Positions 1 through 64,000 of a stretch of DNA of 64,000 nt are shown one piece after another (the first letter of the stretch is position 1; each line of letters begins with the position of its first letter). The position numbers and the translations under genes are program-made. This DNA is from Rugalucina vietnamica (Eukaryota > Mollusca > Bivalvia > Lucinida > Lucinidae). The notes beneath the pieces were generated by a model. It was not told the DNA's origin and did not search any database. It saw only the letters and a list, made by a program, of their open reading frames with translations. The DNA lies in NCBI GenBank assembly GCA_964017185.1, contig OZ024869.1, forward strand, positions 64,928,931 to 64,992,930, read 5' to 3'.

Positions 1-360
1 GTTAATCCAGGTCCCCGTTCTAATTAATGTTTTCACTGCCCTTAGATGAACTTGATTTTTTTTTTCATTTGCTATATTTGCAGCTAAAATTATGTCGTGT
101 GTTGGCCCTCAAAAGTCTCCCCGTACATCATGCATAGTGCAGATTATATATTTCCTTTCGGTCCGTTGACATCAGCGATGATATGCGGAGCAATTAGATA
201 ATTTATTACCATTTTTATACAATTTTATATGAGAATAATTGTATTTGCACTTACATGTAATACACATTTTTGTTTTCTTTTTAACTTTTGCTCATGTTCA
301 TGTTTAGATATGGTTTAAGGTTTACTATAATATTTATCTAGTTCTTTTATGCTCAACAGG
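1..360. other. AT-rich non-coding stretch
   Basis: AT-rich sequence with no supported gene, RNA or repeat. The last bases (about 340-360) are pyrimidine-rich and end in CAG, and could serve as a splice acceptor for the candidate exon that follows. Confidence 0.5.
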
Positions 361-476
361 CATCATGGTCAGACTGTTTAACATTGATAAATTTGGTGAC
401 AACACCTGCATCACACCTGGGCGGTGGCTCGTGGAGAAGCATTTTGTGACGCTCCGGTGCCAGGTCTCGGTGAGTA
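361..476 (+). CDS. Candidate internal exon, unknown protein
   Basis: I do not recognise this gene. A pyrimidine-containing tract ending in CAG precedes an open stretch of about 37 codons, including LFNIDKFGDNTCITPGRW. It ends at a strong donor-like sequence, TCG|GTGAGTAAGT. Base composition is more GC-rich than the surroundings, which suits an exon. No domain can be named and no partner exon was found in the window. It could equally be an unrecognised repeat with splice-like edges. Confidence 0.25.
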
Positions 477-884
477 AGTACCATAAGACTTGCGGACTCG
501 CTCCTTTAGGTCTTCTGGTGTTTGTGCTTCGCAGCGAACATCTTTTACGAAAATCAAGATTGGCTTGTTTTCAATAATGTAATACACAATTTTATTGATT
601 TGTATAAGCTTTTAGGGTTTAAAGACATCTGGTTTAGTACTTTTTTGAATGTTTCTTATGAATTATTTGATGTACATTCTCATTCTGTAAATCTGTGATA
701 TACATATTATGTTTTAAAGCAAATCATAGTGTCTCATAAGTCTATACAGACTGGGTATCAAATCTATGTAAATGTGTAATATATTGTATTTGATATGTGA
801 CACTCAAATAAACAAACAAATAAACATGTCTGAAGTTGGATAGCCTCTTTGTGGTGTTATGCAATTATGATTCTACATCAATAG
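477..884. other. Non-coding stretch, nothing recognised
   Basis: AT-rich; no gene or clear repeat seen. A short run of AATAAACAAACAAATAAAC near 810 is low complexity. Confidence 0.4.
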
Positions 885-933
885 GTACAAGTAGGCAAAG
901 ATCAGGAAAAGGCGCAATCAGAAAAAGATTAAA
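885..933 (+). mobile_element. Terminal fragment of dispersed GTACAAGTAGGC family
   Basis: Matches the start of a family seen several times in this window, beginning GTACAAGTAGGCAAAGATCA and continuing through AGGAAAAGGCGCAATCAG. Only about 45 bases remain. Longer copies lie near 9.0, 21.7, 22.6, 48.7 and 58.6 kb. The class is unknown. Confidence 0.7.
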
Positions 934-1034
934 AAGATTAAAGTTTCTCTCATGTAATTATCTATAACTGCTTGGTCCAAAGCAATGCTGATTCTACATT
1001 AAACAATTTCTCTTATGTAATTATCTATAACTGT

Positions 1035-1316
1035 CTAGCTTAATGTGGATGTGTATCCAGTTTTTGGGATGATACTATCTATGTCCTTAACCCATATTTG
1101 ACGAATGGATTCTCCCATCATTATCAATTGGATCAGTGCACTTTCATTTTTAGGGGCTTCAGGTGTGATTTTAATATCCCATTTTTCGATTGAATTTCTC
1201 TGTGCAAACAGAATAGCCCCAGATGGGACCCCGCATTCTGCGTCGTCACATCTGGGGCTATGCTGTTTGCCTATGTCCCACAAAAGGGACACCAGGCTTG
1301 TATGAGTTAAGCACAA
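1035..1316 (-). other. Open frame of 93 codons, unknown, possibly repeat-derived
   Basis: The minus strand is open for 93 codons, with a protein-like stretch reading VPSGAILFAQRNSIEKWDI. No domain was recognised. It contains an inverted repeat, TAGCCCCAGATG near 1216 against CATCTGGGGCTA near 1249, so the frame may belong to a folded mobile sequence rather than a host gene. No start context or splice sites support a gene. Confidence 0.2.
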
Positions 1317-1477
1317 AGGCTACTGATAAGCAGTTCTTGGATCAGTGTTCAAACTGAATCTGTATAATGAACATGTCTTCATCCCGCCTTCCATTCCCAG
1401 AAACGCCATCAGATATACATAGTATATAATTGGGTTTTCCTTCCCATGTCTTAAATTACAATTACAGGATGAGATAT

Positions 1478-2350
1478 ATAGAGGATATTCACTTTTTTAT
1501 CGGTGAATACCAAATATATTTCATCGGGTGAGTTGAAAACATCAAAATTTTCACGAGTGCGTAGCACGAGTGAAAATTTAGATGTTTTCAAGTCACGAGA
1601 TGAAATATATTTGGTATTTACCGATAAAAAATAAATTTTATTTTTATTTTATACAATACACGGGCATTTTCCTATTCACAAAGCAGGCGGTGAAAATGCA
1701 AAAACCAAAAATTTTTGAAAACACAAATAATTTTGGTACCACATTGTTCCTAACGTTCTAACTAAGAAAATGAATACACACACTTGATGTTTTCGTTCTA
1801 AAATAACGGAGTTATAGGCATTTGAATTTCAGAAGTGAGGCACATTTATTATATGGCAAGTGATGAAATATAGAGAAATATGTATTAAATATAACCAATA
1901 TTTGAAAAAGTTATATTTTCACATGTGAAAATATAAAAAAGTTATATTTTCACATGAAAATATAAGATTTGGGAAAACGCAAATTACGATTCCACCGTTT
2001 CATTTCTAATTTATACATAACTAAATTTATACATAACTAAATTTTATAATCTATGCTATTGTTGACGCAATGAACGTTCACACACAATAGCGACGTAATG
2101 AAGTGACGTAATGACGTCATTTAAGATTTTGACGTCATATGCTTTAGCGCGCAACGTTACAATGACTACATGCAATATAATAAAAAGAAAATTCAAGTTT
2201 TTGTCGTGAATATGACTTTTATTTCATCTCGTGAAGTGAAAAATTATATATTTCATTCGTGCCTTCGGCACTCATGAAATATAAAATGTTTTCACTTCAC
2301 TCAATGAAATAAAACTCATATTCACTCCAAAAACTTGAATATCCTCTATT
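1478..2350. mobile_element. Double-hairpin foldback element
   Basis: The ends match in inverted orientation: ATAGAGGATATTCA at 1478 against GAATATCCTCTATT at 2337-2350. Just inside each end is a long hairpin. One spans about 1503-1625, with stem TGAATACCAAATATATTTCA and loop GTGCGTAGCAC. The other spans about 2205-2335, with loop GTGCCTTCGGCAC. No coding capacity is present. The layout, a hairpin at each terminus, is shared with the larger palindrome at 17.3-19.4 kb. It is a non-autonomous DNA element, superfamily unknown. Confidence 0.75.
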
Positions 2351-3639
2351 TAATGACGTCAAGTGAATGGAAACGTCAGAAGTAATCCAAACTCTACAGT
2401 GAAAATATCGGCTGATATCAATCACTAGTGAAAATATCAATATCAATTCTGCTGTGAAAATATCACTTTTATCCATTTTTGATATACATTAATTTCACTG
2501 CTTAGTATAAAATAAATTTAGTTTTTGCTTATTTTACAGCTCTGTAAATTCAAACAAAATCTGATTCAGTCTTTGGGGTAGTTTTCTTCTATTATCCACA
2601 GGCCTTCTTTACCCAAAAACATCATGCTTCATCAAGCAAGTATGCAAACGTCAGGCTAACTCGAGTATGAGATTTAGCTCAACATTAGCATTGTTCGTGT
2701 CACATGGTATTCTTTCGGTTAAACAATTCAGTACCATGTATGTATAACAGGCATCCACTCTAGCGTTCGTGTTATCCGTGTTGTCTGAGACTGCAATTCG
2801 GAGTCTAGCTTATATTTAAAAGGCAAGCAGGTAGTAATAAATTTTGTAGTCCGACTAAAGGGTTGATCACCAAATTAGCCAACGCAACTCAAGATAGTAG
2901 CTGCCCCGAAGGGTGAGCTGCCCCGAAGAAAGACTCAAAGTTTTTTATTTTTTATTTTTATGTAAATTGTAGAAATTAATGTACAATTTGTTTCTTGTGT
3001 TAGGGTTTAAGCATTAGATATTGTGATTAGTATGATGTTAATAATTTTCTCTAGCCCAATGTTGCCATATACGAGTATTAAAGGGTCAGTTATGAGGTTT
3101 GAGAAGCCGAAACCGCGGTATGACCCATTCCCTTCCGCATTAATGTTTTCAATGCTCTTAAAATAATGTTTTGATTTTAACCCTACAACGATGCACAACA
3201 ATGATGTATTAAGAGTCAAGAATGTTATGTGCATATTCTGAAATCGCACCAATGTCTATGTGTCCCTTATGACATCTTATGTCTGAAAGTGTTATATTAT
3301 GGCCAATTGGCAATGAAAAGAATATACGCTAGAGGTTAGAGAGCTATGCGTGATGTGTAAATCATCTATTGTAAGAGACGACATAATTCAGATTAGGTCT
3401 TGACGACGTCCGGGAAATGAAATCATAAAGATGGTCTAGAAAAGATAAATGCAGTACTCAAAACTCGCTATAAAACTACTTTCTTTGACTAAAATTAAAG
3501 GTATAAGATTATCCTAGGCATAACGGCAGATACAGTACTATTATATTATTGCGCGACCTGGACAAAATGCTATGACAACAGGGCGTAAATTTAATCTCAT
3601 TTCTGCAAAACACATACAATGTAATACGTACATGTAGGT
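2351..3639. other. Non-coding stretch, no gene recognised
   Basis: No supported gene. Short open frames here lack protein character. A small direct duplication, GCTGCCCCGAA, occurs near 2900-2925. Confidence 0.4.
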
Positions 3640-3992
3640 ATCCTTTTGCACGTAGAGAAAAAGACAGTCACGCCGAAACAACAAATTTACACGCGCGTAC
3701 ATGTACACATGTACACGTAGTTACGTGTAATAGAAATACTCAACAAGGAGAAGTAACTGTTTTAATTTTAGGCGTACTTTTTTGAGAAGCGTAAAATTCT
3801 TCGCTTAGAGACATGTAATACTTGGCTTAAATTACGAGTAAAATGAGAACTTAAATCATCATTACTTGTAAAACTTCTACCTACGCGTTAATTGGTTAAT
3901 TGTAAAATGGTACACCCGCCCCACTTCCACAGGTAGCTTAATGGAAAATGTAGTTTAAATGAGGGAATCAAAATAAATAAGAGTGAAACCAC

Positions 3993-4119
3993 TTTGGTTA
4001 TTAAATCTTGAAGTTCACCCCATGTGCAAGGAGGACGATTTGTCGTCTTCTGTGCCTTAGATTCAGCTTTTGAAATGTGAGTAAGGTCATATCTGGAACT
4101 AAATGTACCTTTATATACC
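3993..4119 (-). CDS. Candidate exon, unknown protein
   Basis: I do not recognise this. On the minus strand a good acceptor, GGTTTTGCAG, is followed by an open stretch of about 42 codons. It includes SRYDLTHISKAESKAQK and then RPPCTWGELQDLITK. The composition looks like real protein. The following donor, AAA|GTGGTT, is weak. No neighbouring exon was found and the exon sits between repeat clusters, so it may be a relic. Confidence 0.22.
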
Positions 4120-4289
4120 CTGCAAAACCATTTTATAGAAAAAAATACATTAACGGATTTATATATAATTACAATTTGGAAAGCTGTTTGCTGAATCATT
4201 CAGTTATTTAATGCAACTACATGTATATGTAAAATGAAGAGAATAAAATCAAATAAATTTTAAAAGAATGATTCCCTTCATTTCATAGG

Positions 4290-4376
4290 TGCTGCAAAAG
4301 AACGCGGTGACTGAGACTCGAACCCACAGCATCTTACTTTCTGCGCTAGCTCTCTGCCAACAGAGCTACCAAGCCA
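4290..4376 (-). pseudogene. tRNA-like relic
   Basis: On the minus strand the sequence reads TGGTAGCTCTGTTGGCAGAG, a box A / D-arm, followed about 30 bases later by GGGTTCGAGTCTCAG, a box B / T-arm. Acceptor pairing is poor. It is a tRNA-derived relic, probably a SINE head rather than a working tRNA. Confidence 0.55.
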
Positions 4377-4415
4377 CATATCATACCATTACCTTTTCAA
4401 CCTTGATCAATTGAT

Positions 4416-4612
4416 TTGTCCCAAAATCTGTTTGGAGCCATGTCTGAACCAATGACACAGTCCTACTTTGTCGCTTACAGACTGGCACTGAGCCACCAAA
4501 TGTCACAGTGGCGAAAAAAGAGCGTGGCACAACCAGGACTCGAACCCATGGCCTCTCACTTAATGAGCGAGAATTCTGCCACATGTCAGCCCATTGCACC
4601 ATTGCTTGATGT
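4416..4612 (-). pseudogene. Diverged unit of the tRNA-Thr-like repeat
   Basis: This shares the whole arrangement of the units at 29.06-30.16 kb: CTGAGCCACCAAATGTCACA, a GCGAAAAAAGAGCGTGGC spacer and a minus-strand tRNA-like body with box B GGTTCGAGTCCTGG. The anticodon stem-loop is intact (CTCGC/GTGAG with loop TCATTAA), but the D-arm and acceptor have decayed. It is an older dispersed copy of the family that later formed the tandem array. Confidence 0.6.
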
Positions 4613-4877
4613 GTATGAGTTGTCACAGTTATTCAAATAATTCAGGAAAGAGGGAGGCGTGGGTGGGATGAAATATTCTTGACAATGTAGTGATTGCTGA
4701 TGTCGGTACGCGTAAAATGCTCAACGCATAGAATTTTACGCGTAAATAACACGTAAATTTTCCACGCGCTTAAAGTACATAAAACATAAAAATGAAATGA
4801 CCCTTCCACATTACATTTCTACGCGTAAATACGTGGTAATATTCCGCGTGAAGTTTTACGTGTCTTACGCGTAGATC

Positions 4878-4891
4878 GGGGGGGGGGGGGG
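4878..4891. repeat. Poly-G run
   Basis: A homopolymer of about 13 G after TACGCGTAGATC. Its exact length is uncertain in any assembly. Confidence 0.8.
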
Positions 4892-5674
4892 ATATGTTAG
4901 ACACATGGTTCTTTTCTTACCTTCTATTCTTGGTTTCTAATTGACCATTCCAGAAGTTCTTCGAATTTCTCCGTTCTCCTCTTTACCAATAACAGGCCGA
5001 TTTAATTACAAACGCCGATGTTTTTTCATGAACTTTGTTCCCGGAGATTAAATTGAATAAAGTCAGGAGCTGATCAGTAGAGTTTTTTAAGTAATCTATA
5101 AAATCCTGGGAACAATAATTGAATCAAACGTTGAACAATACGGGAAACAATAATAAGACAAAATCTGTCAGCAGGGTACGGAAGAAATTCAAGTCAATTC
5201 TTTAGCACACTCAGGTTACATACAAGTACATGTAACACACATGAGGAGCAACATAACAAGTATCATCATAATAGTGCGCATAAATTGTTCAAAGAACTAT
5301 GCATGAGTCAAATGCAAAATCGGTTATCAGTTTCATACCCATAATACACTGGAAGACATTTAGGCGAAACCAGTTATTTTGTTGAAGAAGCATGTATTTC
5401 GAAACAAAGAGATAATTTCTTGAATTTCGAATTTCAAGGGAATTTAGCATAACATAAGCTTGCTGCTTATCAATTGTCAGCAGAATATAAAACAAAATCA
5501 AACTTTTTGAGGTTGATTCAAGTGATTAGCAGTAGCAGACTCCAATGTCCGTGAAGCCTGAATGATGTCAAAGTCAGCTGTGTACACGATATACAACCTG
5601 AACTAAGAGGTACCCGGGTTATCCAATAAGTTCTGACGATGACATCGCAAACGAAAACATATTAAGAAATATAG
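4892..5674. other. Non-coding stretch, nothing recognised
   Basis: No gene or repeat family could be supported; open frames are short and low in complexity. Confidence 0.4.
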
Positions 5675-5822
5675 TTTGTTGATTGGGGTTTAACGTCCCA
5701 CCAACAGCTAAGGTCATATGGAGACGGGACCTCGGTTTATAGTCCCATCCGACGGACTGGAGAAGCCCGGGATCGAACCTGCGACCCCTGGTTTACATGG
5801 CGAGTGACATTACCACTGGGCT
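5675..5822 (-). mobile_element. tRNA-derived SINE
   Basis: On the minus strand it begins GCCCAGTGGTAATGTCACTC (box A) and continues to GGTTCGATCCCGGGC (box B). A conserved body with GGGACTATAAACCGAGGTCC follows, then a GGTTGGTGGGACGTT-like tail. This is the head-and-body layout of molluscan tRNA SINEs. It lies directly before the reverse transcriptase relic. Confidence 0.75.
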
Positions 5823-5894
5823 CCATTCATGAATACACTGATTGTTTGCAATGGCTTATAATATAATAGCTTCAACGAGGCATTTAATTCGATT

Positions 5895-6340
5895 TCAAGG
5901 TACCTCGATGACCTTTTGAACATTGGCAATCCTTATTTTGAAGGCATGGTCAAACAAATTTATCCCCCTTAACTACAGCTGAATAAAGCAAACAACACAG
6001 ATACCGAAGCCCCATTTTTAGACTTACATCTTTCTATTGCATATGGATTCGTTTCTTCTAAAATTAATGATAAAGGCGATGACTTTAATTTTGATATAGT
6101 AAACTTTCCGATTTTGGATGATGACGTTCCTCGCCGTGCTTCTAATGGCGTATACATTTCACAACTTATGAGGTTTGCTAGAGTCTGCAATCATGTTGCG
6201 GACTTCAATGCACGAAATAAATGTTTAACAGCCAAACTTCTTCAGCAGAGCTATCGGTATCATAAACTTCGAAAAACCTTTTCTAGATTTTATCGCAGAC
6301 ACTATGAACTGATTTCCAAATTTAATGTTGGGCTAAACAG
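5895..6340 (+). pseudogene. Reverse transcriptase C-terminal fossil (non-LTR or Penelope-like group)
   Basis: The translated stretch contains the catalytic-motif signature RYLDDL. It then has FLDLHLS, DDFNFDIVNFP, DVPRRASNGVYISQLMRFAR and YRYHKLRKTFSRFYRRHYEL. Together these form the C-terminal part of a reverse transcriptase group common in invertebrate genomes. I cannot place its clade by eye. It is a broken partial copy: the similarity stops abruptly near 6340, the 5' part of the enzyme is absent, and no maturase or endonuclease region is visible. Confidence 0.7.
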
Positions 6341-6359
6341 CCAAAACGAATTAAGTCAT

Positions 6360-8400
6360 TGAATTCGGGCCAAAATTTGTCCCATAAATTTTTTGGCTTA
6401 GATTTTTGTGTTTTGCTATTTTTTCAACTACTTGGACCCTGCCTGATAAATTGTGATGTTTAAAAAATGTTAGCAACCCGAATTTTCAAATTTTATCGCT
6501 TCATGAACAACAAGACTAAATTCTAATGTGAACTACGTTACTGTGGTAGAGTATTTTTAAAAACGCAAAAAATGTAACGAGGTATGACACTTTCAAACTG
6601 TTTTAAACTAGCTTTTCACAATTGTCATTTTCTTGCTTAAAAACAAGTGTTATACGTTACACTTATTTCATAATTGCCTTCTCAGCGTAGTTTGAATGTT
6701 GGACTCAAAAGAAAATTTAAAAATAGTTGTTATTCTAAATATACAAACATCGGTTTGCTTATTTCCATCCACTTTTGAGAACTATTAAATAAATAGACTC
6801 GTTTTTATTTAGAATAAAGATTATAAATATCATAACTATACGTATTTGAGGCACTTGTAATACCGTTTTGCCATTTTCGTGCTGAAAAATGTAACATTAG
6901 CTTGGTAACGTAATTCACAAACCAATTACCAATGTATTCTTTCCTGTGAGAAATCGTACATTTCTATACCACCAATCTGCCTCAAATGTGCCACAGAAGG
7001 TAAATTTAACCTCTATTTGCACCTTAAATACAATTCATTGTATACGTCATTGTTGATTTTGTAGAAAGGACCCTTTCAAATGTACAATGTATAAAATAAG
7101 TAAAAAAATCTTCATATTATTGTTATTCATTAACTTGTTGTAGTTCGCAAGACACCCAACAAATAAAGAATGAATCACCGCATACATATTCAAAAAGGTT
7201 TTATACAACAGGTTAAAGCTTTATTTTATAGAAAAGGTGCATTTTGTCCGAAAATGATGCCATAACACATTAAAGGTAACGTAATTCACACACAAAATAT
7301 GTCAAATGTTTTCGAAAGTAGTATGTTATAAGCATGGTTTTCATGTCTCTTTTTCACATAAAGCTATCAAGAGGCATGCAAAGTAAGTCAAAAGAACAAT
7401 GGGATAAAAGATATCAACATAAGTGGACCAGGGCGTCAAATACAGCGTGCTTATTCTAAAGAGTATATTGAAAATGGACGATAAACACACATTTTTTTGG
7501 ATAATCTGGGTACCAGGTGACATCGATTAATGATAAAAACAATTAACCGAGACAACATATGTTTTATATCACTGAAAGTATGAATCATGTGATCCTATCA
7601 TGGATCAAAAGCAGAATTATGTAAAAAATGAATTACGTTACCTGCATGTGAATTTCGTTACCTACACTCAATCACATTCAGATCATAGGCGGTATGCAAA
7701 ACATAATATATGTTTTAACTTATGACTTTTGTTATTTATAAAGGGCACCTTGCACATATCGCATTGATACGATGGCTATCTATATAATTTTCATAAAAGG
7801 GTGAGATGGTGTACCCAGAAAATATAAATTAAGTCCATGTAGCTACGAAAAGCAACACTTGTATGGTTGGAATTGATACCTACGAGCAGAAATAGCCTTG
7901 GTTTAAACGAACAACGAACATAAATTCCAACGAGACATGAGAATTCAGAGTTATTTCTCTTAAAGTAAAATTGTAGTAACGTAATTCACAGTAACGTAAT
8001 TCACAACTTTGAGCTTTATTCTTATTTTCTCCTATGTTTAGAACATCCCGTAAAGTTCTTTATCTATTTGCTACATAGTATGGTCAAAGTCCTTTCACTG
8101 CTGTCGCATGAAATATTTCTACCGCTTAATTAGCAAATGATATGGGTAGGGTAACGTAGTTCACAAAACTGTGTTATTTTTCATCAGCTTTTGCTTTGAC
8201 TTTATCTTAGACAAATGAACAATAGCAAGCCCATATTTGTATTTATTTTCCAAGCATGTATCTACTGTCTTGCCAAAAACATGTAGCATGTAAGCTAAAT
8301 ATACGTTAAAAGTATTTTGTGAGAGACATTACAGGTAGTAACGTAATTCACGAAAGAATCTGGGACATCAGTAATTGAGACATGAAAATTTTAATTTTTA
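6360..8400. repeat. Region with nine dispersed copies of GTAACGTAATTCAC
   Basis: The 14-mer GTAACGTAATTCAC, or a one-base variant (one copy is a base shorter), occurs at 6528 (minus), 6905 (plus), 7276 (plus), 7629 (minus), 7648 (minus), 7976 (plus), 7991 (plus), 8151 (plus) and 8338 (plus). The surrounding DNA is otherwise unique and AT-rich, with no gene. The copies are irregularly spaced, so this is not a tandem repeat. Binding sites of a transposase or a host DNA-binding protein are possible. Confidence 0.8.
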
Positions 8401-8742
8401 CTTCAGAACCAAAATCAAGGCGTAAAATAAAAGGTCTATGTATATGGCATTGACAAATGATAGAAAACCGCCAACCCCAACAATGTATTTTCAGTAATAA
8501 GTTCTGTAATAAGCTTACTGTGCTGATGGGACAGCATTTTTGCTGGATTTTATGGGTATGTCACGTGGAAAACGTCTTACAGAGTGACTGTAGACCACAT
8601 TTCCTGCTTTTCTTTCACATGACTGTAGGGCTATGACCTTAACCTAGGTAAAACCGCTTCAAAGCACTTAATAACTACTTGTTTACTTGAAAATATATGG
8701 ATGGGACACAAAAATCACCGAATTCAATGACTTAACTCGTTT

Positions 8743-8995
8743 TGGCTGTAAAGACCCTTTTAGGTGAGGACCTTTCGGAACCAGTATTTTGGTGACTTGG
8801 TTTACAACTTTAAGAAACTTATTGTTGCAGACTGTCGCATAACATTTAAGTTATATCCTATACGTCTGTAACGCGTAATGATTTTTCTGAATTGAAAAGA
8901 AAAATCATTCCTTCTAATAAGTTTCTTAAATTTGTAAACCAAGTCACCATAAAATTCTGGTTCCGAAAGGCCCTCACGTAAAAGGGTCTTTAGCC
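8743..8995. mobile_element. Foldback element (MITE-like)
   Basis: Arms of about 80 bases pair with each other: GGCTGTAAAGACCC through GGTGACTTGGTTTAC against GTAAACCAAGTCACC through GGGTCTTTAGCC. The middle reads GCAGACTGTCGCATAACATT, and a related middle occurs alone at 23345-23440. No coding capacity. Confidence 0.8.
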
Positions 8996-9009
8996 CAACA
9001 TTAAATTTG

Positions 9010-9330
9010 TAAAATTTGTAAAACCGGTTTAAGCCCGCCAGTAATTTTATATTACTGATCGTTCCAAGGCGATACTTCTGTGGTGGTTCTTATTGTTTTA
9101 TGTCTTTGTGTTTAAAACTTTTTGTGCTGTTGGCACCTTATGTACGTATGTTATCATATTTTTAGTTATTGGGAAAATATCTGCTCAATCGGCTTACGAA
9201 ATGTATTCATGTATAAGTACCTTATTGTTAGTTTGTTTGTTTTTTCCCGCCTCGGTTTTTGAAGTGAGAATCTTTTTCTGATTGTGCCTTTTCCTGATCG
9301 TTGCCTACTTGTACCTTTTTATCAACAAAA
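9010..9330 (-). mobile_element. Copy of dispersed GTACAAGTAGGC family
   Basis: Minus-strand copy, ending on the plus strand with TTTCCTGATCGTTGCCTACT TGTACC. It shares the blocks CGTTCCAAGGCGATACTTCT and GCTGTTGGCACCTTATG, and the stretch with CTCAATCGGCTTACGAAATG, with the copies at 21.7, 22.6 and 58.6 kb. Nearly full length compared with them. No coding capacity and no clear terminal repeat, so the class is unresolved. Confidence 0.75.
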
Positions 9331-10179
9331 CCGCTAGACCGATTTTTATTATATTGGTACCGCCGACCACGTTCACCACCGAAACGAATTTTCTGATCGT
9401 ATACTTTCAAGCCCGAATATACAATTCTTAGTTGTTGCTTTTTTGTTATAGATAAGTCAAATAACACTATTATTTCAATAACTTCTACCGCGGTTTCACT
9501 GTTGTGACAGATTTTCAAGAAGACATTTAACTTAGCGTGCATATATATGGTTTATAAATCATTTAAGACTCAGAATTCTATGACATTCCGAAGCTCGGTG
9601 TATGAATACGTATGACCGCAAACGTTAATATCTTTTGATGAACATCTCTACTCTTTGATGTTGATTCTCAATAATATAGTTAAATCTTTACGGCACTTTG
9701 TTCATACTAAACAAATTACGTGAAATGGAAAATATATCAGATAATAAGTGCCCATGAGAAATTATACATCCATATGAAAGAGAATGACAATAACTTGCCC
9801 ACGCATTCCGACAAAGGCGGTTTTGCTTCCTTTTAAAATCATGTTACCCCATCAGCTATGTTGTTTTAGTTGATGTTGGAACGAGCGCAGTCATTCTCGA
9901 TGACTTTAAGTAACATTAGAATCTGATCCATACAGATCTTGAAATACATTCACTTTAGAAGACCCTTCTAACAAAGCAAAACTAATTGTACTAATGCTGA
10001 CATCTTAAAGTTCTGTGGCCTCCTTGAAAATGTTTGAAAATGTTACATAACCGCTAGTTATTTGTAGAGTCGGGTTTCCGTGTTTCAAGTATGATGACGC
10101 AGGGTTTATTAGCTACATGTTCGAAGTAACAAACAAGAGTGTTGAGTATTCATGATATCCAACTTTTCCAAACATACCT
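9331..10179. other. Non-coding stretch, nothing recognised
   Basis: No gene or clear repeat; small open frames only. Confidence 0.4.
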
Positions 10180-10592
10180 ACGGCTATATTCTCTTCCGTC
10201 ACTCAAACTCAAACTCGAACTCAACTCGAGAGTGTGGCTGGAGTATGAGTCGAGTGGTATTACATTGAGTGTGAGTGGAGTATGGATTTGGTATGCACAG
10301 CCGTCACTCAACCATCACTCACCGGAGTGTCAGATTTTCATACAAAGAAAGTTGAAATCTTATGGACATTTGATGTTATTATTCTAACATCAAATTAGCA
10401 AAAACGACTCTGACTAGACGCCGCATAGTGCGGTGAGCTGTTATCTCATTTTGATGTGCACGCATGGTATCGTATTTGCTTATACTCATTCCTTCTTGTT
10501 TGTTTGTTTGTCTGTTTCTTTGTTTATTTGTCTTTCTTTCTGTGTTGCTCTCTCTCTCTCTCTATCTGTTTGTTTGTTGTTTTATTTGTCTT

Positions 10593-10675
<83 letters not shown>

Positions 10676-11175
10676 GGGAATGGGTAGGTGAGTAGATGGG
10701 TGTGCGTAAGGTGGAGGGGGTGAGTCTGACAGCGATATCTAGCACAAAGGCTCAAATGTGTCTGTATCTGGATGTACAATTAAAATATGGATCATTGCTT
10801 TACATATTTACATATTCAAAATAGTCGCAAATGACATGCCTTGGGAAAATCGAAATCTGTTCTAGAATTCGCGACCCCTCTCAAGTAAAGATTTGTCCCG
10901 AGCGTAAAGCTTGGTCCGGGTGATGTATGTAATCTGCTATTATTGGGCTTTTTCGAAGAAAATGTGACGAAATAAGGGTCCGAAAATTTTCGAGTAGCGC
11001 TGAGTGAGGTGTCGCCTTCACTCAACGTTTACTCGAAATTTGAGTTGAGTTTGAGTGTGAGTGGGACATGTGCATACCAAATCGAACAGTTATGCGCTCA
11101 CACGAGTGACTGATCAGATTATCTGAATGAGTATGAGTGGAGTATGCCTCGAGTGTAGGTTGAGAATACAGCCGT
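10180..11175. mobile_element. Non-autonomous DNA element with ACTC-rich subterminal repeats
   Basis: The ends ACGGCTATATTCTC (10180) and GAGAATACAGCCGT (11162-11175) are inverted matches. Inside each end lie clusters of ACTCAAACTC / GAGTATGAGTGGAGTATG units, in inverted orientation relative to each other (about 10200-10330 and 11015-11160). A CT microsatellite has expanded in the interior. It is about 1 kb with no coding capacity; superfamily unknown. Confidence 0.65.
10496..10672 (+). repeat. CT-dinucleotide microsatellite with TTTG/TTTC flank
   Basis: A pyrimidine-rich run of TTTGTTTGTTTG leads into about 40 consecutive CT units from about 10596 to 10671. Open frames of poly-Leu/Ser or Arg/Glu here are artefacts of the repeat. 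Confidence 0.95.
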
Positions 11176-11508
11176 TAGTCGACTGAGCTGAAATATATAA
11201 TATTTATATCAGAGACCCGTTTATCTGATCATCCGCCTGTCAATATTGACCACCTTCCTTTCAGATCCTCTGTCTGGTCATTTCTCTTATAACCAGAAGA
11301 TAAACAATGATATCAAAATTACGTATTTGACCAGGGTAAGCAAAGTTATTAAACGACGAACAATTCATCTCTTAAGCAAATATGGCCCAGCATAGATTAC
11401 TGACACTCGCAACACATAACGGTCTTGATTGTTAGGAGATCAACATGATCAATGTCATCGTGTTCTTTGTGACATTCTCTGCCTGAACGTAGTTAGATTA
11501 TATAATTC
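11176..11508. other. Non-coding stretch, nothing recognised
   Basis: Between two elements; no gene or repeat seen. Confidence 0.4.
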
Positions 11509-11830
11509 GGCAAATAGGTCACTGTATAGGCGGCAACTTTATTATTCATATCTGGTCGTGGTCGGCTAGTCCATCTGTTCAAGTAGGGAGCTTATAGGAA
11601 AGCCGAAACAGTCAGCTTAGAGTGCTGTCACATATTTACCGTTAGCGATCAGCTCCCTGTATTTTGTCCAATCCAGTGAATTAGATGGTCGTACTTCATT
11701 CATACTTTCTAACGGAAAACATGTGAGTTGAATCTTTCAACTGTATACATTAAGCTTTTACCTAGGTCAAAAGTAGACCATACCCAATAACGTATTCATG
11801 AGGTAACGCCCATACAGTAACCTATTTGCC
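11509..11830. mobile_element. MITE with 24-bp terminal inverted repeats
   Basis: GGCAAATAGGTCACTGTATA at 11509 mirrors the end TACAGTAACCTATTTGCC at 11830. The inverted repeat is about 24 bp with two or three mismatches, and weaker inverted similarity continues inward. Total about 322 bp with no coding capacity. Confidence 0.65.
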
Positions 11831-12606
11831 AAATACCAGTGCGTTATGAACTTATGATAAGAATATTATTGTAGGGTTAGACTGTCTAGCGTGATGCGTA
11901 AATCAACAGCTGTAAATGGTGTATGTGTTCGGGTGAAACCACATACATGTACCATTATTATTTCAATCGTTTTTCCTAGAACTGTTAGGCTTTATTCATA
12001 GCTTCATTACTGATAATTTCAGTACCAATACATCTAGGAGTTTTGATGCTACTGTGAAGTCAACAATGCCAATGTGAATTTACGTGTATTTTAATGATGA
12101 AACTTGTCTATGAGCTTATGTCCGATGTCCATACAAGCGCGTCTATGTTGGCCGCGTTTATCTTGGTTTCATAACATTCACTTTACCGATATATTGCGGC
12201 CAGTACCAGAAAGACGATGACTTTTCTATCATTTATTGACAGCAATATAATTCAATGACGACAGGGCCAGACATTTCCTGTTGATATCACCGGTAAAACT
12301 AATTTTGCTTATCTATCTTAAGCAATACGTTTGTAAATACTCAATAATTTGCATCAGTCACGTAAGGAAAAGAATGTTTATATGTCTTGGGAAACTCATA
12401 TTGATTATTTACATGAAGCAAAGATATTATAAGCGGATGTAATTAATGTGGACTCAACATTTCATTCGAGTCAGTTATTATTTTAGAACGTAATAATCAT
12501 TTGAAAGGGTTGATCAAGAAAGTGCCATATTTGAAAGTCCACATTTGAATGTTTTAAGAAAATTGCTACTAGAGATAACAACAACAAGACATCTCCAGTG
12601 ATTTAA
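11831..12606. other. Non-coding stretch, nothing recognised
   Basis: No gene or clear repeat. Confidence 0.4.
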
Positions 12607-12781
12607 GAAATAGATCAGCTCTAGCAGTGAATTGTTGAGTAATAATTCACTGTTTGGAGGTCAGTTGTAAGGAAGATCAAATCACGAGCGCGTAGCGCGA
12701 GTGATTTATCTTCTTACAACTGACCGACAAACAGTGAATTATTACTCAACAATTCACGCACTTTAGCTGATCTATTTCGAT
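12607..12781. repeat. Long near-perfect hairpin with GCGCGTAGCGCG loop
   Basis: Arms of about 83 bases (AAATAGATCAGCT through AGATCAAATCACGAGCGC, and the mirror through GATCTATTTCGA) meet at GAGCGCGTAGCGCGAG. A further inverted pair, TTCTAACACAC at 12782 against GTGTGTTAGAA at 13058, suggests that the hairpin is one end of an element running to about 13070. It has the same hairpin style as the 1.5-kb and 17.3-kb elements. Confidence 0.8.
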
Positions 12782-13374
12782 TCTAACACACAAGAAACGG
12801 AATAAATGTTGCTGAAACCGTCGATATCGTTCAGCTTTCCGCCATTGCATTGCAGATATCCCGCCAAATATTTGACTGTAATGCTGGTATTTACACACAC
12901 TTAATACGTTTGTTGTGCGCTAAAACGACGTTTCACCGTCTAACGCTGTTTTGTGGGATAGCTGACGTCACAAATGCCGCAAAGTAACGTCACGCTTATT
13001 CGCCCAGTGAAATTGTTGCACAATATAACACGTTTTTTTATCATTGGCTATATAGGCGAGGTGTGTTAGAATAAGATTTTAAATTGAATTAGAATGAAAA
13101 TTAATCAGTGGTGCTTTTAAAGGATTCTTAAAACTTTAAGAATATTTGAACAAATTATTAAATCAAACAAACGAACGTCATGTAATCGGTTTGTCAAACG
13201 CACACTATTATTAGAAATATAGATATATATATTATGAAATTGTACAATCAACACATGCCAGTACAATCATAGTATTCACATTTAACTTTAACTCACACTG
13301 CATTATGAAGCAACGTACATGTACAGGTAATATGCAGAATTGTTTCAATTTGAAAAAACTGAACATTGTCACTC

Positions 13375-13377
<3 letters not shown>

Positions 13378-13422
<45 letters not shown>
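13378..13422 (+). repeat. Poly-T run
   Basis: About 45 consecutive T. Flanking sequence shows no SINE or LINE body that I can recognise. Confidence 0.9.
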
Positions 13423-13423
<1 letters not shown>

Positions 13424-14059
13424 GTATTTTTGTTTAAACACACAGATAGTGGATAGGTGGTGTTTTCGTCATGTGGATTGTCAATGAGGAATGGAGTAGA
13501 TCTACATATCTTACAGCGGTTGTTTTTCCTAGTAAACTAGAAATGTGTGTTTGCAAAACACTATGCTCCTATATAACCCTACGATTGACCATAACCTGAC
13601 ATAGTTTCACCGAAGTGTGGTGAAATCTTATCAACATTAATTATTTTTTTCTGAATTCTGTAATGCTCTCAAATTTCGTCTAGAAATTCTCATAAGTGAA
13701 TCATGTGATCTACTTCTCAATAATAATCAGTCTACTAAATATAATCTAAGGGCCAGAAATTTAATTTTGCAGATTTTGTGAATGTCAAATAATTTCTTAT
13801 ATTTTATGATGTATAATAAATGTTCAATGGGTACCCTAACCAATAAACCCCAAAAAGCTGAAAATCAATCGACAATTAACTTGCCAGTGATCATGGCACA
13901 ACACTACCCTCAAAAAATCGCTATTTTACACATGGTGGATGGGGTAGTAAAATTCAGAAATTGTCTTCTTTTCACAAGATTATGGCCGTAGACGTAAGTT
14001 TGATATTGGATAAGTTCATCTTGGGCCTGAATAACTTCCATTCAATGTGACCGGAAGCT

Positions 14060-14854
14060 CTAACTCAACTTCCGGATGTCAACAAGAGGAATTATGCCCC
14101 ATCGTCTACCAGCTCACGTTCCAGACTTTCTCGCATCCAACATTGAACATTAGAGGCCGTGATTCTTCTCAGTAGACAATCCCGCACGTGCTCAATCAAG
14201 TACATGTCAGAAAGAGGTGCTAGCCAGTCAATACGCTGAACTTACTCGCGTCCAAGGAACCCTCTTACCCCTTTAGCCCTTCGTAATTGGTCGTTATCGA
14301 CCATTAAAATAAACTCAGAACCCAATGCGCCACAAAGTGGATGAACAATGATGTCCAAAGTCCCATATCCATATTGCATATCAGTCAGCGACCCGTTCTG
14401 AATACTGTACAGCTCCAAAGAACCAACATTAAATACCTACCCCACGCAAGCAGATTTGGTCTGCCAAACAAATCGTGTTCCAATAACACAAAGTCCATGT
14501 CTGACACCACTCACGTTGCCTTCCGTCACTGACGTCTAAGCTGATTTTCAACACCTCCAACCAAAGAAGCGGTCTCAAATGAGCCAGTAGAATGTTCTGG
14601 TGAGAATATGCAAAGTCCAGACAAAATCAACTGGATTGTTAAGTCGCTGTGACGGTACAAGAGGTATTCTTGCATTAATTTCAAGATTGTGCAGACAGAC
14701 TTTTGCTGTCTGATCACAAACATGATTCCAAAAAGCATCATACACTCGAGTTTTAGCGTGTCTGTGGTGTCAAACATTGGTCAGATGGCTAAATAGACTA
14801 TAAATTGGTCATTTAGAGCCGTTTAACGGACTGACGAGCAGTTTCTGTTGGTCT
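14060..14854 (-). pseudogene. Decayed Tc1-like transposase, catalytic part
   Basis: The minus strand, read across frames, gives FILMVDNDQLRRAKGVRGFL, then QRIDWLAPLSDMYLIEHVRDCLLRR, written here as QRIDWLAPLSDMY and LIEHVRDCLLRR. These correspond to the second catalytic Asp region and the Pro-Asp-Leu-Asn-Pro-Ile-Glu-His block of Tc1 transposases. The Glu of IEH is at 14191-14193. The Asn-Pro of that block is replaced, stops and frame changes are present, and the enzyme cannot be active. The N-terminal DNA-binding part lies beyond the inserted element at about 15982-16110. Confidence 0.65.
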
Positions 14855-14862
14855 CAAATCGG

Positions 14863-15204
14863 CAGGGTTCGAAAAACCCGGGTATTAAACCAAAAAACCC
14901 AACCCAGTGGGTTTCTGCGGGTAAACCCGTATACCCACTGGGTAGTGGCAGGTAGTGACCAGTATTAGAAATTTTGTGATCTTTATATCTAATGATGATA
15001 CTCGAGTATTGAGCAAGGTATTAAGGCATTTTAGAAATGAATGTACAAGTAACAAGACATTTGAATTTTTCTCATTAGAATAACCTATTTATGTGAAGCA
15101 ATCCCAAAAGAACAATCAGCTATCTAACCAAGCTGGCAAGATTGCATTAGGGTTGTTTGACGATTAGGCAGAATTGAAAAGATACAGAGGTTTTAACTTC
15201 TCGT

Positions 15205-15255
<51 letters not shown>

Positions 15256-15973
15256 TTACTAAATGGCTGATCGACAAGCACAGAAGAAAGACTTGGTCTG
15301 TGACAGACTTATGATAAGAGAATGGTGAAAGATATTTCTACTGCCATAAAAATAATCAGATAAATCTAGCTAAGTCACATTTTACCTATATAAATTCATC
15401 ATTTAACTACCATGCCAGATGTCATTACAGCTAGACATACAAGGCAGTCAACTAAGTGACATAAATTTAGAACAAACATACCAAACAATTAGTTAACACC
15501 TCATTTTAGCAGTGCCTAAATAGGTGTCATATGGGATATTGTTATAAGTGTTATCAACACTTCCTAGAGCAATAATTAGGTGAAAACACAAACAAAGGAT
15601 TAAAGCAATTGTCTATTAAATGTGAGAGACTGATTAATGACATACTTTCATTGCTAGCTTTCATTGAAGTACAGTTATAAAACTATCATTAGCTCCTACT
15701 AATATTCAAAATTGATGGTGTCATGGAATTTTAGTGGATGTAATATAAAGTACACATTAGTAGTAAATTTTACGTAAGTGTATGTTTTTAAAGAAAAAAA
15801 AAACATATTTTTTTGTCTGTCAAATTACTGTAAAATACACAAATGTGAACATCAAAAATAGTGAGGACCCACTAAGTACCCACTTTTTCAAAATAAGGCT
15901 TAAAGCCCAACCCGGGTTTACCCGGGTAAAACCCATGGGTAAACCCGGGGAGAGATGGGCACTTCGAACCCTG
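14863..15973. mobile_element. Non-autonomous hAT-like element with 8-bp TSD
   Basis: The element starts CAGGGTTCGAA and ends TTCGAACCCTG, a typical hAT CAGGG terminus. It is flanked by the identical 8-mer CAAATCGG at 14855-14862 and 15974-15981, the target duplication length of hAT elements. Subterminal segments are rich in CCCGGGT/ACCCGGG and GGGTTTACCCG motifs. The 1111-bp body has no transposase frame and carries a long poly-T run. It is inserted in the Tc1-like relic and is therefore younger than it. Confidence 0.9.
15208..15254 (+). repeat. Poly-T run inside the hAT-like element
   Basis: About 45 consecutive T; length likely polymorphic. Confidence 0.9.
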
Positions 15974-16406
15974 CAAATCGGTTTAGCTGTTGTTGCACCT
16001 TCTTCAGAGGATCATACCTGCCCGTAATGTTCGATCTGGAACGCGAAAGAGTCGGGAAATTGAAATGGTAAGAGGGTGTTGTTGGATTCGTCTTGCGCGC
16101 AACCGGAAGTTAATTTGAAACTTCCCGTCACACTGAATGGAGGTTAAACAGCTTTATGTTTTATATGCCCGTTACTGGGTTCTCGTTTACGGTCATGTTC
16201 TTGTAAAATCATTTTTGTAGAATTTACTACCCAGCCCACCATGTGTAAAATAGCGAATTTTTGAGGGTAGTGTTGTGTTATGATCACTGACATGTTAATT
16301 GTCGATTGATTTGCAGCTATTTGGGGTTTCCCATTGAACATTTATTATACATAATAAAATAAAAGAAATAATTTGACATTCACAAAATTTCTGGCCCTTA
16401 GATTAT

Positions 16407-17272
16407 TTTGAGGAGTATATGATGGCTATGGCTCAAATACCTGTTTGAGATATCTTGCATGCAATATTTTCGTATTTCTTTTTCAAAGGGACATAGTTCA
16501 GGAAACGGGAATAACTTGGACAGTCATGAAAAATGTATGTGTCAACTATTTGTTCATGAGAAATATGTATATAAATTTTAATACCCTTGCATTCATTGTT
16601 CAAATTATCTAATTTTAACAAAAAAAAATGAAAAAATCAATTATACGATTTTCAAAATACCATAATTCCGACAAAATTTAATCAAAACTTCTCAAAAGTT
16701 AATCAGCTGATCTAGAATTTTCAGCCCCAATCGCTATACTAGTTATGAAAGCTTAACCTGAAGGAGCTATTTTGGTACCACTGTTTATTCGGTTAATGAC
16801 CCCTCATGTTGCAATATGGTCCAGAGATCAAAGGACTGTCATAATGATGTGATTACCTCACCTCTACAGGGGGCAATAGAGAGGCGCCTACAGGATAACC
16901 ACTGTGATCCACTGTTTATTGCCTTTATGATCCCTGATAACCTACCTCCCTCTGCAATCAATATCGATTTTACCTATTTGGGCTTCTACCTGTATTCAGA
17001 GTCAATGTCAGGCTACCAGGTTTTCAAGTGTCCTGTTCATTGATCAGCTAATGACCCTAAATAGACAGGAGTCTTTAAATACTTGCACAACGTATTTTCC
17101 AATATAAATTTCATAGGGATGTAATTAAAAAAGGTCATCTCGGAAATGATAAAAATAAGGGTCAACTATTTTTACATGTAGCGTGTGTCGAATATGTATA
17201 TAAATTTTCAAAACCCTAGCTTGAACCGTTCAAAAGTTTCAAATTTCACAGACAGTGTGACTATCACAATAA
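16407..17272. other. Non-coding stretch, no gene recognised
   Basis: One open frame of 75 codons at 16816-17043 (plus) reads RRLQDNHCDPLFIAFMIPDN in part but has no recognisable domain or splice context. Otherwise nothing is supported. Confidence 0.35.
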
Positions 17273-19380
17273 GTAATAGTTAGAGTATGGAGGAGAGATC
17301 AATACGAAAATTATAGACCCGGCACGTGAACTTAAAGCCGACCGAGCGCAGCGAGGGAGGCTTTAAGTTCACGTACCGGGTCTATAATTTTCGTATTGAC
17401 CGATTCCGACATACTCTAACTGACTTATATACTGGCTGCTTTGTTTCGTTATAACAACTGCTATTAATCTTAAGACTGCAAGCCTGTTGGCCAAACCTTG
17501 CGCAGCATATTTAGACCAATTATATTCCGCTTAACTTTCTTTTCTCGCGACATGGCATATTAGCCAATATATCCCACGGACTTAACGAGGTAACTAACTG
17601 TGCACGATATTTACATTTCTTCGTGCAATCATGAACAAATTGAACCTTCACAGTAATTTCCCTTTTAAACGTCGTTAAACGTATTGCTTCTATGATAAAC
17701 GCAAATAATTCAATACCATCTAAGTATGATTTTACATAAGTACATAATGTGCTTAAATTGATGAGCTAGTGTATATGGATCTGTCAAGGGCTAATCTCCT
17801 TGCTTGAAAGACAGAGGACCATTTGATGCCCGGCTGTTTTGGGGGAAAACAGCTGGTCAAAAATAACTGTGAAGTTCGTTCCTACTGCCCGGTTTCTCAT
17901 TCAACTCACACTAACCCTAACCTTCTACTAACAATGGAACCAGGAGCAAGAGCTATTTTCACACAATGTATGCGACGATTCGTTTAATATAACTTTTGGG
18001 GGAATTGTAAATAAATGAAACCGGAAATTTCTTTTCTTTTCTTTCACAGCAAAGGATTTTAAATACTCTGTAGGAAAAAATGCATTTAACGATAGAAAGA
18101 TTCTCAACCACGATTTGCTAAAAAAACTTCCAATCAGCCTTGGAAATATTTAATGTCTTTGAACACGGCGGAAAACATTTTTGCGGTGCATCTGACCCAT
18201 TACATAATGTACTAACCTTTTATTGAGTCTAATATAAAAATAACAACGTTTATATACTGGCTCCTTTGTTTCGAGCAGGTCTCTAACAAACATATACACC
18301 TACTCAACAAAGGAAGTTTTGGCGGTAGGTGTATAAGTTTCCCGCCGTTTATTATACACCGGTGTATAATATCCGGCGGGAAACTTATACACCGGTCTCT
18401 AATATCAGGCGGGAAACTTATCAGTCCTCCTGTGTACATTATGTAATGGGTCAGATGCACCGCAAAAATAATGTTTTCGCCGTGTTCAAAGACATTAAAT
18501 ATTTCCAAGGCTGATTGGAAGCTTTTTTAGCAAATCGTGGTAGAGAATCTTTCTATCGTTAAATGCATTTTCTTCCTACAGAGTATTTAAAATCCTTTGC
18601 TGTGAAAGAAAAGAAAAGAAATTTCCGGTTTCATTTATTTACAATTCCCCCAAAAGTTATATTAAACGAATCGTCGCATAAATTTGTGTGAAAATAGCTC
18701 TTGCTCCCTGGTTCCATTGTTAGTAGAAGGTTAGGGTTAGTGTGAGTTGAATGAGAAACCTGGCAGTAGGAACGAACTTCACACAGTTATTTTTGACCAG
18801 CTGTTTTCCCCCAAAACAGCCGGGCATCAAATGGTCCTCTGTCTTTCAAGCAAGGAGATTAGCCCTTGACAGATCCATATACACTAGCTCATCAATTTAA
18901 GCACATTATGCAGTTATGTAAAATCATACTTAGATGGTATTGAATTATTTGCGTTTATCATAGAAGCAATACGTTTAACGACGTTTAAAAGGGAAATTAC
19001 TGTGAAGGTTCTATTTGTTCATGATTGCACGAGGAAATGTAAATATCGTGCACAGTTAGTTACCTCGTTAAGTCCGTGGGATAGATTGGCTAATATGCCA
19101 TGTCGCGAGAAAATAAAGTTAAGCGGAATATAATTGGTCTAAATATGCTGCGCAAGGTTTGGCCAACAGGCTTGCAGTCTTAAGATTAATAGCAGTTGTT
19201 ATAACGAAACAAAGCAGCCAGTATATAAGTCAGTTAGTGTATGTCGGAATCGGTCAATACGAAAATTATAGACCCGGCACGTGAACTTAAAGCCTCCCTC
19301 GCTGCGCTCGGTCGGCTTTAAGTTCACGTGCCGGGTCTATAATTTTCGTATTGACCTCTCCTCCATACTCTAACTATTAC
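17273..19380. mobile_element. Giant inverted repeat (arms about 940 bp) with a hairpin at each end
   Basis: The left arm 17273-18213 and right arm 18434-19380 are near-identical reverse complements, from GTAATAGTTAGAGTATGG to CCATACTCTAACTATTAC at the outer ends and CATTACATAATGTAC at the inner ends. Each outer end carries its own hairpin with a 41-bp stem (17299-17339 with 17359-17399; mirrored near 19254-19354), with GAGCGCAGCGAGGG in or near the loop. The arms differ at only a few bases, so duplication or gene conversion is recent. No coding capacity. Confidence 0.85.
18250..18430. repeat. Segment S, palindromic spacer of the giant inverted repeat
   Basis: Runs from TTATATACTGGCTCCTTTG to GGAAACTTATCAGTCC. 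It holds an inner palindrome centred on TATACACCGGTGTATA, flanked by GTTTCCCGCC and GGCGGGAAAC. Its outer motif TATATACTGGCT.CTTTGTTTCG also occurs inside both long arms, so the segment and the arms share ancestry. Confidence 0.8.
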
Positions 19381-19388
19381 ATATCTAC

Positions 19389-19570
19389 AGGGGGACTGAT
19401 AAGTTTCCCGCCTGATATTAGAGACCGGTGTATAAGTTTCCCGCCGGATATAATACACCGGTGTATAATAAACGGCGGGAAACTTATACACCTACCGCCA
19501 AAACTTCCTTTGTTGAGTAGGTGTATATGTTTGTTAGAGACCTGCTCGAAACAAAGGAGCCAGTATATAA
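19389..19570. repeat. Segment S', inverted copy of S outside the right arm
   Basis: Reverse complement of 18250-18430, starting AGGGGGACTGATAAGTTTCC and ending GGAGCCAGTATATAA. It lies beyond the right arm rather than next to S, which gives the order A-S-A'-S'. Confidence 0.85.
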
Positions 19571-19932
19571 CTAACTACAGTATGTCCTTCCAACTTTTTC
19601 AAAGTTTGGCGCATAACCATGCTAAATAAATGCCAACCTGCTAATAAAGTCCCGTTTGCTGACATATCTTCTCATTGAATGTGATTGAAGGTTGATGGAA
19701 AATAGGGAACCACTTAGTAGTATAGAGACACGCAAAAATGCAATTACATTGCTCGTTTGTTTTAAAATGGTTGATCTTATTTAAGTCAATTTGCGTCAAA
19801 TGACTGATCAAAAGATACTGGCAAGATTTGCCTTACATGAAATTAAATTATCACCATTAAGTTTTATGCTCTTAATAACACTATATGAAGGAATGGCCTG
19901 TAAAAACTGAGGCGAGAATAGCTTATTCTATT
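19571..19932. other. Non-coding stretch, nothing recognised
   Basis: No gene or repeat seen. Confidence 0.4.
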
Positions 19933-20355
19933 TGGTGGACAATCGCGCGAATAAAATTGATTTTGTGTACTAGTATTCGGACATAACCATTTAGCATATC
20001 GGTCGTATTTTTCTTAAAACAAAATGAAATTTCTTAAGGTAAAGTGCACATACCCCGAAATGATACACTCTAAACCGTTGTACAACAGTCGGTATAATGT
20101 GGGCTTTTGTTTACTAGATAACCACGAGCAACCTCTGTGTTAAAATATAAATCCAGTTGCTCGGGGTAATCTATTAAATAATAGAGCACATTAAACTGAC
20201 TGTTGTATAGCAGTTTAGAGCATACCGTTCCTGGGTATGTGCATTTTACTACGTGAAATTTCATCTAGTTTTAAGAAACTTATTGCCGATTTGCTTACTG
20301 GTTCTGTCCGAATACTAGTACATAAAATTTATTTTTGTCACGTGATTGTCCACCA
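19933..20355. mobile_element. Foldback element of 423 bp
   Basis: TGGTGGACAATC at the left mirrors GATTGTCCACCA at the right. Inverted similarity continues along almost the whole length (TGTACTAGTATTCGGACATA against TGTCCGAATACTAGTACA; GTGCACATACCC against GGGTATGTGCA), leaving a central loop near 20115-20190. No coding capacity; MITE-like. Confidence 0.85.
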
Positions 20356-21684
20356 CGTTGGGGTAAACACGTATTTTATGGTTAATGGTTATCTAAATAC
20401 GATGGACAACCGAGAGTAACTGCCCATAATAGTATAATATATAGTAAATGCAAAGATATTCGCATCATGTTGTCCTCATCGATTTACACTAGAACCCAGA
20501 TTCCACTATCCCTCTCATATTTACGGTTGGATGTTACATCATCTGCAGGTCTTTATTGACTGAATTTAGTCCTTACACAATTATCAGCTATAGGTGATTT
20601 TAAAATGACTGATGAAGGATCAAGTGGGTTTATTGTCACAATAAACTCGCTGATGGTTTGATAGTTGATCTTCTTTTGTCCTATTTGCGTCATGGAAATT
20701 TTTTCATGGACATTTTTAATCTGTTTACTTCGATATGCTTCAATTTGGCATTTAAATTCTTACAGATTATAGTAATTTATGAGGCATGTGTTGGGTGTTT
20801 TCCAATTACGCCTATCTTTTCCAGACTGCAGCGTTACAAGTATATATACGATATTTCCTAATTAACCTAGTAAAATTAATATAGTGAGGCCTACAACATC
20901 TTACTTAAAAGTGGATACGTTTTGCAGTATTAGCGATTTATTTTATTATTGTAAGACATGGCAAGTTCTGTCGGCTTAGCTGCCTGTCAATAAGCACATA
21001 TTTTAACGAAACGAATCTAGCACTATTAATTGTCTAGTAGCTACAATGAAATTCAAATGCAAGTCATTCTGATATATTATCCAGACACAGTGCTGACACA
21101 AAGAATACTGTGTAAGTTCCATTTCTGAGTCAGAGGTACAATATGACAATTATTGAATACGCTGGATTTATGTGGCAAAAAAAAAACCTGGTAATTAACA
21201 CTCAATTAAAAAACAAAATTTAAAATATTCCCCATTTCCATTGAACTGGTATATTCCCATCCACACTCCCACCCATTTTCTATCTTCGCGAGGCAACCAC
21301 CAAAGTACTACTGATTATGCGTTTACAAGCAATTGTTGTCTCAGCAAAACGCGTTGAATTAACGTTCCAGTCGTTTATGGAAAAACTGTTGTTAATAGTC
21401 ATGGTTCTTTTGCCAACAGTTTATCTCCTTATTTCAGAACAAAATATCAGACATGTCAAACTTTGTTTGGAAAAAGGTCAGGCGTTAAGTGGTAGTTTAG
21501 TAACAGGATAATCAGTGGTCAAGGAGACAGAAATAAGACTGATCACCCATAGATTATGTAGTCCTTTTTATACCAAATAAAACGACAGATGAGAGAACAA
21601 CATGCTAGGATCAACGTACGGACGAACGACTGAAAAGAACAACGAACCACTTGTGATTTATCTATTTCTAATTCTTGTCAGCAT
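20356..21684. other. Non-coding stretch, nothing recognised
   Basis: AT-rich; open frames up to 67 codons show no recognisable protein. Nothing further supported. Confidence 0.4.
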
Positions 21685-21689
21685 ACAAA

Positions 21690-22015
21690 GGTACAATTAG
21701 CAAAGATCAGGAAAAGGCGCAATCAGCAAAAGATTCCCGCTCTAAAAACCCAAACCAAGGTGGGAAAAACCAAACTAACAATCAGGTACCTATACCATGA
21801 AAACATTTCGTAAGCCGAATGAGCAGCTATTTTCCCAATAGGTGGCCAATCAGTTACCTTAACTTAACTAAAAATATGATAACATACATAAGGCGCCAAC
21901 AGCACAAAAATATTAAACACCAAGACATAATACAAAAAGAACCACCACAGAAGTATCGACTGGGAACGATCAGTAACAAAAAGTTACACGGCCGTAACCT
22001 CACTCTCAGCATACA
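21690..22015 (+). mobile_element. Copy of dispersed GTACAAGTAGGC family
   Basis: Starts AAAGGTACAATTAGCAAAGA and AGGAAAAGGCGCAATCAG, and contains AAGCCGAATGAGCAGCTATT and AAGGCGCCAACAGCACAAAA. It passes GATCAGTAACAAAAAGTTAC and keeps CACGGCCGTAACCTCAC. The copy is truncated relative to that at 22.6 kb, where the terminal CAGCTTCTGCAGTGG block is present. Confidence 0.8.
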
Positions 22016-22624
22016 TACGTATATGCGACAAGGTTCGGGCTTAGGCAAGGTATTTTTGCCATATCCCTGCCCTGGCCACTAGTGAATGATATCAGCCTAT
22101 ATTGCCACTGTAAAGAATTGGCTTGCTCCTGACGTTTCCCTTTCCTTGACTTCAGAACTTCAAACGTTAGTGATTTTTGCACGAAACCTTAAAATGTGGG
22201 TACCCATTTTCTTAATGTAGGACGAACTTGGTGCCAAAATTATTTAGAGTTGCATTTGTTTACATGCATTTACACCATGAACCCCTTTGATGGGAAAATA
22301 TCCTTGAGTTTACGAAAACAAAACACGAATATTTACGTTAATTCGCACATGTAGTATTTATATAATATATTTCATCTCATTTGTTGAAAACGACGAAATT
22401 TACATAAGTGCGCAGCGCTAGTCAGACAGGTTAACAGTCAGAAAGAATTTTTGATTAAGCCTACGTGATTGTTTATCATTTTGACGTCTGACTTCCTCGC
22501 ATTCAAAATTAGTACCTCAGCAAACTGTTTTAGACATTGATGTTATAGGTATTTCTAATCTCATTGGTTGATGGCTGGTTGATGAGGCCATGTACTCTCT
22601 TAGGGCCAATCAGAAGTTTGCTGT

Positions 22625-23030
22625 TAGAAAAGTACAAGTAGGCAAAGATCAGGAAAAGGCGCAATCAGAAAAAGACTCCCACTCCAAAAACCAAGGTGGG
22701 AAAAAACCAAACCAACAATCAGGTACTTATACCATGAACACATTTCGTAAGCCGAATGAGCAGCTATTTTCCTAATAAGTGGCCACTCAGTTACCTTAAC
22801 TTAACTAAAAATATGCAAACATACATAAGGCGCCAACAGCACAAAAATATTTTAAACACCAAGACATAAAACAAAAAGAACCAGCACAGAAGTATCGACT
22901 TGGAACGATCAGTAACACAAAGTTACTGGCGGGTTTAAATCGATTTTACACGGCCGTAACCTCACCCTCAGCTTCTGCAGTGGTTCATAACATTTAGTTA
23001 GTTCTTCGGTCCTCGTGGTGAATCTCTAAC
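22625..23030 (+). mobile_element. Best-preserved copy of the GTACAAGTAGGC family
   Basis: About 405 bp from GTACAAGTAGGCAAAGATCA to TTTAGTTAGTTCTTC. Blocks in order: AAGGTGGGAAAAAACC, CCGAATGAGCAGCTATTTTC, GGCGCCAACAGCACAAAA, ACTTGGAACGATCAGTAACA, ACGGCCGTAACCTCACCCTC, CTGCAGTGGTTCATAACATT. There are no long terminal inverted repeats, no box A/B promoter and no frame. It is a non-autonomous repeat of unknown class. Confidence 0.8.
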
Positions 23031-23344
23031 TAGTAAATGAATCATCATGAACAAACAAATAAATCATGATAAACATCCTGATGAATCAAAAACCAGGACT
23101 CACAGATTCAGTAAGCTGCCCGACGATGGAGATCCCTGGGCGCCAAATAACTTACTAACTCCGGAGCTAAAGAAAAACATCAGTTGGACCCCAGTGGGCC
23201 GAGCAACAGACAAGAAGCTCCGGCCCCAACCAACTAAAATGAATAGCTTTAAGTGGGGGCCATCATAGAGTCTGACGCCCGACCCACCGGCGTGCAATTA
23301 AAGAAGGCAGCATAGTTATCAATCGTGATTGGGTTAAAAACTAA

Positions 23345-23440
23345 GCATGCAGACTGTCGCATAACATTCAAGTTATAACCTATACGTCTGTAACGTGTTA
23401 TGATTTTTCTAAACTGAAAAGAAAAATCATTACTTCCTAG
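23345..23440 (+). mobile_element. Fragment matching the middle of the 8.7-kb foldback
   Basis: GCAGACTGTCGCATAACATT and ATGATTTTTCT...GAAAAGAAAAATCATT recur with few changes from 8830-8915, without the foldback arms. Confidence 0.75.
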
Positions 23441-23932
23441 AGTGACCTTCACTCTTAAAATGACATTTTAACGCAATAATGTCAGTCATGTTGTTTTATA
23501 TAAAAAAAAAAAACTTGTTACTCTGTAAATATTGGCTGTGTTTGACACCTTGGCTTTTTTTTCTATATGCTGGAGTCAAACGACAAATCGAACCAATTTT
23601 TTTTTAGTATTATACTTTCATTTTGACGGCTGACTAGTCAGACTAGCGCAGCGCAAATGAAAATTCAAATGTTTTCATCATACTCGACAAATTTTGTTAT
23701 TTGCCTACCGAAAATGAATTGCCTCCATATTGCACGGTAATTTTACAATTTATGTTTAGCAAACGCCTCATCAGACACGTATCCCCCTCTTGCCGACTTA
23801 AAGCTTTTTATGTTTTCGTAAATGTTAAAGGAATGTTATCACAATTCTGTTTGCTATTAATGCCACGTTACATTATGTTCGCTATCTTACTGTGGTATAT
23901 ATCTAAGCATTTGAGACAAACTAGTCTATAGA

Positions 23933-24147
23933 TGAGCCGCCGCATGGAAAAATCAACAATCTGCATTGGCGAAAACAAAGGCTGCGAAGCTGATCAGCGC
24001 CTTTGTTTTCGCTACACGGATGGTACAATTCCTCTTCGTTCTAAATCCAAAATTTCCAATCTCTAGCCGTCTTCTGTGACTGTACAGCCCAGTTTGTGTC
24101 AGACCCGGTCAGAACCCAAATTGTTGGTTTTCTTACGCACAGGCTCA
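23933..24147. mobile_element. MITE, TGAGCC...GGCTCA family, copy 1
   Basis: Terminal inverted repeats of about 28 bp: TGAGCCGCCGCATGG then AATCAACAAT, against ATTGTTGGTTTTC then GCACAGGCTCA. The body carries GCGAAGCTGATCAGCGCC and a CTGTGACTGTACAGCCC block. A better-preserved copy lies in a RAP1 intron at 57956-58191. Confidence 0.8.
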
Positions 24148-24640
24148 GATTTAATCTGATAAAGTACGTAGACATTATTTTGTCACAAAGCAGATAACCC
24201 TTCATTTATTTCTTTGGACATATTGCAAATTATTTTCTACCATCTATTATAGATCGGGGTTACTTATGACACTATCACGCACGTTAGCTGGCGTGCAATA
24301 TTTCAGTCACATGATAAAATATCTCGTTTTGTACGAAGGCACAGATCAAGCAAAGGGTCAGGCTGGACTACAAATTTAGTATTTATTGTCGGAAATAGCT
24401 TACTTGTGGTGTCAGGAGCTTCGCCAATTTTCACAATTGCTTATAATCCAGTCATGAAACTGCACCCAGTCAGAGAGATCGTCTTCTTTTTATAGATGGT
24501 TCAATTTAAGTATCTATAAGCCATGTATGCATAAGCCGAGTTTGAGAAACGATCGATTGGGCCGAGAGCAAACAGACGTATCTATGACTGCAGACGTAAA
24601 TAAAATTATTGCTAATTGGACATAATGCGGAAAAAATATT
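24148..24640. other. Downstream flank of the TRIM gene
   Basis: No repeat recognised. It probably contains the 3' UTR of the minus-strand TRIM gene. Confidence 0.4.
24205..24210 (-). promoter_or_regulatory. Possible polyadenylation signal of the TRIM gene
   Basis: AATAAA on the minus strand, about 430 bases past the stop codon. It is the first canonical hexamer I see downstream. Chance occurrence is possible in AT-rich DNA. Confidence 0.3.
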
Positions 24641-26677
24641 TCATCTTCTTATCATTTCAAAACAAAATATATGTCGACACTCCTCAGTTTCTGGATAGAC
24701 CGAAATTATAAACGTATTTGCGTCATTCAAAAAAGAAATCGACCATGGCCTCACATTTATCTCGAATATATTTGTCAGGGTTCCATTCGAAGTGACCTTG
24801 TGAATAGTCTTTGATCCAAATGCACAAACCAGTATACTTCCATCAACGCCTACAGCTATTCCCTGTGGGCATCGAAGTTTCGGATGAGTGTAGACATACT
24901 TCGGGCAGGACACCAGTGTTTTATGGGCGGAGTGTATAGCCAAAACACTGTTTGCCCCTTCATCAGAGGCAAAGACAACATCCCGGAATGTATCAGACTC
25001 CAAAAACGTTACTCTGCGAAACAGTACTTGACCATCTGTTTTGTGCGATAATGTGTGCAGCATTTTCCCCTTCATTGAGAACATTTGTAGAGAATCCTCA
25101 CAAGACACTACTATGGCTTTTCGAAGGCATGTTATCCCGAAGCAAGGGGCTTTTACAGTCCACGTAGAATCACATTTCAACGGAGAGCCTAGTATACTAA
25201 CGGTTGTCATAAACTTAACGACTATATCGTTGACATAAACATCAAAAAAGCGAACAACGTTCTCCTGTGGGTATGAAACAGCCACACAAGTTTCAGTGAT
25301 TTTTGCAATATCCCAAGGTGAAGTGCCAAGCTTAGTTCGTGAAAGCAATTTTTTGTCTTTAATCAACTTCAGTGATTTATCACATTTGTCAACAATGATC
25401 AGACATTCGTTGGGCATTGGCATTATGGATGTAATCCAGCATTTATTTTCACTTGCCGATTGTGCAACTGGTACTCGTTTTAGAAGTTCGGTGTTTATAT
25501 TTCCTGTATCCTCTGTAATGACAGGCCCTATGGATTCAAACAAATCAGCATACCATGTTGTACGTGAATCGTTTTCTCTTGATAGATACGTTTGCAACTG
25601 ATTATCTGGTTCGTGTTCATTATGGATTGTTGTCTCGAGTTCGTTTTGAACAGACTGTACACTTTCATTTAAGGGCCCAAGCCCAGAAGTGCATGTGACG
25701 GGTTCTTTCTCTTTTGTCCCTATATCTCCAACTTGTAAAATCCCAAACGTTTTAAGTTTTTCCCTAAACGTTATCAAGTTTTCGTCAAACTTGAATCCTA
25801 GGAGTCTTTCCACCGGTTGTGATAAACTATTGGAGTTGTCTTGTATCTTATTTCTCAACTCTTTCATTTTCTGTTTCACCTTCAATAATCGAATCACTGT
25901 TTGCATTTCTGAATCTTCTGCGAAGGGCATATCCAGTGCAAGTTTATACTCATCAATGGATTCTTCTGTTGTATTACACCATTGTATATCTGCTTCAATG
26001 CCTCGAAGCAAGTCATCTGAAACCTCGTCAATGTTTTCGAATACACCTGTCGCAACAGTATTCAAATGTTCCACAATCTCATCCTTCTTCGCTCTTATAT
26101 CATGCATAATATTTTCTCTACTAATCACAAGCGAATTCATACGCTTATGCCTTGTTCTTCTGAATTCGTTTACAAATATCATTGATGTTGTTAATTCACT
26201 AGCTAACTCGTTGGCTTCCTTTGCTGCTTCGAAGTGTTTAGCAACCTCTGTTAGCTCTTTAACGTCTTCACATCTCCTGTGATCGGTAGCAATGCACATG
26301 GGACAACACAACTGTTCGTGGTCAACACAAAACAGGCGGATTGTGAACTCAGGGTGACATTCGCACATAACTATATCGTCTCGCGCTGTTTCTTTTTCTG
26401 ATTCTTCCATATAGCAAAGGATCCAGTGATTGACCGGGAATTGCTCTGCCCATGTGTCCCTCTGTGTGTATGCCCTCGGTGGTTTGGTTTGTGCCCGGCA
26501 TACTGGACAATGGAAGGCCGATAAGAGACCAGCTTGAGATGTGTTTGTAATGTGACCTTGTAGACACGCTGTACAGAATGTGTGTAGACATGGTAAAGAT
26601 CTAGGTCGTTTGAAGGTGTCCAGACAGACAGGACATGTAATATCCACTTTCTGGTTGGACGGAATATATTCTGCCAT
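24641..26677 (-). CDS. TRIM-type RING E3 ubiquitin ligase with NHL-like C-terminus
   Basis: A single open exon of 678 codons. The RING finger is at residues 15-60 in C3HC4 order (C15, C18, C30, H32, C35, C38, C57, C60). A B-box spans about 105-136 (CECHPEF..., C117, C125, C128, H133). A coiled-coil region covers about 140-310, and an NHL/beta-propeller-like region about 410-678 includes LRCPQGIAVGVDGSILVCAF. By family, the RING recruits a ubiquitin-charged E2, the coiled coil dimerises and the propeller binds the target; the target is unknown. TRIM-NHL-like genes are heavily expanded in bivalves, often intronless and linked to innate immunity. The start is the ATG of MAEYIPSNQ. The 13 codons upstream begin with TTG and overlap an apparent splice acceptor, so they are probably not coding. 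All zinc ligands seen are intact. It cannot be named as a specific vertebrate orthologue. Confidence 0.92.
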   Translation of the reverse strand: MAEYIPSNQKVDITCPVCLDTFKRPRSLPCLHTFCTACLQGHITNTSQAGLLSAFHCPVCRAQTKPPRAYTQRDTWAEQFPVNHWILCYMEESEKETARDDIVMCECHPEFTIRLFCVDHEQLCCPMCIATDHRRCEDVKELTEVAKHFEAAKEANELASELTTSMIFVNEFRRTRHKRMNSLVISRENIMHDIRAKKDEIVEHLNTVATGVFENIDEVSDDLLRGIEADIQWCNTTEESIDEYKLALDMPFAEDSEMQTVIRLLKVKQKMKELRNKIQDNSNSLSQPVERLLGFKFDENLITFREKLKTFGILQVGDIGTKEKEPVTCTSGLGPLNESVQSVQNELETTIHNEHEPDNQLQTYLSRENDSRTTWYADLFESIGPVITEDTGNINTELLKRVPVAQSASENKCWITSIMPMPNECLIIVDKCDKSLKLIKDKKLLSRTKLGTSPWDIAKITETCVAVSYPQENVVRFFDVYVNDIVVKFMTTVSILGSPLKCDSTWTVKAPCFGITCLRKAIVVSCEDSLQMFSMKGKMLHTLSHKTDGQVLFRRVTFLESDTFRDVVFASDEGANSVLAIHSAHKTLVSCPKYVYTHPKLRCPQGIAVGVDGSILVCAFGSKTIHKVTSNGTLTNIFEINVRPWSISFLNDANTFIISVYPETEECRHIFCFEMIRR

Positions 26678-26695
26678 CTCTGAAATAAGTTTTAT
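26678..26695 (-). promoter_or_regulatory. Probable splice acceptor before the TRIM start codon
   Basis: On the minus strand ACTTATTTCAG precedes AG-ATG. This suggests a 5' non-coding exon further upstream (higher coordinates), spliced two bases before the start codon. Confidence 0.45.
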
Positions 26696-26717
26696 AAAGC
26701 TGAGGTGTATGTTCAAC

Positions 26718-27567
26718 TTAACTGTTAACTGTTATCTGGCTATTAAAAAAGTTAACTCCAAGTTAACATTTTATAACGAAACCTTGATCAAATCAAGCAA
26801 AACGACAAAACATAATCATATCAATTTCACTCTACGTCAATCTTTGCAGTTGATAGAATTATTATCCGATGAATTTTACTGATTTACAAGTACATTGTTT
26901 TCATTTGTTGCTTTTAGCGAGCTATGTGGGTAGTTAGCGACAGGTAATCATGAAACGTCTTTCTCAATGACCTCAACACTATCCTTGACGAAACTTAGAC
27001 TTCATTTTATTCTCGGTTATTCTAGGTTAAACTTACGACTGTTTTTGTCCAACCGGGATTCTTGCTTTACCTTTATAATTCACTAGATATGTGTCATTAT
27101 ACAAGTTTTGCGACACATCGTAATTCAATCATTCAAACTTATTGTTTCCAATATTGTTGTGTAAACATTTAAATAAAACCTATTGCTCACAATCATCAGG
27201 TGATTTTGTAGTATGGCTGACTGCCCTTGAAAAGTAGTGATCGATATGAAAGAATATATCAGTTGATCAAGGTATCTACTTAACAAAAACTATTGCGCAA
27301 CATTGTGTTTACCGAATCATTAATGGAATATATACATGACATGTATACATGAGGATGAAACTCGATTAAGAGGGGCTTATTACTAGATCGTAGAAATCAT
27401 ACATTGTATTTGCTCGGATCCATTCCGTGTTGTGAAAAGCTCCTATTGTAAAAACGCCAAGATTTTTTGATTTATCTTGTTGCCAAAGCAAGGGACTGGT
27501 ATACAGTAGACAAGATAAATGTATTAAATTAACATATAAAAGAGTCTCATACATAATACCAGATTGA
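26718..27567. other. Non-coding flank upstream of TRIM
   Basis: AT-rich. No gene, repeat or clear promoter motif. Any TRIM 5' UTR exon should lie here or further up. Confidence 0.4.
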
Positions 27568-27720
27568 TTGACCGTTTCCTGGGCATTGGCCATGACTAAG
27601 GGGAGTTGTGTGTCTTGCTCAATGACACGACACGGCACCCAATTGGAATTCAACCCAGAGCCTATCAATTCGGAGTCTTACGCTGGATACTATTACTGTG
27701 CCACTGCACTCCCCGTCATT
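27568..27720 (-). mobile_element. tRNA-derived SINE relic
   Basis: The minus strand reads GCAGTGGCACAGTAATAG (box A-like), GGGTTGAATTCCAATTGGG (box B-like) and GTGTCATTGAGCAAGACAC, a motif common in tRNA-derived SINE bodies. It is diverged and has no clear tail. Confidence 0.5.
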
Positions 27721-28728
27721 TTTATAAACCAGCCTAATTTCTCCACGGACAAACAAACGACCAAACCGGTATACATGTACATTGCTGCAAATTAAGCGAA
27801 ACGCATGTAGCTTAGCAATTAGGCCATTTCATTATCGCGTCCAAGTTGGTTTTCCAGTCGACTGTTTAACGACCTAAGTTATCCAACAGAACAATGCAGA
27901 CCACGAGGGTGTGACATGGCCTACTTGCTAATTATGTATCAGTATATAAGAGTGATCGTCCATGTTGCTTCTGTCACTTAATCCGATACGCTATTAATGG
28001 CTTAATAACTTACCCATTTTTACTAAAATAGATTTTATCAGATCCTTGCTTTCGCTAATGTTACACTTTTCGTTATAAAGACAGTAATACACACGAAAAA
28101 ATGCACTGAATTTAACATTAACTTTGCAGTACAGAAAATCACAGATAATCGTTCACTCACAAAAAAATGAATTTGCAACTAACGGTACAGTAATTATCAA
28201 AATATATCACCTAAAGAAAGTCTGGGTGAATTGGACATGAAGGGCGACAGAGCCCATGGGTAAACATTGGGGATTGATGAATAATATTCACTCTATCGTT
28301 CCGTTTATTAAAAATTATGAAAAATTGTACCAAGAAAGTTAAGAAGCTAAAAATCGTGCTTCGCGGCAGACGAAAGTGAGAGAAATCACTGATAATAATA
28401 AAAACTGACGTAAAATAAATTTTACTTGACTTGACTTTGACTTTCCATTCAAATTGCCCTAAAATGCAAATCATACTCCCACTTTCAAAAACATAAATAT
28501 CGGCAACAAACATTGCAAGAGGAATTTGAAACTTTTCTAGTGGTTCCTGGACTTATGTCATGAGTGTGTGGTACCCAAACTGATATTCCATATTCCAAGA
28601 CCTAGAGCACCAGTCTTTATAAATTTATTCCATCACATCTTGGGGGGGAAAGGACAAATTTCTCCCGCGGGCCAAGAACCAAAGGGGTCTGATGACTTTC
28701 ACAATATTAATATTGGAGAAATGGGCAT
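27721..28728. other. Non-coding stretch, nothing recognised
   Basis: No gene supported; only shadow frames. Confidence 0.4.
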
Positions 28729-28788
28729 TCAGTTCCGGTCGTTCATACACCGGCGGACATTCAATTCCGGTCGTTCATACTCGGGTGG
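28729..28788 (+). repeat. Two-copy direct repeat, unit about 30 bp
   Basis: ATTCAGTTCCGGTCGTTCAT and ATTCAATTCCGGTCGTTCAT stand 31 bases apart, each followed by a CCGG/CGGG-containing variant tail. Confidence 0.75.
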
Positions 28789-28828
28789 ATTGTGAACTCA
28801 GGGTGACATTCGCACTTAACTATTTCGT
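28786..28828 (-). pseudogene. Short duplicate of the TRIM B-box coding segment
   Basis: GGATTGTGAACTCAGGGTGA and CATTCGCAC.TAACTAT.TCGT match 26338-26379 inside the TRIM B-box codons with about three mismatches over 42 bases. It stands alone, with no TRIM sequence on either side. It is a relic of a local duplication or rearrangement. Confidence 0.7.
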
Positions 28829-29086
28829 TCTTAGTACTTCGAAAGAGTTATTAACATGAGGGAAAGACGGATAAACAAGCGGCGTCTACCGTTATTTTTA
28901 CTTGAAGCAGCAATTAATAATGACAGTGATCTCGTTAATACTTTCCTGTCTTACTAAGCTAGTCAGTGCATTATACTGGACTGACTGTGTACATGTTTGT
29001 CAAAATTGACCAATTAGAGACATGGCGCCACAATTCGTTTTACAGTATCAAAGTTGAGATAGTGTCACAGGGGCGGAAAAAGAACG

Positions 29087-29157
29087 TGGCCCACCGGGAC
29101 TCGAACCCAGGGTCTCTCGCTTACCGTGCGAGCACTCTACCACTGAGCTACCGAGCC
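29087..29157 (-). tRNA. tRNA-Thr-like (GGT), copy 1, one-base acceptor deletion
   Basis: Cloverleaf as in the other copies, but the 3' acceptor strand is one base short (plus strand GGCCCACC instead of GGCCCGACC), which spoils acceptor pairing. 71 nt. Confidence 0.4.
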
Positions 29158-29323
29158 ACTCGATCGACCGGTTACATTTTCCCCCTGCTTAATTAGATTC
29201 GTCCCCGAATCTGCTCGGAACCATGCCGGAACCGACGAGACAGTCTCTATCAGGTTGCTGCTCGCAGCCCGAGCACGGACCCACACTGAGCCACCAAATG
29301 TCACACGGGGCGGAAAAAGAACG

Positions 29324-29395
29324 TGGCCCGACCGGGACTCGAACCCAGGGTCTCTCGCTTACCGTGCGAGCACTCTACCACTGAGCTAACGAGCC
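29324..29395 (-). tRNA. tRNA-Thr-like (GGT), copy 2
   Basis: 72-nt cloverleaf. Acceptor GGCTCGT against TCGGGCC has its innermost pair mismatched; D, anticodon and T stems are intact. TTTTT follows the 3' end. Confidence 0.5.
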
Positions 29396-29554
29396 ACTCG
29401 ATCGACCGGTTACATTTTCCCCCTGCTTAATTAGATTCGTCCCCGAATCTGCTCGGATCCATGCCGGAACCGTAGAGACAGTCCCTTTGCTGCTAGCAGC
29501 CCGAGCACGGACCCACACTGAGCCACCAAATGTCACAGGGGCGGAAAAAGAACG

Positions 29555-29626
29555 TGGCCCGACCGGGACTCGAACCCAGGGTCTCTCGCTTACCGTGCGA
29601 GCACTCTACCACTGAGCTACCGAGCC
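29555..29626 (-). tRNA. tRNA-Thr-like (GGT), copy 3, complete cloverleaf
   Basis: Acceptor GGCTCGG/TCGGGCC (7 pairs, two G-T), D stem GCTC/GAGT, anticodon stem CTCGC/GCGAG with loop ACGGTAA, T arm CTGGG-TTCGAGT-CCCGG, discriminator A, then a TTTTT stop. Boxes A and B are good. The oddity is the loop: position 33 is C instead of the near-invariant T, and anticodon GGT is not normally used for Thr in eukaryotic nuclei (AGT is). It probably derives from tRNA-Thr(AGT) and may be transcribed but not used in decoding. Confidence 0.55.
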
Positions 29627-29785
29627 ACTCGATCGACCGGTTACATTTTCCCCCTGCTTAATTAGATTCGTCCCCGAATCTGCTCGGATCCATGCCGGAA
29701 CCGTAGAGACAGTCCCTTTGCTGCTAGCAGCCCGAGCACGGACCCACACTGAGCCACCAAATGTCACAGGGGCGGAAAAAGAACG

Positions 29786-29857
29786 TGGCCCGACCGGGAC
29801 TCGAACCCAGGGTCTTTCGCTTACCGTGCGAGCACTCTACCACTGAGCTAACGAGCC
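29786..29857 (-). tRNA. tRNA-Thr-like (GGT), copy 4
   Basis: As copy 3 but with GGCTCGT in the acceptor and one weakened pair in the anticodon stem (plus strand GTCTTTCGC instead of GTCTCTCGC). Confidence 0.45.
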
Positions 29858-29925
29858 ACTCGATCGACCGGTTACATTTTTCCCCCACACTAGCCACCAA
29901 ATGTCACAGGGGCGGAAAAAGAACG

Positions 29926-29997
29926 TGGCCCGACCGGGACTCGAACCCAGGGTCTCTCGCTTACCGTGCGAGCACTCTACCACTGAGCTACCGAGCC
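29926..29997 (-). tRNA. tRNA-Thr-like (GGT), copy 5
   Basis: Identical in the tRNA body to copy 3; member of the shorter 140-bp unit. Confidence 0.55.
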
Positions 29998-30065
29998 ACT
30001 CGATCGACCGGTTACATTTTTCCCCCACACTAGCCACCAAATGTCACAGGGGCGGAAAAAGAACG

Positions 30066-30137
30066 TGGCCCGACCGGGACTCGAACCCAGGGTCTCTCGC
30101 TTACCGTGCGAGCACTCTACCACTGAGCTACCGAGCC
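30066..30137 (-). tRNA. tRNA-Thr-like (GGT), copy 6
   Basis: Identical in the tRNA body to copies 3 and 5; last unit of the array. Confidence 0.55.
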
Positions 30138-30248
30138 ACTCGATCGACCGGTTACAATAGCACCAAAGAAACATCATCTTATACCTCAAACCAACAATTA
30201 ACATTAATAAGACAATTACTTTATTCTTCTAAAAGAAAAATAAACGGC

Positions 30249-30330
30249 CAGAGTTGACCCGGTCGAGTTGGCCCGAGGCCGTTGATCTAGGGGCCGAGTT
30301 GGCACCAGGCCGAGTTGACCCGCTTCCACA
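30249..30330 (+). repeat. Short GCCGAGTTGACCCG-type direct repeats
   Basis: GAGTTGACCCGG, GAGTTGGCCCGAGGCC, CCGAGTTGGCACCAGG and CCGAGTTGACCCGC follow one another within 75 bases. A small degenerate minisatellite. Confidence 0.7.
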
Positions 30331-31534
30331 AGTAAAAGCACAACTGATAAAGAAGCACAAAGAGGACATAGGCAGCCAAAAAATGCCAAAACAGATATAC
30401 AACAACAACAAGAAACACCTCAAAACACAAGAAAACCACCAGTACTATATTCTGGTTCAGACCTAAGGAAGCGAGGTAGCCCAGTGGTTATGTCCAGTGA
30501 CTGTACTTGTTGACTCTCAGGTGAGCGATCGTTGCCCTTGGGCTACTTGTGGTGACTCACCCGTTAACTGGTGTATACCGTTAACCGGTGTAAAACGTCA
30601 ATGGGCTATATTTTATACGTCTCTCTGTTCACGGTTGTAATTTTTTTCAGGCAATAGACACGGAGCGTTGTTGCGTGTCAGCATACTATTACTTACCATC
30701 TTTGTCATGAAGTCTTCTCACAATCACGTGCTTTCTCGAAATGTGTGCATTTTCATGGTTTTGACACTTTTAGAAACCACAGACTATCATTGCATTGCCA
30801 TTGTAAGAATGGTTACAAACATAGTGTATTTCAATTTGAAATATATATTTTTCGGATGTTCGCGTTTAATTATTTATATTCGTTTTGCTCGTCAAGTGAT
30901 TTGTGTGCATTTATTAATCACTAACATTTACTACATTATTATCATCATAATTTTCAAATGCGAGAAAAAGATAAATTGTGTAGGAGCTTCTTATTCAAAA
31001 TAAAATTATGAAAGCGAATGCAGGGCGGGTCGTGAATGTGTTTGATAAAACCTAGGATGAGTAGTAAGTATTTTAGGATTTTATTATAGCTTTATGAGAA
31101 AAAGAGTAACGTGTGGCTGACCCATATTCTCCTCTACCCCCTCTTTCTTCTGGTGAAGACAGAAAAGCGCGGGAAAATGCAACATACCACTTACTTTGAA
31201 GCAGAACTCCATTTTATTTATAAGAGAGGGAACATTCACTTTTTTCATAATTTCTGGCTATCTTTTCTTTTCCTTTTGTGGTTTTTATTTATACAAAATG
31301 TACATCGCTAAGAAAATTACCCAAACATATATAAATACACCGGTTAACGTTAGGTTTTCATTTCTATGAAACAAAATGGACGAGACATACTCTGCTTGAC
31401 CAAAATCACTAGCAATCCGACATCAGTTACTTTTCTATTGTTTTACATGCCTTATGTTGACTTCATGATTTTGAAGACACATATAGATCAAATGATTAAA
31501 CTCTGTGTCTTAGCAGTGCCAAAAGCGTTTAGTA
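30331..31534. other. Non-coding stretch with one short repeat fragment
   Basis: Near 30511-30550, GACTCTCAGGTGAGCGATCG and GCCCTTGGGCTACTTGT match the end of the internally tandem element that closes at about 57150. The rest is AT-rich with no gene. Confidence 0.5.
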
Positions 31535-31940
31535 CCCCGGTTATAGGGTGAACCAGCATACACTGTCTTCTTGTGCTAGAGGTCCCGGGTTATATCTATC
31601 TTCTGATACTGAGTCGATCAATTTCTGATCATCACCTCAGGTGTGGGGTGGGTGGCTAAATTTAGAATTTAGTCAGGGGAAAATAAAACCCCCAATAAAA
31701 AATAATTTGTTGGTCCGAACACGCTTCCCTTCGTGTCATTTGCAGGAATGACATGATACAGTGCGCCGTCCTTTGGATCGGGACGTTAACTGGATGCTCC
31801 CTGTGCAGGGACAGTCATCCCCTGTGCAGGTTAACGATCCCTACACAGGTTCTATCCTCATGCATGTAGGCTCATCCTGCAAACACACCGGAGTGTACAA
31901 TGCACACCTCACCTCCCAAGAATAATCAGAAATTGATTGA
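31535..31940 (+). mobile_element. SINE-like composite repeat
   Basis: A decayed T-arm-like GAGGTCCCGGGTTATATC near 31580 is followed by a body with GGGACGTTAACTGGATGCTC, TGTGCAGGGACAGTCATCCC and GTTAACGATCCCTACACAGG. These have the flavour of tRNA-derived molluscan SINEs. Boundaries and identity are uncertain. Confidence 0.4.
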
Positions 31941-32292
31941 TGGGAATAACAAGAAAACAAACAAAAAGACCCACAAACAAAAAATCGAGATGATTCAAAC
32001 TACTAGTAGAAAATTCGATGTTCAGGGTCGAGATGATCCGGAACCGTTTGGGTGCTACGAATGCCCGAAACACGATGTTTGGACTACTAGCCTAAATTTC
32101 GGCTATGGCGGGTGAAACGAAAATCAAAGAGGCTTCCCATTCTAAAACTTTATTTACTGATGATCACAATGCCCCTATCATCTTCTTTATGAGACCATGC
32201 AGTGAACGACAGTTTCTAAGACCATTAATTGAGGTTGCTTTCATTTCTAAGTTGGAAATTGATCAAGAATCGCGTCTCGAACAAGAACAACT
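31941..32292. other. Flank of the Mutator-like element
   Basis: An open frame of 65 codons (32105-32302) runs into the element edge. No domain recognised. Confidence 0.35.
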
Positions 32293-32909
32293 TACAAGTT
32301 AGGAAGTGTCTCGGCGTCCGGTACCGGACGAATTAGGCTAAAGTCTCCGCGTCCGGCAATGCCGGACACCGAGCCTATCCTCACTGGAATGGCTCCGTGT
32401 CCGGCACTACATTTTTCCTACCAGTTTCTTGGTTGTAAGTAGTAAAAAGTACAAATAATTTGATTACTTTCAATACAGTTTGAAGAATAAATATTTTTTC
32501 ATTCGTGTTCCGCCATTTGGAAAAGGGGATGTAACTCTTAATTTGTTTATGTCTTGTGTAAAGATGAAACTGTAGCGAATTCAATATCATGTTGCATTTT
32601 GGTTGTTGAATAAAAAATATATAATCTTGTTGTTGTTTTTTTTTATCAAATATAATTATCTATCAAATAAGTTCTTTAAGCCCATGTATTTAAACTTGCG
32701 TTAAATGATGCCAATTAGCCTCGTCTTCTCATCTTTAGGTAGCTATAGCCAGCTAACCGTGAATTGCGCGCCTCTTTTGTTCCTTTAGAAATGATCTCCG
32801 ACAACAAACGACCATTCTCAAGTAAAACAAACAAACAATATAATTACGTAAATCAGAAAACAATTCATCCATTAAGATGTGCAATGCAAAAATAAATTAT
32901 GTTGTCTCT

Positions 32910-33440
32910 GTTTTTGACCAGATCAGACACAAACCGATGATCATGCAGATGCAACTTATATAAACGTACGACCAATGATTAAAACGTGATGAATATTTAG
33001 TTAAGCTCGTCATATAAAAATGTTTCGTTTATTTTCGTCCTGATCAGACACAAACCGGTGATCATGCAGATGCAATTTATATGATATTCGTTATAAGAAC
33101 TTATATATGGTCTATTTTCCACACAAGTATATAACTAACCTTGTTTTATCATGTTGAACTTCGACCAGATAAGACACTAATCGGCTAGTATGCATAGGCA
33201 ACATAGAAGCATTCCATTTGCCGTTGATTAGAACGTACGATCTGTGTCTAACGCATGCATATAATGTTTAAATAACGTTGTTATCATAAAAAATGTTTTA
33301 TTTGATTTTCGACCAGATCAGACACAAACCGGCTAGTATGCATAGGCAAAATAGAAGCATTCCATTTGCCGGTTATATGACCTACGTTAATAGAACGTAC
33401 GATCTATGTCTAACACATGTATATAATGTTTAAATAAAGG
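32910..33440 (+). repeat. Four tandem units inside the Mutator-like element
   Basis: GACCAGATCAGACACAAACC or a variant begins at about 32918, 33038, 33163 and 33311. Units 1-2 continue with GATCATGCAGATGCAA, and units 3-4 with CTAGTATGCATAGGCAA and GAAGCATTCCATTTGCCG. Two pairs of units have therefore diverged separately. Confidence 0.8.
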
Positions 33441-33523
33441 TCGCAAGGCACTCTCTTGCATTTGGCAAAAATTAATTACATGTAATATGTACACGGGTAT
33501 AAGTTTTATTACTTTTGATCCAA

Positions 33524-33596
33524 AACATAGATTATGGGTACTCATTAGAACCGCTTCGGCGAAGCGGTTCTAACGTGTACCCACAATCAATGTTTT
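33524..33596. repeat. Strong hairpin, GAACCGCTTCGGCGAAGCGGTTC
   Basis: Perfect inverted repeat AGAACCGCTTCG/CGAAGCGGTTCT with weaker outer pairing (AAAACATAGATTATGGGTAC against GTACCCACAATCAATGTTTT). A worn relative occurs at 62185-62250. Confidence 0.85.
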
Positions 33597-34382
33597 CAGC
33601 TTTAATATCAAAAAGATCAAAAATTTTCTTATGCAATTTTCAAATTTTACAGCTGAAAAAAAATCTGTGTAGATTCTATAATACATGGGCGTTGTGTAGT
33701 GACATGATAAAGGTTTATGAAGTAATTCGTGCAGTAGCGCATTTAGATGGACCTTTTATCATCATACTGAGATGACGCATCTCACTAGCTTTTGACACTG
33801 AAAATAATTACAACAAGTGAGTGGAAAATTGCTCAGCTAATTAGGACATTTAGGCATAAATCAATGAAAAGCAGCCTTCATGAGAATCACTTTTCATTTA
33901 ATATAGTAATTATCATTAACAATTGTGAGTAAGTCAAATAATCAATGTATCTTTTACTTTTTGCTGATTAAAAAAGTTTTACCAGCATTTACCATTTAGC
34001 ATATACGGAGCGAACAAATATCTTATATTTCTGTGTCACTAGCCCTTATATCAAACGGCATACTGCGATTGGACAAATAGTCACTGTAAAAATCCAATAT
34101 GGCGGCGTTCGATGTGAAAAATATCTAGCGAATTCATTTTGTGACACATTAGCCGGTATTTAATCTGATTTATGTTTCTTTTGTTATCATTTACTACCAG
34201 GAAACTTGTAAGAAAAATGTAGTGCCGGACACGGAGCCATTCCAGTGCGGATAGGCTCGGTGTCCGGCATTGCCGGACGCGGAGACTCTAGCCTAATTCG
34301 TCCGGTACCGGACGCCGAGACACTTCCTACAAGTTAAAGCTTTTTAAAAATCTACGCAGAATAATGGCTCAGTGGTTTCGTT

Positions 34383-34413
34383 GGCAATATCCACTCTTCT
34401 GACCCGCGGGTCA
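34383..34413 (+). repeat. Left terminal inverted repeat (31 bp)
   Basis: Exact reverse complement of 46142-46172. It ends in the palindrome TGACCCGCGGGTCA. Confidence 0.9.
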
Positions 34414-34649
34414 ATTAAATTCCATGCATTTTTAATTGTTAATAAACACATTAAAACCAATAAATTTTCTTGATCTGGATCACTCAGGCGCTTGCAATGA
34501 AAATCGGTTGATTCCGTATCGAACTACGGAAAATTACGAATATTAATTTATTTCCCGCGTAATTTGCGCACTTTTCATATTGTCAGAATTACATTTGGCG
34601 ATCGCCAAAAATATTTCTTATATTATAAAAAACTTATGAATAAATGTAT

Positions 34650-35785
34650 GCTATCATATTGTGCTTTATTCCGTAAATGCCCGTTATAGATGTCGCCTAG
34701 GGCAATATTGACATAGAAAATAAAACTGAAAATTGTACGATTGCTTTGCCGTAGCGTGTGTTGCACTTTATTCCGTTAAAGTCTTAAAATACAACAACAT
34801 GTATTCCTTCAAACCAATATGCTTAAATTACGGAATCAATCTAATGCTTCAGCATAATTTACCCATAATTAGATTTCTGTCAATTATGTAGTGTATTTGT
34901 TTTTCTTTGATTTGTTGGAACAACTGTGCTTTAACGGAATAAATCTCATTGCATTATAAATGTGGGCTCATAATGAATGCACATATTTTATTCTGCACTT
35001 TATTCCGTTAAGTCTTTAAAAAATAAAAATAAAACTGAGATCCTTTAAGAGCAGTGAGTATATTTTCGAGTAAATTTCTGTCAATAAAGTAGAGCTTTTG
35101 TTTTTTCTTTGATTTGTTGGCACAACTGTGCTTTAACGGAATAAATCTCATTACATTACAAATGTGCGCTTATAATGAATGCACATATTTTATTCTGCAC
35201 TTTATTCCGTTAAAGTCTTTAAAAAAATGTATTCCTTCAAAGAAGTATAAAAAGTTTTACAATCTTATTGTTCATCATACCAAGATCATACATGCAGTTT
35301 ATGCTTCATCATAATTTATCCATAATTAAATTTCTGTCATTTAAGTAGAGTATTTTTTTTTCTTTGATTCGTTGAAACAACTCTGCTTTAACGGAATAAA
35401 TCTAATTGCATTATAAATGTGCGCACATATTGTATGATTGCATTTCCGTAACGTGTATTGCACTTTATTCCGTTACTGAAAGTTTAAAAAAAAAACTAAA
35501 AAAAAAAAAAAAAAAAAAACTTTTTTTTTTGCTTTTACCTGTTTACGCTATCAATCTAATGCTTCATCATAATTTATCCATAATTAAATTTCACTAATTT
35601 ACGTAGAGTATGTCTTTTCCCTTGATTTCTTGGAATTACTGTGCTTTAACGGAATAAATCTAATTGCATTATAAATGTAGGCTCAAAATGAATACACATA
35701 TTTTATTCTTTTCATGTTCTTGGCATGCTACATGCGACGTCATGTTTCAAGAAAGTGTGCTTCAACGGAATAAAACTAATATGAT
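34650..35785. repeat. Tandem block of AACGGAATAAA / TTTATTCCGTT units
   Basis: TGCTTTAACGGAATAAA recurs near 34927, 35127, 35383 and 35640, with variants near 35760. TGCACTTTATTCCGTTA recurs near 34763, 34996, 35199 and 35458. Each unit of about 200-250 bp thus starts and ends with inverted copies of the same core. Units also share GCATTATAAATGT and CACATATTTTATTC. Confidence 0.85.
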
Positions 35786-35859
35786 ATATGTAATCCTTTT
35801 TATCTGACCTGGATCACTTCCGTACGTGACAGTAAGACATACGCCAAAAGTTCAGAGGG

Positions 35860-38800
35860 CGGGTCAGATTAGTATTGACTATATATAATAATGTGTTCTG
35901 AACTTCTGGCCCGTGCATGGTGGCGGGTCCGATTAGTACTGGCTATAAAAATGCTTATTTTCAACGGCGCATTGCCAGAAACTCGCATTCGTTTAAGACA
36001 CTTGCCCCGAAAAGATTCCAAGCCCCATTTTCTCTGGCATTATCCCCCAAAGAAACCCTTTTCCCGGGGAAACCTTCCCCTTGCATTGCATCGAAGAAAT
36101 TAATGATGTTTCTCTCTCTTTATATATAATCCTGTTATCTGACCCGCTCATAATAGTTGATAGTTAAAGCAGATTTCCGTAGCGCGGGTCCGAAGACAGG
36201 ATTATATATACAGACGAAGCCCTCCACTACTAACATAATGAAAGAAGCGATGCAAGGGGAAGGTTTCCCCAGGGAAAGGGTTTTCCTTGGGGGATATTGC
36301 GCCAGAAAATGGGGCTTGGACTCTTTTCGGGGCAAGTGTCTGAAACGAATGCGAGTTTCTGACAATACGCCGTTGAAAATAAGCATTTTAAGAGCCGGTA
36401 CTACACTGACCCGCCCCCATGTTAAACGCACTAAATTTCCGTAGCGCGGGTCCGAAGACAGGATTATATATACAGACGAAGTCAATTCGTAGTAATATTC
36501 TGAAATATGTCAAACGTTAACAATTTCGCATTTGATTGCCTGTACTAATCGGACCCGCCTCTATATAAATCATATGAAATTTCAGTAGCGTGGGTCCGAA
36601 GACAGGATTATATATATACAGACGAAGTCCTCCACTACTAACATACTGAAAGATGCAATGCAAGGGGAAGGTTTCCCCGGGGAAAGGGTTTTCCTTGGGG
36701 GATATTGCGCCAGGAAATGGGGCTTGGAATCTTTTCGGGGCAAGTGTCTTAAACTAGTGCGAGTTTCTGACAATGCGCCGTTGAAAATAAGCATTTTAAG
36801 AGCCAGTACTAATCGGACCCGCCCCATGTTAAAAAACACTAAATTTCCGTAGCGCGGGTCCTAATACAGGATTATATATACAGACGAAGCCAGTCCGTAG
36901 TAATATTCTGAAATATGTAAAACGTTGACAATTTCGCATTTTGATTGCCTGTACTGATCGGACCCGCCCCTATATAAATTATATGAAATTTCCGTATCGC
37001 GGGTCCGAAGACAGGATTATATATATACAGACGAAGCACTCCACTACTAACATACTGAAAGATGCAATGCAAGGGGAAGGTTTCCCCGGGGGGATATTGC
37101 GCCAGGAAATGGGGCTTGGAATCTTTTCGGGGCAAGTGTCTTAAACTAGTGCGAGTTTCTGACAATGCGCCGTTGAAAATAAGCATTTTAAGAGCCAGTA
37201 CTAATCGGACCCGCCCCATGTAAAAAAACACTAAATTTCCGTAGCGCGGGTCCGAAGACAGGATTATATATACAGACGAAGCCAGTCCGTAGTAACATTA
37301 TGAAATATGTCAAACGTTGACAATTTCGCATTTTGATTGCCTGTACTAATCGGACCCGCCTCTATATAAATTATATGAAATTTCCGTAGCGCAGGTCCGA
37401 AGACAGGATTATATATACAGACGAAGCCAGTCCGTAGTAATATTCTGAAATATGTCAAACGTTGACAATTTCGCATTTTGATTGCCTGTACTAATCGGAC
37501 CCGCCTCTATATAAATTATATGAAATTTCCGTAGCGCGGGTCCGAAGACAGGATTATATATATACAGACGAAGCACTCCACTACTAACATACTGAAAGAT
37601 GCGATGCAAGGGGAAGGTTTCCCCGGGGAAAGGGTTTTCCTTGGGGGATATTGCGCCAGGAAATGGGGCTTGGAATCTTTTCGGGGCAAGTGTCTTAAAC
37701 TAGTGCGAGTTTCTGACAATGCGCCGTTGAAAATAAGCATTTTAAGAGCCAGTACTAATCGGACCCGCCCCATGTAAAAAACACTAAATTTCCGTAGCGC
37801 GGGTCCGAAGACAGGATTATATATATACAGACGAAGCACTCCACTACTAACATACTGAAAGATGTGATGCAAGGTGAAGGTTTCCCCGGGGAAAGGGTTT
37901 TCCTTGGGGGATATTGCGCCTGGAAATGGGGCTTGGAATCTTTTCGGGGCAAGTGTCTTAAACTAGTGCGAGTTTCTGACAATGCGCCATTGAAAATAAG
38001 CATTTTAAGAGCCAGTACTAATCGGACCCGCCCCATGTAAAAAAACACTAAATTTCCGTAGCGCGGGTCCTAAGACAGGATTATATATACAGACGAAGCC
38101 AGTCCGTAGTAACATTATGAAATATGTCAAACGTTGACAATTTCGCATTTTGATTGCCTGTACTAATCGGACCCGCCCCTATATAAATTATATGAAATTT
38201 CCGTATCGCGGGTCCGAAGACAGGATTATATATATACAGACGAAGCACTCCACTACTAACATACTGAAAGATGCAATGCAAGAGGAAGGTTTCCCCGGGG
38301 AAAGGGTTTTCCTTGGGGGATATTGCGCCAGGAAATGGGGCTTGGAATCTTTTCGGGGCAAGTGTCTTAAACTAGTGCGAGTTTCTGACAATGCGCCGTT
38401 GAAAATAAGCATTTTAAGAGCCAGTACTAATCGGACCCGCCCCATGTAAAAAAAACACTAAATTTCCGTAGCGCGGGTCCGAAGACAGGATTATATATAC
38501 AGACGAAGCCAGTCCGTAGTAACATTATGAAATATGTCAAACGTTGACAATTTCGCATTTTGATTGCCTGTACCAAATGGACCCGCCTCTATATAAATTA
38601 TATGAAATTTCCGTAGCGCGGGTCCGAAGACAGGATTATATATACAGACGAAGCCAGTCCGTAGTAATATTCTGAAATATGTCAAACGTTGACAATTTCG
38701 CATTTTGATTGCCTGTACTAATCGGACCCGCCTCTATATAAATTATATGAAATTTCCGTAGCGCGGGTCCGAAGACAGGATTATATATATATACAGACGA

Positions 38801-41800
38801 AGCACTCCACTACTAAAATACTGAAAGATGCGATGCAAGGGGAAGGTTTCCCCGGGGAAAGGGTTTTCCTTGGGGGATATTGCGCCAGGAAATGGGGCTT
38901 GGAATCTTTTCGGGGCAAGTGTCTTAAACTAGTGCGAGTTTCTGACAATGCGCCGTTGAAAATAAGCATTTTAAGAGCCAGTACTAATCGGACCCGCCCC
39001 ATGTAAAACACACTAAATTTCCGTAGCGCGGGTCCGAAGACAGGATTATATATATACAGACGAAGCACTCCACTACTAACATACTGAAAGATGCGATGCA
39101 AGGGGAAGGTTTCCCCGGGGAAAGGGTTTTCCTTGGGGGATATTGCGCCAGGAAATGGGGCTTGGAATCTTTTTGGGGCAAGTGTCTTAAACTAGTGCGA
39201 GTTTCTGACAATGCGCCGTTGAAAATAAGCATTTTAAGAGCCAGTACTAATCGGACCCGCCCCATGTAAAAAAAACACTAAATTTCCGTAGCGCGGGTCC
39301 GAAGACAGGATTATATATACAGACGAAGCCAGTCCGTAGTAACATTATGAAATATGTCAAACGTTGACAATTTCGCATTTTGATTGCCTGTACCAAATGG
39401 ACCCGCCTCTATATAAATTATATGAAATTTCCGTAGCGCGGGTCCGAAGACAGGATTATATATACAGACGAAGCCAGTCCGTAGTAATATTCTGAAATAT
39501 GTAAAACGTTGACAATTTCGCATTTTGATTGCCTGTACTGATCGGACCCGCCCCTATATAAATTATATGAAATTTCCGTAGCGCGGGTCCGAAGACAGGA
39601 TTATATATATATACAGACGAAGCACTCCCCTACTAACATACTGAAAGATGCAATGCAAGGGGAAGGTTTTCCCGGGGAAAGGGTTTTCCTTGGGGGATAT
39701 TGCGCCAGGAAATGGGGAAGGTTTCCCCGGGGAAAGGGTTTTCCTTGGGGGATATTGCGCCAGGAAATGGGGCTTGGAATCTTTTCGGGGCAAGTGTCTT
39801 AAACTAGTGCGAGTTTCTGACAATGCGCCGTTGAAAATAAGCATTTTAAGAGCCAGTACTAATCGGACCCGCCCCATGTAAAAAAAACACTAAATTTCCG
39901 TAGCGCGGGTCCGAAGACAGGATTATATATACAGACGAAGCCAGTCCGTAGTAACATTATGAAATATGTCAAACGTTGACAATTTCGCATTTTGATTGCC
40001 TGTACCAAATGGACCCGCCTCTATATAAATTATATGAAATTTCCGTAGCGCGGGTCCGAAGACAGGATTATATATACAGACGAAGCCAGTCCGTAGTAAT
40101 ATTCTGAAATATGTCAAACGTTGACAATTTCGCATTTTGATTGCCTGTACTAATCGGACCCGCCTCTATATAAATTATATGAAATTTCCGTAGCGCGGGT
40201 CCGAAGACAGGATTATATATATATACAGACGAAGCACTCCACTACTAAAATACTGAAAGATGCGATGCAAGGGGAAGGTTTCCCCGGGGAAAGGGTTTTC
40301 CTTGGGGGATATTGCGCCAGGAAATGGGGCTTGGAATCTTTTCGGGGCAAGTGTCTTAAACTAGTGCGAGTTTCTGACAATGCGCCGTTGAAAATAAGCA
40401 TTTTAAGAGCCAGTACTAATCGGACCCGCCCCATGTAAAACACACTAAATTTCCGTAGCGCGGGTCCGAAGACAGGATTATATATATACAGACGAAGCAC
40501 TCCACTACTAACATACTGAAAGATGCGATGCAAGGGGAAGGTTTCCCCGGGGAAAGGGTTTTCCTTGGGGGATATTGCTCCAGGAAATGGGGCTTGGAAT
40601 CTTTTCGGGGCAAGTGTCTTAAACTAGTGCGAGTTTCTGACAATGCGCCGTTGAAAATAAGCATTTTAAGAGCCAGTACTAATCGGACCCGCCCCATGTA
40701 AAAAAAACACTAAATTTCCGTAGCGCGGGTCCGAAGACAGGATTATATATACAGACGAAGCCAGTCCGTAGTAACATTATGAAATATGTCAAACGTTGAC
40801 AATTTCGCATTTTGATTGCCTGTACCAAATGGACCCGCCTCTATATAAATTATATGAAATTTCCGTAGCGCGGGTCCGAAGACAGGATTATATATACAGA
40901 CGAAGCCAGTCCGTAGTAATATTCTGAAATATGTAAAACGTTGACAATTTCGCATTTTGATTGCCTGTACTGATCGGACCCGCCCCTATATAAATTATAT
41001 GAAATTTCCGTAGCGCGGGTCCGAAGACAGGATTATATATATATACAGACGAAGCACTCCCCTACTAACATACTGAAAGATGCAATGCAAGGGGAAGGTT
41101 TTCCCGGGGAAAGGGTTTTCCTTGGGGGATATTGCGCCAGGAAATGGGGAAGGTTTCCCCGGGGAAAGGGTTTTCCTTGGGGGATATTGCGCCAGGAAAT
41201 GGGGCTTGGAATCTTTTCGGGGCAAGTGTCTTAAACTAGTGCGAGTTTCTGACAATGCGCCGTTGAAAATAAGCATTTTAAGAGCCAGTACTAATCGGAC
41301 CCGCCCCATGTAAAAAAAACACTAAATTTCCGTAGCGCGGGTCCGAAGACAGGATTATATATACAGACGAAGCCAGTCCGTAGTAACATTATGAAATATG
41401 TCAAACGTTGACAATTTCGCATTTTGATTGCCTGTACCAAATGGACCCGCCTCTATATAAATTATATGAAATTTCCGTAGCGCGGGTCCGAAGACAGGAT
41501 TATATATACAGACGAAGCCAGTCCGTAGTAATATTCTGAAATATGTCAAACGTTGACAATTTCGCATTTTGATTGCCTGTACTAATCGGACCCGCCTCTA
41601 TATAAATTATATGAAATTTCCGTAGCGCGGGTCCGAAGACAGGATTATATATATATACAGACGAAGCACTCCACTACTAAAATACTGAAAGATGCGATGC
41701 AAGGGGAAGGTTTCCCCGGGGAAAGGGTTTTCCTTGGGGGATATTGCGCCAGGAAATGGGGCTTGGAATCTTTTCGGGGCAAGTGTCTTAAACTAGTGCG

Positions 41801-44800
41801 AGTTTCTGACAATGCGCCGTTGAAAATAAGCATTTTAAGAGCCAGTACTAATCGGACCCGCCCCATGTAAAACACACTAAATTTCCGTAGCGCGGGTCCG
41901 AAGACAGGATTATATATATACAGACGAAGCACTCCACTACTAACATACTGAAAGATGCGATGCAAGGGGAAGGTTTCCCCGGGGAAAGGGTTTTCCTTGG
42001 GGGATATTGCGCCAGGAAATGGGGCTTGGAATCTTTTCGGGGCAAGTGTCTTAAACTAGTGCGAGTTTCTGACAATGCGCCGTTGAAAATAAGCATTTTA
42101 AGAGCCAGTACTAATCGGACCCGCCCCATGTAAAAAAAACACTAAATTTCCGTAGCGCGGGTCCGAAGACAGGATTATATATACAGACGAAGCCAGTCCG
42201 TAGTAACATTATGAAATATGTCAAACGTTGACAATTTCGCATTTTGATTGCCTGTACTAATCGGACCCGCCTCTATATAAATTATATGAAATTTCCGTAG
42301 CGCAGGTCCGAAGACAGGATTATATATACAGACGAAGCCAGTCCGTAGTAATATTCTGAAATATGTCAAACGTTGACAATTTCGCATTTTGATTGCCTGT
42401 ACTAATCGGACCCGCCTCTATATAAATTATATGAAATTTCCGTAGCGCGGGTCCGAAGACAGGATTATATATATATACAGACGAAGCACTCCACTACTAA
42501 AATACTGAAAGATGCGATGCAAGGGGAAGGTTTCCCCGGGGAAAGGGTTTTCCTTGGGGGATATTGCGCCAGGAAATGGGGCTTGGAATCTTTTCGGGGC
42601 AAGTGTCTTAAACTAGTGCGAGTTTCTGACAATGCGCCGTTGAAAATAAGCATTTTAAGAGCCAGTACTAATCGGACCCGCCCCATGTAAAACACACTAA
42701 ATTTCCGTAGCGCGGGTCCGAAGACAGGATTATATATATACAGACGAAGCACTCCACTACTAACATACTGAAAGATGCGATGCAAGGGGAAGGTTTCCCC
42801 GGGGAAAGGGTTTTCCTTGGGGGATATTGCTCCAGGAAATGGGGCTTGGAATCTTTTCGGGGCAAGTGTCTTAAACTAGTGCGAGTTTCTGACAATGCGC
42901 CGTTGAAAATAAGCATTTTAAGAGCCAGTACTAATCGGACCCGCCCCATGTAAAAAAAACACTAAATTTCCGTAGCGCGGGTCCGAAGACAGGATTATAT
43001 ATACAGACGAAGCCAGTCCGTAGTAACATTATGAAATATGTCAAACGTTGACAATTTCGCATTTTGATTGCCTGTACCAAATGGACCCGCCTCTATATAA
43101 ATTATATGAAATTTCCGTAGCGCGGGTCCGAAGACAGGATTATATATACAGACGAAGCCAGTCCGTAGTAATATTCTGAAATATGTAAAACGTTGACAAT
43201 TTCGCATTTTGATTGCCTGTACTGATCGGACCCGCCCCTATATAAATTATATGAAATTTCCGTAGCGCGGGTCCGAAGACAGGATTATATATATATACAG
43301 ACGAAGCACTCCCCTACTAACATACTGAAAGATGCAATGCAAGGGGAAGGTTTTCCCGGGGAAAGGGTTTTCCTTGGGGGATATTGCGCCAGGAAATGGG
43401 GAAGGTTTCCCCGGGGAAAGGGTTTTCCTTGGGGGATATTGCGCCAGGAAATGGGGCTTGGAATCTTTTCGGGGCAAGTGTCTTAAACTAGTGCGAGTTT
43501 CTGACAATGCGCCGTTGAAAATAAGCATTTTAAGAGCCAGTACTAATCGGACCCGCCCCATGTAAAAAAAACACTAAATTTCCGTAGCGCGGGTCCGAAG
43601 ACAGGATTATATATACAGACGAAGCCAGTCCGTAGTAACATTATGAAATATGTCAAACGTTGACAATTTCGCATTTTGATTGCCTGTACCAAATGGACCC
43701 GCCTCTATATAAATTATATGAAATTTCCGTAGCGCGGGTCCGAAGACAGGATTATATATACAGACGAAGCCAGTCCGTAGTAATATTCTGAAATATGTCA
43801 AACGTTGACAATTTCGCATTTTGATTGCCTGTACTAATCGGACCCGCCTCTATATAAATTATATGAAATTTCCGTAGCGCGGGTCCGAAGACAGGATTAT
43901 ATATATATACAGACGAAGCACTCCACTACTAAAATACTGAAAGATGCGATGCAAGGGGAAGGTTTCCCCGGGGAAAGGGTTTTCCTTGGGGGATATTGCG
44001 CCAGGAAATGGGGCTTGGAATCTTTTCGGGGCAAGTGTCTTAAACTAGTGCGAGTTTCTGACAATGCGCCGTTGAAAATAAGCATTTTAAGAGCCAGTAC
44101 TAATCGGACCCGCCCCATGTAAAACACACTAAATTTCCGTAGCGCGGGTCCGAAGACAGGATTATATATATACAGACGAAGCACTCCACTACTAACATAC
44201 TGAAAGATGCGATGCAAGGGGAAGGTTTCCCCGGGGAAAGGGTTTTCCTTGGGGGATATTGCGCCAGGAAATGGGGCTTGGAATCTTTTCGGGGCAAGTG
44301 TCTTAAACTAGTGCGAGTTTCTGACAATGCGCCGTTGAAAATAAGCATTTTAAGAGCCAGTACTAATCGGACCCGCCCCATGTAAAAAAAACACTAAATT
44401 TCCGTAGCGCGGGTCCGAAGACAGGATTATATATACAGACGAAGCCAGTCCGTAGTAACATTATGAAATATGTCAAACGTTGACAATTTCGCATTTTGAT
44501 TGCCTGTACTAATCGGACCCGCCTCTATATAAATTATATGAAATTTCCGTAGCGCAGGTCCGAAGACAGGATTATATATACAGACGAAGCCAGTCCGTAG
44601 TAATATTCTGAAATATGTCAAACGTTGACAATTTCGCATTTTGATTGCCTGTACTAATCGGACCCGCCTCTATATAAATTATATGAAATTTCCGTAGCGC
44701 GGGTCCGAAGACAGGATTATATATATACAGACGAAGCACTCCACTACTAACATACTGAAAGATGCGATGCAAGGGGAAGGTTTCCCCGGGGAAAGGGTTT

Positions 44801-45595
44801 TCCTTGGGGGATATTGCGCCAGGAAATGGGGCTTGGAATCTTTTCGGGGCAAGTGTCTTAAACTAGTGCGAGTTTCTGACAATGCGCCGTTGAAAATAAG
44901 CATTTTAAGAGCCAGTACTAATCGGACCCGCCCCATGTAAAAAAACACTAAATTTCCGTAGCGCGGGTCCGAAGACAGGATTATATATACAGACGAAGCC
45001 AGTCCATAGTAATATTCTGAAATATGTCAAACGTTGACAATTTCGCATTTTGATTGCCTGTACTAATCGGACCCGCCCCTATATAAATTATATGAAATTT
45101 CCGTAGCGCGGGTCCGAAGACAGGATTATATATATACAGACGAAGCCCTCCACTACTAACATACTGAAAGATGCGATGCAAGGGGAAGGTTTCCCCGGGG
45201 AAAGGGTTTTCCTTGGGGGATATTGCGCCAGGAAATGGGGCTTGGAATCTTTTCGGGGCAAGTGTCTTAAACTAGTGCGAGTTTCTGACAATGCGCCGTT
45301 GAAAATAAGCATTTTAAGAGCCAGTACTAATCGGACCCGCCCCATGTAAAAAAACACTAAATTTTCGTAGCGCGGGTCAGAAGACAGGATTATATATACA
45401 GACGAAGCCAGTCCGTAGTAATATTCTGAAATATGTCAAACGTTGACAATTTCGCATTTTGATTGCCTGTACTAATCGGACCCGCCTCTATATAAATTAT
45501 ATGAAATTTCCGTAGCGCGGGTTATATACGAAGCCATCCGCTACTAACATTCTGATAAATGCAAATCGTTGACATTTAAGCATTATTTCTAGCCT
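35860..45595. repeat. Satellite array of about 9.7 kb with two monomer types
   Basis: Monomer alpha (145 bp) and monomer beta (265 bp) share a head, AAATTTCCGTAGCGCGGGTC, followed by CGAAGACAGGATTATATATA, and a tail, GTACTAATCGGACCCGCC. Alpha carries GTCAAACGTTGACAATTTCG. Beta carries GGTTTCCCCGGGGAAAGGG and GCGAGTTTCTGACAATGCGC. Both edges (about 35.9-36.6 and 45.4-45.6 kb) are diverged and the core is nearly identical. The many frames of 66-119 codons here are products of repetition, not genes. Confidence 0.95.
38460..44396. repeat. Higher-order satellite: 820-bp and 612-bp units in series
   Basis: From 38460 the array runs in units of 820, 612, 820, 612, 820, 820, 612 and 820 bp. The 820-bp unit is alpha-alpha-beta-beta (145+145+265+265). 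The 612-bp unit is alpha-alpha-beta', where beta' (322 bp) has a 57-bp internal duplication around GGGGAAGGTTTCCCCGGGG. Corresponding units differ by very few bases, for example a shared GATATTGCTCCAGG variant at 40571 and 42823. Unit boundaries: 39280, 39892, 40712, 41324, 42144, 42964, 43576. Confidence 0.92.
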
Positions 45596-45610
45596 GTACT
45601 AATCTGACCC

Positions 45611-45676
45611 GCGCGAAGCTGATCTGCGTCTTTGATTTCGCATATGCAGATTGTTGGTTTTCCCATGAGACGACTC
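45611..45676 (+). mobile_element. MITE fragment, TGAGCC...GGCTCA family
   Basis: GCGAAGCTGATCTGCGTCTT and GCAGATTGTTGGTTTTCCCA match the right part of the copy at 57956-58191. It abuts the satellite's end. Confidence 0.7.
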
Positions 45677-46141
45677 AAATTTAGTTTCTCTTTGCGTCTC
45701 ATAATGAGAAAATGTTTCTGTAGACTTCTGTAATTTGATTTAATGCAAAAACATAGCTGAACAACTGCCTCTAGTAGATATTTTAAACTTTAACATAAAT
45801 GAAAAATAAACAATGTATCGTATACGCACAAATTAACGCTGATTTGGAACTGTACAGTTACGCTGACTGGTGATTTGTGGGCGCATACATAAAGTAGGTT
45901 TTCTTGTGAAAACAGTATGTTATTAAGAAGACGGGGCTTAAAACGTGTATTGCTGTCCGTTTCCGTAATGGGATTTGATTGGTGAATCCTAGTATATCCC
46001 ATAATAGTCATGATACGGAAATAACGCTGTCTCTCGAGAGATATGTTAATTTCTTCATGCAAGCGTCTAGATGACCATGATCAAAGTGAAATGCTTAAAA
46101 AGTAGCATTTTTTATTAATTAAATTCTGTGCAGAATTTATC
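45677..46141. other. Right inner flank of the 11.8-kb structure
   Basis: No gene or repeat recognised. Short ATTAATTAAATTCTG and its left counterpart AATTAAATTCCATGC weakly extend the terminal repeat. Confidence 0.4.
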
Positions 46142-46172
46142 TGACCCGCGGGTCAGAAGAGTGGATATTGCC
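46142..46172 (-). repeat. Right terminal inverted repeat (31 bp)
   Basis: Exact reverse complement of 34383-34413. Confidence 0.9.
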
Positions 46173-47001
46173 GTTTCGTTTAGGATTTTCTTAGCTGCAT
46201 ACCTATTCCATAGGTTGCGGGGCTTGTTTGGGTGTGGGTGAATATTTTGTTGTTAAAATATTGAGAACCTGATGGAATGTATGTGGTCTGGCAGTCTTCC
46301 GAACGCAGTGGTTTCTCTATGTAGTAGGACTAATCCTCTCCGGTTAAGCCCCATCCCCTGGTGTGGTATTGTCAGTTTGATGTTTCACCAGTAGACTATT
46401 CTGATTCTGATTCTGACTGCTTTGCAGTGATTTAGAAATTTATCTACATTTGCCTATTTAGAGCAATTTTCATTTGAAAAGCCATAACTTGTTAAGTTTT
46501 TACTTGAATTTCAAGGGAAGTAACTTTAAGTTTGGCAATTTCATTTATGAAAAGGTACAAGTAGGCAAAGATCAGGAAAAGGCGCAAAACTTGATGTTTT
46601 GTCATAAATTTTACTTTCTATAAGTAATTCTTGAATTGAATTACATTTCTTAGTTCAAATGCAATGATTAATTGATAACATTTTTTGAAATTTGTTTAGA
46701 CTAAAATTAGTGATTTTGTACTTTGCACGTTTTTCTAGTGTAATTGAGTTTGATATACCTCTCGATCAAATCAATATTTTGATGGCTTAACTATGTAGTA
46801 ACTTTGGCAAAATATTCGCATGCATGTGCGCTGACCCTTTTGGCCCTAGTTTTAAATGTGAAAGATTGGCACGCGACGTGCTGAAAGAACGGCATGCGAC
46901 ATGCTGTAACTCATGCCCAAACTTTGGATCCCTTTTTCTAAATTCTCCCACCCCCTTAATTTAAGCCCATTTGGTTTCACCTCATATTTCATAACCAATC
47001 C
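46173..47001. other. Non-coding stretch with one repeat fragment
   Basis: At 46553-46590, AAAGGTACAAGTAGGCAAAG and ATCAGGAAAAGGCGCAA are a stub of the dispersed GTACAAGTAGGC family. Nothing else supported. Confidence 0.5.
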
Positions 47002-47317
47002 GCAAGGATAATTCAAACTAAACACTAAAATGCAGCTTTAACTTACATTCTAAATCAAATTCAGCTCATTACTTCATTAAATCACTTGGAATTCTCTTGT
47101 AAATAAAATAGTTAAAATCTAAGCTGCATTTTCACTGATTTTGCTCCCCACAAAACCCCGCAAGGATAATTCAAACTAAACACTAAAATGCAGCTTTAAC
47201 TTACATTCTAAATCAAATTCAGCTCATTACTTCATTAAATCACTTGGAATTCTCTTGTAAATAAAATAGTTAAAATCTAAGCTGCATTTTCACTGATTTT
47301 GCTCCCCACAAAACAAC
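47002..47317 (+). repeat. Two-copy tandem duplication, period 158 bp
   Basis: GCAAGGATAATTCAAACTAA through TTTTGCTCCCCACAAAAC occurs twice in direct succession (47002-47159 and 47160-47317), with no difference seen. It is very recent, or possibly an assembly duplication. Each unit starts and ends near inverted AGCTGCATTTT/AAAATGCAGCTT. Confidence 0.95.
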
Positions 47318-47685
47318 CAACATGTATCCTTGAGATCGAACCTACACTATACGGTCCACGGGGGGTGACAGCTGCCCAGTCTAAGTCACCCTAGGCATAC
47401 TTGTGGGACTCGGGTTTGTCTTTTGTGCGTATCGCTTACCTGATCGCACCGGTATAACCGGCTCTGTCCGTCTTTCAGTTTTAGTGCTTATGCACTTGAG
47501 TTTACTCTAACTTTAGTGAGCGTTGTCCCGACCCACGGGCGTCCTACTACATCTATATATAGATGCGAAACCTCTAACTCCACTACATATCATTGCAGAC
47601 CTTGATGGTTCTATGTGATCAAAACAAATTCAGACTGAATAAAACAGGATTGCACAATGGTTGACAGGTGATGAGTGCATCAGAA
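47318..47685. other. GC-richer non-coding segment
   Basis: Contains CTATATATAG near 47555 and a TGTATCCTTGAGATCG start near 47328. It could be a lone long terminal repeat or a host regulatory segment; no partner or target duplication was found. Confidence 0.25.
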
Positions 47686-47770
47686 CTCGACCTTGACGTT
47701 ACGGGGATGCCTTGACGTCACGGTTCGCGCTTTGGCGCGTGAGCATAGCTCTTTCTGATTGGCTGAGCAT
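47686..47770 (+). promoter_or_regulatory. Candidate promoter: CRE, E2F-like and CCAAT motifs
   Basis: Within 50 bases lie the palindromic CRE TGACGTCA (47713-47720), the E2F-type TTTGGCGCG (47731-47739) and an inverted CCAAT box ATTGG (47758-47762), with a second GACGT upstream. This cluster is typical of growth- or cell-cycle-linked promoters. It lies 4.5 kb before the first RAP1 exon I can identify. Assignment to RAP1 is inference. Confidence 0.35.
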
Positions 47771-48189
47771 TGCGGACCAAAAGTGGGTGCAAATGAGCTA
47801 GCTGAATGTGTAAATCTCACAGAAATTATGGATTTAAAGCAGGAAATCAGAGACTTTTCTTATGGAGCATCTACTTCTGTACTAAGATAAGATAAACTTC
47901 TATTTAACGTCGGCATTCAATATAAACATACAAACATCAGCCATCAAAGCTATTTTACTGACAAACAAAAATACAGAACTGTACACGTATACATAATAAC
48001 AAACATCACAGGTTAGAAAGACAGGTTGTACTGCCCAGGGCACGTAGCATCACGGGCAAGTGATGTCAGCAAATAGCTTAAATCATCTTGTATATACAGG
48101 TTAAAAACATAAAAAGTGCTTAGACGTTTAGGCTGTGAGGTTCTGTAGACACGTAGTAAACGTCTACAGATTATGCATGCATCGGGTCA
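47771..48189. other. Possible 5' UTR / first intron, nothing firm
   Basis: A segment from about 47886, TTCTATTTAACGTCGGCATT, resembles a dispersed repeat end. No coding exon that would supply the missing RAP1 N-terminus was recognised. Confidence 0.3.
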
Positions 48190-48262
48190 GGAGGTAATGG
48201 GTCGTTTCGGCCATGAGTCATTTCGGCTATGAGTCGTTTCGGCCGTGGGTCATTTTGGCCAA
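48190..48262 (+). repeat. Minisatellite, ATGAGTCGTTTCGGCC-type unit
   Basis: Four imperfect copies of a unit of about 16 bp: GGGTCGTTTCGGCC, ATGAGTCATTTCGGCT, ATGAGTCGTTTCGGCC, GTGGGTCATTTTGGCC. Confidence 0.85.
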
Positions 48263-48634
48263 TTTCGGTTACTCGTTTAGGCCTAATTTTTTTTTTTTCA
48301 ATCATATAACTATGCTTTATTTCAGATACATATGTTATATGAGGCTAGTAATTAAATCATTAAGGGTATGGGGGTCTATTGATGCCGAATCAGTATTATT
48401 CACAGTTTAATTTTATTATTTTCTTTACAAATTCTTGTCTCAAAATTAACAACATACACTGTATATATTGTCAACATTTTGACAAACTTTTAACTCAAAG
48501 AATGTCTGGAGTAGGGCCTTTGTCAAACAGAAATGAACACAGTTAACGCACTCTAGAAAGCTTTAAAAACTGCACTTATTTACAAGTTCCATCTCAGAGA
48601 AGTCTTTAAATGCCAAATAAAAACTAGAAAATAG

Positions 48635-48800
48635 TATCTGAGTGGCTGCCTATTGGGAAGTAGCTGCTCACTCGGCTTACGATATGTTTGTATAAGAACC
48701 TAAGTGTCAATTTAGTTTTTTTCCAGTTTCCACCTCGAGTTTTGGAGTGGGATTTTCTTTCTGACTGCACCATTTCCTGATAATTGCCTACTTGTACCTT
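48635..48800 (-). mobile_element. Copy of dispersed GTACAAGTAGGC family, interrupted
   Basis: On the plus strand GAGTGGCTGCCTATTGGGAA, GCTCACTCGGCTTACGA and TTGCCTACTTGTACCTT match the minus-strand copies. Immediately after GTACCTT the next element begins. Confidence 0.75.
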
Positions 48801-48984
48801 CCCATACCAAAATAAAGTACAAAATAGGCACATTTTCTGGGTACAAAATAGGCACAAAATAGGTATACCTATTTTGTACAAGATTGGCCCATTGACTGAA
48901 ACTGGGCCAAACTGATACAAAATAGGTACATTTATACAAATATAAGAGTGTACCTATTTTGTACTTGAAATTCACTGTATCTAT

Positions 48985-49345
48985 ACATGTGCCTGCAATG
49001 TACCCTTTGTACCTGTAACGTGCCTAGTGTATCTTTAATGTGCCTGGTGTACCTGTTATGTGCCTATATACCTATCTTGTGCCTATTGTATCTTTTTTGT
49101 GCCTTAATGTACCTTTCAAGTACCTACTGTACCTAAATTGTGCCCAGTGCACTTATTATGTGCCTTTTGTACCTACTATGTGCCTTTTGTACCTAAAGTG
49201 TGCCCTATGTACATATTATGTGCCTATGCACAAGATTACAATGTGATTATTGTGCCCTAGTAGTTAAATTGTGTACCTATAATGTGCCTAGTGTACCTAA
49301 TATGTACCTAATGTACCTCATATGTGCCTGGTGTACCTGTTTGTT
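48985..49345 (+). repeat. Degenerate minisatellite of GTGCCT/GTACCT, period about 20
   Basis: About 16 units alternate TGTGCCT and TGTACCT with short variable linkers, for example ATGTGCCTTTTGTACCTACT followed by ATGTGCCTTTTGTACCTAAA. The units resemble the subterminal repeats of the enclosing element, so they probably arose from them. Confidence 0.85.
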
Positions 49346-49433
49346 TCTAGGGGTACATTTTAGGCACCATACCTTAGTTCTTGAAAACAGCCAATCATAT
49401 TGCAGTCTTCAGGTACATTATAGGTACGCAATA

Positions 49434-49446
49434 TACCCCCCCCCCC
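49434..49446 (+). repeat. Poly-C run
   Basis: About 13 C in a row within ATACC...ACTTT. A MITE fragment with CAGCCTGGTTTATATCAGAC follows at 49626-49690. Confidence 0.8.
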
Positions 49447-51265
49447 CACTTTAAAAAGCCACATTATAAGAAAACCTGCCTTTAGTACATTCGAAAACAG
49501 CTCTAGGCTCAGATCAGTTATACAAAAAACTGTAAGCTCACAACAACTGATCAGCACAATGTTCTACTTTTACCACATAGAACCCACCATTTAAAAAAAA
49601 AATGTTTTTGAAACCATTTTTGTGGCAATACAGCCTGGTTTATATCAGACCTGGTCAGAACCCCTAAGCCCAGCGGTACTAATCTCCCATTTTGAGCTGC
49701 TCAAATAAATATATTGTAATCAAAATGGCTTACCTGTGGCCAAGTCACAGTTAAGAACCCTTATTTCATTACCGTGACTGTGTGTCACATGTTCAACTTG
49801 CGGATGTACCAGGTGGTTCTTCTTAGGGTTCTCCTGTTTTCGCCTCACCTAATAATTGACCTGTCTAATATGAACTGAAATTATCTTGAAAAGGACATAA
49901 AACTGAATACAAAATAGCTTTTAAATATCACCAAAATCTGCAGTTACATGTGACATAATCATCATCTATTGTCAGCAAGAAGCTGAATCTCAGTATGGAG
50001 TCAAAATATTCAGATATTTACCCCAAAGTCAAAGAGATAGTACATATTATGGGAGGTTTAACTCAGCATTCATTTATGATAAAAGTATAATTCTAAACAA
50101 ACAAAACATTTAACAGTAAGTTACAGTTTTATTTGTTTTAAATCTAAACTTCAAACAGATTGAAAAAGTGTAGCAGCAAAAGTGCAAATTTGAAAAAAAA
50201 TACCAGAAAATATGTGTAATAACACCTAGTGTATGAAAATAAAAAGTCAAATTCTTACTTTTTATATTCTGTTAATTCCTTGCATCCACATGTTAACTGG
50301 TGTATGCCTCTGTATAAAATGCAGATTTTTACATAGATCTTGGGTGTTTTGTGTACAAGTTAGTGGTCATAAATCTCATTTTACACAGAAAATGTGTTGT
50401 GCATGAGATAAGAGTCATTAGAAAGTCATTAAGTGGCTCATAGGCACATTTTAGGTACATCCAGATGCCATTGTCATTAGATACATGAATAATATTAAAT
50501 AATGTTATGACATATTATAGAATTACTGATAAAATAGCATAAGAAAATAAATACAAGAAAACAAAATAAAATCATTGTGATTCATTTTATTTCAGTCTGG
50601 AAGTGAAATATTTCTTTTAGTTCCATATTATAAGAAACAATTCAATACAAATTAATTTCATAAATGTTACGAGTTGGCTACTCATTTGTTCTGAGTACAG
50701 CCTAGGATGAAATTAAGTTGTTGCTTAAATCTCATGAATTAAGCCTGATTAAAATGCAGCATGCTTTTACAAAAGATATTTTGACCATTTTTATAATGTA
50801 TCTTTATATTCTATTGTTTTCGATCCATATGTCCTTCTGGCTGATTTTAGTCAAAAAATATTACAAGTCTGTGAAGAGGCACAAAAAAGGTACATCTAAA
50901 AATGGCTAAGTCCAAAATACAGGCAGAAAAATCTAAGTTCTTCAAAATGGTTAAGTCCAAAGTACAGGCAGAAAAAATCTAAGTTCTTCAAAAGTACATA
51001 AAAAGCACATGAAAAAATGACTAAGTCTGAACTAGGTATAAAATAGGCACATGAAAAAATGACTAAGTCCTGAAAGGCACAAAATAGGTATAGGCAAAAA
51101 AGTCTAAGTCCACAAAGGCACATGAAAGGCACATGTAAAATTTCTAAGTTCTCAGACTGGTACAAAATAGGTATACCTATTTTGTGCCTAAAATGAAAAG
51201 GCACGTAAATGGTACAAAATAGGTACAAAATTTTGTGCCTATTTTGTACCTGATTTCGGTATGGG

Positions 51266-52298
51266 TTTTTCTAATAGAATTTGACCTTCAAGAACAATAA
51301 ACGCATGTGGAAACTTTGTGCCTTGGTCGACATTTACAAGGGTTATTCTGGCTCCGAAATATCATGAGAGTAAATCGCCATTTCCACCAAAATTGGTGAG
51401 ATTTTCCTATCGTATAGCCAATTTGGATGAGATTATTGGCCAAAACATCATGATTCCTGAGCAAATCTCTCACTATCTCCCCAGAAAATAATCCCTGCAT
51501 TTATTACATGTGTGTAACATGTTTAAGTTTGGATGTAATTTGCTGTTAATTATATATTAAATAGGCAAACAAATATCAATAATAAAAACCTTTTAATGGC
51601 AAAATGTAGCCCTCAGTCATGTCAGTACATTGCACAAATGACAAAAAGGTCACATCCTAGCAGAGCATAATGATTATGTAATGGCTGTTTGAAAAATAAG
51701 CTAATGTCAACTAAGAAAAGCATCAACTGAGAGTGTTGTTAAACAATAATTTCCAAACATTTTTGTTGTTTTCTGCTTGCACAGAAACCAGGCTATCTAT
51801 TGATGCTGATTGTTTTTAAATCGAAATAAATGTCCATATTTTAGATGCAAATTGTTAAGAAAACCCACAAAAGTCACATTAACATCAGAACGAAAACATG
51901 ATACCAGCTTACCAAATCCTGTTTAAATGGCAAATCATTACTCATTGTTTAGGGACATAAAATATAGTTTCAAAAATATCCTTACATGGGCAATGTAGAA
52001 GAAAATGAGGATGTGACTTGTTGCATTTCTTTTGCATTTAAGTGTATAAAGCAGTATTCCACTGTACATGTAGCTTGATCATAGCTAGTTGTGTTGATGC
52101 TGCAAGAGACATAATTGCAACCCTACAATAAATTTGGCCATGTTCAGCATGGACTGTGCAGAATTTGTTGGATCTTTTATATGGATGTAAGCTGACCCCA
52201 TATATGTAGTATTTTTACCAAACCTGTAGAAAATAGACATTTTGTTAAGTGAATGATTTCAATTTAAGTGAAGTTTTTTTTCTTTCTTAATTTTACAG
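51266..52298. other. Non-coding stretch, possible RAP1 first intron
   Basis: A stretch at 51303-51491 (plus) is open in a protein-like frame (LAPKYHESKSPFPPKLVRFS) but has no ATG, domain or splice sites, so no gene is called. The end, TTTTTTTCTTTCTTAATTTTACAG, is the acceptor of the first recognised RAP1 exon, quoted here in parts: a T-rich tract then TTTTACAG. Confidence 0.4.
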
Positions 52299-52345
52299 TA
52301 TGGTGGAGGCAAAATAACCTCAAAGGGAGGACCAGACTGCATAAA
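52299..52345 (+). CDS. TERF2IP: RAP1 exon A (BRCT, GGG turn)
   Basis: 47 bp encoding YGGGKITSKGGPDCI plus two bases of a Lys codon. Acceptor TTTTACAG|TAT, donor ATAAA|GTGAGT. It corresponds to the Gly-Gly-Gly segment of the human BRCT. Phase fits exon B exactly. Confidence 0.85.
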
Positions 52346-55300
52346 GTGAGTTTGATAAATACATCACCAAAATAGAGAAAGGTTATTGGTCTGGGCAAAT
52401 TATGCTCACAGAACATGATTTTATCTGATGAAGGTTATCTGAAACATAGAGCACTACTCAATAAGCATTTCTCTAAAAATAAAATTTAAAAAATATCTTC
52501 AATGAGAAAGCGAAGATTTGCAATTTCTACTTTTCTTCCATTATAAGTCTATGGGACGTATAAGTTGCCATTGCAACCAGAGTTCTTATCCGATCTGAAC
52601 AAAAAAAAACAACATTTTTGGTTCCTCCCTCCTGTGGATGCTTTATGCCAAATATCAAAAGTTTTGGCCTCACAGCCATTTGAAAATGTTGATGGGCGCT
52701 GGATACCTGCCTATCCTATAAGGTCACCTTTGAGCCTTAGGCTCATGTGAGCTAATAAATCATGACCCTGTGATGTCCTTGACCTATTTTATGGCAAGGT
52801 CAACATAGGTTGTCTATGCATTTGAATGGGGAAAACTATTAAAATATCATTTAAAGGGAAAATCTTTGCAGGAAATGGGTGATAGGACAGAAAAATTAAT
52901 GATTCTGAAAGAATTGGACCCCAGATGAGTCCCCACCCCAGGCAATATACATGTACAATACAGGCAATATACATGTATATTATCATAATATTCAACCATC
53001 TCCTCTGTAACTGTTAGTCCAGTCAAAGCCAAATTTTATATGAAGTATCTATAGGATGGGGGAACCAAATGTGTGTATAAAAATCCAGGTCACATGACTA
53101 GGACCACCCCAACTACTTTTTATCGCATATATCTGCTTGTAGCAGAGTGCGATATAGGAGTCCAAATGTCCGTCCGTGCATCATTCGTTCGTCCGTGCGT
53201 CAATCCGTCCATCAACATTAAATTTTATGTCGCAGTTTGACATTAACCTCGAAGTTTGGTTTTCTCTGCATCAGTGATAGCTGCGAGTGTGAAACCTTGC
53301 ATAGTATTGTCCTTGATATACCCTTCAAGCATGCAACTTGACCCAGTGCCCTTGATCTATATTTCACGGTCCATTGACGTTGTTAATTTTTACGTCGAAG
53401 TTTGGTTTTCTCTGCATCAGTGATAGCTGCAAATGTGAAACCTTGCATAGTAATTGTTCCTGACTTACCTTTCAAGTACGCACCTTGACCCAGTGCCCTT
53501 GACCTATATTTCACTGTCCATTGTTTATGTTAATTTTTACGTCAAAGGGGGTGTTACAGATGTGCCCACGCATGGATTTTCTTTAAATTTTACACATAAG
53601 TAGGTCATCATATATGAGTTATGAAAATGTATATATTAAATTTAATAATTAATTATAGGACTCAGGAGGCAACCCTGGCTTACTCCCACAATGACATGAT
53701 ACCTGCCCTCATCTTTGTGTGCCCTAAATCTTCAGTTTTATAATTTTCTACGATTTGTCATTTGGATTGGCTCGAGAACATCCCAGGCATTATACTTATA
53801 CCTTAAAAACATTTTACAGAAGTATTATATTGATTTCCTGATTAAATAATTATAAAATTTCTCAATTTTTTCTCTAAAATTTACAAAAATTACCAAATTC
53901 AACTTCAAAAATATATATGTTCCAGTCTTTGTCAAGATATCACATTTTCTTGAAAATATGTCATATATATCCTCTTGATTTGAGCAAAATTTCATGATAA
54001 TTTAAAACCGGTAACATTGTCATTTTTTGCATTATATACATGTAGGTCACTTTTCATAATTTTAACAAAATGTTGAAATTGCTCCAAAACATCACAAAAA
54101 GGTTTTGGATTATGATCATAATGCACATTTCTGACACACATTGTGCCTGAATGGCATACATTTAGTTACGTTCATGTAACTGAGTGGCCACCTGTTGGGA
54201 AATAGCTGTTCTCTTGGCAAACTGTACATTCTCTTTGTACAAGTAACTATTTGTTATTTCGCTTGTTTTCCCAATGGAACCTTGGTTCTAATTGCAGCAG
54301 CTCCTGGCCATTGCTTACTTTTGCCAACAACATGTTATTCGTGATGGTCCTACCATCTGTTTTTCACACTTGACTGTTTTCTTAAGGTTTAGAACGGTGT
54401 AAAGTAATTCTAAAATAGCAGTGAGACCAAATGGCTTAAAGTTTGCCTTCAGTTGAATCAATTCTAAAAGCTCTAAATTGTTCTAATTAGGAAATAATAG
54501 AGGATGTTTAACTTTGTTTAACTGATAATCAGATGTTATGCTTCTCATATAGGAGTGAGACAGGGAGATCCATGTTGTCTTGTCTAGTGATAAACGGAAT
54601 CTGATATTAATATTTCTTACTCTTGAACTGATAGTATTTTATTGTAAAATGACACGAGTGGAAATAATATTAGACAAATGTTCATTGTATATTACTTTAA
54701 CATACCAATTCCATGCTATAAGTGTTTTAGAGGGAAAGCTAGAGTACCTCTTATATCCCTTACTGTACTCAAATTTTAAAACTTTGATTTTCAACATATG
54801 ATCTGATTTCGTCTTTTAAAATTACATGAAATTAAAACAGACCATAAATTCTATAAAGTCATGTGCCATGAGAATTTTAAAACTAAGCCTTCAGTCAAAT
54901 GTAACATCATTGCATTACATATGTTACCCACATAGATGCTTGCAAAATAAACATCAAACCAAAATCTCATATAAAATGTATGCATTTAGGCTAATTATGA
55001 CGTATGCTTCATCGTTAAGGCAAATCCACTTCCTATATTCACATTCCTATGGATCTTATTCAGCCTTTTAAACGTATATTGTACGTTACATACATTACAG
55101 CCTTCAAAACTGAATATTAAAGTAAATATTTTCTCAGTAAAAAATAAATATAGTAAAGTACGTTCTGTCATATCATGACAAACATCTTGTAGACAATGAA
55201 TTTCCTTTCATACAAATACAATCATTAATCTTGCATATTATGTGTTCTTATCGGTTACACAATCCTGCTTAGTACTAAGATAGCGTTTGCATCAAAATAA

Positions 55301-58300
55301 AACATTCAATGATGAATGAATGGCAGAAAAACAGATTAAGTAATGAGCTTATAATATTTTCTTAAGATTAATATCATGGTACATGTACTGTGATGTTCAA
55401 TGAAATGTAATTTCTTAATTTGTGATATTTGTAACTTGCTAATTAAATAAGGATAAGATGAATGCAATTGAACAACCTCGTAATTCAGCACATGTATTAA
55501 CTAGTTACATATAACATCCTTTTAAAATAAGAAGAAAAAGTTCAACTCTTAGAGATCGTATCATATGAATTGTTTTACAGTACATGTTTGTGCTAAATGT
55601 AACATATGTAACAGATTGAAAATGTTACTCAGACAAATTCTGAATTAAGGAAGATCAATTATATTGCATTTTAAACCCTGCAGTCATTCTATTGTGATGT
55701 TTAAAACATAAAATTTTATTGAAATTTATAAATTATTTTAAGGCTGTCCAAACGGTCACTTATGTAACAGAGTATAAGGTCTGTGGGTTGGGTTTCATTG
55801 AAAACATCCTATTATAGTATAAATTGCTTATAATAAGCCTACAAGAAAAATCCTACAGTCATAAATCATTTATTAAAGTACTTTGTAATTATTAGTGAAC
55901 AACTTCACATTTTGATGAATAAGGGTCATGTGTAATTAATGTAACAAAGCACCATGTTACCGGTCCACGATTTACCTGAAATTTCCCAAATATATTCCTT
56001 AGATATGTGGGCAGTTTTTTATATTAAAATGGTGTCTTGACAAAGACTGGAACACAGAAAATTTTAAATTCAAATTCTACCTCTTTTAAAATAAGCGGGT
56101 GAAAATTGGGGTTACCTGTACATAAAAATGACTGCTCTGCCACTATCTTGATACTTACAAACTCATTTACAGTATCAGCAAACTTACCAATGACTACTAT
56201 AATTCTGGAAAGATTTCAACATTTGCGTCATGAATCGTTGATCACTATAGAAATGTTTAAAGTGGGGTACCCTCAGCCATGGTAGTGACGTCATATATTA
56301 CGTCATAATTTGCCAATGGAACTACATTTACAATGGAATACACCATTATTATAGCAGTCATAACTAAGACAATTAATGCACATAATTTCATAAAATTCCA
56401 TGCATGGGCAAACTCCCATGTTAATTTCCCATACCCTGTAACAGGCCCTTTGGTTTTCTCTGCATCAGTGATAATCCCTTGCATAGTAATTGTCCTTGAC
56501 ATATCTTTCAAGCACACACCTTGCAGGGAATAGCCTACAGGGTGACTAGGGAGAAAAAGTCTCCCTAACTTCCCCTATTTTCAGCTGAGGGAGAAGTGAA
56601 AATGTATAGAATTTATAGGCAAAACAGAAATTCAAGTCCAAACTTCTCCCAAATTTTCTTGGGGAGAGATAAAACTTCTCCCTAAATTTCTTGTCTAGTT
56701 TGAACCCTGCCTTGACCCAGTGCCCTTGACCTATATTTCACAGTCCATTGACTTTGTTAATTTTTACGTCGAAGTTTGGTTTTCTCTGCATCAGTGATAG
56801 CTGCGAGTGTGAAACCTTGCATAGTAATTGTCCTTGATGTTACCCTTCATGCATGCACTTTGACCTGTTGCCCTTGACCTATATTTTATGGTGCATTGAC
56901 TTTATTAATTTTAGGTCTAACTTTAATTTTCTTTGCACCTAAGGTAGCTGTAAATGTGAAACCTTGCATAGTATCCTTGACATACCCTTTAAGCGCACAC
57001 CTTGATCTGTTGCCATTGACCTATATTTCACATGTTTAATTATTTTGACCAATGCAGGTGCAATATTGACCTTCGCGGCGTTCTTGTCTTTTGTCCAGTT
57101 TGCATCTTGACTCTCAGATGAGCGATTGTTGCCCTTGGGCTGCTTGTTCTTTTTATAGGTTAGCAGAGAAAGGCTGTACAGTAACGTCGGATGGCTATAT
57201 ATCGACACAGTTCATAGAGGATTGTGTGAAAATGAACACATATCTAGAACCATCAGATTATAGGCAAGTCTTAAGGAAGCATTCTTCATGGATCCATTTG
57301 TAATTTTGATTTGGCACTTAGATTTGCTAAAGTATAAAGCCAACACCCTAAATGTAATACAATCTGTTTTTGAAGTACATGTTTAAGTCTTAAAGACCAG
57401 ACTAAGTTTTCTCATGCATGTTACATTGACAGCATGTATGCATGATTATATCATTTTTATTGCTGTAAAAACACAATTTCAGATTAATAATAATGGCATT
57501 TTTATGGAGAATTGCACATTGTCCATAATCTATGAGCTGCGCAAGATCAACAAGTAGGTTGTCAGTTCAAGCAAAAGCTAAAATTTTAGGTTTGTATCTG
57601 GTGAAGGTGAACATGGTCAACCACAGATCTAGTTTAATGAAATGATGGTTTTTAGGGTCTGCATAGGATATAATCAAATTGTTTAACTTTGATTTTCAGT
57701 GTCCGACCAGGAACAATAGTAAGAGAAGATTCAGAGAAATCATTCAGCTCTAATGACAGCATGTCTCCTGCCAGCACCATCATCAAAACCTCGGTCAGTA
57801 GCGGCAAAGGTCGGCAAAAATACACTAAAACAGAGGATGTTAGTATGATAAACTATATTGTGACAGAGAGAAGGTACAGAGAAACCAGTGGAATAAGACT
57901 GTGGAAAGATATGGAACTGCTAGGGGTAAATTATTGCTGTAATCTCCCTTATATATGAGCCTGTGCGTGAGAAAACCAACAATTTGGGTTTCCGACCAGG
58001 TCCGACACAAACCAGGCTGTACAGTCACAGAAGCAGGCTAGAAGCTTGAAATTTCGGATTTAAGAAGAAGAGAGATTGTACTATCCGAGTATTGAAAACA
58101 AAGGCGCTGATCAGCTTCGCGGTTCCGCGAAGCTGATCTGTGTCTTTGTTTTCGCCTATGCAGATTGTTGGTTTTCCCATGCACAGGCTCATATACAAAA
58201 CTAAAATGCTTTGATACACCTCAGAAAGATGCAGATGAATTGTAAGCCTTATTGTGGGACTATTCTTTCTTTGGATGTGGTAAAGTTGGTTGTTAGTGTG

Positions 58301-61300
58301 TCAAAAGTTGGTTGGTAGTGTCTATGTCAAAGTTGATTGGTAGTGTGTCAAAGTTGGTAGTGTGTCTATTTATACAAGGGTAAACTGCCACAAGGAGCCT
58401 TGCTAAAAAGTGTGGTTAAGTATTAAGTAACTAACTGATTGACCAAACATTAGCTCATCTGTTTCACCATCAGCCATATAATGTTTATCAGCTTACTGGA
58501 ATAAAATTTGAATGTATTTGATTTCATTCTCAAAAATATCACCATAACAAATTTTATGCAGATTTTATGAAGAACTAACTAAATGTTATGAACCACTGCA
58601 GAAGCTGAGGGTGAGGTTAGGTGCCTGTAAAACCGTTTTAAGCCAGCCAGTAAATTTTATGCAAATTTTATGAAGAACTAACCCGCCAGTAAATTTTATG
58701 CAAATTTTATGAAGAACTAACCAAATGTTATGAACCACTGCAGAAGCTGAGGGTGAGGCTAGTTGCCTGTAAAACCGTTTTAAGCCAGCCAGTAACTTTG
58801 TGTTACTGATCGTTCCAAGGCGATACTTCTGTGGTGGTTCTTTTTGTTTTATGTCTTGGTGTTTAATTTTTTTTTGTGCTGTTGGCGCCTTATGTGTGTT
58901 TTCATAGTTTCAGTTAAGTTAAGGTAACTGAGTGGCCACCTATTGGGAAAATAGCTGCTCATTCGGCTTACAACATGTTTCATGGTATAAGTACCTGATT
59001 GTTAGTTTGGTTTTTTTCCCACCTTGGTTTTTGGAGTGGGAATCTTTTTCTGATTGCGCCTTTTCCTGATCTTTGCCTACTTGTACCTTTTGATTATTTG
59101 AGCATAATGAATATTGATTGTTTCAGGTAACAAATCATTCTGCAGAGTCTATGAACACAAGATACAGGAAAAATATTCTTCCCAACATTGAGAATTACAA
59201 GGGTGAGATCCCAGCAAAATGGATATCACTGCTTACTGGGAACACAACTAGAGAGAAAGAACCAGAATTCTGTAAGTTCTCTCAAGTTTTTACTAAAATT
59301 TGGATCAGTTTTATTGGCAATACTATTTATTTTCTTTTTTTGTTCTAGAAGTAAAGCACTTGTTCCTAGGAGTTCATACCCGCACAATAGCCTGCAAGTT
59401 ATAACATTCCCCATGCCAGGGATTTCATTCTTATTGACTTTTTCATTACATAACTCATGTGTCAGCTGATTCCACACATGTATTTGGAGAAAGAATGTTC
59501 TCTGAGTGGTTGTAAAGTACCTCTGAGAGGCTTGCCAAGGAAATATTTGATTTGTGCAATTGACCACCCAGACATGACTTATGTAAGATTGTCAGACCTA
59601 TAGACAATATCAAAAACATTCATGGCACATGTACTTTTGTCATGTGATGTGCCTGACTTATTAAAATTGATTATTTTGCACAAAACTCAATTATGTTTTT
59701 GAACTTTTTTAGGGTTGTATCTTTGATTCTGATTGCACCATTTCCTGATCATTGCTTACTGTTTCCTGCCCATATTATTACAGCTGCAGATGCACTTTTC
59801 AAACCAAGATCAAAAATCCCCACCCCTACAAAGAAAAAAGATGGATCAACTACTAGTCAATATTTTTCTAGCTTGTTTCCAAAGAAAGCTGCCATTTCAC
59901 CAGCCAAACAAAATAGAAATGTTTTTGCCGATCTGTGCCCTCCAAAACCTAGTAGAGATAACTCATATGAAGAGAACATAAAGGATGAACAAAACAAAAA
60001 CAACATAGACACAAATGATAGGAATTCACAAAAGAAGAAACATGCTGACAAAGACTCAAAAACAAACACGGCAGAAGCCGAAGAATTATCAACTGAGGGT
60101 GAAGAAAGGCAGCTTAGGAAAAGACCACAATTAGCTGCTGCTGATCAAGAAAGTCCAAGAAAAGTAGGCAGAGTTGAAAATGCGGAACCTAAAGAAAGTC
60201 CTATTAAGAAACAGAAAATGTTAGCTCAAAAAGACAAATCAAATAAGACAGAAGATTTAAGAAACGATGACTCAGAATCTGAAGAACTAGTCAATTCAGT
60301 TGAACCAAGACAGCTTAGGAAAAGAGAAGTTGAAAAACTCAGCCAAAGCAAAGACAAAGGAACTGCTGTAGGAAAAAATAAGACAAATGAAATTGTAAAA
60401 TGGTTAAATGGGCAAAAACCAGTTGCTGGACAGGATGATTTAGAAGCATTTAAATTGACTGACAGTAATGAGTTACAGGTCAGAAATCTTAGAAAGAGAC
60501 CACAAAATGAAACAAGTAATGAAAGAAGCCCAAGTAAGAAACATTCTTTGGAAAAGAAATCAGAATCAGCTTGTGAAGACATTTCTAGTCCAGCAAAAAA
60601 CAAACGTGAGATAACAAGCAAAGAAAAGATACATAATGATGGTGAAATATCAAAAGGTGTTGAAAGAAATAAGCAAAAGGAAATGGGTAGTGATAATTCA
60701 AATAAAGAAAAGGATCTAAAACATATCAAATCTTATTCCAATGGTAATCCATCATCCTCAAATACAAACAATGATTCAAAGTTATCCAGGTTGGAGAGGA
60801 AGAAGAGGCTTGACATTGTATTGAAAAGGATTGATGGTGGTGGTGAAGACTCTACATGTACCGCTGAATTAGATGTGACATGTGAGGAGGCAAGAAGTGG
60901 TAAAACACAGCATGGTGATAGAAAATCAAGAAGGAAGCAGTCTGGTAAAATTGATAAAATGGAGACCGGAGAAAAACTTGTCACAGCTTCTGATGTTGAT
61001 ACTGACATGGATGAAGACATTGATAATTTTGATAAAATGTTAGTAGATATGGCAGAAGAAGACAGCAAGACAAAGACTAGTTCAAATAAAAGTAACAGGG
61101 ATAAGGAAAATAGGGGAAACATAAAGAAGACTAGTGAGACATCAAGTTCCATCGTTAATGCTGGCACTGATAGAGAAAGAATAACCAGGAGTGCTCAGAA
61201 AACTAGCCAACAGACTTGTAAAGGTAATATACATGTGGCTACTGAGTTTGCATAATTATGTGCATGTACATATACATAAAAAAAAATAAAAATATTTGTT

Positions 61301-61867
61301 AGATCCTTTGGAAGCAGTAAAAATACAAAGCTAGAAGATGGGTCATATTGTACAATTTCGGGTAATGAACCTTCATCAGTGACCCTTTATAAAACTGGCA
61401 GCGAAAGCCAGACATTTTGATGTACATGTAGCTATTTTTGAGCTTATAAAATAAAGATTTCTTTATGTGTCAATAAAGTTCTATAATGGTGTTAAATGAC
61501 AGAGTTTAGAAATCTGGGGCCAGTTGTTCAAAACTTTGTTAGCTTAACGTCATTAAGACAACTTGTTAACTAAATGCCGACTAGATAAGCAAATACATGT
61601 ACAGTGTTAGTTGTTTTTTTTTGATAAAACGTGAGAATCCTTTGTATGGCATGGCAAAGGATTCTCACATTTTATCAACAAAAAATAAGTGTATTTGTAA
61701 TATTCATATTTGAAATTTTAACAAATCATTAACTAATGATGTCATTAATTTTGAACAACTGGGCCCTGCACATTTACTTTACAGTAAACTAACAAGAAGG
61801 TGGTTAAATTAGTGCAAGAAACAACATTTACATCCTGAACATACCAAACCAATCCAGTCTGAATAAT

Positions 61868-61903
<36 letters not shown>

Positions 61904-62104
61904 CTGAAACAAAATAGATAAATAGAAAAAAAATGTTGGCACAATGAAAATTCCCATAGAGTATAAACAAATTTGGAAGTTGATATCTCCCCATTAGGTC
62001 CAGCTGACTCCACCACAGACAATGTGTTCAGTTTTAACAGTGATACAGAGGAGGATGAGGCAGGAGTTAATGCAGCAGTGATGGAATGTAGGAGACTGTT
62101 CAAG
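52299..62104 (+). CDS. TERF2IP: RAP1 / TERF2IP homologue, shelterin protein (partial, six exons)
   Basis: Six exons (52299-52345, 57159-57263, 57700-57925, 59127-59271, 59784-61223, 61998-62104) join in phase to 690 residues. Residues 1-50 are the second half of a BRCT domain (YGGGKIT..., DGYISTQFIEDCVKMN, where human RAP1 has DFISTQYILDCVERN). Residues 88-150 are the Myb domain (GRQKYTKTEDVSMINYIV, RLWKDMELLGVTNHS, TRYRKNILP). A long Lys/Glu/Ser-rich linker spans 176-654. Acidic residues 660-690 lead into what is probably the RCT domain, which is cut off by the window. RAP1 binds TRF2 at telomeres through the RCT, protects chromosome ends and also acts in transcription. The initiator exon, with the BRCT N-terminus, was not found; the nearest promoter-like cluster is at 47.7 kb. 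The linker is far longer than in the 399-residue human protein. The Myb and BRCT matches plus agreement of all five intron phases make the assignment strong. Confidence 0.9.
52490..52752 (+). repeat. Repeat with terminal GAGCC-TTAGGCTC hairpin
   Basis: CTATGGGACGTATAAGTTGC and CCTCCCTCCTGTGGATGC lead to GAGCCTTAGGCTCATGTGAG. A hairpin end of this type resembles the element at 62490. It lies in the RAP1 intron after exon A. Confidence 0.55.
52753..53107 (+). repeat. Partial copy of the 450-bp unit seen at 62.5-64 kb
   Basis: ATCATGACCCTGTGATGTCC, GCAAGGTCAACATAGGTTG, GCATTTGAATGGGGAAAAC, CAATATACATGTATATTATC and GCCAAATTTTATATGAAG match the tandem units near the window's end. Confidence 0.85.
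53110..53580 (+). mobile_element. 5' part of an element with 150-180-bp internal tandem units
   Basis: Starts with hairpin-forming TATCGCATATATCTGCTTG and TAGCAGAGTGCGATATA, then GTCCGTCCGTGC repeats. Two tandem units follow, with CGAAGTTTGGTTTTCTCTGC, GTGAAACCTTGCATAGTA and GACCCAGTGCCCTTGA. Related units resume at 56450, so the two blocks may be one element separated by unrelated DNA. Confidence 0.65.
53581..56440. other. AT-rich intronic DNA, no gene recognised
   Basis: It contains a diverged minus-strand copy of the GTACAAGTAGGC family at about 54175-54335 (GAGTGGCCACCTGTTGGGAA; CCTGGCCATTGCTTACTT). The rest is unclassified; short frames have no protein character. Confidence 0.5.
56441..57150 (+). 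mobile_element. 3' part of the internally tandem element, ending at the RAP1 acceptor
   Basis: Units with TTTGGTTTTCTCTGCATCAG and GTGAAACCTTGCATAGTA recur at about 56452, 56777 and 56930. The terminus GACTCTCAGATGAGCGATTG, then GCCCTTGGGCTGCTTGTT, matches a fragment at 30511-30550. It stops some ten bases before the RAP1 exon B acceptor. Confidence 0.7.
56524..56709. mobile_element. Small hAT-like element, 186 bp
   Basis: CAGGGAATAGCC at the left and TTTGAACCCTG at the right give a CAGGG-type terminal repeat. CCTTG is present on both sides (56519-56523 and 56710-56714). The uninterrupted target CACCTTGACCCAGTGCCC is seen at 53470. The body has AGGGAGAAAAAGTCTCCCT and mirror GGGGAGAGATAAAACTTCTC. 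Confidence 0.65.
57159..57263 (+). CDS. TERF2IP: RAP1 exon B (BRCT C-terminal part)
   Basis: 105 bp encoding LAEKGCTVTSDGYISTQF then IEDCVKMNTYLEPSDY. Acceptor CTTTTTATAG|GTT. The donor is TATAG|GCAAGT, a GC donor with otherwise perfect consensus; joining there to exon C gives Ser in frame, whereas reading on gives a stop after 13 residues. The acceptor tract borders a transposon end. Confidence 0.88.
   Translation, partial: VSRERLYSNVGWLYIDTVHRGLCENEHISRTIRL
57700..57925 (+). CDS. TERF2IP: RAP1 exon C (linker and first half of Myb)
   Basis: 226 bp. Acceptor GATTTTCAG|TGT, donor TAGGG|GTAAAT, phase 0 out. Encodes VRPGTIVREDSEKS, a Ser-rich stretch, then the Myb start GRQKYTKTEDVSMINYIV through RLWKDMELLG. 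Confidence 0.92.
57956..58191. mobile_element. MITE, TGAGCC...GGCTCA family, copy in RAP1 intron
   Basis: TGAGCCTGTGCGTGAGAAAA with CCAACAAT against ATTGTTGG with TTTTCCCATGCACAGGCTCA; TATA on both sides. A strong inner hairpin, CAGCTTCGCGGTTCCGCGAAGCTG with one 2-base loop, lies at about 58113-58136 (CAGCTTCGCGG / CCGCGAAGCTG). 236 bp, non-coding. It begins only 30 bases after exon C. Confidence 0.85.
58192..58555. other. Intronic DNA with short GTTGGTAGTGTGTC repeats
   Basis: AAAGTTGGTTGGTAGTGTCT-type units recur three or four times near 58285-58370. Otherwise nothing recognised. Confidence 0.6.
58556..59090 (-). mobile_element. GTACAAGTAGGC family copy with partial internal duplication
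   Basis: AACCACTGCAGAAGCTGAGG, CTGTAAAACCGTTTTAAGCC and AAATTTTATGCAAATTTTAT are present twice or more at 58556-58790. A complete body with CGTTCCAAGGCGATACTTCT and CTATTGGGAAAATAGCTGCT then follows to TTGCCTACTTGTACCTTTTG. It ends 37 bases before RAP1 exon D. Confidence 0.8.
59127..59271 (+). CDS. TERF2IP: RAP1 exon D (second half of Myb)
   Basis: 145 bp. Acceptor GATTGTTTCAG|GTA, donor AATTCT|GTAAGT. Encodes VTNHSAESMNTRYRKN then ILPNIENYKGEIPAKW. The human counterpart is LTQHSWQSLKDRYLKHL. Phase 0 in, phase 1 out. Confidence 0.92.
59272..59783. other. Intron with a small repeat stub near the acceptor
   Basis: At 59722-59760, TTCTGATTGCACCATTTCCT then GATCATTGCTTACT is a short stub of the GTACAAGTAGGC family. 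The frame open from 59693 into exon E reads through this stub and the acceptor, so those 30 codons are not coding. Confidence 0.6.
59784..61223 (+). CDS. TERF2IP: RAP1 exon E (long charged linker)
   Basis: 1440 bp, 479 full codons. Acceptor TATTATTACAG|CTG, donor TGTAAAG|GTAATA. Very rich in Lys, Glu, Ser, Asn and Asp, with no cysteine-based domain; predicted disordered and nuclear. A motif recurs three times: RQLRKRPQ, RQLRKREV and RNLRKRPQ, each followed within about 15 residues by Ser-Pro/Lys-rich sequence (for example SPRKVGR, SPSKKHS). These basic clusters could act as nuclear localisation or DNA-contact sites (inference). Confidence 0.88.
61224..61515. other. Start of RAP1 intron, nothing recognised
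   Basis: AT-rich. AAAAAAAAATAAAAATA near 61280 could act as a cryptic polyadenylation region, but splicing onward fits the protein better. Confidence 0.4.
61516..61766. mobile_element. MITE foldback, GGGCCCAGTTGTTCAAAA family
   Basis: GGGGCCAGTTGTTCAAAAC at the left mirrors TTTTGAACAACTGGGCCC at the right. The centre is a strong hairpin, GATAAAACGTGAGAATCCTT against AAGGATTCTCACATTTTATC (61622-61680). About 250 bp, no coding. Termini of this kind recur in MITEs of many invertebrates. Confidence 0.8.
61869..61903 (+). repeat. Poly-T run in RAP1 intron
   Basis: About 35 consecutive T. Confidence 0.9.
61998..62104 (+). CDS. TERF2IP: RAP1 exon F (acidic, start of RCT?)
   Basis: 107 bp. Acceptor CCCCATTAG|GTC, donor TTCAAG|GTAACT. 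Encodes PADSTTDNVFSFNSDTEE then DEAGVNAAVMECRRLFK. The final helix-like segment could align with the start of the human RCT (GAAIKIIRQLMEKFN), with the rest in a later exon outside the window. Confidence 0.8.
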
Positions 62105-62489
62105 GTAACTTGCTATCCATTACGAAAACATGCCCATGCTATATACAGAGATTTTTAAATTTGCAGAAAACAAATTCTGCTCAAAACATAGACTTTGGGT
62201 ACACATTAGAACTGCCTTGATGAGTACCCACAAACTATGTTTTGGAGCAAACATAACAAAAATAGGTATACTCCTGCAAACCCCAGTTTTTCTATGTAAA
62301 AGTGGGTTCAAGGGGGTGTATGTACTTTTCATGGACATAATGCATACATGTGATACCTCCCTCATCATCAGGTAGACTCCAGGAAATGAACCATAAAATT
62401 GGTTGAAATTCTGAAATATACCTATTTTTCAAGCAAAATTCAAAATCTCCCTGAAATGAATCAGGAAGTTTCCTATATATCTATGCATT
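62105..62489. other. RAP1 intron with a worn hairpin
   Basis: AAAACATAGACTTTGGGTAC at 62186 pairs imperfectly with GTACCCACAAACTATGTTTT near 62244, a relative of the hairpin at 33524-33596. Confidence 0.6.
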
Positions 62490-64000
62490 TTTAGCTCACC
62501 TGAGCCGAAGGCTCACAGGTGAGCTTATAGTATAACCATGCTCCGTCGTCCGTCCGTCGTCCACCATTTTCAAAGATCTTCTTCTCTGAAACCGCTTGGC
62601 CAATCAAAGCCAAATTTTATATGAAGCATCTGTAGGCAGGGGGAACCAATGTGTATATAACAAATTCAGGTCACATGACCAAGATGGCCGCCATGCCCAT
62701 ATATGGTAAAAACCCTTCAAAAATCTTCTTCTCCACAACCGGTGGACCGATTTCAAAGAAACTTGGCATGAAGCATTGATGGCTCAAGCACTACAATGTG
62801 TATATAAATCATGACCCTGTGATGACCTTGACCTATTTTACGGCAAGGTCAACATAGGTCGCCAATGCATTTGAATGGGGAAAATTTTTAAAATGTCATT
62901 TAAAGTGAAAGTGTTGCAGGAAATGGGCAGTAGGACTGAATATTAATGATTCTGAAGAAAATTGGTCCCCAGGGGCTCATGTGCCCCCACCCCGGGGCAA
63001 TATATACATGTATATCTCCATAATATTCTAACGTCTTCTGCTCTGAAACGGCTTGGCCAATCAAAGCCAAATTTTATTTGAAGCATCTATAGAATGGGGA
63101 AATCAATGTGTATATAAATAATCTAGGTCACATGACCAAGATGGCCGCCATGCACATATACGGTAAAAACCCTTCAAAAATCTTCTCCAGAACTGGTGGA
63201 CCGATTTCAAAGAAACTTGGCATGAAGCATTGATGGCTAAAGTACTACAATGTGTATATAAATCATGACCCTGTGGTGAGCTTGACCTATTTTATGACAA
63301 GGTCACCATAGGTCGCCTATGCATTTGAATGGGGAAAACTTTTAAGAAGTCATTTGAGGTGAAAATCTTGCAGGAAATAGTTAGTAGAACTGAATATTAA
63401 TGATTCTGAAAAAAGTTGAACCCAAGGGCTTATATTGCCCCACCCATGGGCAATATACATGTATATTACCATAATATTCAAACATCTTCTCCTCTGAAAC
63501 TGCTTGGCCAATTAAAGCCAAATTTTATGTGAAGCATCCATAGGATAGGGGAACCAATGTGTATATAAATAATTTAGGTCACATGACCAAGATGGCCGTC
63601 ATGCCCATATAATTATGGTAAAAACCCTTCAAAAATCTTCTTCTCTGAAACCAATAGATTGATTTCAAGGAAACTTGGCATGAAGCATCGATGGCTAAAG
63701 TACTCCAATGTACATGTATATATAAATCATGACCCTGTGATGACCTTGGCCAATTTATGGCAAGGTCAACATGGGTTGCCTATGCATTTGAATGGGGAAG
63801 ACTGTTAAAATGTCATTTGAAGGGAAAAGCCAGCAGGAAATTGGCAAATGGACAGAATATTGATTATTCTGAAAAAAGAAAATGGCCCAAGGGCGTCATC
63901 TGCCCCTGCACTGGGGTTAAATACCATACTTTTCAAACATGTTTATTGGTATTTGCAGCATATCTCAGGTGAGCGTTTACAGGACCATTGGTCCTCTGGT
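62490..64000 (+). mobile_element. Internally tandem element with GCTCACCTGAGCC hairpin end
   Basis: Opens with the hairpin AGCTCACCTGAGCC-GAAGGCTCACAGGTGAGCT and GTCGTCCGTCCGTCGTCC. Three tandem units of about 455 bp follow, starting near 62584, 63047 and 63499. Each has CCAAATTTTAT.TGAAGCATC, GTCACATGACCAAGATGGCC, GACCGATTTCAAAGAAACTT, ATGACCCTGTG and GCATTTGAATGGGGAA. It closes with CTCAGGTGAGCGTTTACAGG and ACCATTGGTCCTCTGGT at the window's edge. This family is common in molluscs; its transposition class is unsettled to me. Confidence 0.85.

Follow-up and report, generated by a model that had tools for sequence, protein, structure and literature searches.

A Merlin-superfamily transposon of Rugalucina vietnamica with an internal satellite array resembling its own terminal repeat

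Transposons with internal tandem repeats

Merlin transposons have been surveyed in PMC8101967, whose available text gives them 5'-GG ends, target duplications of 8 or 9 bp and a DDE_Tnp_IS1595 transposase, reports internal tandem repeats in some families (e.g. 3-4 units of 163 bp) and raises the possibility that Merlin spreads proto-satellites. The three Merlin consensi curated in a bivalve library have a mean length of 1,635 bp, according to the accessible part of PMC10294476. The family described here (family A) likewise has 5'-GG ends, 8-bp duplications and a DDE_Tnp_IS1595 transposase, but its members measure 1.9-11.8 kb against that 1,635-bp mean, and its up to 48 units, its higher-order repeat, the presence of its own terminal inverted repeat (TIR) core in the units and its linked second gene have no counterpart in the available portions of PMC8101967 and PMC10294476.

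The Tetris foldback element of Drosophila virilis is a non-autonomous element with TIRs and ~220-bp tandem repeats; these share 37 bp (~80%) with its terminal domain and feed satellite arrays, its duplications are of 8-10 bp, and its transposase is not known, although its authors suggest Mutator (PMC4079207, as excerpted). It resembles our element in being a non-autonomous TIR element with tandem repeats related to its own terminus. Nevertheless, as far as the excerpt goes, Tetris repeats lie within long TIRs, whereas in the present case the array lies in the interior, a transposase has been identified and several families show the pattern; long TIRs holding tandem repeats, the mark of Foldback/Tetris elements, are not what we find, the TIR being 31-40 bp long. 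Secondary transposase binding sites have been proposed in the tandem repeats of Galileo (P superfamily), which differs, in the text available, by its 7-bp duplications and by having up to three copies of ~210-bp repeats inside its TIRs (PMC3573991). The oyster Helentron Cg_HINE shares with our element non-autonomy and a central satellite-like array, but the available text describes it as a rolling-circle type with subterminal inverted repeats (PMC7492417). A text search for the 12-mer GACCCGCGGGTC also led to VSAREP, a satellite of monitor lizards with TGACCCGCGGGTCAGC in all its 185-190-bp units (PMC5559828, in part). The first 14 bp of TGACCCGCGGGTCAGC are the TIR palindrome of family A, but the accessible text of PMC5559828 mentions no transposon (the word occurs 0 times), neither the VSAREP 16-mer nor its second motif occurs in any family-A copy, and the likeness is possibly due to chance.

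Structure of the insertion and its sister copies

The window, that is, the whole stretch of 64,000 nucleotides analysed, contains a block whose 31-bp ends are exact reverse complements and occur once each in the window, as the first-pass annotation had claimed (Table 1). It had also considered chance an insufficient explanation, and only ~3e-9 such pairs are expected in 64 kb. The inverted repeat reaches 40 bp if two mismatches are allowed, and its left copy starts with GG and ends with the palindrome TGACCCGCGGGTCA. Overlooked at that stage was the perfect 8-bp direct repeat GTTTCGTT that flanks the block (chance ~2.5e-5) and is a target site duplication (TSD). The exact inverted repeat and the flanking duplication identify the block as a DNA transposon insertion, 11,790 bp long, at 64963313-64975102 of its contig. 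A structural scan for TIRs with TSDs, whose low-complexity filter removed GTTTCGTT, detected a neighbour at 32302-34327. The TIR had no match in viral and prokaryotic sequence collections, as expected for a eukaryote, nor did the array unit in the viral collection.

The satellite is indeed framed by the TIRs, but it does not fill the whole block as had been supposed: it extends from ~35.86 to 45.61 kb, between arms of 1.4 kb (left) and 0.5 kb (right). Its 48 anchors are spaced by 144-146, 247-267 or 321 bp, once by 127 bp, and its orientation is uniform except at the left edge. The edges are diverged and the centre is near-identical, three copies of a locus-specific higher-order repeat being pairwise identical at 1430, 1432 and 1430 of 1432 positions. 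The heptamer TTCCGTW (both strands) is found 15 times in the 1,436-bp left arm versus 5 times in the 52,194 bp outside the element. As a baseline, 80,651 bases outside elements contain arrays (unit of at least 100 bp, at least 2.5 copies) at two places.

Table 1 Features of the window copy (positions in the window)
Feature	Position	Strand	Remarks
Left TSD, GTTTCGTT	34375..34382	.	Identical to 46173-46180; each of the other three complete copies has a different 8-bp duplication
Left TIR, GGCAATATCCACTCTTCTGACCCGCGGGTCA	34383..34413	+	Perfect reverse complement of 46142-46172
Left arm: diverged 200-260-bp repeats, TTTATTCCGTTAAAG in both orientations	34414..35849	+	91-98% identity among four copies
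Edge unit of the array, inverted; holds the TIR-type half-site GCGGGTCA (35859)	35858..36080	-	Start common to all four copies
Satellite array: 48 anchors; units of ~145, 264, 321 bp	36128..45611	+	TIR half-sites in inverted order (GGACCCGC ... GCGGGTCC) in each
Homogenised array centre, 1,432-bp higher-order repeat	38712..43827	+	Full copies begin at 38712, 40144, 42396
Internal deletion junction, where an array half-site runs into the middle part of a dispersed repeat	45610..45613	+	Comparison with the C16 copy
Right arm	45612..46141	+	95.6% identity over 574 columns (TIR included) to the right end of the C16 copy
Right TIR	46142..46172	-	Exact reverse complement of 34383-34413
Right TSD, GTTTCGTT	46173..46180	.	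Identical to the left one

A genome-wide search for the TIR (at most 3 mismatches) retrieved nine occurrences, against 0 for a reversed-pattern control, which correspond to four complete elements (11.8, 10.0, 5.1 and 1.9 kb) plus a solitary end. The complete elements have different 8-bp duplications (GTTTCGTT, AAGAGTAT, ATTTTGGT and AAGGTGGT) and carry ~48, 22, 14 and 0 units, the smallest being the one without an array. Other loci that share these ends and hold few or no monomers, the support proposed by the first-pass annotation, do exist. That the two 31-mers of the window are unrelated copies of a dispersed repeat, or an assembly accident, is an explanation in whose favour nothing was found and which we consider practically negligible, in view of the 8-bp duplication around the block and of the pairing of 8/9 genome copies into elements with duplications of their own.

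The array left edges are 95-96% identical between three copies, and the left arms of those copies 96-98%. The array therefore travelled with the element and was already inside it before the three copies dispersed. The earlier proposal that the satellite grew inside, and from, a mobile element is supported, except that the array did not begin at the window locus, since its left edge is common to three copies. The array-less copy (C4) is probably a deletion product, because it retains the first ~50 bp of the array edge unit; for the same reason its interpretation as a pre-array ancestor was rejected. Since this copy lacks an array but is flanked by a good TSD, the element may be able to move without one, unless the loss followed the insertion.

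Transposase and superfamily placement

The 10-kb copy (C16) encodes a 540-aa DDE_Tnp_IS1595 transposase (PF12762, E=1.1e-22), and family A is therefore placed in the Merlin superfamily. The transposase domain is also detected in the related families B (2.9e-19), E (3.3e-15) and C (1.7e-20), but none was seen in family D. The catalytic blocks of DDE transposases (DES, SD.W and TN..E) are aligned in 10/10 proteins. GGCAAT is present at both ends of the four family-A copies, and the TIRs of B, C and D likewise have a terminal GG. Duplications of 8 bp flank 4/4 complete family-A elements, two copies of C and a single copy in each of B and D; one was looked for in family E and not found. The 8-bp duplications and the DDE transposase separate our elements from Helentrons and HINEs, rolling-circle elements that are not known to make target duplications. 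The hAT, P and Mutator superfamilies also make 8-bp target duplications, and since these groups cannot be told apart by duplication length alone, family A could belong to one of them, the C16 transposase being a nested insertion. Yet, the combination of GG ends and PF12762 contradicts another superfamily, the related C5 and C6 elements hold the gene within their own GG TIRs and 8-bp duplications, and the segment present only in C16 contains no exact 11-bp inverted match more than 1.5 kb apart, all of which makes this alternative very improbable.

No DDE_Tnp_IS1595 gene was seen within the window copy, and a Pfam search with five of its stop-free pieces and two from the neighbour at 32302-34327 gave only two sub-cut-off matches, neither of them to a transposase. 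Around 3.4 kb of the C16 copy, including the transposase gene, are missing from it. Its right arm begins within a dispersed repeat of which C16 has ~140 bp more, which designates the window copy as the deleted one; it is a non-autonomous internal-deletion derivative that lost its transposase gene.

A linked second gene is carried by a clade of Merlin transposons. Neither a large array nor ORF2 was seen within the ~4 kb examined at four of four distant Merlin loci. One member of the clade (L039), whose element ends were not found, has no large array in 9.9 kb.

Origin of the array and its likeness to the terminal repeat

The resemblance of the monomers to the TIR core, already noticed in the first reading, is real. 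The right-hand box of the unit is identical to the TIR core at 16/19 positions in 39 sites and at 17/19 in one, whereas the left-hand box shares the heptamer with the TIR but only 10-15/19 positions. The 19-mer used for these counts was picked after inspection; whole TIRs were used for the shuffle test and the family matrix. The whole 31-bp TIR scored 25 against a 720-bp stretch of the array, a score equalled by 0/1000 shuffles and reached by 4/1000 31-mers from the rest of the window. TIR-type half-sites stand at the array edges in 5/5 cases in the window copy and in 4/5 in C16, where one is interior. The unit contains the inner half of the TIR as a diverged copy.

In the family matrix, for which the C2 end coordinates were off by a few bases and whose counts leave out 60 bp at each element end, TIRs matched the interiors of their own families 41, 19, 15 and 0 times in the four copies of A, 22 times in B, 11 and 18 times in two copies of C, 5 times in D and 8 times in E. 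Matches between families were 0, except for one (the TIR of D in the C16 copy) and for the pair B/E (11 and 11); these two have similar TIRs and were for that reason counted as one. Shuffled TIRs gave at least 3 matches in 4/500 cells, once 28. In these five families of the clade, the internal repeats match the TIR core of the family itself. The arrays of B and E consist of 252-bp units (x9.6) and 216-bp units (x8.1), and the units of C hold inverted pairs of nearly whole TIR cores. In family D, the TIR scored 12 against the array detected by Tandem Repeats Finder (shuffle mean 14.8), and its five matches lie elsewhere in the interior.

Several scenarios may explain these arrays. A host satellite could have been captured or hit by a transposon, its likeness to the TIR being coincidental, but this is hardly credible, since the TIR match exceeds shuffles, the matching of internal repeats is family-specific, three copies have the array edge in common and the TTCCGTW motif is element-wide. 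The explanation that we favor as a whole, and regard as highly probable, is a single insertion of a cut-and-paste Merlin transposon in the form of a gene-deleted copy, which would depend for its mobility on the transposase of a full copy, for instance C16. The array would have originated within the element from duplicated end sequence, and its near-identical centre, diverged edges and locus-specific higher-order repeat suggest expansion and homogenisation by unequal exchange or gene conversion. Its boxes would have been kept in step with the TIR because they bind the transposase, the extra sites recruiting or titrating it. Counted against this explanation are the fact that one of the two family-A boxes is close to the TIR (16/19) and the other is not (10-15/19), the array-less C4 copy with its good TSD, the interior half-site of C16, the similar TIRs of B and E, the matches of shuffled TIRs, the lack of a large array in L039 and the score of the family D array below the shuffle mean.

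Alternatively, the array could be a passive by-product without function, the TIR having been duplicated by replication or repair slips and spread by unequal exchange, in which case the likeness to the family's own TIR would only reflect a recent origin. Unequal exchange would account for a near-identical centre between diverged edges, and both the copy without an array and the single unit box close to the TIR in family A agree with such an origin, which we hold to be a serious possibility, somewhat short of even. Nevertheless, the likeness recurs in several families although the transposases of B, C and E are only ~37-51% identical to that of A, so that a passive origin requires repeated re-seeding, and the inverted pairs of nearly whole TIR cores in family C also contradict it. 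The functional counterpart, in which a Merlin clade with a linked second gene would repeatedly, in one family after another, build an internal satellite from its own putative transposase-binding site and keep it matched to the evolving TIR as a working part and not junk, is put forward only tentatively.

The origin of satellites is an old question for which few cases have been caught in the act. Here, a single genome holds several families at different stages (~14, 22 and 48 units in A, x9.6 in B and x8.1 in E), most of which have an identified transposase and units that can be traced back to the ends of the element itself; the step from transposon to satellite thereby becomes directly testable. 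It also raises the idea that tandem predicted binding sites are selected rather than passive; if this were true, the transposon would be a generator of satellite DNA whose array recruits or titrates the transposase.

Ends and interior of the element

The perfect 31-bp inverted repeat that the first-pass annotation had described around the satellite holds: the two terminal inverted repeats (TIR) are exact reverse complements, and the chance expectation for such pairs is about 3e-9 in 64 kb. GTTTCGTT abuts both 31-mers on the outer side, and this direct repeat is the duplicated target site of a transposon. Fifteen copies of the heptamer TTCCGTW lie in the left arm, 45 in the array and two in the right arm, compared with five in the rest of the window (52,194 bp). 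No ORF of at least 120 aa with a start codon lies within the element; the array is traversed by stop-to-stop frames, at most 148 aa long, and Pfam searches of those tested gave no transposase and only matches below the cut-off. The 48 array anchors (positions used to count the units) lie 144-146, 247-267 or 321 bp apart, with a single spacing of 127 bp. The centre is a 1,432-bp higher-order repeat, with three full copies identical at 1430-1432 of 1432 positions; the edge units differ, unlike this near-identical centre. A second TIR element, perhaps another non-autonomous Merlin, lies 55 bp to the left.

Coordinates of the elements and other features (unprefixed positions refer to the window; C1 to C16 are contigs)
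Feature	Position	Length	Remarks
Family A, window copy (C1)	34383-46172	11,790 bp	target duplication GTTTCGTT, exact 8 bp
TIR	34383-34413; 46142-46172	31 bp	
TIR palindrome TGACCCGCGGGTCA	34400-34413; 46142-46155		
Left arm	34414-35849		diverged repeats with TTTATTCCGTTAAAG in both orientations
Array	35.86 to 45.61 kb		
Right arm	array end to 46141		
Family A, C16 copy	C16:27763578-27773537	9,960 bp	AAGAGTAT, exact 8-bp duplication
Transposase	C16:27766252-27764630 (minus)	540 aa	DDE_Tnp_IS1595, E=1.1e-22
ORF2 (L025)	C16:27767026-27766652	124 aa	
Family A, C14 copy	C14:1881069-1886207	5,139 bp	ATTTTGGT, exact 8-bp duplication
Family A, C4 copy	C4:26334367-26336237	1,871 bp	AAGGTGGT, exact 8-bp duplication
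Family B	C5:15980266-15986971	6,706 bp	TIR and 8-bp duplication
Tandem array L048	C5:15975163-15976023		147 bp x5.9, some 4 kb away from the family B element
Family C, copy 1	C6:39995845-40004340	8,496 bp	TIR and 8-bp duplication
Family C, copy 2	C4:45166330-45169706	3,377 bp	TIR and 8-bp duplication
Family D	C5:46974759-46979817	5,059 bp	TIR and 8-bp duplication; ORF2 only
Second TIR element	32302-34327		TIRs of about 139 bp (95.7%), GG start, nested palindromes (GTCCGGTACCGGAC), 9-bp duplication TACAAGTTA
Inverted repeat	17269-19570		arms of about 950 bp at 97.6%; additional 198-bp pair at 96.5%
RING-finger ORF	24641-26716 (minus)	691 aa	presumably TRIM-like
tRNA-Thr-like tandem	29063-30156		six units (anticodon GGT), periods 231 and 140 bp
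Tandem duplication	47000-47314		158 bp, 100%

Copies of the element and their deletions

The genome search suggested for the 31-bp terminus (1.09 Gb, 47 contigs, the window being C1:64928931-64992930) found nine occurrences with at most 3 mismatches, and none for the reversed-pattern control. Eight of them pair into four complete elements, each with its own 8-bp duplication; the ninth, on C11, is a lone end (about 350 bp). These copies, family A, have 48 (window), 22 (C16), 10 (C14) and 0 (C4) array anchors, the ten of C14 corresponding to about 14 units, as four spacings are double. The left arms are 96-98% identical among the window, C16 and C14 copies and 91-92.5% identical to that of C4. 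Since the array's initial 1.6 kb is 95-96% identical among the former three, the array was present before they dispersed. Array spacing is locus-specific (the 1,432-bp order in the window, mostly a 146/264 alternation in C16), which suggests that homogenisation continued after insertion.

Compared to the window copy, the C16 copy has an extra 3.4 kb between the array and the right arm. It encodes a transposase and a second gene, ORF2, for which Pfam gave no convincing match. GG ends, 8- or 9-bp duplications and the DDE_Tnp_IS1595 domain are given as marks of Merlin elements in PMC8101967. The right arm of the window copy starts midway through a dispersed repeat whose C16 version is about 140 bp longer, so this copy lost its transposase gene by internal deletion; about 2 bp are shared at the joint, as judged by eye. 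The joint in the C14 copy is a different one. The C4 copy retains about 50 bp of the edge unit of the array and then breaks; thus, it looks like a deletion product too and is no proof of an array-less ancestor.

Terminal repeat sequence within the arrays

The palindrome that ends the TIR resembles two inverted nuclear-receptor half-sites. In the array units its two halves are separated and usually read GGACCCGC and GCGGGTCC. The resemblance of the units to the TIR core, also proposed in the first-pass annotation, is borne out for the right half, which extends as GCGGGTCCGAAGACAGGAT: 39 sites share 16 of 19 positions with the core and one site shares 17, the best match in the remaining window being 14. 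This 19-mer was picked post hoc, and the whole 31-mer was used as a further test: its score of 25 against the array was reached by none of 1000 shuffles and by 4 of 1000 window 31-mers. The left half has the heptamer in common with the TIR, yet matches at only 10-15 of 19 positions. Five of the 92 exact half-sites in the window array carry the TIR's own T (TGACCCGC), all of them in the outermost units (1 of 200,000 permutations was equally extreme); such sites are close to an end in four of five cases in C16, the other being interior, and both lie at the left edge in C14. The edge units may be older and nearer to the TIR, the G variant having spread during amplification.

The genome contains at least 76 transposase matches; ORF2 has 30, of which eight, across six contigs, are equal in score. 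Transposase sequence was present within the fetched stretch at six of the 11 ORF2 loci examined (one a fragment), and some ORF2-bearing elements show none. Four related families were delimited, the domain being confirmed in B, C and E. Family B has a transposase frame of 554 aa, one stop in ORF2 and 252-bp units (x9.6). In family C, the C6 copy has a frame of 680 aa, its ORF2 being in two pieces, and the C4 copy has ORF2 and no transposase. The ends of family E match on C2 and C9, with 216-bp units (x8.1) on C9; no target duplication was found at them.

Ungapped TIR matches scoring at least 22 were counted in the interiors (60 bp trimmed) of nine elements for five TIRs. Own-family matches numbered 41, 19, 15 and 0 in A (window, C16, C14, C4), 22 in B, 11 and 18 in C, 5 in D and 8 in E. 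Cross-family matches were 0, save one D-TIR match in the C16 copy and 11 matches each way between B and E, which have similar TIRs. Across 500 cells, the mean for shuffled TIRs was 0.164, with 4 cells of at least 3 and a maximum of 28. In a version restricted to short stretches of the arrays, own-TIR scores were 25 (A), 38 (B), 34 (C) and 12 (D); cross-family scores were 12-18, and the shuffle maxima 19-22. Family D is negative for its Tandem Repeats Finder array, outside which its five later matches fall; for the C9 array of family E, the score was 24 and the shuffle maximum 20. The boxes of family C are arranged as inverted pairs, and those of B are in direct orientation.

An unrooted tree of ten transposases of this genome separates four distant Merlin loci (30-33%, local alignment) from six clade members by a long branch (support 1.0). 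Within about 4 kb, these four have neither ORF2 nor a large tandem array (one has a 22-bp unit x1.9). The clade member L039 has no large array in the 9.9 kb inspected, in which the element ends were not located.

Origin and possible role of the arrays

Tandem repeats inside Merlin and satellites seeded by transposons are already known, and the repeats of Tetris have 37 bp in common with its own terminal domain (PMC4079207). In the open-licence literature we found no report of several Merlin families with arrays that contain their own TIR cores, nor of a second gene linked to Merlin. PMC5559828 places TGACCCGCGGGTCAGC in all units of the VSAREP satellite of monitor lizards; the first 14 bp of this motif equal the family A palindrome. 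Nevertheless, the likeness may be chance, since the complete 16-mer and the second VSAREP motif are absent from family A.

The first-pass annotation proposed that the satellite grew inside, and from, a mobile element. We likewise consider it very probable that the block in the window is a Merlin insertion whose array derives from its own end sequence. Judging from structure and gene content, the transposase would move the element by cut-and-paste, in trans for the window copy. The end sequence would have been duplicated inside the element, and the array expanded and homogenised via unequal exchange or conversion. The boxes could then be maintained as extra, putative transposase sites; tandem repeats have been proposed as secondary binding sites in other transposons (PMC3573991). 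The poor fit of the unit's left box to the TIR slightly lowers our confidence both in this origin and in a function of the array. More tentatively, and with the odds somewhat against it, this Merlin clade may build own-TIR arrays family by family, kept matched to the TIR as a working part of the element.
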